Source of the DNA: an uncultured Parvularcula sp.
GTDB lineage: Bacteria > Pseudomonadota > Alphaproteobacteria > Caulobacterales > Parvularculaceae
Assembly: GCA_937919225.1 (NCBI GenBank)
Contig: CALFRH010000028.1
Location: forward strand, 1 to 53,876
DNA: 53,876 nt
Reading direction: 5' to 3'
Below, one piece after another: positions 1-53,876 of this stretch; position 1 is the stretch's first letter; every line of letters starts with the position of its first letter. Both the position numbers and the translations under genes were made by a program. The notes beneath the pieces were generated by a model, which worked only from the letters and a program-made list of their open reading frames with translations, did not search any database and was not told the DNA's origin.

Positions 1-459
1 AGCGCAACGGCCAAAACCCAACCCCCCTACGCCAACTCAGCAGGCGGTCAGGCCTTTGAGATCATTGTGGAGAGCTATAACGACAATGATACTCTTCTCA
101 CCATCGACGGCGTACGGAAAAGCATCATTTTCTTCGAAGGCGCCGATGGAACCCTAAGCCTCGCTGACGAACGGGTGCAGTTTACCGTACGCGATCTTGC
201 TAGAGGTGATGGCGCAGCAACTGATGGTGGTGGCGGCACTGTTGCTTCCCCTATGCACGGCCAACTACAGGTGATTTTTGTCAACGCTGGTGATGTGGTC
301 AAAAAAGGTCAACGGCTAGCCGTGGTCGAGGCCATGAAAATGATGCATGAAATCGTAGCGGAAACAGATGGCACAGTCCTAAGCGTGAACCTCACCGCGC
401 CATCACAGGTCGCTACAGACGATACCATTCTCGAAATTGAGCCACTATCCATATCATGA
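1..459 (+). CDS. C-terminal part of an acyl-CoA carboxylase biotin-containing (alpha) subunit; 5' end lies outside the window
   Basis: The frame is open from base 1. It carries the biotinyl-attachment motif VVEAMKMMHE and an ASPMHGQLQVIFVNAGDVVKKGQ biotinyl/lipoyl-domain fold. Confidence 0.85.
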   Translation, partial: SATAKTQPPYANSAGGQAFEIIVESYNDNDTLLTIDGVRKSIIFFEGADGTLSLADERVQFTVRDLARGDGAATDGGGGTVASPMHGQLQVIFVNAGDVVKKGQRLAVVEAMKMMHEIVAETDGTVLSVNLTAPSQVATDDTILEIEPLSIS

Positions 460-474
460 TGATAAGGACGGGTT

Positions 475-1263
475 ATGCAACAGGCTAAAGATTTTTTTGC
501 AGAAAGTGTTGAGCTCCATACATTGGTAGCGGAAAACGCAGCGAGCAAAATGGAAACGCCGACCTTATTCAAATCCTGGACCATCAATGAAATTGTAAGG
601 CATCTCCATTTTTGGAACGTGATGGCTACCTGTCAAATTACGGATGAAAGCCGGCTGCAAGATGTTTTAAAAGTGGTGGGTAGCAATCTCGGGCAGCTTC
701 GGGATATCGAACATAACTACTTTGATGGTCTTTCGGGTACATCTCTCCTAACGGCGTGGTATGAAGGGATTAAAACCACCAGCGATCAATTTTCCGCCAT
801 CGACCCAAAACAACGGCTAGAATGGGCTGGCCCTTCTATGAGTGCACGGTCTTCGATCACAGCACGCCTCATGGAAACATGGGCTCACGGACAAGCGATT
901 TACGACGTCCTGGGAATTGATCGTGTGAATACAGACCGTATCAAGAATATTGTGATCTTAGGCATCAATACCTTTCATTGGACGTATAAAGTGCGTGGCG
1001 AAACCGCGCCAGGCCCAATGCCGTACGTTGCTTTGACAGCCCCTTCCGACGATGAGTGGGCGTTTGGTGACGATAACACCACTGACTATATAAAGGGGCC
1101 GGCAGACGCATTTTGCCAGGTCGTTACACAAACACGCAATGTGAAAGATACGCCGCTCCAGGTTCGGGGAGCCGTCGCATCGGATTGGATGTCAAAAGCT
1201 CAATGCTTTGCAGGGCTTCCAGAAACACCACCAGGGGTGGGCCAGCGGCACAAGACGGCATAA
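475..1263 (+). CDS. TIGR03084-like protein (DinB/maleylpyruvate isomerase-like superfamily)
   Basis: 262 aa ORF 15 bp downstream of the carboxylase; SWTINEIVRHLHFWN and ARLMETWAHGQAIYD resemble the TIGR03084/MDMPI-like family. Confidence 0.6.
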   Translation: MQQAKDFFAESVELHTLVAENAASKMETPTLFKSWTINEIVRHLHFWNVMATCQITDESRLQDVLKVVGSNLGQLRDIEHNYFDGLSGTSLLTAWYEGIKTTSDQFSAIDPKQRLEWAGPSMSARSSITARLMETWAHGQAIYDVLGIDRVNTDRIKNIVILGINTFHWTYKVRGETAPGPMPYVALTAPSDDEWAFGDDNTTDYIKGPADAFCQVVTQTRNVKDTPLQVRGAVASDWMSKAQCFAGLPETPPGVGQRHKTA

Positions 1264-1332
1264 GGCCCCAAGCGGGGGCACAAATCAGACTAAGGTCAAA
1301 AAGTTTCAATTTTTTGGTTATAAAATAAAGCG

Positions 1333-1839
1333 CTATGTCTTATTCTTATTTTTTTTCTCATATTTCTGGAGGACTAATTTATTAATCGGAGCACGACTTT
1401 GATCATTGTTATGATTAACAAACTTCTCAAGAAGCATAATGAATTGATCAGCCTGTTTCTTTGTAAAGCAATCGAGAAGACGATCTGATAGTTCTTCAGT
1501 TTTTGGCCATCGGTCTACAACTGTTTTCCTACCTTTTACAGTTAGGTTGACCTCTTTCTGGCGTTTATCTTTTTTACTATTGCAAGTCTTCAAATAACCC
1601 TTTCGGTCGAGCTCGCTGACCAATCTCCCAGCACTGGTTTTGTCGATACCTATGCTCTGCGCCAAGCCAGTTACGTAAATTCCTTCGTGAAAGTAAGTCT
1701 TATATAACAATGCGAACTGTTGGGGTGATAAATCAGACGGTGCCATGATCCGTTCCCATAAGGCATTATATATTTGATGAGACCTCCGGATCAAAAAACC
1801 AGGGTGGTTATGAACCTCGACAAAATTCTTCAACGTCAC
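1333..1839 (-). CDS. MarR-family transcriptional regulator (paralog 1)
   Basis: 168 aa with a winged-helix region (VTGLAQSIGIDKTSAGRLVSELDRKGYLKTCNSKKDKRQKEVNLTVKGRK); clearly similar to the protein at 38262-38744. Confidence 0.85.
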   Translation of the reverse strand: MTLKNFVEVHNHPGFLIRRSHQIYNALWERIMAPSDLSPQQFALLYKTYFHEGIYVTGLAQSIGIDKTSAGRLVSELDRKGYLKTCNSKKDKRQKEVNLTVKGRKTVVDRWPKTEELSDRLLDCFTKKQADQFIMLLEKFVNHNNDQSRAPINKLVLQKYEKKNKNKT

Positions 1840-1967
1840 GATCAGTCTCCATAAAGTACGTCTCCGTTTGGGTTGAAGTTATCACGTAAAACGCTAGTCA
1901 GTCGCGAGAACTGAGCCATTTATGTCGATAAAATGTACTGTCACGGAATACGATTCCCATAATATAT

Positions 1968-1979
1968 ATAGCATGCTAC
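1968..1979. promoter_or_regulatory. Palindromic operator candidate, site 1 (ATAGCATGCTAC)
   Basis: Direct sequence; lies 129 bp upstream of the MarR paralog 1 start. Confidence 0.6.
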
Positions 1980-2082
1980 GCGAAAGCAACGTTAATTATC
2001 TACTTCCCGTGATACGCATATTGATCTAACCACCGAGCATTGGGTTATTTGGAGCTGGAATTTTGTACTTCGGGCTGCGGAG

Positions 2083-2466
2083 AGTTCCATAAAGAAGTTC
2101 AAGTTAACAGGCACGCAAATTCGTGTTATTCTGCACCAAATTGAAAGTACAGCTTGAGGAAGAGAATGGCACTCTGACAAGTTTGAGGGAGCGGTAACCA
2201 AAGGCCGCGCCAGTCCCAAGAACGATTGTCGATCTTTCGCTTGCCAAAGCCAAGTAGCAGGACGTTATCAAACGAATCTCTAAATCCTGCTCATCGTCGT
2301 AAAATCCTTGATGGTATGATAGTCGAGTTGGATATCAGCGAATGGCAAGAAAGTCGTACACTGAAGGTTTTTATTTCTCACCAAAAGTATCAATCAGTGC
2401 GCGATGATCAGACTGACTTGAGACAGCGGACCAAAGAGACTTCACAAACCTGTATGCGTTACGCTC
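2083..2466 (+). pseudogene. Decayed IS3-family transposase remnant (orfA/orfB fragments in several frames)
   Basis: Frame-shifted pieces SIKKFKLTGTQIRVILHQIES, QLEEENGTLTSLRER*...TIVDLSLAKAK and SLNPAHRRKILDGMIVELDISEWQESRTLKVFISHQKYQSVRDDQTDLRQRTKETSQTCMRY follow the order of IS3-family OrfA then OrfB motifs. Confidence 0.65.
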
Positions 2467-3754
2467 CAACATCCAGTTTATACTCTTCAAGGACCTCTCC
2501 CATGAGTTGGATATCGCCCTCAAACGTTTCAGGCAGCAAAGGGCCGAAGCTGAATCGGAACATGTTCATGTAGGGGCTGACATAGCTTGGGTCCTTGGAG
2601 TGTGGTCTGCCCATATCGCAATCCCGACCGGCAAGAATCGCTGCCCCCCTCTTATAGAGGCGTTTATTGAGCTCGTCGCAATTCAACCCGTCCGGGAGCT
2701 GCATCCAATGGTAAAAGCCCCCCTTACCGGTAAAGACTTTAAGCCCCATCTTCTCAAAGGCCTCTCCGTACCGCTCCCGTTGCCAATTATAGTGCCCCTC
2801 AACAGCCTTGCGTTGTGCCCGGACCCGGTCCGGCTTGAATAATTCGACAGCATATAACTGGCTGGGATGAGAGACGCCGCCCATGCCGAAAGAGCTGAAA
2901 TTTGACAGGGTTTCAATATTCTTCTTCGATGCAATCATCCACCCAATACGAATACCTGGCGATTGCAAACCCTTCGTACACGCACCGGTAATAAAGATAT
3001 TCGAATTCTCAAGGTCATTCACATATTGCAATCCACTGACTGATGGCGAGTGGAACATCTCGTAAGCCTCGTCCAACAAAATCCCGTTCCGGGGCTGTTC
3101 GGCTATTTCCATCAGTTCCTTAAGCTCATCACCAGCGCGCGCATGCCCCGTTGGATTACCCGGGTTGGAAATGACCGGGAACAGTTTTGTTTTGTGATTA
3201 AGGCCTGCACGGTCAAAATACTCAGCATTAGTCGGATGGAAATTATTTTCCGGGGTCATGGCGACTGTATTCCAGTCCACCTTCGTCTGAGTCAGGATAT
3301 CCAAGTAAGCAGGCCATTCTACGTTGCCGATGCGCACCTGAATGTCTTTTTTGAGAAACGAAAGAACCGTATGGATCCCCGGCCGTCCACCTGCAAAAAT
3401 CATCACATTATCAGGGGTGATGTTTGAACCGTAGTAGGTATTGTAGTAATCAACTATCGTCTCGCGCAAAAGCGGGTGCCCCCACGCCTTCGGATAAAAA
3501 CGATCCTCCCACGTCACATTGACGGATGAGGGCAGTTCAGGTCCACCGAACTTTTCCAACGGTGTTGTCAATGGGAACCCTTGCGACCATGGGTGGGTTC
3601 CTTCCGTCCCCATAAATTGGCCAAAGCTATCGTTGAAGGCATACAGAGTTTCGTAGATTCCCATCGGCGGGACATCTTCAATAAGGAATGAACTAGGGCT
3701 TTGGTTTGGTTGTGTCATGTCGGTTAGGTGTTCCATTGATTGTGAAGTCGGCAC
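2459..3754 (-). CDS. Fold-type I PLP-dependent aminotransferase (class I/II)
   Basis: 431 aa; NPGNPTG motif, LLDEAYE, and PLP-lysine region ITGACTKGLQSPGIRIGWMI. Confidence 0.85.
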   Translation of the reverse strand: MPTSQSMEHLTDMTQPNQSPSSFLIEDVPPMGIYETLYAFNDSFGQFMGTEGTHPWSQGFPLTTPLEKFGGPELPSSVNVTWEDRFYPKAWGHPLLRETIVDYYNTYYGSNITPDNVMIFAGGRPGIHTVLSFLKKDIQVRIGNVEWPAYLDILTQTKVDWNTVAMTPENNFHPTNAEYFDRAGLNHKTKLFPVISNPGNPTGHARAGDELKELMEIAEQPRNGILLDEAYEMFHSPSVSGLQYVNDLENSNIFITGACTKGLQSPGIRIGWMIASKKNIETLSNFSSFGMGGVSHPSQLYAVELFKPDRVRAQRKAVEGHYNWQRERYGEAFEKMGLKVFTGKGGFYHWMQLPDGLNCDELNKRLYKRGAAILAGRDCDMGRPHSKDPSYVSPYMNMFRFSFGPLLPETFEGDIQLMGEVLEEYKLDVGA

Positions 3755-3932
3755 AGCGCGAGGCGCTTAGTAGCAGTTTTAATGCTGCTCGCTAAGCGCT
3801 CGATGCCATTAATATCTGTGACATCACGATATGTATTTTATGGGTTTCCTTGTACCCCAGCTTACTTTCAGCTGCCGATCAGAGACCGTTTGTCCATGCT
3901 GGTGGGCGCGCTTTATCAGATACGCGATAGCG

Positions 3933-4244
3933 CTATTCAAATTGGACGTAAATCTCTTCACCATCGAGTTTTACTGGGTAAATCCGCACAGCTTCTGTGC
4001 ACGGCGCCCCAGCAGCCTCGCCCGTTTTGACGTCAAATAAGCCCTGGTGGAGAGGGCATTCGATCAGCCCGTCCTCTAAGAAACCTTCCGACAGTCGCGC
4101 CATACCATGGGTACAGATATCATGAGTGGCAAATACGTCTTCACCAACCCTATAAACGGCAACCGGCGTTCCATTCGCATCAGCGCCAAAGACATCTTCA
4201 TCGCCAAAGTCGGTAGTCTCGCCAACCTTTATCCAATCCGACAT
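3933..4244 (-). CDS. Rieske-type ferredoxin of a ring-hydroxylating oxygenase
   Basis: 103 aa; Rieske motifs CTHG and CPLHQ. Confidence 0.9.
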   Translation of the reverse strand: MSDWIKVGETTDFGDEDVFGADANGTPVAVYRVGEDVFATHDICTHGMARLSEGFLEDGLIECPLHQGLFDVKTGEAAGAPCTEAVRIYPVKLDGEEIYVQFE

Positions 4245-4259
4245 TTTCTTCGCACCTAA

Positions 4260-4766
4260 CTAAATTGGATAAATGAGCGAATTCGGAATCATCTCGGTAT
4301 CCATCACACATATACGTTCTTTAAACCTCAGTGTGCTCTCCTCCTCGACGATTGTGTCATAGGCGACACCGCAGAACGCCACCTCCGACGGCTTATCCAC
4401 TAAGGTTTGGGCGACGAAGAAATTTAATCGGGTTTTTGTTACGCCCGCGCTAGAAGAAATAATCTTCAGCCCGGAGTGATACCGCCGATAGGATCGAGGC
4501 GCATACATCATCGATTTCCGGGTTGCCGCCACCCGATCCTCCAGCATCTCACGACTTTCACATATAATGGTCGATAATGGGAACTTCCCTTCCCAATTCT
4601 CCCTTGTGGTGATGCGATATAAACAGGTCTGTGTAAAGAACTGAGGCCATGCTTCAAGATTAAGATCGTCGAGGGCAATATTATAATCGGTGTATAAATC
4701 TTCAATCTGTGACCGGTTGGGATTAATATCGGCCATAGAGTCGTGGTCATCAATGGTCTTGCTCAT
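4260..4766 (-). CDS. Aromatic ring-hydroxylating oxygenase small (beta) subunit
   Basis: 168 aa directly downstream of the alpha subunit; beta-subunit pattern (EDLYTDYNIALDDLNLEAWPQFFTQTCLYRITTREN). Confidence 0.85.
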   Translation of the reverse strand: MSKTIDDHDSMADINPNRSQIEDLYTDYNIALDDLNLEAWPQFFTQTCLYRITTRENWEGKFPLSTIICESREMLEDRVAATRKSMMYAPRSYRRYHSGLKIISSSAGVTKTRLNFFVAQTLVDKPSEVAFCGVAYDTIVEEESTLRFKERICVMDTEMIPNSLIYPI

Positions 4767-4770
4767 GGGC

Positions 4771-6012
4771 TTAAAACCCCATGACTTGACGATAATAGGC
4801 GTACATCCCGCGGATGGCAGTTTCAGTGATCATGTAATCTGTACACTCAACATCATGGCCGCCCATCTCGATCATGGTTTCCCGGTTTTGGTAGGCTTCG
4901 AAAGCCTGTTGTGAGAACTCAATAATTTCACCGTCATCAGCGGAGACAAGCCCTGCCGGCCCGAAAAGGTTGGCTTGACGTAAGCGACGTTGGGTCATCG
5001 CTTCATCATCATCCTTATACCCCCAATGGGTCCAAATAAAGTCGAAACCGCCAGGTCCCTTTGGCAATATTTGACGGGTTGAGAGGGAATTTGTTTGCTG
5101 TTGAAGAATGACTGAAGGGAAAATAGTAATCATCCCCACCGTTTGTGGCGTTGGCCATTCGTGGTGATAGTCGATGATACGCGGGTCGGCGAGTTCTAAG
5201 TCTGCATCAAAAGAACGGATTGATGTTGATACGTCATTGGCCTCTTTCTCGCCCTTACGGGAAATCAGAATGCCATGGCGCCCTGTTTCGTCTACCTCTG
5301 TTGCGGATTCTTGGTCGGCCCGGAACAGGCCAAACGTCGAGAAAAAGACATGCAACAGACCCGGATGGTAGCTGTCCTTGATGTTCTCCATCATGAGCTT
5401 CCAGTTCGCCGGAATATGCTGACGATTATAACCAAGAACCTTCAACGGCCGGCCGTCATAAACCCTCGTATAGTGCGCCCACATCCGCTCCCCTAGATAC
5501 GACCGGAAATCCGGAGTTTCCTCAGAGAACGTCGCCCAAACGACCCCATTGACGATTTCGACTCGCAAGCGTTTCAACCCATTTGCTTTTGGGTCAAACT
5601 CCTTTGGCATCCCCCCCTTTCGCTTCACCCCACGGCGAAAGGGAACCCCCATGAGCTCGCCATCTAAAGCGTAGACCCATTGATGGTAGGGGCACGCGAA
5701 CTCTTTGGCTTGACCAAATTTATCACGGCAGAACTGCGCACCACGATGGGCGCAGCGATTCTCGACGACGTATACTTCGCCATCGTCAGCACGCACCATG
5801 ATGACCGCCCTCTCCCCAACGGAGGTCGTTTTATAGTTGCCGACCTCTGGGATCTCGCACTCAAGACCGACATAGCACCAGTGGGGTCCGTAAAAGATCT
5901 TCTCCATCTCAGACGAATAGATATCTGGATCGGAATATATCCAATAGGGCACACGAGATGCGGCCTGCGGCCAAGGGCGAGGTGATTCCGACACTGGCAT
6001 GGCGCCGTCCAT
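4771..6012 (-). CDS. Aromatic ring-hydroxylating oxygenase large (alpha) subunit, salicylate 5-hydroxylase-like
   Basis: Rieske CAHRGAQFC...CPYHQW and mononuclear iron motif NIKDSYHPGLLH. The 5-hydroxylase guess rests on the neighbouring gentisate pathway. Confidence 0.85.
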   Translation of the reverse strand: MDGAMPVSESPRPWPQAASRVPYWIYSDPDIYSSEMEKIFYGPHWCYVGLECEIPEVGNYKTTSVGERAVIMVRADDGEVYVVENRCAHRGAQFCRDKFGQAKEFACPYHQWVYALDGELMGVPFRRGVKRKGGMPKEFDPKANGLKRLRVEIVNGVVWATFSEETPDFRSYLGERMWAHYTRVYDGRPLKVLGYNRQHIPANWKLMMENIKDSYHPGLLHVFFSTFGLFRADQESATEVDETGRHGILISRKGEKEANDVSTSIRSFDADLELADPRIIDYHHEWPTPQTVGMITIFPSVILQQQTNSLSTRQILPKGPGGFDFIWTHWGYKDDDEAMTQRRLRQANLFGPAGLVSADDGEIIEFSQQAFEAYQNRETMIEMGGHDVECTDYMITETAIRGMYAYYRQVMGF

Positions 6013-6097
6013 AAAATTCCTCCATAGATCTGTGAGAAAAATATGCTAATGTGTAATTCGTTATAGTATATACAATAAAGAAAGCAATACCACTCAG

Positions 6098-7300
6098 ATG
6101 ACTGGAACAGTGATCATCGGCGGCGGCCACGCAGGCGGGACTGCGGCAGCGGCGCTTCGAAGATACGGGTATACCCGACCAATCTCTATTTTATGCGAGG
6201 AAAGCTATCGGCCCTATGAGCGCCCTCTCTTGTCTAAGGAGTTTCTTCGCAACGCAGATAGTCGGCCCCCGGCTGTCCTTGATGACGAGGGCGATGTCGA
6301 TATTATCCTAAAGGTCGGGGAGAAAGCAGAACGCCTAAACCTCAAGGAAAAGACTGTTATCACCTCGTCAGGGGCAGCCCTCAACTATGACAGCCTTATC
6401 TTAGCGATGGGAGTCGTTGCTCGGCGCCTCCCCTTCGACAACATTAACCGGCTGCATTATGTGCGTGATATTCCTGATGCCGACAACCTTCGGAACGCCA
6501 TCAAAGCAAGCAAACGACTAGTCGTTATAGGAGCGGGCGTTGTCGGTCTTGAAGTGGCGGCGACGGCCCGGTCAATCGGGCTTGACGTGATCGTTGTTGA
6601 AGCCAGTAACCGCATATTAGGGCGAAATGTTCCCATCGATATCGCTAGTGATATCCGCGCTCTTCACGATGCTAATAAGGTCGAAATTATTTGCGGGGCG
6701 ACAGTCCAGGGGCTTATCCAAAATTCAGATGGCCTGGACATCACGCTTGAGGACGGAACAACCCTGAGGACAGACATGGCCGTTGCAGGTATTGGCATGA
6801 GGCCGGCCGTAGCACTTGCCGAAGAGGCCGGCCTTCCTTGCGACAACGGGGTGATGGTTAACGATCAACAGCAAACAGAGGATCCGTCGATATACGCTAT
6901 TGGTGACCTGGCAGCCAGATCCGACAGCGGATCTGTTCCCGAGCGATTAGAGACATGGGCCAATGCGATCGAAAGCGCGCAAATTGCCGCTGCGACCATT
7001 TGCGGTACCGAACCGCCAAAGCGACGAGCCCCCTGGTTTTGGACTGATCAATATGATGCGAATATCCAGCTTGTGGGCCAGACGCATGACACGGACTTTG
7101 TATTGCGGCGGGGCGATGGCGTTCACTCAACCCGTCTATATTACAAAAGCCAAACCCTCGTTGGGGCAGCGACATTTAACAACGCAAAAGACATGGGGCC
7201 CCTCAGACGAATGCTCGACGCAGGCCTCTCACCATCGCCGGATGACGCTGGGTGTGAGACGGTGAGCATACGAGACCTCCTTAAACGGAGTAGAACCTAA
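6098..7300 (+). CDS. FAD-dependent ferredoxin reductase of the oxygenase system
   Basis: 400 aa; GGGHAGGTAAAALRRYG (FAD), VVIGAGVVGLEVAATARSIG (NAD), IYAIGDLA. Confidence 0.9.
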   Translation: MTGTVIIGGGHAGGTAAAALRRYGYTRPISILCEESYRPYERPLLSKEFLRNADSRPPAVLDDEGDVDIILKVGEKAERLNLKEKTVITSSGAALNYDSLILAMGVVARRLPFDNINRLHYVRDIPDADNLRNAIKASKRLVVIGAGVVGLEVAATARSIGLDVIVVEASNRILGRNVPIDIASDIRALHDANKVEIICGATVQGLIQNSDGLDITLEDGTTLRTDMAVAGIGMRPAVALAEEAGLPCDNGVMVNDQQQTEDPSIYAIGDLAARSDSGSVPERLETWANAIESAQIAAATICGTEPPKRRAPWFWTDQYDANIQLVGQTHDTDFVLRRGDGVHSTRLYYKSQTLVGAATFNNAKDMGPLRRMLDAGLSPSPDDAGCETVSIRDLLKRSRT

Positions 7301-7303
7301 GGG

Positions 7304-7507
7304 TTAAACGCTCATTTGGGCGGCAGAGATACTAAATGCGTCCTTTAAAAGCGGCGCGACAAAGGCGATCGCCTGAGCATCGAAACCATCGATGACCGCG
7401 AGCACGAAACAAATAGCCACTACTCGCCACCGCAACGGACCAACGGGGCTTGCGTCAATTCGAGCGTCAACGTCGATCCGCCGTGGGTTAGAAGCAGTAG
7501 GTGACGT
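7304..7507 (-). pseudogene. Truncated N-terminal remnant of an aromatic acid:H+ symporter (AAHS/MFS family)
   Basis: Reverse-strand reading gives (ACG)SPTASNPRRIDVDARIDASPVGPLRWRVVAICFVLAVIDGFDAQAIAFVAPLLKDAFSISAAQMSV*. This is an AAHS N-terminus and TM1 motif with no ATG start, a stop after about 68 codons and no remaining transmembrane helices. Confidence 0.75.
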
Positions 7508-7536
7508 TCAGCGGCTCCCCTATGGGACAGCGTTAC

Positions 7537-8154
7537 TTATGGCGCCGCCGCGGCAAAAGCATCAATTGCTCGCAGCCGCTCATCAACCTCAACTAATTTG
7601 GGGAAAGCAGAAAGAGGGACATCAAAGCGGCGAGCGTTGAACATTTGCGGGACAAGACATACGTCTACGGCCGTCACACTATCGCCGAAGCAATAGGTCC
7701 CTCCCCGCGCGCTCACTCTTTCCTCTAGCCCAGCAAACCCAAGCCTCACCCACTCCGCATACCATGCATTACGAGCGTCTTGGTCAGCCCCTAGTTCATT
7801 TTCAAGATATTGGAGCACCCGGAGATTATTAAGCGGGTGAATGTCGCAAGCGATGATGAGCGCCATCTCCCACACGGCGCATTCAGCCTCCATATCTTTT
7901 GGGAACAGTGCTGGCTCAGGACATGTTGCATCCAAATATCGTAATATCGCCATCGACTGCGACAGGACAGTCCCATCATCCGCCTCAAACGACGGCAGCA
8001 ACCCTGATGGGTTGACCTTCAAATAAGCGTCTGACCGCTGCGCATTCTCTCTGAAGTTAATAAGGACTTTTTCGTAAGCGACATTTTTAAGATTGCATGC
8101 AATCCGTATACGATAGGACGCTGACGAGCGCGGAAAATCATAGAGTTTTGCCAT
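7537..8154 (-). CDS. Maleylpyruvate/maleylacetoacetate isomerase (zeta-class GST)
   Basis: 205 aa; YDFPRSSASYRIRIACNLKNVAYE and NPSGLLPSFEADDGTVLSQSMAILRYLD. Confidence 0.9.
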   Translation of the reverse strand: MAKLYDFPRSSASYRIRIACNLKNVAYEKVLINFRENAQRSDAYLKVNPSGLLPSFEADDGTVLSQSMAILRYLDATCPEPALFPKDMEAECAVWEMALIIACDIHPLNNLRVLQYLENELGADQDARNAWYAEWVRLGFAGLEERVSARGGTYCFGDSVTAVDVCLVPQMFNARRFDVPLSAFPKLVEVDERLRAIDAFAAAAP

Positions 8155-8157
8155 GGG

Positions 8158-8856
8158 TTAGAACGCTGTTTCGCCGATTGTCACCTCAACGGGACTAAGG
8201 CCATCAATTTGCCCCACCAACTTGTCCCCCGGCAATACCGGACCGACACCCGCCGGCGTACCGGTCATGATGATATCACCAGCACGCAGTTCGTAGAGAT
8301 TTGACAGATACTCAATTATTTCGTCTACCGACCAAATAAGGTCACGGACATCGGCATCTTGCTTCGTTTCACCATTGACCTCTAACCAGATACGGCCTGC
8401 CTCAACATGGCCGACATCCGCTGCGCGATGGAGCAATCCAATCGGAGCTGCCTCATCAAAGTTTTTGCCTGTGTCCCACGGCCGCCCTTTCTCTCTCGCC
8501 TCCAGCTGCAAATCACGGCGGGTCATGTCCAGCCCCGTGCCATAAGCGAAAATATGATCTTTGGCGTTCGCCTCTCGTATCGCCTTGCCTCCCTTGCCAA
8601 TGGCCACGACCAATTCAATCTCATAGTGATAATTGTCTGTTGACGGCGGGTACGCAACCATCTGCCCCGACGGTACAAATGTCTCGGGCCACTTGGTGAA
8701 GAAAAATGGCGGATCACGATCGGGATCCTTCCCCATCTCGCGGGCATGCGCGGCGTAATTTCTACCAACGCAGTAAATTCTACGTATGGGGAACTCATCG
8801 TCGCCTCCCGCGATGGGTGCTAATGTGGGCTGCAACGTATCAAACACAATTGTCAT
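8158..8856 (-). CDS. Fumarylpyruvate hydrolase (FAH family)
   Basis: 232 aa; IYCVGRNYAAHAREMG, HYEIELVVAIGKGG, DIIMTGTPAGVGPV. Confidence 0.9.
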   Translation of the reverse strand: MTIVFDTLQPTLAPIAGGDDEFPIRRIYCVGRNYAAHAREMGKDPDRDPPFFFTKWPETFVPSGQMVAYPPSTDNYHYEIELVVAIGKGGKAIREANAKDHIFAYGTGLDMTRRDLQLEAREKGRPWDTGKNFDEAAPIGLLHRAADVGHVEAGRIWLEVNGETKQDADVRDLIWSVDEIIEYLSNLYELRAGDIIMTGTPAGVGPVLPGDKLVGQIDGLSPVEVTIGETAF

Positions 8857-8886
8857 TATGAGAGCCTTTGTAAATCCAAACCTGAA

Positions 8887-9939
8887 TTACAACCGTTCTT
8901 CCCGCCAAACGCCAAGTTTGTCTTGAACGGTTTTATCTGAAAAGCTGAATAGAACGAGATCATCAGCCGCTTCAATTTCTAAGCTATTCCAAGACGGAAC
9001 AACCAATACATCCTGAGGTGAGAGAGGGTAGTCTTGATGACTAATCCTCGCTGTCCCTTCTCCTTCGCATACGGTGTAGATTACTCCATCCGTTGATCGA
9101 TGAGGAAGAGTTGTCATCCCTTTTGGGATAAGCTGGCAAAAGCATGAGATGGTTTTCATCGTTGCACCTCCATGGAGGGGGTTGATGAACTCATACTTAT
9201 GGCCATCATAGGCATCAGGCGCAGTGGACGATGCCATCGTACCCAGCGCCTCCCGCCATTCCGCGAATGGGTAGTGAAATAAGGGTTGATCTTTCAGCGC
9301 CGCATCGTGATCCGTCCGCCGCACCGGCCTCAAGTTACGACCATATCGGTGACGCGTATCACCAGGCTCTCGGGTGACGGGGAACATATTTTCATTATAG
9401 CGTTCCGCATAGCTACAATCCAACATCTGTATGAGCGGGATATCAAGACCATCAAGCCAAACGACTGGATCCGCCGTTTCATTACCATGGTCATGCCACA
9501 GACCTGATGGTGTTAGTATCAGGTCAAAGGGTTCCATCAGAACCTTCTCCCCGTTCACCGCCGTATGCGCGCCACTTCCCTCTAAAACGAAACGCAGCGC
9601 GCTTTGTGCATGCCGATGACAGGGCGCCACCTCCCCAGGAAGCACAAGCTGTAACCCTGCATAAAGTGACTGCGTGATCGCAGAACTTCCAGGAAGACCT
9701 GGATTCTCTAAAATGAGGACGCGCCTTTCCGCCTGTTCAGCGGTGATGAGCTCCCCTGCTCGCATAAGATGCGAGCGTGCTACTGGATATGACCAAATGT
9801 GAGGCTTAGCAGGACTGCTTGGCTGGGCCGGAACAAGATTATGCAGCACCTCCCACAGAGGTGTCAGCTGGCACGCCGCGATGTCATCCTTAAACGATTG
9901 CATGTCAGCCATGGGTTCGGTGCCCCCCCTCAAGATCAT
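8887..9939 (-). CDS. Gentisate 1,2-dioxygenase (bicupin)
   Basis: 350 aa; PCHRHAQSALRFVLEGSGAHTAVNGEK, LTPSGLWHDHGN and a second cupin. Start may be the internal Met (MADMQSF) at 9909. Confidence 0.9.
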   Translation of the reverse strand: MILRGGTEPMADMQSFKDDIAACQLTPLWEVLHNLVPAQPSSPAKPHIWSYPVARSHLMRAGELITAEQAERRVLILENPGLPGSSAITQSLYAGLQLVLPGEVAPCHRHAQSALRFVLEGSGAHTAVNGEKVLMEPFDLILTPSGLWHDHGNETADPVVWLDGLDIPLIQMLDCSYAERYNENMFPVTREPGDTRHRYGRNLRPVRRTDHDAALKDQPLFHYPFAEWREALGTMASSTAPDAYDGHKYEFINPLHGGATMKTISCFCQLIPKGMTTLPHRSTDGVIYTVCEGEGTARISHQDYPLSPQDVLVVPSWNSLEIEAADDLVLFSFSDKTVQDKLGVWREERL

Positions 9940-10082
9940 CTCGCACTTTATTCACTAATTGAGAATTTATTATCATTAGGGAAAGATCTTTACAAGCGCC
10001 CCTCCTCCGCTCAGCTATTTTTTGACTTTGCTTCCGCACCACAATTGCCCTACGCAATATTGCTTATAGGTGAATAATTACG

Positions 10083-10895
10083 GTGGAGAGCAGTATTATG
10101 GCACGTAGGGGAAAGCCGGCGACAGCGACAACAGAGGAACGTCGCGGCATACAGTCCGTAGAGGTAAGCGCCGTCATCCTATCTGCTTTGTCGAGCGCGG
10201 GATCAGCGGTCTCCCTTAAGCAGCTTAGCGATATTACGCAGATGCCGCCGAGCAAAACCCATCGATACTTGTCAAGCTTTGTCCGTACCGGCCTTGTAAG
10301 ACAGGACGTGATAAGTGGACATTACGATCTCGGTCCAGCAGCGCTTGAACTTGGTTTGGCCGCCCTTTCCCGCCTTGATATAATGGAGTTGGCTCAGAGC
10401 GAAATGAAACTCCTCACGGAAAAAACGGGCCTGACGAGTATTTTGTCCGTATGGGGGCAACAAGGCCCAACCGTTGTCCGCTGGCAGCGGGCGCGGGAAC
10501 AGCTTATCACATCACTGGGTCTTGGCTCCATCTTACCTGTCACATTCTCAGCAACCGGACACGCCTTCCTGGCCTTTTTACCGCAGGCCCTTACGGCGAC
10601 CTTATCCAATAAGGAATTAGCAACCCAAAAAAACAAAACCCCTTCTTCGATGCGCCCACGAACCAAAAAAGAGCTTACAGACATCTTATCAGCAGTGAAG
10701 GCCACAGGGGTCGCTCATGCGGATAACTCGGTTATTCCTGGCTTACGGGCTATCGCGGCCCCTGTCCTCGACCACCAAAATGATGCTGCGGCAGTGATTA
10801 CTCTTATTGGTACGGATTATATATTTTCCGAAAGTGCTGAAGAAGTCGTAGACACATTGACAGCTGCGTGCAATCGTCTCTCTTTTAATCAATAG
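10083..10895 (+). CDS. IclR-family transcriptional regulator
   Basis: 270 aa; VSLKQLSDITQMPPSKTHRYLSSFVRTGLVRQ HTH and an IclR effector domain; divergent from the gentisate operon. Confidence 0.9.
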   Translation: MESSIMARRGKPATATTEERRGIQSVEVSAVILSALSSAGSAVSLKQLSDITQMPPSKTHRYLSSFVRTGLVRQDVISGHYDLGPAALELGLAALSRLDIMELAQSEMKLLTEKTGLTSILSVWGQQGPTVVRWQRAREQLITSLGLGSILPVTFSATGHAFLAFLPQALTATLSNKELATQKNKTPSSMRPRTKKELTDILSAVKATGVAHADNSVIPGLRAIAAPVLDHQNDAAAVITLIGTDYIFSESAEEVVDTLTAACNRLSFNQ

Positions 10896-10956
10896 CCTGG
10901 TTAGTAGCGACCCACGAATAGGAACCCGCCTGATAAATAGGTCGGTCGGCATCACC

Positions 10957-12630
10957 CTAAGACAGCTCGAGTTGCTCTATCATTGCGTCACGCATTTTAA
11001 ATTTTTGGTGTTTTCCAGTCACTGTCATCGGATACTCGTCAACAAACTGGATGTAGCGCGGAACTTTGTAGTAGGCGATTTGATCCTTACAAAAATCACG
11101 GATATCCTCATCGGTGAGATGAGTGCCGGACTTGAGTTTAATCCAGGCACAGAGTTCCTCGCCAAAGCGTTCATCTGGAACTCCAAAGACTTGCACATCT
11201 TGAATATCTGAATGGCGGTAAAGGAATTCCTCAATTTCCCGCGGATAAACGTTCTCACCGCCACGAATGACCATATCTTTCACGCGACCGGTGATGCGAC
11301 AATAGCCATTTTCATCAATGGTTGCGAGATCACCAGTCTTAAGCCAACCAGCATCATCGATGGTTTCAGTAGTCCTTTCGGGATCTCCCCAATAGCCCCG
11401 CATCACACAATAACCACGGGTACGTAGCTCTCCCTGAACGCCCCGCTCAACAACGTGACCACCTTCATCAACAATTTTTACTTCAACATGCGGATGGATG
11501 CGGCCAACGGTTGTCACGCGCAGTTCAACGCTATCATCAATGCTCGATTGAAAACTCACAGGACTTGTTTCAGTCATGCCGTAGGCAATAGTGACTTCAC
11601 TCATGTTCATCTCAGCGATCACGCGCTTCATCACTTCGATGGGGCAAAGAGAGCCCGCCATTATACCAGTACGCAGAGACGAAACGTCATAGCTTGAAAA
11701 TTCCGGATGATCTAATTGTGCGATAAACATCGTTGGCACGCCATAAAGAGCGGTACACTTCTCTTCCTGCACCGTTTTTAGGGTGATCTCAGCCTCGAAA
11801 ACAGGAGCCGGATAAACCATTGTTGCCCCGTGAGCAACGCAAGCGAGATTACCCATAACCATACCAAAGCAATGATATAGGGGTACTGGAATACAGACTT
11901 TATCTTTAGGCTGAAGGGCAATCGTCTTACCAACTAAATACCCATTATTCAGAATATTGAAATGCGAAAGTGTTGCCGCCTTTGGAAGGCCTGTTGTTCC
12001 TGAGGTAAACTGAATGTTGATAGGATCATCAGGTTGCAACGATGCCGATATCTCATCAACCTGGGCTATTAGCTCGGCATTTGCTTTTGCCTTGACGTCA
12101 GCCACATTAAACATACCGGGTGATCTATCTGCACCCATTCTAATAACATGCTCTAGACAGGGAACTGACTCTGACCGCAACGCACCAGGCTGGCACTTTG
12201 AAAGCTCAGGTATGAGTGTATCCAACAGCTGAAGATAATCGCTTGTCTTGAATTTCTCGGCCAAAACAATGCCGCGACATCCAACCTTGTTCAAGGCAAA
12301 TTCGAGCTCCGCGATACGATAAGCAGGATTAATACACACGAGTATAACGCCAAGCCGAGCAGTTGCGAACTGGGTCACTGTCCACTCCCACCCATTAGGT
12401 GACCAAATTCCGAGCCGATCCCCAGTCTTGAAGCCAAGACTCATCAGTCCGGCCGCAAACTCATCAACCTGTCTGGAAAACTCGCACCATGTCCACCTGA
12501 TGCCCTGATATGGGATAGAAAGAGCAATCTTATCTGAATGGGCGCTTACCGTTGCCTTTAACGCCTCAGGAATAGTCTCAAACCTAAGGGGCTCGTCACT
12601 CAGACCATTTACGTAACTCTTCATGTTCAC
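10957..12630 (-). CDS. AMP-binding acyl-CoA synthetase
   Basis: 557 aa; [59 protein letters not shown]. Confidence 0.9.
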
Positions 12631-12769
12631 TCCCTAATTTTTTTATTACGTTCGTATACAGTATTATCCGACTATTTGCTTTTAAATGGTCAAAGCAACC
12701 CACCTGTCTTAAAGCGCAAAACCATTTCATGAGCATTTGATTTAGTAGATGTTTCACCGGCAATATACC

Positions 12770-12781
12770 GTAGCATGCTAC
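12770..12781. promoter_or_regulatory. Palindromic operator candidate, site 2 (GTAGCATGCTAC)
   Basis: Exact consensus, 140 bp upstream of the acyl-CoA synthetase start. Confidence 0.7.
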
Positions 12782-12965
12782 ATATTAGCAAGTCTGTCTT
12801 ACCGAGGGTTGCGAGCATGTTTTGAATGGCCTTCACGAACTCTATTCAGGCCTGATCAGGAGTGCCCAAATGGTCGTACTAAACGAACCCAAATGCCCTT
12901 CCCCTTATCCTTCGAATTACTGATTTCACCTCCAAATGCTGACCCCCTCTCCGCTAAACTCCCGT

Positions 12966-13847
12966 TTAAGACCTCTGCTCCGTAAGGAGTTTTTCTTGGA
13001 AGGCGGCAACCCCCTCCAACGCCATCATCGCCTCAGCATCAACATTAGCGGCAAAGGCAAACCCAATAGATCGCCGTTGACGAAACCCATTGAGGGGAAT
13101 TTTTTGGACCCCGGGTGCGGCGTGTGATTGCGGCACTATCGTTATACCAAGGCCCGAGGCAATCATCGCCATCACCCGCTCATCCTGGGAAGACCGATAG
13201 GCAAAAAATGGCCGTACCCCCCGCTCAGTAAAAAAGCGGCTGGTCTCTGAAAGTGCCTCACATTGGCGCCGAACGATCATCACACTGTCGGATAAATCCT
13301 CTGCATTGACGGCCCCTTGGTCCGCAAATGGGTGCCCCTTTGGGAGGGCAACAGCATACCCCTCTTCAAACAGGGCTACCTCATGGAAGCGCTCGCTACC
13401 ACGCCCCACAAGGGTAAGTGCAAAGTCGATCCGCTCCTGGGCCAACTTGCTTGTCAACTCTCTCTCCGATCCATCCATCATTTCGATCCGTATGCGCGGA
13501 TCTTTGCGCTGCATCACCCCAATCGCTTTCGAGACCAAGCGGGCAGAGATCGTCGACAAAACGCCGACCCTCAAAATCTTGATCGGCTCAATATCTTGCA
13601 CCGCTGCGATGGATTGATTGAACTCACTCTCAATTCTGCGAGCGTAAGGCAGAAAACGCGCGCCCGCTTCGGTGAGGTGAACACGCCTATTGGTTCGGTG
13701 AAAAACGCTTTTGCCTAACTTCTCCTCGAGCTTGGCAATACCCGCCGATAAGGTTGGCTGAGTGACATTCTCAGCCCGCGCGGCATTTGAGAAATTACCG
13801 CCATCGACAACAGCTAAAAAATATCGAATGACGTAACGCTCTATCAT
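12966..13847 (-). CDS. LysR-family transcriptional regulator
   Basis: 293 aa; N-terminal HTH (FLAVVDGGNFSNAARAENVTQPTLSAGIAKLEEKLG); divergent from ivd. Confidence 0.9.
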   Translation of the reverse strand: MIERYVIRYFLAVVDGGNFSNAARAENVTQPTLSAGIAKLEEKLGKSVFHRTNRRVHLTEAGARFLPYARRIESEFNQSIAAVQDIEPIKILRVGVLSTISARLVSKAIGVMQRKDPRIRIEMMDGSERELTSKLAQERIDFALTLVGRGSERFHEVALFEEGYAVALPKGHPFADQGAVNAEDLSDSVMIVRRQCEALSETSRFFTERGVRPFFAYRSSQDERVMAMIASGLGITIVPQSHAAPGVQKIPLNGFRQRRSIGFAFAANVDAEAMMALEGVAAFQEKLLTEQRS

Positions 13848-13860
13848 AGATACTGTCTAT
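13846..13860. promoter_or_regulatory. Candidate LysR-box (ATAGA-N5-TCTAT, fits T-N11-A)
   Basis: Inverted repeat ATAGATACTGTCTAT overlapping the lysR start codon, in the divergent lysR/ivd promoter region. Confidence 0.45.
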
Positions 13861-13942
13861 ACTATACCCACCCAGATTTCAATTTTATCGATCCTGGCAG
13901 AGCTGGTAGAATTTTGTTCTCCGCTACCGGCAGGTTTACACC

Positions 13943-15094
13943 ATGACCCATTTTGATTTTTTGCTCGGCAATACCGTCGATATGATCAGGGAGACCACTG
14001 AACGGTTTGCCCGTGACCGCCTGGCCCCGATCGCGGCTGAAGTTGACGCGACCGACGAGTGTCCAAGGGAGATCTGGCAAGAGATGGGGGCGCTTGGTCT
14101 TCTTGGCCTCACTGTTGAGGAAAAAGACGGCGGCCTTGGCCTTGGTTATCTTGAGCATGTTGTCGTGATGGAAGAAATCTCCCGTGCGTCGGCGTCGATC
14201 GGATTGTCCTATGGGGCGCACTCAAACCTGTGTGTTAATCAAATTCGGCGCTGGGGAAATGATGCGCAAAAGGCAAAATATCTGCCCAAGCTCATCTCGG
14301 GCGAGCATGTGGGCGCCCTTGCCATGTCAGAGGCGGGCGCTGGGTCAGATGTGATGAGCATGGGACTGCGAGCCAAGCCGGTTGATGGCGGTTACCTCCT
14401 TAATGGGACAAAATTCTGGATCACCAATTGTCCAATTGCAGATACATATGGCTTCTATGCCAAAACAATCCCCGTAGCCGTGTCCAAGAGCGGCTCAACA
14501 TTCCTGGTTGAAAAAGGGTTTGGCGGTTTTTCATGCTCCCGAAAAATTGATAAGATGGGCATGCGGGGGTCCTATACGGGCGAACTGGTATTCGAGAATT
14601 GCTTCGTACCAGAAGAAAATATCATGGGCGACATCGGTCAGGGGGCGGCCATTTTGATGAGCGGCCTTGACTATGAGCGCGCCGTGCTTGCCGGCGGTCC
14701 ACTGGGGATCATGCAGGCCTGCATTGATACGGTTCTGCCCTATGCGCGAGAACGGACACAGTTTGGAAAGCCAATCGGTGACTTCCAGCTTATGCAGGCC
14801 AAACTGGCTGACATGTACGTCGCCCTCAATTCGGCACGCGCCTATGTGTACTCTGTCGCCCGGTCGTGCGACGCAGGCAAGACGACACGCTTTGATGCCG
14901 CGGGCGCTATCCTTATGGCTTCTGAAAATGCTGTCAAAACCTCCATTGAGGCGATCCAAGCCATGGGCGGAGCGGGCTATACCAAAGAGTGGCCCGTTGA
15001 ACGTTTTGCGCGTGACGCGAAACTTTATGATATTGGGGCCGGTACGAACGAAATACGTCGCTTTTTGATTGGCCGGGAGTTGATGAAAGGATGA
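13943..15094 (+). CDS. liuA: Isovaleryl-CoA dehydrogenase (acyl-CoA dehydrogenase)
   Basis: 383 aa; [52 protein letters not shown]; adjacent to mccB and mccA. Confidence 0.85.
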
Positions 15095-16692
15095 GCCGAA
15101 CAATCCTGAAATCAAGCATCGATAGCGAATCAGCAACATTTAAGGCGAACCGCGACGCTAATATTGCGCTAAAAGAGAAGCTGTACACAGATATTGCATC
15201 GGCCAGCCTAGGGGGCAGCGAGCGCGCACGGGAGAAACATGTCTCACGCGGCAAGTTACTGCCCCGCGACCGGGTCCACCGATTGCTCGACCCTGGCACA
15301 GCTTTTCTGGAGATTGGCCAGCTAGCCGCAAATGGTCTTTATGATGACGCAGTGCCCGGCGCGGGCGTTATCGCGGGCATTGGGCAAGTCTGCGGTCGCC
15401 AGGTGATGGTTGTGGCCAATGATGCGACGGTCAAGGGCGGCACCTACTATCCGATGACGGTGAAGAAACATGTGCGAGCCCAAGAGATCGCGCTGGAAAA
15501 TCACCTGCCGTGCATCTATCTAGTGGATTCTGGGGGGGCGAACCTACCCCGCCAGGACGAGGTTTTTCCCGACAAAGATCACTTTGGCCGTATTTTTTAC
15601 AATCAAGCTAATTTATCTGCTTACGGCATTCCCCAGATTGCCTGTGTGATGGGAAGTTGTACCGCCGGCGGCGCTTATGTCCCCGCCATGTGTGACGAGA
15701 GCATTATTGTGCGCGAACAGGGCACTATCTTCCTCGCGGGGCCCCCATTGGTGAAGGCCGCCACCGGCGAAGAAATCTCCGCAGAAGACCTGGGGGGAGG
15801 CTTTGTACACGCGCGCGAATCCGGTGTGGTCGATCATCTGGCGGACAATGACGAACATGCGCTGCTGAAGGTGCGGGACATTGTGGCGACCTTCAAACCG
15901 AACAGGGTGCCAACACTCAATATTAAGGGCCCGGTTTCCCCGCACTATGACCCGACAGAGATCTACGGCATTATTCCTCAGGATCTCCGTACACCCTTTG
16001 ATGTGCGAGATGTCATCGCACGCTTGGTTGATGGATCTGCATTCCATGAGTTTAAGCCAGAATACGGCCAAACCCTGGTGTGTGGCTTTACCCATATCTG
16101 GGGCATGCCTGTCGCGATCATCGCCAATAACGGCATTTTATTCTCTGAAAGCGCCTTAAAGGGCGCCCACTTCATCGAGCTTGCATGCCAAAGGCAGACA
16201 CCCCTCCTCTTTTTACAGAATATTTCTGGGTTTATGGTCGGCGGGAAATATGAGCGCGACGGCATTGCGAAGAATGGCGCGAAACTTGTCACCGCCGTTG
16301 CAACCGCGCAAGTCCCTAAAATTACTGTTCTGATCGGTGGGTCATTTGGCGCAGGAAACTACGGGATGTGCGGACGCGCGTACCAACCACGCTTTTTGTT
16401 CACCTGGCCCAATAGCCGGATCTCCGTCATGGGCGGCGAACAAGCCGCCTCGGTCCTGGCAACCGTACATCGCGATGCAGACAAATGGTCCGACGAAGAA
16501 ACAGAGGCCTTCAAGAAACCCGTCCGTGAACGCTATGAAGCGCAAGGAAACCCCTGGTACGCAACGGCCCGTCTTTGGGATGATGGTATTATCGACCCCG
16601 CTCAAACACGGGATGTGCTCGGCATGGCCTTCTCTGCATGTTTGAACGCCCCTGTGCCCGAGCGGGCACAATTTGGCGTCTTTAGGATGTAG
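15091..16692 (+). CDS. liuB: Methylcrotonyl-CoA carboxylase carboxyltransferase (beta) subunit
   Basis: 533 aa; [65 protein letters not shown]; 4-bp overlap with liuA. Confidence 0.9.
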
Positions 16693-16701
16693 GGGAAAGA
16701 A

Positions 16702-18606
16702 ATGATCAAATCCGTTCTCATCGCCAATCGCGGCGAGATAGCCTGCCGTGTTATTCGCACCGCTCGTCACCTCGGCATACGCACCGTTGCTGTCTACTCT
16801 GATGCAGATGCCCATGCGCCCCACGCCGCACTCGCGGATGACAGCGTCCGTATCGGCCCTCCTCCAGCTGCTGAAAGCTACTTGCTAGGTAAGCGTATTA
16901 TCGAGGCAGCGAAACATACGGGCGCAGAAGCCATCCATCCTGGTTATGGTTTTTTGTCTGAAAACGCAGACTTTGCTGAGGCCGTTATCAAGGCTGGCCT
17001 CATTTGGGTTGGCCCCCCGCCAAGCGCTATTCGCACGATGGGGCTAAAGGATGCTGCGAAATCGCTGATGATGGCAGCGAATGTTCCGACGACCCCTGGT
17101 TATCTTGGCGAAGACCAGTCTCCAAACACCTTACGGGCAGAAGCGGAGAAGATTGGGTTTCCGGTCTTGATCAAAGCCGTTGCAGGGGGCGGCGGGAAAG
17201 GCATGCGCCGCTGTGAGCAAGCGAGCGAATTTGCCGACGCGCTTGAGAGCTGCCGACGCGAGGCCAAGTCAGCTTTTGGTGACGACCACGTCCTTCTTGA
17301 AAAGTGGATTACCAACCCCCGCCATATCGAAGTGCAAGTCTTCGGCGACAACCACGGTAATCATGTCCACCTGTTCGAGCGCGATTGCACTCTGCAACGG
17401 CGCCATCAAAAAGTTATTGAGGAGGCCCCTGCCCCCGGCATGGACGAAGCGACCCGCGACGCCATTTGCACCGCCGCGGTTCGGGCCGCCAAAGCCGTTG
17501 ACTATGTTGGGGCGGGTACTGTTGAATTCATCGCAGACGGATCTGCACAGCTCGATGCCGACAAGATCTGGTTCATGGAAATGAACACCCGCCTTCAGGT
17601 GGAACATCCAGTGACGGAGATGATTACCGGCGTTGATTTAGTTGAGTGGCAGCTACGGGTGGCATCAGGTGAGCCTCTGCCCAAGAAACAGGACGACCTA
17701 TCGATCACGGGCTGGGCGATGGAAGCTCGCCTTTATGCTGAAAATCCGTCAACAGGCTTCCTACCATCAGTTGGACGTTTGGATGTACTCGCGCTGCCGG
17801 ATGGGGGTCGCGTGGATACGGGCGTGAAAGCGGGCGGCAAAGTCTCGCCGTTCTACGACCCGATGATCTCAAAGCTGATTTCCCATGGCGTCAGCCGCGA
17901 TGAAGCGCGGTCTCGTCTCGCAACCGCATGCGATAATGTGGTCACCTATCCTGTGCAAAATAATGCTGGATTTCTCGCCCGGTTACTCCGTGAACAAGCA
18001 TTTGCCGACGCAGATGTGACGACGGGGTACATTGGTGACCACCTTGATCGCCTGTGCACCCGCCCAACAGCAACGGAGGAAGGCCTCGGCGCCGCAGCAT
18101 CACTGCTTTTCGCTCAGGAACAAAATGACCATCATGCGGAGCAAAGGGGAGCTGCTTCTGTTTGGTCTACCCTGTCAGGTTTCCGATTATCTGCACCTGC
18201 CAATAATGAGGCGCACATTCATCTGGATGGGGAACCGCGCGACGTAACACTTTTAGATCACCAGCCCTATTCAACAAGACTCTTCGATCAAGACGGAGAT
18301 GTTATTCTTGTAGAAAAAGGTTGGCCGTTTCTCGTCAGCCTACCTGTCCATACCCCAGAAGACGAGTTGGACAGCGCCAGCGGGACCATCACCTCGCCAA
18401 TGCCTGGCAGCGTAACCTCGATCGCTGTCGAACAAGGCGCCAGCATCAAAAAAGGGGATCTACTGATCACCCTAGAAGCGATGAAAATGGAACACGCCCT
18501 CAAAGCCCCCTTCGACGGTGTCATCACCGAGCTTTTAGCGTCAGTCGGCGACCAACTGCCCGAGGGCACAAAGCTGTTGACGATGACGCCGGTGACTGAG
18601 GCGTAA
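16702..18606 (+). CDS. liuD: Methylcrotonyl-CoA carboxylase biotin-containing (alpha) subunit
   Basis: 634 aa; biotin carboxylase N-terminus IANRGEIACRVIRTAR, EMNTRLQVEHPVTEMITG, C-terminal LEAMKMEH. Confidence 0.9.
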   Translation: MIKSVLIANRGEIACRVIRTARHLGIRTVAVYSDADAHAPHAALADDSVRIGPPPAAESYLLGKRIIEAAKHTGAEAIHPGYGFLSENADFAEAVIKAGLIWVGPPPSAIRTMGLKDAAKSLMMAANVPTTPGYLGEDQSPNTLRAEAEKIGFPVLIKAVAGGGGKGMRRCEQASEFADALESCRREAKSAFGDDHVLLEKWITNPRHIEVQVFGDNHGNHVHLFERDCTLQRRHQKVIEEAPAPGMDEATRDAICTAAVRAAKAVDYVGAGTVEFIADGSAQLDADKIWFMEMNTRLQVEHPVTEMITGVDLVEWQLRVASGEPLPKKQDDLSITGWAMEARLYAENPSTGFLPSVGRLDVLALPDGGRVDTGVKAGGKVSPFYDPMISKLISHGVSRDEARSRLATACDNVVTYPVQNNAGFLARLLREQAFADADVTTGYIGDHLDRLCTRPTATEEGLGAAASLLFAQEQNDHHAEQRGAASVWSTLSGFRLSAPANNEAHIHLDGEPRDVTLLDHQPYSTRLFDQDGDVILVEKGWPFLVSLPVHTPEDELDSASGTITSPMPGSVTSIAVEQGASIKKGDLLITLEAMKMEHALKAPFDGVITELLASVGDQLPEGTKLLTMTPVTEA

Positions 18607-18700
18607 ACGTCCAAGAGCGCTCAGGGAAGCACGCGGCATCAAATTTAATAACTCAACGTGGCGAAGCAGTTTAAGGTGCTCACTTAGACCCAATATAACT

Positions 18701-19129
18701 CTAACCAGGGTTAGAACTGTATGTGGCGCGCCCAACGGCTACTAGCTTTTCTCCGTCATGGGAAAAAACATCAACGTCAACGACCCCAACGCTCCGTCCA
18801 GCCCGACGAACCTTTGCGATAGCGCGTAGACCAGGCGCCATGCCTGGCCGCAAATAGTCTGTTCTAAAATTAATAGTTGGGACGCCATGGCCCAACACGA
18901 ACCCGAGCGCAAAACACCCAACTGTATCAATCAAAGCGGCAATCGGCCCACCATGAAACTGACCGCTGCCCGCAAGGCGCTCACCTAAATCGGAGAATGG
19001 CATCGTCATCTCTAACTCCTGCGCCTCATAATCCCATCGCTCCGCTTTCATCTCAAATGCTTTGATAAACGGCGATGTGTCTAAACTAGCCTGCACATCG
19101 GCAACCGTAGCATCATTACTCATATTCAT
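18701..19129 (-). CDS. PaaI-like hotdog thioesterase
   Basis: 142 aa; FHGGPIAALIDTVGCFALG hotdog-fold motif. Confidence 0.8.
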   Translation of the reverse strand: MNMSNDATVADVQASLDTSPFIKAFEMKAERWDYEAQELEMTMPFSDLGERLAGSGQFHGGPIAALIDTVGCFALGFVLGHGVPTINFRTDYLRPGMAPGLRAIAKVRRAGRSVGVVDVDVFSHDGEKLVAVGRATYSSNPG

Positions 19130-19522
19130 ACTTTCAACTCCAATTTAGCGACTGAGTGAACGACGCCCACGCAACGCAATCAGCATTTTTTCGAAGATTA
19201 TAGATGTACGCGACTCAGGTCTGAGTCAGTTTTGTTGACAAAGTGGTTCCTTCATTGATTAGGGTGATCGTTTCAAAGGGAAAATTTCTACACTTTCCCT
19301 ATGCAGAATTTCCTAGGATAGCGGAGCCTCACCAAAAGCGCGCCGAGGATGTTCACCACCTGTTTGTTTCAATCTCCAAAGTGATAGTGAGTCACTGACA
19401 AGAAGCACGTGGAAGTATCCACTATACCGAGCATCCGCATCTCGTCCCTCGCCTCAAGTTGTTATAGCATAAAAAGCCAACGCACATTTCCACGTTCTGG
19501 GTCCCTAATTCGACAATTGATA

Positions 19523-19551
19523 TTGACTTGCAACAACTGCACCCTCATTAT
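19523..19551 (+). promoter_or_regulatory. Putative sigma70-type promoter (TTGACT-N17-CATTAT) for the ABC exporter operon
   Basis: -35-like TTGACT at 19523-19528, -10-like CATTAT at 19546-19551, immediately followed by operator candidate site 3. Confidence 0.4.
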
Positions 19552-19563
19552 TTCGCATGCTAC
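19552..19563. promoter_or_regulatory. Palindromic operator candidate, site 3 (TTCGCATGCTAC, degenerate left arm)
   Basis: 10/12 match to GTAGCATGCTAC, 45 bp upstream of the ABC exporter ORF. Confidence 0.45.
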
Positions 19564-19608
19564 TTTTTATATATAAATCACTTACCCGCACAATAGAAAA
19601 AGCCTACC

Positions 19609-21375
19609 ATGAACGACGCTGATCCGCCGCCAGAAACCGACCTAATGGGCGGCAACACGATCAGCCACCTTATTTCCCTGATCGCCGAGCGTCCTGTACT
19701 TGCCGCATCTGGTGTTATTCTTAGCGTTCTAAGCGCGCTATTCGCTTTTGCGCCCCATGCCACAGTGTTTGCACTGTATACCCACGTGGCTGCGGGCAGC
19801 TTACCTAATATCTCAACTGTTACTATCGCTGTTGTCGGCTTCATAGCTCTAACCTTTAGGTGGGTGCTGATATGGGCGGCAATGATGGCATCACATGTTT
19901 TGGCCTACAGCGCTCAACGTAAGTTACGTCAGCGTATTGCAGATCGTATGCTGAGGGCCCCGATGCACGAACTGTTGCAGAGATCTTCGGGGGATATTCG
20001 CGCGACGGTCGTAGATGATGTAGAAGCGTTAGAAGACGGTCTTGCTCATCTACTTCCAGACGTTATTGGAAATTCGATTGGATTACTTACGATATTTGGG
20101 ATTTTCGTTTATCTCGACTGGCGACTGGCACTTGCTGCGATCTTCTCGGTTATCATTGGCTTTGTATTTATGTCCCTACTAACCCGCGGACAATCGAGCG
20201 CAATAAGTGAGTATTTCGCGCTTAGAGCAAAAATCCAGGCAGTGACCACTGAGTATGTGAAGGCCCTGCCAGTGCTGCGCGTTTTTAATTACGATAGTAG
20301 TGCGACACAACGTATAAACCATCTGATCGACCATTTCAAAACAGTCACGAAGACCTTTTCTATCCGTTCATCTATTTCGCATACAGCTTTTTTGGTTTTC
20401 ATTACCTCTAACATTCTTGTGCTTGCCCCTATTGGGTATCTCCTCGTTAATAGGGGTGCGGTCACCGTATCCGAATTCGCCTTCGTACTCATTTTTTCCG
20501 TCGGTTTTGGTGACGCTTGCCTCACATTTCTCATCGGGCTTGTGCAGAGATTTGGAAGCTTAGGCGGTGTGATGAGCCGTATCGAAGAACTCCTAACTCT
20601 GCCCCAAATGCCGGAGCCGACACAACCACAAAAACCGCTTGGGACAGAGATCACGTTCAACGATGTATCTTTCAAGTACAATGAGCAGCCAGTATTGACC
20701 GGTCTTAGCTTTAGCATCTCCCCCGGAGAGCGCGTGGCACTGGTCGGACCATCCGGGAGCGGAAAAAGTACGTTGGTACGGCTTATTCCTCGATTTATGG
20801 ACGTAGACACAGGAAGTGTCACTGTTGGAGGGGTGGACGTTCGGCAGATCAAAGATGCCGATCTAGGGAGCACTATCTCGTTCGTATTTCAGGAAGTCTT
20901 CTTATTTTCCGAAACGGTCCGACACAACATTGCACTGGGAAACCCCAAAGCAACGGACAAGGATATTGAGGAAGCCGCTCGTCGGGCTCAAGCCCACGAC
21001 TTTATCATTGATCTACCCCACGGATATGACACACGCCTCAAGGAAGGGGGAGAGGGACTTTCTCTAGGACAGAAACAGCGCCTCTCTATCGCTCGGGCGA
21101 TCTTGAAGGATGCCCCCATTCTCATCCTTGATGAGGCGACCGCTTACGCTGATCCTGAAAATGAAGCGCGCGTCAGGGCTGCCCTCACGGAACTGACCAA
21201 AGGCAAAACCGTCTTTATGATCGCCCATCGATTGCGTTCTATTACTGATGTTGATCGTATCTTCGTTCTCGAAAATGGAAAGATTGTTCAACAGGGACAT
21301 CACAAAGATCTGTCCGTTAACGCTGGCCTCTATCGCACTCTTTGGCATAGCCAACAATCGGAGGAAGCCGCATGA
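19609..21375 (+). CDS. ABC exporter half-transporter (TMD-NBD), subunit 1
   Basis: 588 aa; Walker A GPSGSGKST, signature LSLGQKQR, Walker B ILILDEAT. Confidence 0.9.
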   Translation: MNDADPPPETDLMGGNTISHLISLIAERPVLAASGVILSVLSALFAFAPHATVFALYTHVAAGSLPNISTVTIAVVGFIALTFRWVLIWAAMMASHVLAYSAQRKLRQRIADRMLRAPMHELLQRSSGDIRATVVDDVEALEDGLAHLLPDVIGNSIGLLTIFGIFVYLDWRLALAAIFSVIIGFVFMSLLTRGQSSAISEYFALRAKIQAVTTEYVKALPVLRVFNYDSSATQRINHLIDHFKTVTKTFSIRSSISHTAFLVFITSNILVLAPIGYLLVNRGAVTVSEFAFVLIFSVGFGDACLTFLIGLVQRFGSLGGVMSRIEELLTLPQMPEPTQPQKPLGTEITFNDVSFKYNEQPVLTGLSFSISPGERVALVGPSGSGKSTLVRLIPRFMDVDTGSVTVGGVDVRQIKDADLGSTISFVFQEVFLFSETVRHNIALGNPKATDKDIEEAARRAQAHDFIIDLPHGYDTRLKEGGEGLSLGQKQRLSIARAILKDAPILILDEATAYADPENEARVRAALTELTKGKTVFMIAHRLRSITDVDRIFVLENGKIVQQGHHKDLSVNAGLYRTLWHSQQSEEAA

Positions 21376-23153
21376 CAACAAAGCAGAGCTCTTCCTTCGA
21401 TATCGTTTTCAAGATGATGTTCAGGGACAAGGCGACGGGCGCGGGTAAATATCTGTTTGGCATTTGCCTTCGCATCATCGAAACCTGCGCTGCGGCTATG
21501 CCTGCTCTGATCGTGGTATTGACCCTCAGCTTTCTTCAACAAACCCAATCAGCGCTAGCAATAGTAGCCATTATCTGTGTAACTACCTTTGCTGTTCGCT
21601 CTACCGTCCTTATGTGGTCAAGCATACAATTCTTCGACTTTGGCTTTGACCTTGGGGCCCATACGCGAAAGTCCATTGTAGAGTCTCTATTTATAGGTTC
21701 ATTGGGAAAGATAGACGCTTTCGGCCCGTCAAAGATCGTTAGCCTGATGTCAGATGCCGCTTACGAGGTCGAAACATTTGCATCAGAACGATCAGCGGAC
21801 TTTGTCGCTACTGTACTGGGTGTCGTTGTCATCATTGGCGCTACCTTTTTCTTCGATTGGCGGTTGGCGCTGACACTCATTGGGGTCTTAGGCTTCGCCG
21901 GGCTTTTTCTCAGCAAAACACAGACCATGGCCAAGCGCCTGTGGGTAGAGCGTCAGGTCAAAACAGGCAGTGTTTCCATCGCCCTTGGTGAGTTTATTGG
22001 AGGCATGTCCGTATTGCGTATGTTTGGCACCGTGGGAGAAGCAAAACAAGTATTTGAGGAAAGCGTCGCTGCCCTCCATGAAATGTGGCTGCGGTACGAA
22101 AAAACGCTTACCCCCCTTGCCATATGTGCTGGTGCCCTGATGGATTTGGCACCTGTTGCGGCTGTTATTCTCGCAGCTATACTGTACGAGAGTGACCTTA
22201 TCAGTGCGGATGCAATGATCGGGTTTTCTGTATTTGCGCTTGCTGTTGGCGTACCGCTCAAGCGCATATTGATATATTTTACGACGCTTGATCTAGCAGT
22301 GAGTAGCTTTTCAAGGCTTCACTCTTTCTTTGAGGGAACCCGCCCGCCTTCCGTTACGTCTGAGACAATAAAGGATGCTAGCATTCCGGCTTTGCCGGCC
22401 ATCGAGTTTCGGGATGTATCATTCACCTATCCCGATACTGAAGGAAACAACAGCCAGGTGGTTCTGCAGGATGTGAGCTTCTCTCTGCCACAGGGAGGTT
22501 TAACAGCTATTGTCGGTCCAAGCGGGTCTGGTAAATCAACAGTTCTTAAACTGATCATGCGTCACTGGGATCCAAAGACCGGCGAGATATTTGTCGAGGG
22601 CGATAACGTAAAGTCTTTTTCAATTGAGGATATCGCAACGCGCGTGTCATCGGTTCCCCAAGAAGTCTATCTGTTCCGCGACTCCGTTCGCGCCAATCTC
22701 CAGATTGCCAATCCCACCGCAACGGATGCAGAGTTATGGCATGCACTCGATTGCGCGCAAGCAACTCCCTTCATTAATGACATGCCTGGGGAACTAGATG
22801 CTGAAATCGGCGAGGGAGGGCTTTCCCTTTCTGGCGGTGAACGCCAACGCTTATCCATCGCACGGGCGATGCTTAAAGAGGCTCCCCTTCTATTGCTTGA
22901 CGAACCAACCGCGTCCATCGATGGCGCCAGCGCGAGGCGCATCATGGCGGCGTTAGGGAGCGAAAAATCAGATAAAACGGTTATTGTGGTGTCTCACGCT
23001 CTATTTAGTATTAAGCATGCGGACCAAATTTTGGTCTTGAATAATGGGCGATTAGAAGAAACAGGAACGCATGAAACACTACTTCGAGCAAAGGGATTAT
23101 ATCACCGTTTGTGGACGACTGAAGAAAACGCGAAAAGCTGGAGTGTCGGTTAA
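21372..23153 (+). CDS. ABC exporter half-transporter (TMD-NBD), subunit 2
   Basis: 593 aa; Walker A GPSGSGKST, signature LSGGERQR, Walker B LLLLDEPT; 4-bp overlap with subunit 1. Confidence 0.9.
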   Translation: MTTKQSSSFDIVFKMMFRDKATGAGKYLFGICLRIIETCAAAMPALIVVLTLSFLQQTQSALAIVAIICVTTFAVRSTVLMWSSIQFFDFGFDLGAHTRKSIVESLFIGSLGKIDAFGPSKIVSLMSDAAYEVETFASERSADFVATVLGVVVIIGATFFFDWRLALTLIGVLGFAGLFLSKTQTMAKRLWVERQVKTGSVSIALGEFIGGMSVLRMFGTVGEAKQVFEESVAALHEMWLRYEKTLTPLAICAGALMDLAPVAAVILAAILYESDLISADAMIGFSVFALAVGVPLKRILIYFTTLDLAVSSFSRLHSFFEGTRPPSVTSETIKDASIPALPAIEFRDVSFTYPDTEGNNSQVVLQDVSFSLPQGGLTAIVGPSGSGKSTVLKLIMRHWDPKTGEIFVEGDNVKSFSIEDIATRVSSVPQEVYLFRDSVRANLQIANPTATDAELWHALDCAQATPFINDMPGELDAEIGEGGLSLSGGERQRLSIARAMLKEAPLLLLDEPTASIDGASARRIMAALGSEKSDKTVIVVSHALFSIKHADQILVLNNGRLEETGTHETLLRAKGLYHRLWTTEENAKSWSVG

Positions 23154-23262
23154 TCCACGTTGCGCCGAGCATACATTTTCACAACAGGCACGTCAGCGAA
23201 ACACAAAAACACCGCTTAACGAAGAGATCAGCGAAACAGACAGGTACACTTTTCCCTACCGA

Positions 23263-24396
23263 TTAAGATATTTTCCCCAACCCAACAATTGCCTGATCGA
23301 GAATCCGCCGTCCGTGGGCGAGCACAGACTGCCCCCAAGCTTCATCAAGCGGTGCGAACTGTCTAGCAAACGCCTCTACAATATCTTCACGCTGATCCCG
23401 AACGCCTCCACGGTAAGCCCAATTCTCACGCAGCACATCACCCATATATTCAGAAATTGGATAAGTTCCGAACTCCACAACGCAGGTTACGCTTCGCTCC
23501 AGTGCCTGTGTCATATCATGGAGCCCCGCAGCAATAACGCCGGAATAATCTGGACGCTTGAAAGTTTTTTCCTCACCACCAGGATTAATCGCCTTTGCAT
23601 TAATCGTGTCGTATCCAAACCACTCCTCCGCACGGCGCCAAGCAGGCCCACTTGGTTCGTTGAAGCACAAGAACACCGTTTCGCCGTAGTCGCCATAGCC
23701 TGTATGAAAGTCGATAATAGCCACATCGATTGCTGTTTTCAGGTACGGCTCAACAGCTTTTTTTATATGTGTAACTGACCATTGTTCTTCACTCCCCCCA
23801 AAGTCTAATGCACCCTGGTGGCGATATTGCCCTGCGGACATCGTGTTCATCACACGGTCAAGCCCCCACTCATCACTCTTTGCATCGAGGGCTGCGAGAT
23901 GTTGTTTGATAACATCACTCTCCGGCGATTGCGGATGAAGAATATCATATATCTCGTCAAAATCTCTATTCAGATGTTCAACATCTGCAAGGTCACGAAA
24001 ATTTCTGTTTAGATCCACATTGTTCTCGTTCGTCCGTGCACGATGAGAGAAACCCCAAGGGTTTGCAGCGTGAATATGGAGAACACCAGTATCGGGCGTT
24101 AGATCAATTTTGCCATCGGCGTGATCACGCAGCCACTGGCTTTGTATACCAGAGCCAGCTGGTCCTTCCACACCATGAACAGCGCTCAGTGTAATCAGAA
24201 GGCGTTTCGGCGCATCAGGACCGATATAAGCAGTGTCCATTGAAAGTGTTTCACCACTAGCGCCCGCTTCACTCGGCAACACGTAGGTTGTCAGCCGCGC
24301 CGTAAGGGCCGCATCGATGAAGCGCTGACGGCATTCACTATACTCTACAGGTAAAATCATAGAACATCCGTTCGTCAAATCGATTGCATTTCTCAC
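23263..24396 (-). CDS. M14/DUF2817-like zinc carboxypeptidase family protein
   Basis: 377 aa; HGVEGPAGSGIQSQWL, NENNVDLNRNF, AIIDFHTGYGDYGET. Confidence 0.75.
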   Translation of the reverse strand: MRNAIDLTNGCSMILPVEYSECRQRFIDAALTARLTTYVLPSEAGASGETLSMDTAYIGPDAPKRLLITLSAVHGVEGPAGSGIQSQWLRDHADGKIDLTPDTGVLHIHAANPWGFSHRARTNENNVDLNRNFRDLADVEHLNRDFDEIYDILHPQSPESDVIKQHLAALDAKSDEWGLDRVMNTMSAGQYRHQGALDFGGSEEQWSVTHIKKAVEPYLKTAIDVAIIDFHTGYGDYGETVFLCFNEPSGPAWRRAEEWFGYDTINAKAINPGGEEKTFKRPDYSGVIAAGLHDMTQALERSVTCVVEFGTYPISEYMGDVLRENWAYRGGVRDQREDIVEAFARQFAPLDEAWGQSVLAHGRRILDQAIVGLGKIS

Positions 24397-24417
24397 TCAT
24401 TAATTTGAATACCACTC

Positions 24418-26034
24418 TTATTGGACACCACGTAGTATAATATCAGCCGCCTTTTCGCCTATCATGATACTTGGCGCATTTGTATTGCCGCGCGGAATTG
24501 TTGGCATAATGGAAGCATCAGCGATCCTCAATCCATCAACATGACGGACTCGCAGCTCTGGATCGACAACGGAATTTACGTCGTTCCCCATTCGGGCAGT
24601 TCCCACAGGATGGTAGAGTGTCTCCCCCTCCGTTCTTAGATAATTATCAATATCCTCATCCGATTGAACGCCACCTCCAGGAGCAACCTCTGATCCACGG
24701 TACTCTGAAAATGCCGACGCACTAAAGATCTCGCGTGTCTTCCTAAGTCCATCGCGCATACGAATTATATCATCGTCGACCGTGTAGTAATTAAACAAAA
24801 TCTCTGGTGGCTCACTGGGGTTCTGAGACTGGATCTTAACATGGCCGCGGCTTTCGGGCTTTAGCAAGCAAATACTAATTCCAAATCCATGTTTGAACGC
24901 AACGCCAACAGCCCCGTCAGCATATAGCAAAGGCGCAAAATGAAGCTGAATGTCAGGAAGTGTTTCATCGTCACGAGTAGAGAAAAACGCACCGGCTCTG
25001 CAGGTGAACCCAGCAAGCGGCCCTTGTCCTGCGAAGTAGGCGTTCGCAAACGAGCCGAGAAAACCAAACGGGTTCCGAGCAAGCCCATTTAACGAAACGG
25101 GTTTTTTACAAGTATACCACAATGACGTATCGATATGATCAGCTAAATTCAGTCCTACTTCTTTATTCTCCACCAACACTTCAACGCCTACTGACTTTAA
25201 GTGCTGACCGTCTCCGACACCTGAGTGTTGAAGAATATGTGGACTGCCTATAACACCGGCTGAAAGAATAACCTCCTTGTTCGCGCGAATGACCTGCTGC
25301 CCAGACGGGCTATCGATCTTGACTCCTGCAGCACGTTTTCCATCCCAGACAACGCGGTGCGTCGTCGAATTTTTGAGGATGGTTAAATTAGGTCGGTTTT
25401 CCGCCTCACGCAAAAATGTGCGGGCCGTGCTCGCTCGCTTTGAGCCTTTGTGCGTGAGCGTCTGCTGATACCAACCAGCACCGATCTGATCGGACCCGTT
25501 AAAGTCCTCATTATGCGGCAACCCTACTTCATGGCACGCTTCGAGAAAGACGGAGTCTAACGGCGTTACTGGCTTGCATTGCTTTGTTTGTAGGGGACCC
25601 ATTGAACCATGCCATTGATCTGCCGGCCCATCATAGTTTTCCGATTTACGAAAGTATGGCAGCACATCCTCATAACCCCATCCCTCTCCAGCAGCGGCGC
25701 GCCACTCCTCATAATCTTCACGGTTTCCCCGCACATACAACATACCATTCAATGCCGAGGACCCCCCCATCACCATACCACGGGGACATGATATCGACCG
25801 GATCTTCAACCCAGGCTCCGCGGCCGTCATGTACTTCCAGCTATACCAGGAGTTATTTAAGACGGGCAGCATACCAACGGGATTCGATATCAGGGGCGAC
25901 GAATCCGATGGACCGGCTTCAATCAGAATTACCGAAACATTGGGTTTTTCAGAGAGTCGAGCAGCGATGGCGCAACCAGCCGACCCTGCTCCAACAACGA
26001 TGTAATCAGCATTAATATTATTATTCACAGTCAT
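24418..26034 (-). CDS. GMC-family FAD-dependent alcohol oxidoreductase (choline dehydrogenase-like)
   Basis: 538 aa; DYIVVGAGSAGCAIAARLSE, GGSSALNGMLYVRGNREDYEEW, ILSAGVIGSPHILQHSGVGD. Confidence 0.9.
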   Translation of the reverse strand: MTVNNNINADYIVVGAGSAGCAIAARLSEKPNVSVILIEAGPSDSSPLISNPVGMLPVLNNSWYSWKYMTAAEPGLKIRSISCPRGMVMGGSSALNGMLYVRGNREDYEEWRAAAGEGWGYEDVLPYFRKSENYDGPADQWHGSMGPLQTKQCKPVTPLDSVFLEACHEVGLPHNEDFNGSDQIGAGWYQQTLTHKGSKRASTARTFLREAENRPNLTILKNSTTHRVVWDGKRAAGVKIDSPSGQQVIRANKEVILSAGVIGSPHILQHSGVGDGQHLKSVGVEVLVENKEVGLNLADHIDTSLWYTCKKPVSLNGLARNPFGFLGSFANAYFAGQGPLAGFTCRAGAFFSTRDDETLPDIQLHFAPLLYADGAVGVAFKHGFGISICLLKPESRGHVKIQSQNPSEPPEILFNYYTVDDDIIRMRDGLRKTREIFSASAFSEYRGSEVAPGGGVQSDEDIDNYLRTEGETLYHPVGTARMGNDVNSVVDPELRVRHVDGLRIADASIMPTIPRGNTNAPSIMIGEKAADIILRGVQ

Positions 26035-26113
26035 TAAAGCCTTATACTGTCTGAAAATCTGACGTCGAAACCTCTTTGGTGCAGCTCAACCGAAGTTAAA
26101 ATACCGCTTAGCG

Positions 26114-27757
26114 TTAGTTCACAGCTCGCTCAAACCCGGCCCAATAGGGTTTCCGAAGTTCGTGTTTTAACACCTTACCGCTTGGATTGCGCGGCAGAGC
26201 GGCAACAAAGTCTACTGACTTTGGACATTTAAATCCTGCGAGCTTTTCTCGACAGTCTGTAATCACAACATCGTCAGAGACCTGAGCCTCGTCGCGTAAC
26301 GCAATAACGGCTTTTACTTCTTCGCCCCATTTTTTGCTCGGTACACCAATAACCGCAGCTTCAGCAACATAGGGCAAGGCGTGCAAAACAGCTTCAACCT
26401 CGCGCGGATATATGTTTTCCGCACCTGATACGACGACATCCTTAAATCGGTCTTTGATGAACAGAAGCCCGTCTTCATCAATACAACCAGCATCGCCAGT
26501 GCGTAGCCATCCGTCCTCCGACAAAACAGCCGCCGTCTCTTTCGGCTTACCCGCATACCCTTTGGTCATGACCTGTGGGCCCTTGGCAAGAATTTCGCCA
26601 ATCTCACCTGGGGGCATATCATCGCCAGACGGGCCAACAACGCGCAGTGCCGAGCCAGTGACCGGGCGACAAGCGCTTTCTAGTATTTCAGCTCGTCCCT
26701 CAAGAGCTCGCTTGTGATCTGCCCAGGAAAGCGCGGAAATCACGCCTGTTGTTTCGGTGAGCCCATATCCTTGCGTAAACCGGCACCCAAACACCTCAAT
26801 CGCGTGTTCAAGAACAGACGGCGAGATAGCAGATCCGCCATAGACAATTTGTTGTAAGGCCGAAAAGTCAGTATCTGCCGCAGCTGGATGATCCAGGCAC
26901 GCCTGAATCATAGCAGGAACGATCATCATATGGGAGATACGTTCCGCCTCCAGCGTTGCTAAAAATGTCTCCGTCTCAAAGGCCGAGTGAATAACCACCA
27001 ACTCGCCCAAAAACGCGCCTGCTAAAAACGTCACCAGGGCCGATGTGTGGAACATCGGTGTCACAAGGATTGAGGCATCCCCTTCGCCATATCTGTAGTC
27101 ATAGGCCATGACTTGCTGGAGGGTTTGCGCCACCAGATTATCATGGGTCTGCAACACGCCCTTCGGCACCCCCGTTGTGCCACTCGTGTAAAGCTGAAAG
27201 ACAGCGTCTTGATCGCCTGCGTCCAACGGCTTGCTGTCATCGAATTGAGTGCTCTCTTCCGCGATCACATTGGTGAATGACGTCCAATCACCAATTTCTT
27301 CCTTGCCAAAAATGAACCGGTGAGCCTCCCCCCCAGCCGACATCATCGCCTTGTCAGCCGTTTCCGCCAAGTCATCGTCAGCCAAGACCACGGCAGGATC
27401 CGCGTCATTCAATAATGTGGTGATCTCGTGCGCGGTAAGGCGAATGTTCAACGGTGTAAAGATGAATCCGCCCATCGCGCAGCCAAAGAGTGCGACGACC
27501 ATATCAACACAGTTGCGAGACAAACAGGCAACACGTGCGCCACTTGGAACGTCCCTGGCCTTAAGAATGCTCGCAAACGTGCGGGCCTCGTTCCAAAACG
27601 CCGCGTAGGTGAGCGCCCGACCGTCATCTTTTACGAAGGGGGCATCTGGACGGGCACGCGCATGTTGGGCAACGAAGTCTTCGATCCTCATGAAAGAGGT
27701 ATGAAGCGTTGAACCATTAGACATAGACCCGTCCTTTGGACCGCAGCCGATCTGCAA
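26114..27757 (-). CDS. AMP-binding acyl-CoA synthetase
   Basis: 547 aa; QLYTSGTTGVPKGVLQTH, GYGLTETTGV, DVVVSGAENIYPREVEAVL. Likely start is MSNGS at 27724, overlapping the upstream stop. Confidence 0.9.
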   Translation of the reverse strand: MQIGCGPKDGSMSNGSTLHTSFMRIEDFVAQHARARPDAPFVKDDGRALTYAAFWNEARTFASILKARDVPSGARVACLSRNCVDMVVALFGCAMGGFIFTPLNIRLTAHEITTLLNDADPAVVLADDDLAETADKAMMSAGGEAHRFIFGKEEIGDWTSFTNVIAEESTQFDDSKPLDAGDQDAVFQLYTSGTTGVPKGVLQTHDNLVAQTLQQVMAYDYRYGEGDASILVTPMFHTSALVTFLAGAFLGELVVIHSAFETETFLATLEAERISHMMIVPAMIQACLDHPAAADTDFSALQQIVYGGSAISPSVLEHAIEVFGCRFTQGYGLTETTGVISALSWADHKRALEGRAEILESACRPVTGSALRVVGPSGDDMPPGEIGEILAKGPQVMTKGYAGKPKETAAVLSEDGWLRTGDAGCIDEDGLLFIKDRFKDVVVSGAENIYPREVEAVLHALPYVAEAAVIGVPSKKWGEEVKAVIALRDEAQVSDDVVITDCREKLAGFKCPKSVDFVAALPRNPSGKVLKHELRKPYWAGFERAVN

Positions 27758-29870
27758 TCACGTCTGGAGGCGCAAGGTGATTTCCATAGGTTGACGCCAG
27801 GTCATTTGCACGCTGCAAAAATGCTGCGGCACCGACAGTGTCGATAAAGCTGACGGGTCCCCCCCAGGTGAGCGGATAAGACCACCCTAGGACCGCGCCC
27901 ACATCCGCTTCACGCGGATCAGTCACGACACCCTCAGCCATACAATGCAGCGTCTCTATCGATTGTGCGTAAAGCAATCGATCAATGACGTCTTGAATTG
28001 GTGGCTGTTCCGAAGCCACGGCCCAATTTTCGCTAAGACCGCGCCATAGAGTCTTTGTGCGGTCAGGGTGGTAGTCGTAAAATCCAGCGCTTGTTTTCCG
28101 CCCCATACGGTCATGGGTTTCAACCATCGCTTCCAGCACCGCGTCACCTGGGTGCTCTTGAAAGGCTGACCCCAGCGCCGCCTTAGCCTCGCGTCGGATC
28201 AAAAGGTTGAGGTCGAGCGCTGTCAAATCGAGAAGGTTGAGGGGACCAAACGGCATGCCGCCCAACTTGCCGCCATTTTCGATAAGTGCCGGCGCGACGC
28301 CTTCGGTCAGCATCCGTAGCCCTTCAAACTCGTATGATGTAACCACGCGACTTGTGTAAAAGCCGCGGGAGTCACGCACCGTAATCGGCGTTTTACCGAT
28401 GGCCTTAGCGGCGTCCATCGCATGGGCCAGACAGTTATCATCGGTTCCCTCACCACTGATGATTTCCAAAAGCTCCATCCGATCAACCGGTGAGAAAAAG
28501 TGCATTCCCAAGAAACGTTCGGGAGCATCGAGCGCTTCAGCAAGTTCACTGATCAATAGCGATGTTGTGTTACTAGCAAGGCAATAGTCACCTGACAGAG
28601 CGTCTTCCATTTTCTTTAGAATATCGCGCTTCAACTCAACGGACTCGAAAACGGCTTCAATAGCCAAATCAGCGCCATCAAGGGCAGCCAAATCCGTCGT
28701 TGGATGCAAACGGCCTAAAATCTCCGCCTGGGTTGCATCATCAATTTTAGCGCGCGCCATAGCTTTTTCAGCATAGGCGATGCCCTTCTCGGCCTGCGCC
28801 TGATCTTGGTCAATCATCACCACATCTAGGCCACTGCGCGCGCACGTGTAGGCGATCCCCGCCCCCATCATACCAACGCCAACAACACCCACCTTACGGG
28901 GCTGCCAATCGGGTGCGCCAGACGGACGTCGGGCAAGTTTACGCAGCTCATCTTTGAACGTAACGCCGGTGCGCATAAAGTTTCTGGCACTTGGATCAGC
29001 GAGGGTTTTGGCGAAATATTGCGCCTCGCTAGCGAGCCCCTGGTCCATCGTGGCCATTGACCCTTCATATACCGCAGCCACCACCCCAGCTTTACCCGGT
29101 GAAGTCTTTGACCGCCCTGCACAAAGCGAAGGGTTGGTCAGATCAAAGAGCATACTAACGCCAGGCGCATGAGCATCGCCGCCTGGCAGTTTAAATTTCT
29201 TCTCATCCCACGCTTGCGTCGCCGACGGCTCTGTCTTTAACCAAGCGCGCGCGGCGGAAGCTGCTTCGCCGGGCGAGACGACCTCATCGACAAGGCCAAT
29301 TTCTGCAGCCTTGGTGACGTTGACTGAACGCCCCTCTAACAAGAGCGGCAGGGCGGCTTTAATACCGGCCAGGCGGATTGCCCGCTGGGTTCCCCCACCC
29401 CCGGGGACAAGCCCCAAGGTGACATCGGGAAAACCCAACTTCGTCTCAGAATTGTCCCCAACATAACGTCGGTGTGCGGCGAGACAGACCTCAAATCCGC
29501 CGCCTAGCGCGCTGCCTTCAATCGCAACGGCAACCGGTTTACCACCGGTTTCAAGGGTGCGAAGCGCCGACTGCAAGGGACGGCATTGGTCAAGCAATGG
29601 CTCATAACGCTCAGCCCCCTCTGCATTAGAGTCTGAAAACACATTATAGGCATCAATCAGTCGATCGACATCGTGACCAGCGCTGAAGAGCGACTTACCG
29701 CTTTCAATGAGAATGCCGGTTACCCCGTCATCCGCCATCAGTGAACTGACAGCGACGTGGAAAGCATCCACCGCGTCCGCAGTTAAGAGATTTGTGGACT
29801 GATCAGGATCATCCCAGGTAATCGTTGCGATACCATCGGCCGACTTGTTGATTGAAAAAGCGTTTGTCAT
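27717..29870 (-). CDS. Bifunctional enoyl-CoA hydratase / 3-hydroxyacyl-CoA dehydrogenase (FadJ/FadB-like)
   Basis: IEGSALGGGFEVCLAAHRRYV crotonase motif plus GVVGVGMMGAGIAYTCARSGLDVVMID Rossmann motif. Start taken at MTNAFS, giving an ATGA overlap with the thiolase stop. Confidence 0.9.
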   Translation of the reverse strand: MTNAFSINKSADGIATITWDDPDQSTNLLTADAVDAFHVAVSSLMADDGVTGILIESGKSLFSAGHDVDRLIDAYNVFSDSNAEGAERYEPLLDQCRPLQSALRTLETGGKPVAVAIEGSALGGGFEVCLAAHRRYVGDNSETKLGFPDVTLGLVPGGGGTQRAIRLAGIKAALPLLLEGRSVNVTKAAEIGLVDEVVSPGEAASAARAWLKTEPSATQAWDEKKFKLPGGDAHAPGVSMLFDLTNPSLCAGRSKTSPGKAGVVAAVYEGSMATMDQGLASEAQYFAKTLADPSARNFMRTGVTFKDELRKLARRPSGAPDWQPRKVGVVGVGMMGAGIAYTCARSGLDVVMIDQDQAQAEKGIAYAEKAMARAKIDDATQAEILGRLHPTTDLAALDGADLAIEAVFESVELKRDILKKMEDALSGDYCLASNTTSLLISELAEALDAPERFLGMHFFSPVDRMELLEIISGEGTDDNCLAHAMDAAKAIGKTPITVRDSRGFYTSRVVTSYEFEGLRMLTEGVAPALIENGGKLGGMPFGPLNLLDLTALDLNLLIRREAKAALGSAFQEHPGDAVLEAMVETHDRMGRKTSAGFYDYHPDRTKTLWRGLSENWAVASEQPPIQDVIDRLLYAQSIETLHCMAEGVVTDPREADVGAVLGWSYPLTWGGPVSFIDTVGAAAFLQRANDLASTYGNHLAPPDVIADRLRSKGRVYV

Positions 29871-31132
29871 GCCGACATCTCCCGCTCGACCATCACGGCC
29901 GTACCCATACCAGCGCCGATACAAAGAACGGCGATCCCGCGTTTTAAATTTTTGCGTTCTAGCGCGTCCACAAGCGTGCCGAGCAACATTGCACCCGTGG
30001 CCCCAATGGGATGGCCCATGGCGATCGCACCGCCATCAACATTCACACACTCTGGATCGAGATCGAACTTCGCCATAACGTCGAGCGGTACCGCAGCGAA
30101 AGCTTCGTTCACTTCCCATAGATCGATATCAGAGACGCAGAGCCCTGTTCGCTTCAACATTTTCTTGATGGCCACTTCTGGCCCCGTGAAAACAATGGTT
30201 GGTTCCGACCCAGATGTTGTGAATGCAGTGATCCGCGCTCTCGGCTTCATCCCGGTACGGTGACCAATTTCTTCTGTACCAAGTAGAATACCCGCGGCGC
30301 CGTCGACAATACCCGAAGCATTACCAGCATGATGGACATGCTCAACACGCTCAATATGCGGATAGCGAGAGACAATAACGTCGTCGAGACCATATTTACG
30401 GCCTAACTCTTCAAAAGAGGGCTTCAACGCGGAAAGGGACTCAAGCGTCGTACCTGGACGAATATGTTCATCTCGCGCCAGCACCGGCGCTCCCAAATGG
30501 TCAGTCACGGTGATAACGGAACGATCAAAATGGCCTGCCTCCCACGCGGCATGAGCCCTAGATTGGCTCACAACCGCATATTCATCAACCGCCGTACGAT
30601 CAAAACCACCGAGCGTCGCCAGACCGTCGGCCGAGACCCCTTGGGAAACGGTTGACCGATCGATGGCCACCCGTGGGTCAGTGTAAAGAGCGCCGCCTTC
30701 ACTACCCATCCAAACACGGCTCATGCTCTCAACACCGCCTGCAACCAAAAGGTCCAGCTGCCCCGACGCAATTTGTCCAGCTGCGAAGTTCACCGCATCA
30801 AGCCCTGATCCGCAATACCGATTGATCTGAACGCCAGCCGCGCTGTCGGCGTAACCCGCTCGCAATACCGATACCCGTCCGATATTACTGCCCTGCTCAT
30901 TGATGGGCGTTAAACACCCAAGAATAACATCATCAATAAGGGCCGTATCAAGATCGTTACGATCCCGAAGAGCGCGTAGTGTTTGCGCCGCCAGCTCACT
31001 TGCCGGGATCGCATGGAGTGCGCCAGCGGAGCGCCCTCGCCCGCGCGGCGTGCGCACGTGGTCATAAATAAAGCAATCTAACATACAAACCTTTCCCACC
31101 GTAGCCGCGATGACGCGTGTCGGAGCGAGCAA
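29867..31132 (-). CDS. Thiolase / acetyl-CoA acyltransferase
   Basis: VQINRYCGSGLDAVNFAA active-site Cys, GGAIAMGHPIGATGA, VLCIGAGMGTA. The start may be MLDCF at 31084. Confidence 0.9.
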   Translation of the reverse strand: MLAPTRVIAATVGKVCMLDCFIYDHVRTPRGRGRSAGALHAIPASELAAQTLRALRDRNDLDTALIDDVILGCLTPINEQGSNIGRVSVLRAGYADSAAGVQINRYCGSGLDAVNFAAGQIASGQLDLLVAGGVESMSRVWMGSEGGALYTDPRVAIDRSTVSQGVSADGLATLGGFDRTAVDEYAVVSQSRAHAAWEAGHFDRSVITVTDHLGAPVLARDEHIRPGTTLESLSALKPSFEELGRKYGLDDVIVSRYPHIERVEHVHHAGNASGIVDGAAGILLGTEEIGHRTGMKPRARITAFTTSGSEPTIVFTGPEVAIKKMLKRTGLCVSDIDLWEVNEAFAAVPLDVMAKFDLDPECVNVDGGAIAMGHPIGATGAMLLGTLVDALERKNLKRGIAVLCIGAGMGTAVMVEREMSA

Positions 31133-31146
31133 ATCCTATATAATGA

Positions 31147-31158
31147 GTAGCATACTAC
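31147..31158. promoter_or_regulatory. Palindromic operator candidate, site 4 (GTAGCATACTAC)
   Basis: 11/12 consensus, just upstream of the thiolase operon. Confidence 0.65.
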
Positions 31159-31466
31159 ATATACAGTGACGCACAAAGCTGCAAGCGTCAACGCGCTATG
31201 CTGACCCCATTAAAAACGTTAACCATTTGGCTTATTGACTTGGCACGTGAACGAGACGGGAATAGTCGATGCGCCCAATATGATAAAGATAGGTACCAAG
31301 CGGCGCACACGACTCAATTGTATCGTGATCGACTACCGCAGCATCGCCTAAGATATATTTGAGTTTCCGACCACAGGCGCCAGTCGTCTCGAAGCTAAGC
31401 GGGCAACCAAACCACCGCTATCGCTAGTACGCGTACCATTTTTCATCATTCGCCAGCTCTCTTCAC

Positions 31467-34400
31467 TTAACCGACATCGCGTTCATCATCGGCGACCCTA
31501 CCCTCTCCGACCGGCAGTTCCGAAGCCTCAAACAATCCTGTGATGTAATGGCGCTCTTCAACCGGGCTTGCGGCGACGATGTCGCGCGCGACTTTTTGAG
31601 CTTCTAGCAGCCTGTGTGGCGATTGAGACGCCTTGTCATAGGCTCGAGTAAGGGCATCTAGTAACCTGTCCTGCCCAATCCGGCGCTCGATCTTAAGAAG
31701 CGTCAAAAGACCTTTGGCACGCATATAGTCTTCACCATCACTATCGAGGATCGCATACTCGATGCCATCTATTTTGGCCTGCTCTCTGCGATACTCATCA
31801 AGTTGAAATGCCTCATAAACGGCGACTTGCTCTTCATCGTCCAATGCAATCAACGCCAGATAAGACGGAACAGCCTTGGACAGAAAATCCGCACCTGCAA
31901 TATCTGCGATGGCGCGTTTATCGCCCCACCATACAGTCAGCGCCTTCTCCATGGTTAAAAACTTAACCCAGTCGAACGTCCAATTGCTATTGTAATCATG
32001 GACCCAGGCTTTGTCTTCCGGAATAACTATAAGGTTGCCGGCAGCGAATGCATCAGCCTCTTCATGGCTACCCGCCCACAAATGATATGGCGCGCCCGCA
32101 ATTGTCATTGTTTTATACGGAAATTCTCCAAACTTCTCAGCATATCTATTTATGGCTTCGCTTACGCCCTCCTGCATACGAACTATATTTTCTGTATGCC
32201 GAGGGTGATGAAGAACTCGCAAGACGCCCCCTCGCTGAGATAGACGTGTCTCTGCAATGGCGAAGTTGGCACTCACAATACCCACAGCAAGCGACCCTGC
32301 TCCGTGATTAATGGTTTTCATCTGCATACTATCATTACTACGTACACTACTGAGCGGATCACCGCTCGCCGCAACAGTCTGAGGCTGGTTGACTTCGACA
32401 GACAACGTCAAGTCCACATAACGCGCCGCACCATATGCCGTTGTGCCGGTGCTCGCGATAACCTCTTTAGGTGGACGAACCCGTTCCCCGACTCCAAACC
32501 TTTCCCGGCGCTTGGCTTCTTTTAGCTCACGACCTCTGTCGTACCCGATAAGCGGAAGGAAAAGAGGTCGCACCGTACTGCCGTCTTCGACAATTGGCCC
32601 CAACATCGTGCCATTGCCATACAATGGATAGTGGGCGGCGACCTCCACTTCTATACGTCTTGTTGCACCGGAGACCATCGGTTCAGAGAGGGAAGCGATG
32701 ACAACATGGCCGTATCGATCCTTATCCTCAACGCCGCCAAACCCACGGCTCGTATCAACGAAGGCATCACCGCGGACAGCGACGAATTTGAGGCCCTCTG
32801 CCCAATTGATCAAAAACGACTCCACCGGATCATCGTTGTAGTTCACCAGATCGAATGCAGCGACGTAACGCATGCGCCGCTCGTTTGGTTCTATCGTAAC
32901 CGCCAAGTCGGCGGCCGTTACGATCGGAGTAGGCTTGCTGCGCCAGTCCCCGAAGACTTTTTCATACTCAGCATTCTCAGCGTACTCATCGTCCTTGGTA
33001 TGGAAATCGTTCACGACCGTTGTTGCATAAAGAACCATTTGCGTTGAATAGGCGAACGCAATCGCCAGAACCGCGAGGCCACCAATCGCCAGCGGCGTGG
33101 TACGCACACGAGCGAGCGCCGTGCGCGTTTTCCAGTCGGTTTCAATGCCGCGCCGTGAAAACAAAGTCGCGAAAAAAGCAATGAAGAGGACAAGGGAGAA
33201 CCAGACAGCGCCATGCCAAGCTGCTTTCAGGTTGGTCTGCCGCCCGATATCGAAATCGGACCAATAAGCTTCCAAAACAAAGCCTACCAACCAAATTTGC
33301 CGCTCCAACTGATCTGTTTCTGCTGCAATCAAACATGCAATTAGGAAGATGATGGGCAGCCCCATGGTCAGAAGCCGGTTGTTTGAAAGTGTCCAAACAA
33401 TGTACACGAGACCGGCGTAAACCGGGAAAGTCAGCATGCCATACTGAAAAAGACCTTCCGCCAAAACGGCCCATCTTATCTCTCCGGCTGATGGCAACTG
33501 AGAAACAATGGCGCCAATACCCGGCAAAGCGACAAATGTTAACGCCAATAAAATCAGTGCGATAACATTCGACAAAACCAATTTGGCCGTTGAGGTCGGC
33601 ATTGCATCGATAAGGGCGGCCATGCGCGTTTCTTGATCCCGGGATACGATTTCAGTTGCAAAGAAAACAAGAGCAACGATCGCTGGCAACCAGGCCCCTG
33701 TAATGATGAGGTCCAACAATTGAGGCGTCCACAGACCGGTAAATGTTTCAACCCGTTCGAACGTAAACCCTGAATAGGCGGCGAAGATCGCCATCATAAG
33801 GTACATAAAAAGGACGATTAAAAACGCTGGTGTTATCGCCACATATTTGAATTTCATCCAAGCGCCGCGCCAAACAACACCGCCTGCACCAAGCGTTTCG
33901 CTTTCACGCCGCCTGAAGCCGAAAGGCCATCTTTTGGCCCGATTGGTATGCGATTTTTTGAGAAACCTCTCTACCCTGAAGTTGACGAACGCCGCAATAA
34001 AAAGCCCAAGCCCCACTGATAGCAACAACAACCTGTTTGCAATAAAAGCAGGCGTCATCTCAATCAAACCGCGTTGCCGCATGTCCGCAGACCAATAATT
34101 GACCTGGGCGTCGAGCGTTTGTTTACCGACCGGATCAGTCGCCTGAAGAAGAAAAAGATTATTCTCAACGTCTTCGAACGAAACGGCATACGTAAAGAAA
34201 AGCACTATAAACACTGCCGTCAGTGCATACGACGCCGTACCGCGGCCAGTCAGCGCCGTCAGACCAAAATGCATCCCGCCATATGCAATACTGGAAAGGC
34301 CTAACCACAATAGCGTCGCCTGCGTCATCGACGCCCAGGGCGTTTCAACAAGCGCACCTTTGTCAATAAGACCGACCGCTGGGCCAACGTATGGGAAGAG

Positions 34401-34802
34401 AACAAAGGCGACCGGCAACGATGCGATGACAATGACAAGGCTGATCCAGCTCGCCAGGGCTTTGGCTCCTAAGTACTTTCGATATTCTATCGGCTTGGAA
34501 TAGATGAGCGGCCCGATGCGCGTTTTGAGATCAGATAAGAGCGGCATGGTCATCAAACCAGCGCCAAGAACGGCGCACCAAAAGGTCGAGTACATAAAAA
34601 AGTACTGCGCGGTATAGGCTGAGTTTCGTGCAACACGCCCAGACGCCACCAAACCATCCCAATCCGCCGTCCCTAAATCAAATATGTTTTTCAACGTCAT
34701 TATGATGGCGATGGCCCAAATGACCTTCGACTTCAGGACGCGTCTAAGCTCAAACCTTAAAACGGTTTTAAATGTATTTGCTTCAGCTACGGGATTGCTC
34801 AT
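31467..34802 (-). CDS. ABC-2 type permease fused to a C-terminal M1-aminopeptidase-like domain
   Basis: 1111 aa; multiple hydrophobic helices, then an M1-like fold ending VWWGDKRAIADIAGADFLSKAVPSYLALIAL. HExxH is absent. Confidence 0.75.
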   Translation of the reverse strand: MSNPVAEANTFKTVLRFELRRVLKSKVIWAIAIIMTLKNIFDLGTADWDGLVASGRVARNSAYTAQYFFMYSTFWCAVLGAGLMTMPLLSDLKTRIGPLIYSKPIEYRKYLGAKALASWISLVIVIASLPVAFVLFPYVGPAVGLIDKGALVETPWASMTQATLLWLGLSSIAYGGMHFGLTALTGRGTASYALTAVFIVLFFTYAVSFEDVENNLFLLQATDPVGKQTLDAQVNYWSADMRQRGLIEMTPAFIANRLLLLSVGLGLFIAAFVNFRVERFLKKSHTNRAKRWPFGFRRRESETLGAGGVVWRGAWMKFKYVAITPAFLIVLFMYLMMAIFAAYSGFTFERVETFTGLWTPQLLDLIITGAWLPAIVALVFFATEIVSRDQETRMAALIDAMPTSTAKLVLSNVIALILLALTFVALPGIGAIVSQLPSAGEIRWAVLAEGLFQYGMLTFPVYAGLVYIVWTLSNNRLLTMGLPIIFLIACLIAAETDQLERQIWLVGFVLEAYWSDFDIGRQTNLKAAWHGAVWFSLVLFIAFFATLFSRRGIETDWKTRTALARVRTTPLAIGGLAVLAIAFAYSTQMVLYATTVVNDFHTKDDEYAENAEYEKVFGDWRSKPTPIVTAADLAVTIEPNERRMRYVAAFDLVNYNDDPVESFLINWAEGLKFVAVRGDAFVDTSRGFGGVEDKDRYGHVVIASLSEPMVSGATRRIEVEVAAHYPLYGNGTMLGPIVEDGSTVRPLFLPLIGYDRGRELKEAKRRERFGVGERVRPPKEVIASTGTTAYGAARYVDLTLSVEVNQPQTVAASGDPLSSVRSNDSMQMKTINHGAGSLAVGIVSANFAIAETRLSQRGGVLRVLHHPRHTENIVRMQEGVSEAINRYAEKFGEFPYKTMTIAGAPYHLWAGSHEEADAFAAGNLIVIPEDKAWVHDYNSNWTFDWVKFLTMEKALTVWWGDKRAIADIAGADFLSKAVPSYLALIALDDEEQVAVYEAFQLDEYRREQAKIDGIEYAILDSDGEDYMRAKGLLTLLKIERRIGQDRLLDALTRAYDKASQSPHRLLEAQKVARDIVAASPVEERHYITGLFEASELPVGEGRVADDERDVG

Positions 34803-34806
34803 GGGA

Positions 34807-35691
34807 TTAATGATGGGTTTTCGTCAAGCTGAAGAAAGTATCTTCTAGTGTTGGTGTTTTAGGCTCAAACCCTGCGCCCGGCGAGGCTTCCGATTCGACA
34901 AGTACCCGGACTTTTCCGCGCTGAACCTTCGTCGCAATGACGTTTGCTTCCGCTCGCACCTCAGCGACATCTTTGGTATCGAGATCACCAATCCAAAGGC
35001 GTCCTTCCAGCTGTGCGGTGAAGTCATCCGGTGAGCCAGTTCCAACGATATGGCCCCGATGAAGAACGGCCATCTCTGTACAGAGAGTAGCAATGTCTTC
35101 AACTATGTGCGTCGACAAAAAGATAATGCAGTCACGGCTAATCGAGGCAAGAATTTCATGAAGTCGGTTTCGTTCAGTGGGATCGAGCCCAGCAGTTGGT
35201 TCATCGACAATGAGTAGCTTTGGCTCACCAAGTAGCGCCTGCGCCACGCCGAAACGCTGACGCATGCCACCAGAATAGGTATCAACGCTGCGTGTCCGAA
35301 CATCCCAAAGGTTCACCGCGTGGAGAAGCCGTTTGACCTCATCAACACGCTTAGCAGGATTATCAAAGCCCTTGAGCTGCGCCAAATAGTCTAACAGCTC
35401 AATCGCCGGCACGCCGGGGTAAACCCCAAACTCTTGCGGCAAATATCCTATGAAACGGCGCGCCTCAGCTGGCTCCGCTACAATATCCACCTCCCCTAGC
35501 CGCAATCCGCCCGCGCTAGGCACCTGAAGGGTTGCCAACGAATTCATGAGCGTTGACTTGCCTGCGCCATTGTGCCCAAGCAATCCAAACATCCCTGGAC
35601 TGATGGTAAGGGAAACATCGTCAAGGGCTTTTACACCATTACCGTAGAGTTTACTAACGTTTCTGATCTGAAGTTTGAGAGCGTCGCTCAT
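34807..35691 (-). CDS. ABC transporter ATP-binding protein, partner of the permease
   Basis: 294 aa; GHNGAGKST, YSGGMRQRFGVAQAL, LLIVDEPTAGLDP. Confidence 0.9.
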   Translation of the reverse strand: MSDALKLQIRNVSKLYGNGVKALDDVSLTISPGMFGLLGHNGAGKSTLMNSLATLQVPSAGGLRLGEVDIVAEPAEARRFIGYLPQEFGVYPGVPAIELLDYLAQLKGFDNPAKRVDEVKRLLHAVNLWDVRTRSVDTYSGGMRQRFGVAQALLGEPKLLIVDEPTAGLDPTERNRLHEILASISRDCIIFLSTHIVEDIATLCTEMAVLHRGHIVGTGSPDDFTAQLEGRLWIGDLDTKDVAEVRAEANVIATKVQRGKVRVLVESEASPGAGFEPKTPTLEDTFFSLTKTHH

Positions 35692-35866
35692 GTCTAATAC
35701 TCCACAGGTGCCTCAAAGACTTTCAAAACTCTATCGTGCGCCTGTCATCACCTTGCACGGCAAAGCGCATTAAAAAGCACGTCGACGTCTACAGCAGACC
35801 TAGACTCCAGCGGTAGCGTCATTCAGGCATCCCTTCGTTTTTATTTCACTTCAGACGTCAAACTGC

Positions 35867-37051
35867 TTACGCCATCTGTGCCACAGCACCTTGAGATATC
35901 AGGGTCTCAATCTCTTTTTCTTCGTATCCAGCGTCACGCATTATCGCACGAGTGTCCGCGCCGGGGGCACGGGGCGGCCTCGGCATATCCGCCGGGTGAT
36001 GACGAAACCTTGGCACTGGCATCGGTTGCGACTGCCCTCCCACAGACGCGTATGTGCCCCGCACCTGAGCGTGTGGATGGGCCCGAGCCTGTTCAAAATC
36101 AAGAACTGGCGCACAACAGCTATCGATTGGGTCGAGAAGAGTCTGTAACTCGGCCTGCGTGTGACGGCCAAAAGCCTCTGTCAGCAGCGTCCTTAGCTCT
36201 GGCCAACGTGACTTATCCGATAGAGCGTCACTGGGAAAATCAATTTTTAGAGCATCCAAGGTTTGCTTAAAGAACTTCTCCTCGAGCGCACCAATTGTAT
36301 AGAAACGATCATCTTTCGTTTTGTATACTGAATAATGAGGGGCACTTCCATCTAAGATATTCGTTCCCCGCTCTAACGACCACGCCCCCGCCCCCCACAT
36401 AACGCAGAAAACAGAACAAAGAAGGGCCACACCGTCCGACATGGCCGCGTCCACAACATCCCCAACGCCGGTCTGTCGAGCTCTTGAGAGGGCAGCGACA
36501 ACACCAAAAGCCGTATACAGCGCGCCTCCCGCGAAATCACCAACTAACATTAAAGGAACAGGTGGCGGATCACCCGCCTGGCCCATCGCATGCAGCGCCC
36601 CTGTTACAGCTATGTAGTTCAAATCATGGCCAGCCCGCTGCGCCAGCGGGCCATCCTGCCCCCATCCGGTGAGTCGCCCATAGACAAGGTCAGGCTTTAA
36701 TTCGAGGCATTTATCAGGCCCAATGCCCAACCGCTCTGCCACGCCGGGACGAAACCCTTCAACTACAATATCCGCTTCCTGAACAAGGCGCAGAGCGACA
36801 TCACCCCCCTCTTTCGATTTGAGATCGAGGGCAATTGATCGCCGACTACGAGACAGCGTATCGTGTTCAGGCGGCATCGGAATTCCAATACCCGAGGGGG
36901 TTACCCTGTCCACCTTGATGACATCAGCACCAAGATCAGCCAGTAGCATGCAAGCCATCGGCGCTGACCCAATCCCGGCAAACTCGACCACCCGAACGCC
37001 TCCTAGTGGCCCATTATGCTGTGACTGAGCGCCCTCACCCTGATCGGCCAT
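35867..37051 (-). CDS. CaiB/BaiF family CoA-transferase
   Basis: 394 aa; GVRVVEFAGIGSAPMACMLLADLGADVIKVD, GHDLNYIAVTGAL. Confidence 0.9.
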   Translation of the reverse strand: MADQGEGAQSQHNGPLGGVRVVEFAGIGSAPMACMLLADLGADVIKVDRVTPSGIGIPMPPEHDTLSRSRRSIALDLKSKEGGDVALRLVQEADIVVEGFRPGVAERLGIGPDKCLELKPDLVYGRLTGWGQDGPLAQRAGHDLNYIAVTGALHAMGQAGDPPPVPLMLVGDFAGGALYTAFGVVAALSRARQTGVGDVVDAAMSDGVALLCSVFCVMWGAGAWSLERGTNILDGSAPHYSVYKTKDDRFYTIGALEEKFFKQTLDALKIDFPSDALSDKSRWPELRTLLTEAFGRHTQAELQTLLDPIDSCCAPVLDFEQARAHPHAQVRGTYASVGGQSQPMPVPRFRHHPADMPRPPRAPGADTRAIMRDAGYEEKEIETLISQGAVAQMA

Positions 37052-37138
37052 ACACCATCCCTTAGCGCATCAAGCGCAACCAAAAATTCGACTAAATCCG
37101 AGAACGACACAGATTTTCATCATCAATAACATTTTTAT

Positions 37139-37150
37139 GTAGCATGCTAT
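37139..37150. promoter_or_regulatory. Palindromic operator candidate, site 5 (GTAGCATGCTAT)
   Basis: 11/12 consensus, 88 bp upstream of the CaiB-like gene. Confidence 0.65.
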
Positions 37151-37371
37151 TTATGTTAAACCCCTTCATTGCTGTCAAGTAAATGGTTGCCATTAGATCC
37201 CGACCACCGCCGCAGGAGAAATCACCTTGATCGACAGATCCGACCAGTTAGCCAGTCCGCTATTTCTCTCAAAGGCAAGAAACTAACGTCAACTGGCTTA
37301 GCTCACGAGTTAGATTTGGTTGACCAGTCATAACGAACGAAGTTGACAGCCTTAAAATTCCATCACATTAT

Positions 37372-37383
37372 GTAGCATACTAC
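37372..37383. promoter_or_regulatory. Palindromic operator candidate, site 6 (GTAGCATACTAC)
   Basis: 11/12 consensus, upstream of the aldehyde dehydrogenase pseudogene. Confidence 0.65.
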
Positions 37384-37448
37384 TTATAAAGATCAGCGGT
37401 ATGGATAGTTCAGCCACAGCTACTCAGTTCAAAAAAGACTCTGGCAGC

Positions 37449-38234
37449 ATGGCATCGACACAGAGCTGCGCGCTCTCCACTGCCGATCATTCCTCAACCT
37501 AGAGCGCTGAGGATCGTGCGACCTTTGAAGTGCAGAAGGAGTTTCTAGCGAAAAACGGGCCACCCTCTGCTGCCGTACAGATTGACCGTGTTAAGCAAAC
37601 GAAAGCGCTCTTAATCGATAATCGTGACCGCATTACACCAGTCTTGTCCGAGGATTTTAGCTGTCGCTCCAAATATATGACATCGTTTGCGGATGTTTGC
37701 GCTCCAGAAAAATGGCTAAATAGCACTCTTTCACATCGAAAACGTTGGACTAGAGCGGACTACAACTCGTCGCCAGCGCCATTTCGCTTTATGGGTGCGA
37801 AGTCTTCCATCGCCTACGAGCTCAAGGGAGTCATTGGGAGTATGCCCCCATGGAACGTCTCGTTCCAGATTAGCTTTACCAAAGAGCTACACGGGGTCAA
37901 CGACGATACCAAGATGTCCAGCGACTTTGCCGCCCTTCCTTTCGATCACACCCTCTTCACAGGCAACACTGGCACCGAAGCTCAACAAGTCATTGACCGT
38001 GCCTCATCAAGCGGTGTCAGCGTGAGTGAAGTCGGGATGAATGCCACGAACCCCAACTTGCCGTTTGGTGGCGTCGATGCATCAGACCTCGGAGCGTATC
38101 ATGGAAATGATAGTTTCAAGACCTTTAGTCACGCGAAATTGGTATACCATCAGACAAGATTTCCACTCGATAAAATGATGATGCCACCGCGGAAACCCAA
38201 ATTTAGATCCCTCCTGGAGAAGCAACTGCAATGA
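37449..38234 (+). pseudogene. Internally deleted coniferyl aldehyde dehydrogenase-like pseudogene
   Basis: ATG at 37449, in-frame TAG at 37500-37502. The remaining ORF keeps GVIGSMPPWNVSFQISF, FAALPFDHTLFTGNTGT and NPNLPFGGVDASDLGAYHGNDSFKTFSHAKLVY but lacks the catalytic Glu (ELGGK) and Cys regions. Confidence 0.85.
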
Positions 38235-38261
38235 TAAAATCAAACAAACGGAGCATACGCA

Positions 38262-38744
38262 TTAATGAGAAGAGTTCTCCGGCAGTTCGATAGGGGCACG
38301 CGTAATATCATTATTGCTGTAGACGAATTCTTCCAGGAGTTTGACGAACTGTTCGCCCTGCGATTTTGTGAAACACTTTAAGAGGCGATCACCTAACTCA
38401 GAAAGTTGTGGTACGGCTTTGTTAAAAATCTTCTTACCCTTCGCCGTCAGGTATATCTCTTTTTGTCTTTTGTCGGCGTTACGCACAAAGACACGAAGAT
38501 ATCCTTCATTTGATAAGCGAACAAGCATCCGACTAACGCTTGCCCTATCCACACCGGTTTTGAGCGCCAATCCCGAGACGTCAATGCCATCATAAAAGTA
38601 AACAGTATAGAGCAGAGCAAAGGGCTGTGACGAGAGTTCTGTTTCCGTCATCACCTTTTCCCAAGATGCGTTGTAGATTTGATATGCGAGACGAATCAAA
38701 AATCCAGGGTGGTTATGCATTTCCACGAAAGTGGGCGACTTCAC
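38262..38744 (-). CDS. MarR-family transcriptional regulator (paralog 2)
   Basis: 160 aa; FVEMHNHPGFLIRLAYQIYNASWEKVM matches FVEVHNHPGFLIRRSHQIYNALWERIM of paralog 1. Confidence 0.85.
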   Translation of the reverse strand: MKSPTFVEMHNHPGFLIRLAYQIYNASWEKVMTETELSSQPFALLYTVYFYDGIDVSGLALKTGVDRASVSRMLVRLSNEGYLRVFVRNADKRQKEIYLTAKGKKIFNKAVPQLSELGDRLLKCFTKSQGEQFVKLLEEFVYSNNDITRAPIELPENSSH

Positions 38745-38875
38745 TTATCTTCTCCTCGTTCTTGTCTGAGGTTTTTTCTTACCAAACACCACCATCCTAC
38801 ATCAGCCTCTCTCAAACACGAAATAAAGGACAGGCATAGCTGGCATTGCGTTACGCAGCGCCTGAATGATTATAT

Positions 38876-38887
38876 GCAGCATGCTTT
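38876..38887. promoter_or_regulatory. Palindromic operator candidate, site 7 (GCAGCATGCTTT)
   Basis: 9/12 consensus, 132 bp upstream of the MarR paralog 2 start. Confidence 0.5.
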
Positions 38888-39205
38888 ATATATTCAGCTT
38901 ATCAGAGTTTTGCAATATGCCGCCATTACGTCAGCTTTGGCAAGCCTATGTAAGCGCGGTTGGACAGGTATGGATCTGGTAGGCCCCCGTTTGTTGGTAG
39001 CCAATAACGGCTCCACAGGCGCACACTTGCCTGCGCTACTTTTCGCCAGTCGCGCGCATCCTGTAGTTGCCGTTCCTTGCTTCCAGATGGTGCTCTACAG
39101 ATACGAGCTCAGCCAATATCATGGAAGCGTTCGAATAGCTTGCGCTCCTGTTGTTCGTAATGCACCACATCTCGCTTAACCTGTTTTTACAAGGATCAAA
39201 AGTCT

Positions 39206-39880
39206 ATGGCTTGCCCTGATCATTTCCTATACGGCGTATCCAACCTCGAAGAAGCGGTTGCTACCATAGAAGCCGAAACGGGTTTAAAAGCGACACCAGG
39301 AGGGCGGCACGAAAACATCGGTACCCGAAACGCCTTCATTGGCCTAGCCGATGATATGTATATCGAACTTCTCGCACCCGACCCCGAACAATCTAGAGAT
39401 GCTAGCGTCGCAAGTATCTTGTATGCGCTTCCTGAGAACGGGCTTATTGGTTGGTGCGCACGCAGTGATAACCTAGACGCTCTTGCTACCGCATATGTTG
39501 AGTCAAACACTTCCGACATTATCGGCCCAACCAACTGGCGACGCCACCTTCCAGATGGGGGCGCGATCGATTGGCAATTACTACATGTAAGCCCCTCACC
39601 AATCGGTGCACTACAGCCCTTTTTTATCAACTGGGGGGAAACCCCGCACCCGACCGAAAACCTTCATCCACAGGGAGCCTGCACAACGTTTTCTCTGACA
39701 AGCCCGCACACTACTCAATTGAAATCACACCTCGAGGCAGCACAGCTTGATATCGAACAATCTGCAGGGCCGGAGAACTCTATCGTACTCAAAGTTGATA
39801 CAGGCCGATCGATCGTCACCCTAAAATCAGTCTCTCCACTACCCTTTCCATTGATGCCAAACGGCGGAAATGCATCATGA
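39206..39880 (+). CDS. VOC / glyoxalase-like domain protein (copy 1)
   Basis: 224 aa; DHFLYGVSNLEEAVATIEAETGLKATPGGRHENIGTRNAFIGL. Confidence 0.75.
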   Translation: MACPDHFLYGVSNLEEAVATIEAETGLKATPGGRHENIGTRNAFIGLADDMYIELLAPDPEQSRDASVASILYALPENGLIGWCARSDNLDALATAYVESNTSDIIGPTNWRRHLPDGGAIDWQLLHVSPSPIGALQPFFINWGETPHPTENLHPQGACTTFSLTSPHTTQLKSHLEAAQLDIEQSAGPENSIVLKVDTGRSIVTLKSVSPLPFPLMPNGGNAS

Positions 39881-39999
39881 TCTGAGATATCAAACTAAGG
39901 AATAATTAAATTCGTATACACTTACATTTAGCAGTAATTATTCCATGTACAAATATATTTTTAACCGCGGAGCCATTTATACATTACAATATTCGAAGC

Positions 40000-41751
40000 T
40001 CAACGCTTCGAGATATTTAACGAAGATATTTCTGCTAACGGTACTTCAATGAAGGACGGCATATTTGCGGAATGATGAATCTTAATAGTGGCCGATCTTC
40101 CCTCAGCCATAAAGGCCTGTTCGTGAGTTGATCCAATACCAAGATTTCGTGCTACGTACGGATGCGCCCCACTCGCGATCAAGACACGCAAGCGCTCACC
40201 CTTTTTAAACTGAGTGACCGTCGGCGCTAGTGTGATATCCACTCTCATTACCTCGCCTACAGCCGATTCAAAGAACACACGCTTTACCCCATCCGTGATG
40301 TTCTTAGTTTTGCCAAACCGAGATACTCGATTGACACGGACGAAAAGATCAGATGTTTCAACGCTCGTCTCAAAATAAATAGACGCTGTGATTTCACCAA
40401 CAACGATTGTATCACTCTCAAAGGGTTCAGCAGTGAACGTAATTGTATCATCCCGCGCTTCGAGGTCTGAATTATCAGTAACCGGTTTAGTATTTCCCAA
40501 AAGAAGGCCCCCAACAGCCGGTGTTGGATCGTTAGGATCATATACGTACGAGGTCGCCTCCCCCTCACTCATCGGCGCCACGGTACCCAATACGCCATTT
40601 GGCCGAAGGTAAAACAACTCAGCAGTGGCCGGAATCGGCCATACGTCAGACTCGATCCACTTACCGGTTCCTAATACATTTAAGTGAATGGATTTCGCGG
40701 GGATGCTAGGCGCTTCATCTTTCAAAGTATGATCAAACCACGCTTTCCCGTCCCGCATAAAGCGAATTATCGACGGCGCGTCGAAATGAGGCCCCGAAGC
40801 AACCGACAGACGTGGGATTTTTCCGGCAGCAACAAGATCATGATAATCCGTAAAGACGTCCGGCATCACCGTGTCATGCCACATCGTCGCCAGGAATACA
40901 GGCGCCTCTATCGCCGAAATCTCCTCTGTCGTAAGAGACGATTCACTCCAATAATCAGCACTAGGATCAGCGCTATTCACGAAAGTTTGATAAAAATCGA
41001 TATCTGCGCCCGTTGCCGCCACATCGATCCCAGTGACAGGCAGATGGTCGAACGGAACGTCTACCTTTTCGCCACCAGCAAGAGCTCTCAGGATTTGTGC
41101 TACCGGTGAGCCGGTCGCAGACTGGTAGTTACTTTTTTTCAGGCTATCAACGAATACTGTCCACCCGGCGGCCGCTTCAACATTGAAACCACCAGAGCTG
41201 TAAAAAATGTTCCGAAACCCCCTAGGCGCCACGGCTGTGAAAACCGCTTTTACGGAAGGGTCATTGAGGACAGCAATCGCATTTGACGTATATCCAAGAT
41301 AACTCATCCCGAATGTGGCAATCTGCCCGTTGAACCAGGTTTGCTCTTTGATCCACTCGATTGTGGCCGCCCCATCTTTTTTCTCATTTGTAAGCGGAAC
41401 AAACTCACCACCCGAGTCGCCTGCACCGCGGGTATCTTGAGAAATCACGTTATAGCCACGCCTGGCGAAGAATTCAGCGAATGCAACCGTCGTAGACTCC
41501 CCGCGCCCATAAGGGGTTCTCATCACAATAGTTGGAAAAGCACCGTCTAACGTTGGCCTGTACAGGTCAGCGATCAAAAGAACACCGTCAGGTGTCTTCA
41601 TGTCCAAAGCGCGATCGATCCGAATGTCATTCTCAGCGATTGGCAGTCCCATCGCTTTGGCAAAAACAAAATCACGAATACGCCAGCTGCTGCTGGCCAA
41701 AAGGATAAGAACTAAAAAAATACCAATTACGGATATTAATATTTTTATCAT
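40000..41751 (-). CDS. CocE/NonD (S15) family alpha/beta hydrolase, N-terminal membrane segment
   Basis: 583 aa; IVMRTPYGRGE, VISQDTRGAGDSGGEF, nucleophile motif GMSYLG. Confidence 0.85.
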   Translation of the reverse strand: MIKILISVIGIFLVLILLASSSWRIRDFVFAKAMGLPIAENDIRIDRALDMKTPDGVLLIADLYRPTLDGAFPTIVMRTPYGRGESTTVAFAEFFARRGYNVISQDTRGAGDSGGEFVPLTNEKKDGAATIEWIKEQTWFNGQIATFGMSYLGYTSNAIAVLNDPSVKAVFTAVAPRGFRNIFYSSGGFNVEAAAGWTVFVDSLKKSNYQSATGSPVAQILRALAGGEKVDVPFDHLPVTGIDVAATGADIDFYQTFVNSADPSADYWSESSLTTEEISAIEAPVFLATMWHDTVMPDVFTDYHDLVAAGKIPRLSVASGPHFDAPSIIRFMRDGKAWFDHTLKDEAPSIPAKSIHLNVLGTGKWIESDVWPIPATAELFYLRPNGVLGTVAPMSEGEATSYVYDPNDPTPAVGGLLLGNTKPVTDNSDLEARDDTITFTAEPFESDTIVVGEITASIYFETSVETSDLFVRVNRVSRFGKTKNITDGVKRVFFESAVGEVMRVDITLAPTVTQFKKGERLRVLIASGAHPYVARNLGIGSTHEQAFMAEGRSATIKIHHSANMPSFIEVPLAEISSLNISKR

Positions 41752-41804
41752 TATTGATATTTCTTTTTGGTGATGGATGTCTTCATTATTATAGAGCCAT
41801 TTAT

Positions 41805-43625
41805 CTAATGCCGTTTAGTTAGATAGAGCCGTGCCTCTTCCGCAATTGGCAAGTCGATAAAAGACGGCATCATTGCGGAATGAAAAACTTTAATATTTGC
41901 AGACTTTCCCGCAACCATCGAGGCCTGTTCTTGAGTTGTGCCTGTACCGAAATTCCTAGCAATACGGGGATGAGCACCGCTGGCAATCACGATCCGCAGC
42001 CGCTCGCCTTTCTTGAACCTAATCGCCGTCGCAGGCATAGCAAGAGTGGCCTTTACCGCGCCGTCATCAGCCTCATCAAAGAAGTATCGTTTAACCACAT
42101 CGGTGAAATTCTCGCTTTTGCCATTGGTCAACACACGGTTTGCACGGATGAATAAGTCAGATGTCTCCACATCAGACCCAAAGTGAATAGACGCATTAAT
42201 TTCGCCGACAACAAGTGTGTCTTCTTCAAAAGGTCGTGAGGTAAAGAAAATCGTATCATCTCGTGCTTCGAGCTTTGCATTATCGACGACCAACTTTGAC
42301 GATCCGAATAAAAGTCCGCCAATAGCAGGTGTCGGCTCCATCGGGTCATACCGGTACGAAGAATAGCTTTGGTCAGCCGATGGGGCGGACGGGCCAAGCC
42401 CTCCTTCACTATCAAGATAGAACCGCAGAGGCTTTGCCCTCACAGGCCAACTCTCAGTCTCGATCCATTCATCTGTACCAATAATATTAAACTGAACACG
42501 CTTATCACCAATCGGCAGTGGCATATTCTTTAGGTGATGATCAAACCAGGCCTTCGCAAGACGCCGATACCGTTTTTGCTCCTTATCATTCCCGTGGGCT
42601 CCAACCCCGATAGAGATGATTGGCTGCTTTCCCATAGATGAAAGTGTTTCATAATTCCTCAACACGTCGGGAAGAACTATATCGTGCCAAGAGGTTGCAA
42701 GACAGACGGGCACCTGAATGCCCGCGACCTCCTCTTCCGTGAGGGATGAGTCGCGCCAATAAGGCGCATCAGGATCAGCACTTTGTACAAAAGTTTGGAA
42801 ATTTCGAATCGGTGTTCCGTTTTGCTCAGAATCCGCATTCGCAAAGGGTAAGTGATCATAAGGAACCTTCAACCCCTCCATGCCCTGAACCATCACAGGA
42901 ATCATTTTTAGCTGCAATGAAAGCGTCATTTTATAGTCCGCTTTCTTCAGCTCATTGACCATCGACGTCCACATCAATGAGGTGTCGAGGTTTAATCCCC
43001 CTCCTGTGTAAATGAGATCTCTAAACCCTCTCGGGGAAATCGCTGAGAAAAGCACTTTGACAGATGGATCATTTTGCACCGCAATGGCATTCGCCGTGTA
43101 CCCAACATAACTAATGCCGTAGATCGCGATATCGCCATTAAACCAAGGCTGGGTCTTTACCCACTCCACCGTCGCGGCCCCGTCGCGTTTTTCGTTTGAC
43201 AACGGCGTGAAGGTACCCGTCGAATCGCCCGCTCCTCGCACATCCTGCAACAGCACATTATATCCACGTCGCGCAAAATATTCTGCCTCCCCCTTCGCGG
43301 CAAAACGACGACCATAGGGCGTGCGTGTAACAATTGTCGGATAACGCCCATCCCCCTTGGGCCGGTAGAGGTCTGCGCCCAATACAATGCCATCTGGCGT
43401 TGTGATGCGTACGCCCTGTTGGACCTGAATATCGTTCTCTGCTGCCGGCATCTTTGATAACTTCGAGCCCACTGCGCTCCGAAAACGCCAATTACTCATA
43501 AGAAAGAAGACGATGACAAGAAGAACGATAATACCCAGCATAACAATCTTTACCATGAAAACGTCATTTGCCCTTTTAAAGGTTCCCTCAACCCATGCAG
43601 CCAAGGGGAAGCCCGTGCTTGACAA
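41805..43625 (-). CDS. CocE/NonD (S15) family alpha/beta hydrolase, tandem paralog
   Basis: 606 aa; IVTRTPYGRRF, VLLQDVRGAGDSTGTF, GISYVG. Likely start at MVKIVMLG (43556). Confidence 0.85.
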   Translation of the reverse strand: MSSTGFPLAAWVEGTFKRANDVFMVKIVMLGIIVLLVIVFFLMSNWRFRSAVGSKLSKMPAAENDIQVQQGVRITTPDGIVLGADLYRPKGDGRYPTIVTRTPYGRRFAAKGEAEYFARRGYNVLLQDVRGAGDSTGTFTPLSNEKRDGAATVEWVKTQPWFNGDIAIYGISYVGYTANAIAVQNDPSVKVLFSAISPRGFRDLIYTGGGLNLDTSLMWTSMVNELKKADYKMTLSLQLKMIPVMVQGMEGLKVPYDHLPFANADSEQNGTPIRNFQTFVQSADPDAPYWRDSSLTEEEVAGIQVPVCLATSWHDIVLPDVLRNYETLSSMGKQPIISIGVGAHGNDKEQKRYRRLAKAWFDHHLKNMPLPIGDKRVQFNIIGTDEWIETESWPVRAKPLRFYLDSEGGLGPSAPSADQSYSSYRYDPMEPTPAIGGLLFGSSKLVVDNAKLEARDDTIFFTSRPFEEDTLVVGEINASIHFGSDVETSDLFIRANRVLTNGKSENFTDVVKRYFFDEADDGAVKATLAMPATAIRFKKGERLRIVIASGAHPRIARNFGTGTTQEQASMVAGKSANIKVFHSAMMPSFIDLPIAEEARLYLTKRH

Positions 43626-43750
43626 CTCCTAAACTGCACGAACCACCACCTCTAGAGAGGGCTCAGCAGAAAGGCGAGCGGTCTTTACGGCCGAGGCTCT
43701 ATGTTCGGTTTGCATTTTTGCAACACATGCTAAAATAGCAAATATATTAC

Positions 43751-43762
43751 GTAGTATGCAAC
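43751..43762. promoter_or_regulatory. Palindromic operator candidate, site 8 (GTAGTATGCAAC)
   Basis: 10/12 consensus in the divergent S15 hydrolase/TonB receptor promoter region. Confidence 0.45.
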
Positions 43763-43799
43763 GGAAAACTGTTGCACACCCACACAACCACGGTACATT

Positions 43800-43815
43800 A
43801 CATAGCATGCTATGT
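43800..43815. promoter_or_regulatory. Palindromic operator candidate, site 9 (perfect 16-bp palindrome ACATAGCATGCTATGT)
   Basis: Direct sequence; divergent promoter region, about 165 bp upstream of the TonB receptor. Confidence 0.7.
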
Positions 43816-43979
43816 GTTGGCAGGCCATGGTTTTCAAAGTACTTTATCTGTCGAAGGTTGTTCGCTCGTAGCGGATTTAAACAAGCTGAACTTCGGTAAA
43901 GTCCCTATGCGCGATGTCACACGAACCAATGGCTGGCTTCGTTGTGAAGCAGTAACTACGGGGAATAGGAACAAGCGTT

Positions 43980-46265
43980 ATGCATACTAAAACACTAAAA
44001 ACCACTCTTTTATCAACAGCGTTAGCCTTTGTGCCATCGGCGGTACTCGCTCAAGATGATGATGTCTTTGATCAAATCGTCGTCACAGCGAATAAACAAG
44101 CGGAAAGCCTTCAAGATGTTCCGGCGTCCATCGCGGTCCTCACTGGAGATAAACTCGATTCGCTGAACATTGATGATTTAGAATCGATCAATCAGTTTAC
44201 TGCGGGCCTCAACATCAAAACAGAGGGTGGCCCCGGAACAGCATCAGTTATCACCCTGCGTGGCGTCGCCAACCAAATCTTTAACGTTGAGCCGCGTATT
44301 GGGATCCTTTTTGATCACAATTCGATCAGCGATTTCGAAGCGATCAGCACAATGCTGTTTGATATTGAGTCAGTCGAAGTTATTCGCGGTCCACAGTCAG
44401 CACTGTTTGGCCTCAATTCGGCCTCGGGCGTCATTAACGTGAAGTCCGCGCGTCCAGGTGACGAGTTGAACGGCTATGTTGATTTCGAAATCGCGAATCG
44501 AGAGACCTACGAAATCCAAGCAGCTGTTGGCGGGCCAATCACTAATAAACTTGGCGCTCGTTTAGCTGTGTTCGCAACATCTTCCGACGGCAACCTCGAT
44601 AGCTTTTTTGGTCTTGATCAAAGCGTGACCACAGCAGCAGTCCGTGGGGTCGTCACCTACGAACCAACAGACAATGCTGCGCTTGACTTAGTTTTATCCT
44701 ATCAAGACATTGATTCTGATCTTGGTCGATATCGGGTCCCAACAGACCGCGCACTTTACAACACGCTGTTTGGCATCGAGCTCGAAGAATTCGAAACGGG
44801 CTTTGATGCGGCTACCGTACAAGAAGTAGAAACCTTTACCGCTGGTTTAGGTGGCTCGTTCGAGCTTGGGTTCGCCGAACTGGCGTTTGATCTTGGCTAT
44901 CGCGATCGCAGCTCTGTCGACACGTTCGACTCAAACGGGGGTCCTGGGAATGGTTTGTTCCCTGAGATTAACCCTTTTGTGCCGCCAACAGATCCCGGTT
45001 TCTTCCTCGGTTTTACCGACGTAGGCCCCATTGGGATAACTGATCCAAACACAGCTGAGGAAATATATGCTGATGTTCGCCTCGCCTCACCGGTTGACGA
45101 CAAGCTGAATTGGCTTCTTGGTTTTTCCTACACCGACCTATCGATCGACAATCGGGGAGTTTGGGCTGAAGGTTTCCCTATAACAGCGTCGCCATTCGCC
45201 TTGATTGCAGATAATCTGGTTTTCGATCAGCAACGTGCGGCAGAAACGTATGGTATCTACGGCCGCGTTGGATATGAAGTGACGGATCGCCTGTCGGTCG
45301 CAGCCGCTCTGCGGTATTCATGGGCAACGCGTGAATTAGATAGTGTTGAGGTAACGGACGGATCAGGTTTTCTGACCTTAATTCCATTCGTCGATGCAGA
45401 GGTGGATTGCAATGAGTGGATCACTCGCTTCCCAGATGATTATCAAGTTAATGAAAATCTTCAAGTATACGCTTCAGCATCGAAGGGCTGGTTACCATCA
45501 GGCCTCGTCGCCGTTTCAATCATCGATCGCGTTGCCTACGGTGAGGAAACTGCGTGGAGCTATGAAGGTGGATTCAATTTCCAATCGCCGGATAGAAGTC
45601 TGACATTGAATGCGGCTGCGTTTTACTCAATATACGATGATTTCCAGGATCAGGTGTTTATTGATGCGTTTAACGTAGCGGTGCAAAACGCCGAGGAACT
45701 GACTGTTTATGGTTTTGAGGTCGACGGTTCATATTCACCCATCGACGGCCTTACGATCTTTGGTGGCGTTGCTTACGGGAAGTCCGAGTACGGTACCTAC
45801 TTGTTTGTCGAACCCGGCGACCAAGATGGCGATGGCTTCTTAACGACTGACGCTGAAATCAACGGCGTAGATCTTGATGGCAATCAAATCCCAAATATTC
45901 CTGAATGGGATTATAACCTCGCAGCGCGTTATGAACATGAGAGCGGGCTCTTCATCCAATCTGAACTGACTGGTGCGACTGATTTCTTTGAAACAGCAGA
46001 GAATCTTGTCGAGTTTGATGGCTACACTGTCTTTAATCTCCGGGCGGGTTATCAGTTCGATAATTATTCAATCACTGCCTTTGTCGAAAATCTGACAGAT
46101 GAAGAGTACATTCTATCTGCATTTACTGACGGCCTTGGCTCGCCGGATGGTGGAACAGGGATACTCAGCGGACAAAATCCGGCGCTTGGGGAGCCAACCT
46201 TCATCACTGAAGGGGTACCCGGCATGCGCAGAATGTTCGGTGTAAAGCTGCGGGCAGACTTTTAG
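43980..46265 (+). CDS. TonB-dependent outer-membrane receptor
   Basis: 761 aa; signal peptide, TonB-box/plug VTANKQAESLQDVPASIAVLTGDKL, VEVIRGPQSALFGLNSASGVINV, C-terminal GVKLRADF. Confidence 0.92.
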   Translation: MHTKTLKTTLLSTALAFVPSAVLAQDDDVFDQIVVTANKQAESLQDVPASIAVLTGDKLDSLNIDDLESINQFTAGLNIKTEGGPGTASVITLRGVANQIFNVEPRIGILFDHNSISDFEAISTMLFDIESVEVIRGPQSALFGLNSASGVINVKSARPGDELNGYVDFEIANRETYEIQAAVGGPITNKLGARLAVFATSSDGNLDSFFGLDQSVTTAAVRGVVTYEPTDNAALDLVLSYQDIDSDLGRYRVPTDRALYNTLFGIELEEFETGFDAATVQEVETFTAGLGGSFELGFAELAFDLGYRDRSSVDTFDSNGGPGNGLFPEINPFVPPTDPGFFLGFTDVGPIGITDPNTAEEIYADVRLASPVDDKLNWLLGFSYTDLSIDNRGVWAEGFPITASPFALIADNLVFDQQRAAETYGIYGRVGYEVTDRLSVAAALRYSWATRELDSVEVTDGSGFLTLIPFVDAEVDCNEWITRFPDDYQVNENLQVYASASKGWLPSGLVAVSIIDRVAYGEETAWSYEGGFNFQSPDRSLTLNAAAFYSIYDDFQDQVFIDAFNVAVQNAEELTVYGFEVDGSYSPIDGLTIFGGVAYGKSEYGTYLFVEPGDQDGDGFLTTDAEINGVDLDGNQIPNIPEWDYNLAARYEHESGLFIQSELTGATDFFETAENLVEFDGYTVFNLRAGYQFDNYSITAFVENLTDEEYILSAFTDGLGSPDGGTGILSGQNPALGEPTFITEGVPGMRRMFGVKLRADF

Positions 46266-46293
46266 TCGTCAAAACCTAAGTCTCACAACAACG

Positions 46294-46324
46294 CGGGCGG
46301 CCCCTGGGGCCGCCCGTTTTATTT
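46294..46324 (+). terminator. Rho-independent terminator
   Basis: Perfect 11-bp inverted repeat CGGGCGGCCCC-T-GGGGCCGCCCG followed by TTTTATTT, just after the TonB receptor stop. Confidence 0.85.
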
Positions 46325-46442
46325 GATACCCTCATTGTCTTTTCGAGGGCCATCACTGCTCCGCCTGACCATGCATCATAGAGGGCGGAAAAGGGCTTCA
46401 GCTTAAATGCGTTGCATAAATGCCGGTCATACGCTCTACTAC

Positions 46443-46454
46443 GTAGCATACAAA
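46443..46454. promoter_or_regulatory. Palindromic operator candidate, site 10 (GTAGCATACAAA)
   Basis: 9/12 consensus, about 110 bp upstream of the aldehyde dehydrogenase. Confidence 0.45.
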
Positions 46455-46564
46455 TTATATAACTGGACCGCACGCTTGGTGTATAAATCTGGGATCGCGC
46501 TGCTCCCTATTCAAGATGCTGAACGATCTGGCTGGCGGCGCAATAGTTAAAAAAGGACAGTCGC

Positions 46565-47980
46565 ATGACCACACGCATGGAACTTCACAAACTTTTTGAA
46601 ATGCAGATGCGTGCATCTCGGACGTTGGGTACGCCGTCAGCTGAGTTGCGAGCACAAAATATGCGTCAGCTTATTGAGATCACGCAAAAGTACAGCGACG
46701 CTATCTGTGAGGCTGCCGCCACCGACTACGCTGGCAACCGCTCGAAACGCAACGCGATCCAGGTCGATGTCCTGGGGGCTATTAGCCCTTTGCGCTCTGC
46801 ATTAGGAACATTTGAGTCGTGGATGGAACCCACACGGTGCCAACCGGAAGAGTACTTCGCTCAAGGGGGAGCCGCATTAAGCTTACAATACCGACCTCGC
46901 GGCGTCGTGGGCATTTTGGGGACGTGGAACTTTCCGTTCTTCACAGTGTTTTCCCCGCTGGCCGACGCGCTCGCGGCGGGCAATCGCATCATTGTCAAAC
47001 CATCGGAGATCACACCTCGTAGCGCCGAGCTCATCGCCAAAATCGTTGAAGAGGCTTGCCATCCCCAGGACGTAGCATGCGTTTTAGGTGACGCAGCACT
47101 TGCTGCAGAAGTCTGCGCGCTTCCGCTCGGGCACCTCATTTTCACGGGCTCAACACAAACCGGCAAAAAGGTGATGGCGGCCGCAGCACAGAATCTAACG
47201 CCCGTCACTTTAGAACTCGGGGGCAAATGCCCCACCTTAATCGGCGCCGATGGTCTTACACCATTACATATGGACAGATTGACATACGGAAAACTGATGA
47301 ACAGCGGTCAGGTCTGCTTAGCGCCTGACTACGCGCTTGTCAGCGAACAGGATATCCCAGCCTTCATAGATGGTATAAAGACTTCTGCGACTAAACTGTT
47401 CCCAGACGGACCGCATGATCCAGACTATGGCGGAATTGTGAATGAGCATCACTTTGAACGGCTACAGTCTCTACTGGCAGACGCGGTAGGCAGAGGCGCA
47501 GAAGTCGTTAATATTTATGGAAATGACACACCAAAACAGAAGATGCCACTTCAACTCGTTTTAAACGTCACTGACGATATGCGTATTATGAAGGAAGAGA
47601 TATTCGGTCCTATTCTTCCTATAAAGACAATATCAGACTTTAAAGAAGGCTTAGACTATATTGCCGAGCGGCCAGGTGCTCTAGCCGCTTACCTCTTTAG
47701 TCAAGACAGCGATGAAATCGAAGCATTTTCAGCTCGCGTTCATGCTGGTGGCGTGAATATTAATGACGTCGCGGCTCATCCGGCTCATTCAACCGTTCCA
47801 TTCGGCGGCGTTGGCGCAAGCGGTATTGGCTCCATGCACGGTATCTTCGGATTTAAAGAGAATTCACATGCCATGCCCATTTATAAGCAGGCGCCCGAAC
47901 CGATCGATGCGCCCTTCCGTCCCCCTTGGGACGATGAATTTTATGCAATGATGTCTAGCATGGTTTCCGGTGATGGATAG
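46565..47980 (+). CDS. Aldehyde dehydrogenase (coniferyl aldehyde dehydrogenase-like)
   Basis: 471 aa; GTWNFPFFTVFSPLADALAAGNRIIVKPSE, LELGGKCPTLI, NSGQVCLAPDYALV. Confidence 0.9.
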   Translation: MTTRMELHKLFEMQMRASRTLGTPSAELRAQNMRQLIEITQKYSDAICEAAATDYAGNRSKRNAIQVDVLGAISPLRSALGTFESWMEPTRCQPEEYFAQGGAALSLQYRPRGVVGILGTWNFPFFTVFSPLADALAAGNRIIVKPSEITPRSAELIAKIVEEACHPQDVACVLGDAALAAEVCALPLGHLIFTGSTQTGKKVMAAAAQNLTPVTLELGGKCPTLIGADGLTPLHMDRLTYGKLMNSGQVCLAPDYALVSEQDIPAFIDGIKTSATKLFPDGPHDPDYGGIVNEHHFERLQSLLADAVGRGAEVVNIYGNDTPKQKMPLQLVLNVTDDMRIMKEEIFGPILPIKTISDFKEGLDYIAERPGALAAYLFSQDSDEIEAFSARVHAGGVNINDVAAHPAHSTVPFGGVGASGIGSMHGIFGFKENSHAMPIYKQAPEPIDAPFRPPWDDEFYAMMSSMVSGDG

Positions 47981-48149
47981 AAACTTAGTGATAAGTTCTC
48001 ATGAACTTGGTTGGACATCGCCTAACACCGAAGAACCTACGGCTGTTCGTCATAACGGTCATCCGTATCTTGACATCACGCCTGCGGAACAACGCACTTC
48101 TGACTCAAAGGCTAATGGGTTACGATCATACGAAGTAGAGGCTTATTGA
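47973..48149 (+). CDS. 58-aa ORF of unknown function overlapping both neighbours
   Basis: Read from sequence: MDRNLVISSHELGWTSPNTEEPTAVRHNGHPYLDITPAEQRTSDSKANGLRSYEVEAY*. Overlaps the aldehyde dehydrogenase end by 8 nt; its TGA shares a base with the next ATG (TGATG). It appears to be below the ORF-track size cutoff. Confidence 0.55.
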   Translation: MDRNLVISSHELGWTSPNTEEPTAVRHNGHPYLDITPAEQRTSDSKANGLRSYEVEAY

Positions 48150-48802
48150 TGAAGAATGAGCTTGACCATCTCATGTTTGGTGTCGCCCGACTTGAGGACG
48201 GTGTTGACTATATCCACGAAAACCTTTGTGTAAGTTCCCCTTATGGCGGCGAACATGACGGCCTTGGCACCCATAACGCGTTGTACGGCCTTCAGGGCAA
48301 ACTCTACTTTGAAGTGTTAGCGCCCAACGAAGATAGCGACGCACAGTCGACTTTCCGTCAGAATACGGAACAGCTAACGAAGCCGCAGTTGGTCAGCTAC
48401 ATTGTACGGACATCTAACATTGCCGATTTTGCGAAGAAATGCAGCGAGATGGGCGTCACCACGATCGGCCCTACTCCATTTTCACGCATAACACCGGATG
48501 GCTATAAGTTAGAATGGCAGCTATTATTTTTTGATGAGCCAGACTTTGATGGCCTCATGCCAATTATCATTGATTGGGGCAACACCCCCCACCCTGCCGA
48601 TAGCCTTGCCAGTGATTTGGAAATGAAACTGTTCCAACTCGGCGCACCCAACGCCGACCAACTCGCCAAACTCTTCAAGAAGTTAGGTATCCCTATCCAA
48701 GTGGTGCATACGGAAGATAAGTATATCATGGCGCGTTTCAAGACAGTCCGAGGTGACGTTGAGCTGAGGGGATGGCCGCGCAATATGGCACTTTCCCCCT
48801 GA
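48149..48802 (+). CDS. VOC / glyoxalase-like domain protein (copy 2)
   Basis: MKNELDHLMFGVARLEDGVDYIHENLCVSSPYGGEHDGLGTHNALYGL; related to copy 1 at 39206-39880. Confidence 0.75.
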   Translation: MKNELDHLMFGVARLEDGVDYIHENLCVSSPYGGEHDGLGTHNALYGLQGKLYFEVLAPNEDSDAQSTFRQNTEQLTKPQLVSYIVRTSNIADFAKKCSEMGVTTIGPTPFSRITPDGYKLEWQLLFFDEPDFDGLMPIIIDWGNTPHPADSLASDLEMKLFQLGAPNADQLAKLFKKLGIPIQVVHTEDKYIMARFKTVRGDVELRGWPRNMALSP

Positions 48803-48905
48803 GACTGAATCAAAGTGCATGGTAGCAATGAGAAAGCCACTCTCCCTATTCATTTGAAAGAATAAAGAGTTTGTATGAATATCGTTTGAGAACTTAGCGA
48901 AAAGA

Positions 48906-49859
48906 CTAAATCAATTCTGCGTCTATGCCGCGTCTTAGTGCTTCAAAATAGTCTCTCTTATAACGCTTTGATACCGCAGCCTCTTCAGCCATTTGCCAGC
49001 CATGGCAGACGGAAGGATAAATAGCTAACTCTGTAGCCACCTCATCATCCATCAGGCGCTGAGCGTATTCAATGTTTTCATCACGAAACAGATCAAGTTG
49101 CGCTGTTGCTAACCATGTGCTTGGCAGCCCGCGTAATGTCTCTGCACGCGAAGGCACCTGTGGGGCGGCGCGGGGCGCATCCCCCAAATAGGCGTTCCAT
49201 CCAAGCTGGTTTTTCTCCCGTGTCCAAACGAACTCACCCGTAGTTGGATGGCCAGGCACAGCTGCCGTACCTGTGCGGTCATCAATCATAGGAACGACCA
49301 GCAGCTGAAAATGTATGGGGTAATCGCCGGCGTCCCGCGCCCTTAAGGCAAGAGCCGCGGCAAGACCGCCACCAGCACTCTCACCGCCAACGGCGATCCG
49401 TGTTGGATCAACGCCAAGTGCTTCAGCGTTCTCATGCACCCAGGCAAGCACAGCATAGCAATCATCAAGGGGAGCAGGAATCGGATTTTCCGGCGCCAGC
49501 CGATAATCGACCGAAAGCACTAGGAGACTCTGCTCCGCAGCCGCTTGTAGGTTCCAAATATCCATCATTTCTGGCGCGCCGAGCAAATATCCGCCGCCAT
49601 GGATATGAATATAAGCCGGTGACGGTGTTCGCCTTGCGTTGGATGAGTATCGAAGACACCGCACATCCGGGCCACCATTCAAGCCCGGCGCGTAAACCTC
49701 GTCACGCGTAACATTGACCGCATCGGCATCAGATTTTCCGTACATCATCTCAGCCGTCGCCTGACGAACCATCGGAAGCGTCGCTAGCGACATCTCCATA
49801 GAAGGAAGTTGTTCAATGATGGGACGAATTTCCGGATCTAAGAGGTGATTCGTTGACAT
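48906..49859 (-). CDS. HSL-type alpha/beta hydrolase (esterase/lipase)
   Basis: 317 aa; HGGGYLLG oxyanion motif, GESAGGGLA nucleophile motif. Confidence 0.88.
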   Translation of the reverse strand: MSTNHLLDPEIRPIIEQLPSMEMSLATLPMVRQATAEMMYGKSDADAVNVTRDEVYAPGLNGGPDVRCLRYSSNARRTPSPAYIHIHGGGYLLGAPEMMDIWNLQAAAEQSLLVLSVDYRLAPENPIPAPLDDCYAVLAWVHENAEALGVDPTRIAVGGESAGGGLAAALALRARDAGDYPIHFQLLVVPMIDDRTGTAAVPGHPTTGEFVWTREKNQLGWNAYLGDAPRAAPQVPSRAETLRGLPSTWLATAQLDLFRDENIEYAQRLMDDEVATELAIYPSVCHGWQMAEEAAVSKRYKRDYFEALRRGIDAELI

Positions 49860-49877
49860 AATAACCTTACCTTTAAT

Positions 49878-49889
49878 GTAGCATGCTAT
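49878..49889. promoter_or_regulatory. Palindromic operator candidate, site 11 (GTAGCATGCTAT)
   Basis: 11/12 consensus, 19 bp upstream of the esterase start codon. Confidence 0.65.
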
Positions 49890-50043
49890 GTTTTTGAAGA
49901 AATGCAGTCAATCATTGAGATTATCAATTTCTAAGGTATGGGGTCGTCAGGCAAAAAGCAATTTGGCTTTGGAAGCACAAAAAAGATCCGTACTTAACAA
50001 TTGTATGGTGCACAACCTGCAAGAAATGCGGGGGAATACAAGG

Positions 50044-50925
50044 TCAATGGACAGACTCAAAAATACCTTTCATCCACTTGATGAGCGTCACAGTGTCTAC
50101 AGATAGTTTTGGGCTTCTCGGATATATAAGACCATAATTCGTATCATCTGACGCAAACCCACAGGGTGCCACTAAGCGTTCGCGGGATATATCGTCTATA
50201 GATACAATCTTTGGCGACATCGCAACGCCCAAACCGCTGGCGGCCGCCTCTGCCATTAGGAAATGGTGATCAAAAAGCCTTACTTCTCTTGGTCCCTTAA
50301 TATCCGATTGCTGAGTAAGCCAATTCGACCATGCCTCAGGACGGGTACGCGCGCCAAGACCGATGTAATCGCCGGACCGAAACGCAGCGATCATGGAAGG
50401 CTGCATGACAGGGCCCATTGATTCAGAGAAAACAGTCTCGACCGACCAGTCCGGATCAACCGGAAAGTCCATTCGCCGAATGGCTAACGTCACGCCGTCC
50501 TTGGCGAAATTCAATCGACCGCCCCCTACCGACAGATGTACCGGAATATCAGGATGCAAATCTTGAAACCAAGTCAGCCGTGAGATCAACCATCTCATCG
50601 CAACCGATCGTTCGCACGAGATGACAATCGGCGCGCTTTTATCGCCAAGCCTTAGATCTGTCACACTGTCAGAAATTAGACCCAATGCTTGCTGAGCAAC
50701 CTGAGCCAACTTTTCACCCGAGGGCGTAAGGGCAACGCCGCGACCGTCGCGCCGCACGAGCGTGATTCCCAAATCCTTTGAAAGCTTCGCCACCCTCCGG
50801 CTGACAGCACCGTGGGTAAGTGCAAGCTCGTCCGCTGCCCCGCGCATGGACCCCCTCCGCGCCACAACCTCAAAGGCGCGTAAATCGTCTAAACAAGGAA
50901 GATCAGACCGCTTCATAGGTGACAT
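50044..50925 (-). CDS. LysR-family transcriptional regulator (GcvA-like)
   Basis: 293 aa; LDDLRAFEVVARRGSMRGAADELALTHGAVSRRVAKLSKDLG. Confidence 0.9.
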   Translation of the reverse strand: MSPMKRSDLPCLDDLRAFEVVARRGSMRGAADELALTHGAVSRRVAKLSKDLGITLVRRDGRGVALTPSGEKLAQVAQQALGLISDSVTDLRLGDKSAPIVISCERSVAMRWLISRLTWFQDLHPDIPVHLSVGGGRLNFAKDGVTLAIRRMDFPVDPDWSVETVFSESMGPVMQPSMIAAFRSGDYIGLGARTRPEAWSNWLTQQSDIKGPREVRLFDHHFLMAEAAASGLGVAMSPKIVSIDDISRERLVAPCGFASDDTNYGLIYPRSPKLSVDTVTLIKWMKGIFESVH

Positions 50926-50944
50926 TTTATCACCAAAATGTGTG

Positions 50945-50976
50945 AGATCAATTCGATTTTAAAGCGCTTTTGATCT
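50945..50976. promoter_or_regulatory. Candidate LysR operator: AGATCAA-N18-TTGATCT enclosing AAAGCGCTTT
   Basis: 7-bp inverted repeat arms plus a 10-bp palindrome (50961-50970) in the 65-bp divergent gap. Confidence 0.4.
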
Positions 50977-50990
50977 GCTAAAAACACCGT

Positions 50991-52046
50991 ATGGATCAAT
51001 CTAGCTTCAATTTTATACACGTAGGCATCATCGCTGATGATCTAACAAGCGCCGCTGATGGCGGAAGCCCTTTTGTGAAGAAAGGGCTTAGCGTGGAAGT
51101 CCTCCGGGGGTCGACGGGGCATAGCCTCGCCACAGAAAGCAAAGTCGTTGCGGTCGATTGTGGCAGCCGCTCGACAACAGCGGGGGACGCCGCAAAACGC
51201 GTGGCGCACGCCACTTCCGAACTTGCGAGTGCGCCAATCCTCTACAAAACAATTGATTCAACGTTGCGCGGTCATGTTCGAGAAGAACTGGCAGCTGCGT
51301 ACAAATCAAGCCGACGCAATCGCATCGTTATTGCACCAGCGTTTCCGGACGCCGGTCGTACCACTATAAACGGTATTCAATATGTTGATGGTGTTCCGGT
51401 CAGCGATAGTTCCTATGCCAATGACCCGGTTCACCCAGCAACAACTTCGCGCATCACTGACCTGATTTCTTCAGAGTTGAACGGGGTCGTCATCCTAGAT
51501 GCAGAAAGCCAAGGGGACCTAGATACCCAGGTTGCGGCCGTCGATAACCCGGAGAGCGTCCTATGGGTGGGATCGCCAGGTTTAGCGAACGCGCTTGCAA
51601 AGACGGTCGCATGCGACACTTCACGACAGATATTGCAGCCAGTCGCGGAACAAACGCTTATTGTTGTAGGTAGCGCCAATAAAGTGAGTAGAGACCAAGC
51701 AAGGCGCGCTGAACAAATGGCAATTGCAACGTGTATCACGGTAGCTGAAGAGCGTAAGGACGATCCAAACAAAGTGTTGGCCGACGTAGTGGACAAGGCC
51801 GTTAGCGCCCTCGCAGACCCGCGAATAGCAGCAATTATCGCCACAGGTGGTGATACAATGCAGGCATTGCTTGATAAACTGGGCGTTTACGCCTTCGGTC
51901 TGATCGGCGAATTTGAGCCCGGCTTCCCAATTGGGCACACACGTTTGGACAATGGCAGGTCACTTTTTTTAGGCATGAAAGCTGGCGGCTTTGGCAACCC
52001 GGAAACACTTCGGTCCGCGGTTGAATATCTTTACCAAAATATGTAG
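50991..52046 (+). CDS. Four-carbon acid sugar kinase family (DUF1537)
   Basis: 351 aa; GIIADDLTSAADGGSPFVKKG, YKTIDSTLRGHVREEL, IIATGGDTMQALLDKLGV. Confidence 0.88.
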   Translation: MDQSSFNFIHVGIIADDLTSAADGGSPFVKKGLSVEVLRGSTGHSLATESKVVAVDCGSRSTTAGDAAKRVAHATSELASAPILYKTIDSTLRGHVREELAAAYKSSRRNRIVIAPAFPDAGRTTINGIQYVDGVPVSDSSYANDPVHPATTSRITDLISSELNGVVILDAESQGDLDTQVAAVDNPESVLWVGSPGLANALAKTVACDTSRQILQPVAEQTLIVVGSANKVSRDQARRAEQMAIATCITVAEERKDDPNKVLADVVDKAVSALADPRIAAIIATGGDTMQALLDKLGVYAFGLIGEFEPGFPIGHTRLDNGRSLFLGMKAGGFGNPETLRSAVEYLYQNM

Positions 52047-52054
52047 CATGCTAC
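52043..52054. promoter_or_regulatory. Palindromic operator candidate, site 12 (GTAGCATGCTAC) between kinase and pdxA
   Basis: Exact consensus; contains the kinase TAG stop and ends 2 bp before the pdxA ATG. Confidence 0.5.
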
Positions 52055-52056
52055 GC

Positions 52057-53061
52057 ATGACAGATACCATAACCCCCTTAGCCATTACAATGGGCGATCC
52101 GTCTGGAATCGGGCCGGAAATCATCGCTATGAGTCTTGCGAAACAGACTGATGCGACAACATATGTCGTTTTCGGCTGCCCGAACGTGATGACACGAGCT
52201 GTGAGCATCACCGGCGTCGACATGTCCGTAAGACCGCTGCAGGACATAACCGAGGCGTCTTTCGATCATCACACCATCAACGTCCTCGAAAGCTCCAACC
52301 TCAGCGTCTTACCAGAGTTTGGCGAAGTCAGCCCTGTGAGCGGTAAAGCGGCGTTTGACGCCATCGTGAAAGCGATTGAGTTTGCACGTGCGGGCAATGT
52401 TAGCGGCATCGTCACGGCGCCGATTAATAAAGAAGCGCTTGCGGCCGCTGGGGTGAAATATCCTGGGCACACTGAAATGCTCGCCGACTATGGCGGGGCA
52501 GACCATGTTGCGATGATGCTCGGTAATGATGAAATCAGAACCGTTTTAGTGACTATCCATTGCTCTCTTGCAGACGCGATCAAGGCGGCAGACTTTGACG
52601 CCCAGATGGCCGCCATTCGGCTCGCCCATGAAGGGGCGACGTCCTTAGGCTATGCCAATCCGCGCATCGCTGTCGCCGGCCTCAACCCGCATGCGGGCGA
52701 GGGCGGATTGTTTGGCCGCGAAGAAATCGAAATCATCACGCCCGCCATCAAGGCCGCCCAAAAAGAGGGGCTCAACGTCTCCGGCCCGTGGTCTGGCGAC
52801 ACCGTTTTTATGCAAGCGCGCAAAGGCCAGTTTGATGTGGTTGTTGCGCAGTATCATGATCAAGGCTTGATACCCGTGAAGTATATGGGACTTGAAAAGG
52901 GTGTGAATATTACACTGGGATTACCGTTTGTCCGCACTAGCCCCGATCACGGAACCGCGTTCGATATCGCCGGCAAGGGCATTGCCGACCCGGTTAGTCT
53001 TGAAACAGCCATACAGTATGCCAACCAATTGGCGGCGACGAAACAAAAGGAGTTTGCGTAA
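52057..53061 (+). CDS. pdxA: PdxA/PdxA2-family dehydrogenase (4-hydroxythreonine-4-phosphate / 4-phospho-erythronate dehydrogenase-like)
   Basis: AITMGDPSGIGPEIIAMSL, KYPGHTEMLADYGG, AGLNPHAGEGGLFGREE, YHDQGLIPVKYMG. Start set at MTDTITPL. Confidence 0.88.
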   Translation: MTDTITPLAITMGDPSGIGPEIIAMSLAKQTDATTYVVFGCPNVMTRAVSITGVDMSVRPLQDITEASFDHHTINVLESSNLSVLPEFGEVSPVSGKAAFDAIVKAIEFARAGNVSGIVTAPINKEALAAAGVKYPGHTEMLADYGGADHVAMMLGNDEIRTVLVTIHCSLADAIKAADFDAQMAAIRLAHEGATSLGYANPRIAVAGLNPHAGEGGLFGREEIEIITPAIKAAQKEGLNVSGPWSGDTVFMQARKGQFDVVVAQYHDQGLIPVKYMGLEKGVNITLGLPFVRTSPDHGTAFDIAGKGIADPVSLETAIQYANQLAATKQKEFA

Positions 53062-53876
53062 ATGGGCGTGCGTTTTATTTTCATGCTTACACGAAATGAT
53101 AAAACCGTGGATAGTGCAGAGCAGCATTTGAAAACAGCGCTCGCCGCGGGGGTTCATCATATCGGGTTCAAAGATGTTGGGCTTCCTTTTGACCGCCTTA
53201 AGAAGCTCAACGAGGCCATAAAGGCTGGCGGGGCGACGAGTTACCTCGAAGTCGTCTCGCTCGACAAGGAAAGTGAAGTCGCCTCCGCTAAGGCAGCGAT
53301 TGAAATCGGCGTCGACATTCTGCTGGGCGGCACGCATGTGGACGCGGTTTTGCCGCTTCTTGAAGGAACAGGCCTCCAGTACTTCCCCTTCCCCGGCCAG
53401 ATTGAAGGACATCCAAGCGTACTTACGGGATCGATCGACGATATTGCTGAAAGCGCGGCACAGCTCGCATCTCGAAATGGCGTAGATGGATTAGATCTGC
53501 TCGCTTACAGGTCCTCGGAAAATGTAACCGGCTTGATTGCCGCTGTTTGTGCGGCTGTCGACAAACCGGTCATTGTGGCGGGCTCCATAGGCAGCCGCGA
53601 CCGTATTGAAATCGTCCGTCGGTCGGGCGCGGCCGGCTTTACCATCGGCACCGCCGCCTTGGACGGCGAATACCCCGCCAATAGCCCTGAGCTTGAAGAA
53701 CAACTAAGATCCATTCAACGAGACGTCGCAGACGTGAATAATCATGTTTCGCCTTACGGTCCGAAGAACCTTGATCATTCATTCGCTAGGTTTTCCGAAA
53801 CGTGGAGCCCGCGAATCGCCGGCCAAGTCAATAATATGCATATTAAATTACAAGCTGCTATCAATGTTTATTTATA
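53062..53876 (+). CDS. TIM-barrel protein with an apparent C-terminal cupin start; runs off the window end
   Basis: ATG right after the pdxA stop. 271 open codons (MGVRFIFMLTRNDKTVDSAEQHLKTALAAGVHHIGFKDVG...FTIGTAALDGEYP...LDHSFARFSETWSPRIAGQVNNMHIKLQ...). Missing from the ORF track, presumably because no stop is in the window. Confidence 0.75.
   Translation, partial: MGVRFIFMLTRNDKTVDSAEQHLKTALAAGVHHIGFKDVGLPFDRLKKLNEAIKAGGATSYLEVVSLDKESEVASAKAAIEIGVDILLGGTHVDAVLPLLEGTGLQYFPFPGQIEGHPSVLTGSIDDIAESAAQLASRNGVDGLDLLAYRSSENVTGLIAAVCAAVDKPVIVAGSIGSRDRIEIVRRSGAAGFTIGTAALDGEYPANSPELEEQLRSIQRDVADVNNHVSPYGPKNLDHSFARFSETWSPRIAGQVNNMHIKLQAAINVYL

Follow-up and report, generated by a model that had tools for sequence, protein, structure and literature searches.

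A probable remnant of an aromatic acid/H+ symporter gene at the end of a predicted gentisate operon

The gap between a ferredoxin reductase gene and a convergent set of ring-cleavage genes in the window (i.e., the whole stretch of 53,876 nucleotides analyzed here) raises the question of whether this DNA is simply non-coding or represents what is left of a gene. Our analyses favor the second answer, with a probability of approx. 0.8 that the stretch is a real, non-functional remnant of a symporter gene of the aromatic acid/H+ symporter (AAHS) family; it shows homology to this family and is truncated, the neighbouring frames are complete, and related clusters carry full-length transporters. The remnant would account for the otherwise empty gap between the two genes, and represents a small example of a visible scar, where an uptake gene appears to have been lost and the degradation enzymes kept.

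Table 1. Position and identification of the remnant and its neighbours (positions are those of the window)
Feature	Position	Strand	Basis
Rieske-type ferredoxin	3933..4244	-	PF00355, E = 1.5e-19
Rieske oxygenase beta	4260..4766	-	PF00866, E = 7.1e-08; NF041685, 7.1e-35
Rieske oxygenase alpha, salicylate 5-hydroxylase-like	4771..6012	-	7c8z, E = 5.2e-156; NF041684 (AndAc), 3.9e-125, below cut-off
Ferredoxin--NAD reductase, intact, convergent with remnant	6098..7300	+	Pyr_redox_2, 1.3e-59; Reductase_C complete, 1-85/85
Gap between two convergent stop codons	7301..7303	.	three bases, read directly; a breakpoint would lie at or near them
AAHS-family MFS transporter remnant	7304..7507	-	N-terminal tail and TM1 (DGFD); first codon ACG, last TAA
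Probable Shine-Dalgarno sequence AGGGGAG	7516..7522	-	read from sequence; GGGGAG seven bases before ACG; putative function
Maleylpyruvate/maleylacetoacetate isomerase (GST fold), directly upstream of remnant	7537..8154	-	TIGR01262, E = 4.3e-72, over cut-off
Fumarylpyruvate hydrolase-like FAH-family protein	8158..8856	-	PF01557, E = 5.8e-57
Gentisate 1,2-dioxygenase	8887..9939	-	TIGR02272, E = 1e-149, over cut-off
IclR-type regulator, divergent from ring-cleavage genes	10083..10895	+	36-40% identity to ORF in related clusters; label from a reading of the sequence, not from the family scan

Sequence and family assignment of the remnant

Read from 7507 to 7304 on the reverse strand, the gap translates as TSPTASNPRRIDVDARIDASPVGPLRWRVVAICFVLAVIDGFDAQAIAFVAPLLKDAFSISAAQMSV, followed by the stop codon TAA. 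These approx. 67 codons correspond to the 5' end of an AAHS gene; the NCBIfam family TIGR00895 (AAHS) matches at profile positions 1-54 of 398 (E = 1.9e-10) and the PcaK profile NF053517 at positions 2-56 of 437 (E = 5.2e-10), and a Pfam search of this very short piece gave no match. The chance of a 67-codon open frame alone is approx. 5% at this composition; the profile E-values exclude a chance match. Both features expected of a derived remnant, i.e., an AAHS N-terminus and the DGXD motif of TM1, were found, with the motif (DGFD) aligned with that of full-length relatives. Both of its aspartates, which GenK and PcaK require for uptake (PMC3392265), are kept, but only 15 of the 29 columns conserved among other AAHS proteins are retained. 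An earlier note on this DNA had described an AAHS-family N-terminus with a DGFD-containing TM1 that runs into a stop, and had proposed homology to MFS/AAHS proteins as a check; the significant matches to TIGR00895 and NF053517 and the TAA at 7306-7304 bear this out. Compared to the peptide given there, the open frame begins 8 codons earlier. Compared to the AAHS family (GenK, PcaK, BenK, MhpT), the remnant shares the N-terminal tail, the TM1 motif and the position in an aromatic catabolic cluster, whereas it covers only 54 of the 398 profile positions and has no ATG and none of the loops and helices 2-12. Its score of 40.3 bits lies below the TIGR00895 cut-off of 418.55 and thus does not place it among functional AAHS proteins; the full-length AAHS genes of related clusters, with 398-399 bits, also fall just under this cut-off.

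The ACG at 7507-7505, which the earlier note had likewise taken as the probable start codon and which can be read directly from the sequence, opens the frame right behind an in-frame TGA at 7510-7508. Given this position and the Shine-Dalgarno sequence upstream, it is probably a changed ATG; it could also be a weak native start. G+C contents by codon position (0.627/0.507/0.537) resemble those of coding genes. That the frame is still open and coding-like in G+C counts against the stretch being a remnant; decay would thus be recent.

Extent of the missing part

Approximately 85% of the transporter gene (helices 2-12) is gone from the window and the neighbours are untouched; the remnant stops where helix 2 would start, with 3 bp between its TAA and the stop of the reductase gene, whose C-terminus aligns with those of the reductases of relatives. 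A tblastn search of the window with four full-length AAHS proteins found no further AAHS piece (other matches, E > 0.6), no second MFS gene was present among the ORFs scanned in the window, and searches of the bin, in which the family profile and a full-length cluster AAHS protein served as queries, revealed no separate AAHS fragment. Contig C278 provided the sole other strong AAHS match in the bin, in the form of a complete gene, and all further matches were distant MFS proteins in long frames. The claim that the remaining eleven or so helices are gone is supported. The regions absent here include the loop motifs between helices 2-3 and 8-9 and the GenK-type charged residues (Arg-103, Asp-312, Arg-313 and Arg-386). 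GenK requires Arg-103, Trp-309, Asp-312, Arg-313 and Arg-386 (PMC3392265), and all five positions lie beyond the end of the remnant; truncation of genK virtually abolished gentisate uptake (PMC3392265).

We also considered, and rejected, three other origins of the truncation. Had the hydroxylase block been inserted into the transporter gene, a C-terminal AAHS piece would remain, which tblastn found neither beyond the block nor elsewhere in the window, and the missing part was not found on another contig of the bin. Deletion between direct repeats was rejected as well; the repeat search found only imperfect repeats of 13-15 nt, none of them at 7300, although the former junction is represented here by a single side.

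Comparison with related clusters

Comparable clusters were defined by the presence of genes for both a Rieske oxygenase (RHO) alpha subunit and a gentisate dioxygenase (GDO) of at least 50% identity. Among the 14 distinct clusters so defined (L172 was left out, as it was taken to represent the same species as L017), 13 contain a full-length AAHS gene (about 435-467 aa), i.e., those of Azospirillum (L015, L016), Tistrella (L017), the same-order genomes L158, L160-L165, L169 and L170, and L171; as several are closely related, these do not represent 13 independent events. The clusters L015-L017 came from a contig search with the reductase as query, which otherwise returned mostly unrelated reductases. 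The Azospirillum, Tistrella and same-order clusters share the neighbours found here (RHO alpha and beta, ferredoxin, reductase, GDO, fumarylpyruvate hydrolase, maleylpyruvate isomerase and IclR-type regulator) but differ in gene order and in having a full-length AAHS gene, the product of which is approx. 39-42% identical to the remnant. In the 385 genomes of the class, every other match to the remnant falls within a frame that stays open for 414 codons or more. As 13 of the 14 clusters have a full-length gene and all other class-level matches lie in such long frames, the truncation is peculiar to the present contig; a truncated gene with intact homologues at like loci is what a gene remnant would present, and this conserved synteny supports the loss of a transporter.

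In the exception, L167 (G156:C110), the cluster has no AAHS gene, and genes for a TonB-dependent receptor and a Mu-type transposase lie close to it. Ring-cleavage clusters without hydroxylase genes also exist (L159 and L168).

A functional small membrane peptide, with ACG as its start and coupled to the isomerase gene, would also be consistent with a frame that is open for 67 codons, has coding-like G+C contents and retains a Shine-Dalgarno sequence. As searches of 61 relatives and 385 class genomes revealed no comparable short frame, as half of the conserved columns of the family are changed, and as ACG is a poor start codon, such a peptide is very improbable; the same holds for a single-helix peptide that is translated and kept for its own function, e.g., modulation of the paralogue on C278.

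Our searches gave no closely related sister that carries the gene intact, the best GDO relatives being 52-59% identical, and this absence counts against the remnant reading, as the pre-deletion state is unseen. The genus-mates contain neither a remnant nor a close homologue of the cluster, and in only one of them (G001) was a gentisate dioxygenase found (46% identity); a sister comparison within the genus is thus no valid test, as these genomes lack the locus and the contig may belong elsewhere. A literature search for described transporter remnants of this kind returned nothing on point.

Composition of the bin and the possibility of an assembly error

The bin (G000) comprises 5.40 Mb on 695 contigs with 5.7% contamination, as compared to 2.9-3.4 Mb for the genus-mates, and contains two divergent MCC-type carboxylase genes. 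The copy at C230:9885-11480 is 71-79% identical to those of the genus-mates, while that in the window (15091-16692) shows only 62-67% identity to theirs and 73-74% to the copies from members of another family of the order. Contigs of 5 kb or more that were sampled had G+C contents from 0.504 to 0.587 (window, 0.511; C278, 0.516; C230, 0.567). From these data, the bin reads as mixed, with the window and C278 both on the low-G+C side, and the contig of the window may have entered the bin as a contaminant or have been acquired horizontally.

The main rival to a real remnant is an assembly error, i.e., a true genome with a full-length transporter from which approx. 1.1 kb was dropped, or a misjoining of two strains. 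Mixing of strains or species is likely, as the bin is metagenome-like, oversized and contaminated and has a wide spread in G+C, and the gene order at the joint was not seen in relatives. Still, none of the other contigs carries the missing part, no repeat that would cause a collapse lies at the joint, both neighbouring genes are complete, and a collapse leaves the ACG start unexplained; we thus consider an assembly error unlikely.

Predicted pathway and uptake

The gene set for a salicylate 5-hydroxylase/gentisate cluster of predicted specificity is complete, including Rieske alpha and beta subunits, ferredoxin, reductase, gentisate dioxygenase, maleylpyruvate isomerase and fumarylpyruvate hydrolase. 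Gentisate genes are thus present as the earlier note had stated, but as the solved structure nearest to the Rieske alpha subunit is salicylate 5-hydroxylase (7c8z), its gentisate operon can be refined to a likely pathway from salicylate via gentisate to fumarate and pyruvate.

We infer that in the ancestor a transporter gene was the last of an operon, following the genes for gentisate dioxygenase, fumarylpyruvate hydrolase and maleylpyruvate isomerase, and that a deletion would have taken out everything from approx. codon 68 (helices 2-12, about 1.1 kb) without damage to the reductase gene. The same event possibly brought the ring-cleavage operon and the ferredoxin-reductase/salicylate-hydroxylase genes together in a tail-to-tail arrangement. 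An AAHS gene facing a reductase gene tail to tail was found in none of the relatives compared; as the remnant lies where the two modules meet, in an order unseen in relatives, the loss may date from this rearrangement, and it is plausible that the transporter was lost when the modules joined. The start codon would have become ACG at some point, unless it was ACG already. Tentatively, the start codon may have been lost first, silencing the gene, with the deletion following later; both lesions are present and a good Shine-Dalgarno sequence precedes the ACG, but the sequence gives no order of the lesions, and a weak native start would also explain the ACG.

As the catabolic enzymes look intact, the cell would probably still degrade salicylate through gentisate. 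A cell that forms gentisate internally from salicylate may have no need for a gentisate importer. Substrate could enter by diffusion of the undissociated acid, as described for aromatic acids at low pH (PMC3392265), or by another transporter, possibly the AAHS protein of C278. This 446-aa, full-length protein is 52-54% identical to the remnant, i.e., nearer to it than the cluster-linked AAHS proteins, and the remnant thus need not be their orthologue. The C278 gene is not part of a gentisate cluster; it lies with a TetR-like regulator gene and two GST-like frames (L152, G000:C278, 930-2270 and 6082-7677), a region which is possibly another aromatic catabolic locus. The C278 protein could serve as replacement transporter, but as the bin looks mixed, it may come from another cell. 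The claim that a dedicated uptake gene was lost agrees with the truncated remnant and the intact related clusters, but loss of the sole route does not follow, as the bin has the full-length gene on C278.

The gentisate genes of Ralstonia sp. U2 and Streptomyces sp. WA46 are not accompanied by a transporter gene, and these strains do not grow on external gentisate (PMC3392265). As in the present cluster, the catabolic genes are complete and a dedicated gentisate transporter is absent, whereas a transporter remnant is still visible only here. Since such clusters exist and acids can diffuse, loss of the transporter need not end catabolism. Decay of a transporter gene in a catabolic cluster is ordinary gene decay and, as transporter-less catabolic clusters were already described (PMC3392265), leaves knowledge of gentisate uptake unchanged.

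Other transport genes among the ORFs scanned in the window encode a TonB receptor (43980-46265) and ABC proteins (19609-23153 and 34807-35691), with no evidence that links them to aromatic acids. Beside the ABC ATPase gene at 34807-35691, a predicted 1111-aa protein is encoded at 31467-34802, for which Pfam gave no match at E ≤ 1e-8. The region at 40000-43625 contains two adjoining same-strand genes of S15-family peptidases/esterases (PepX_C type), which form an apparent tandem pair.
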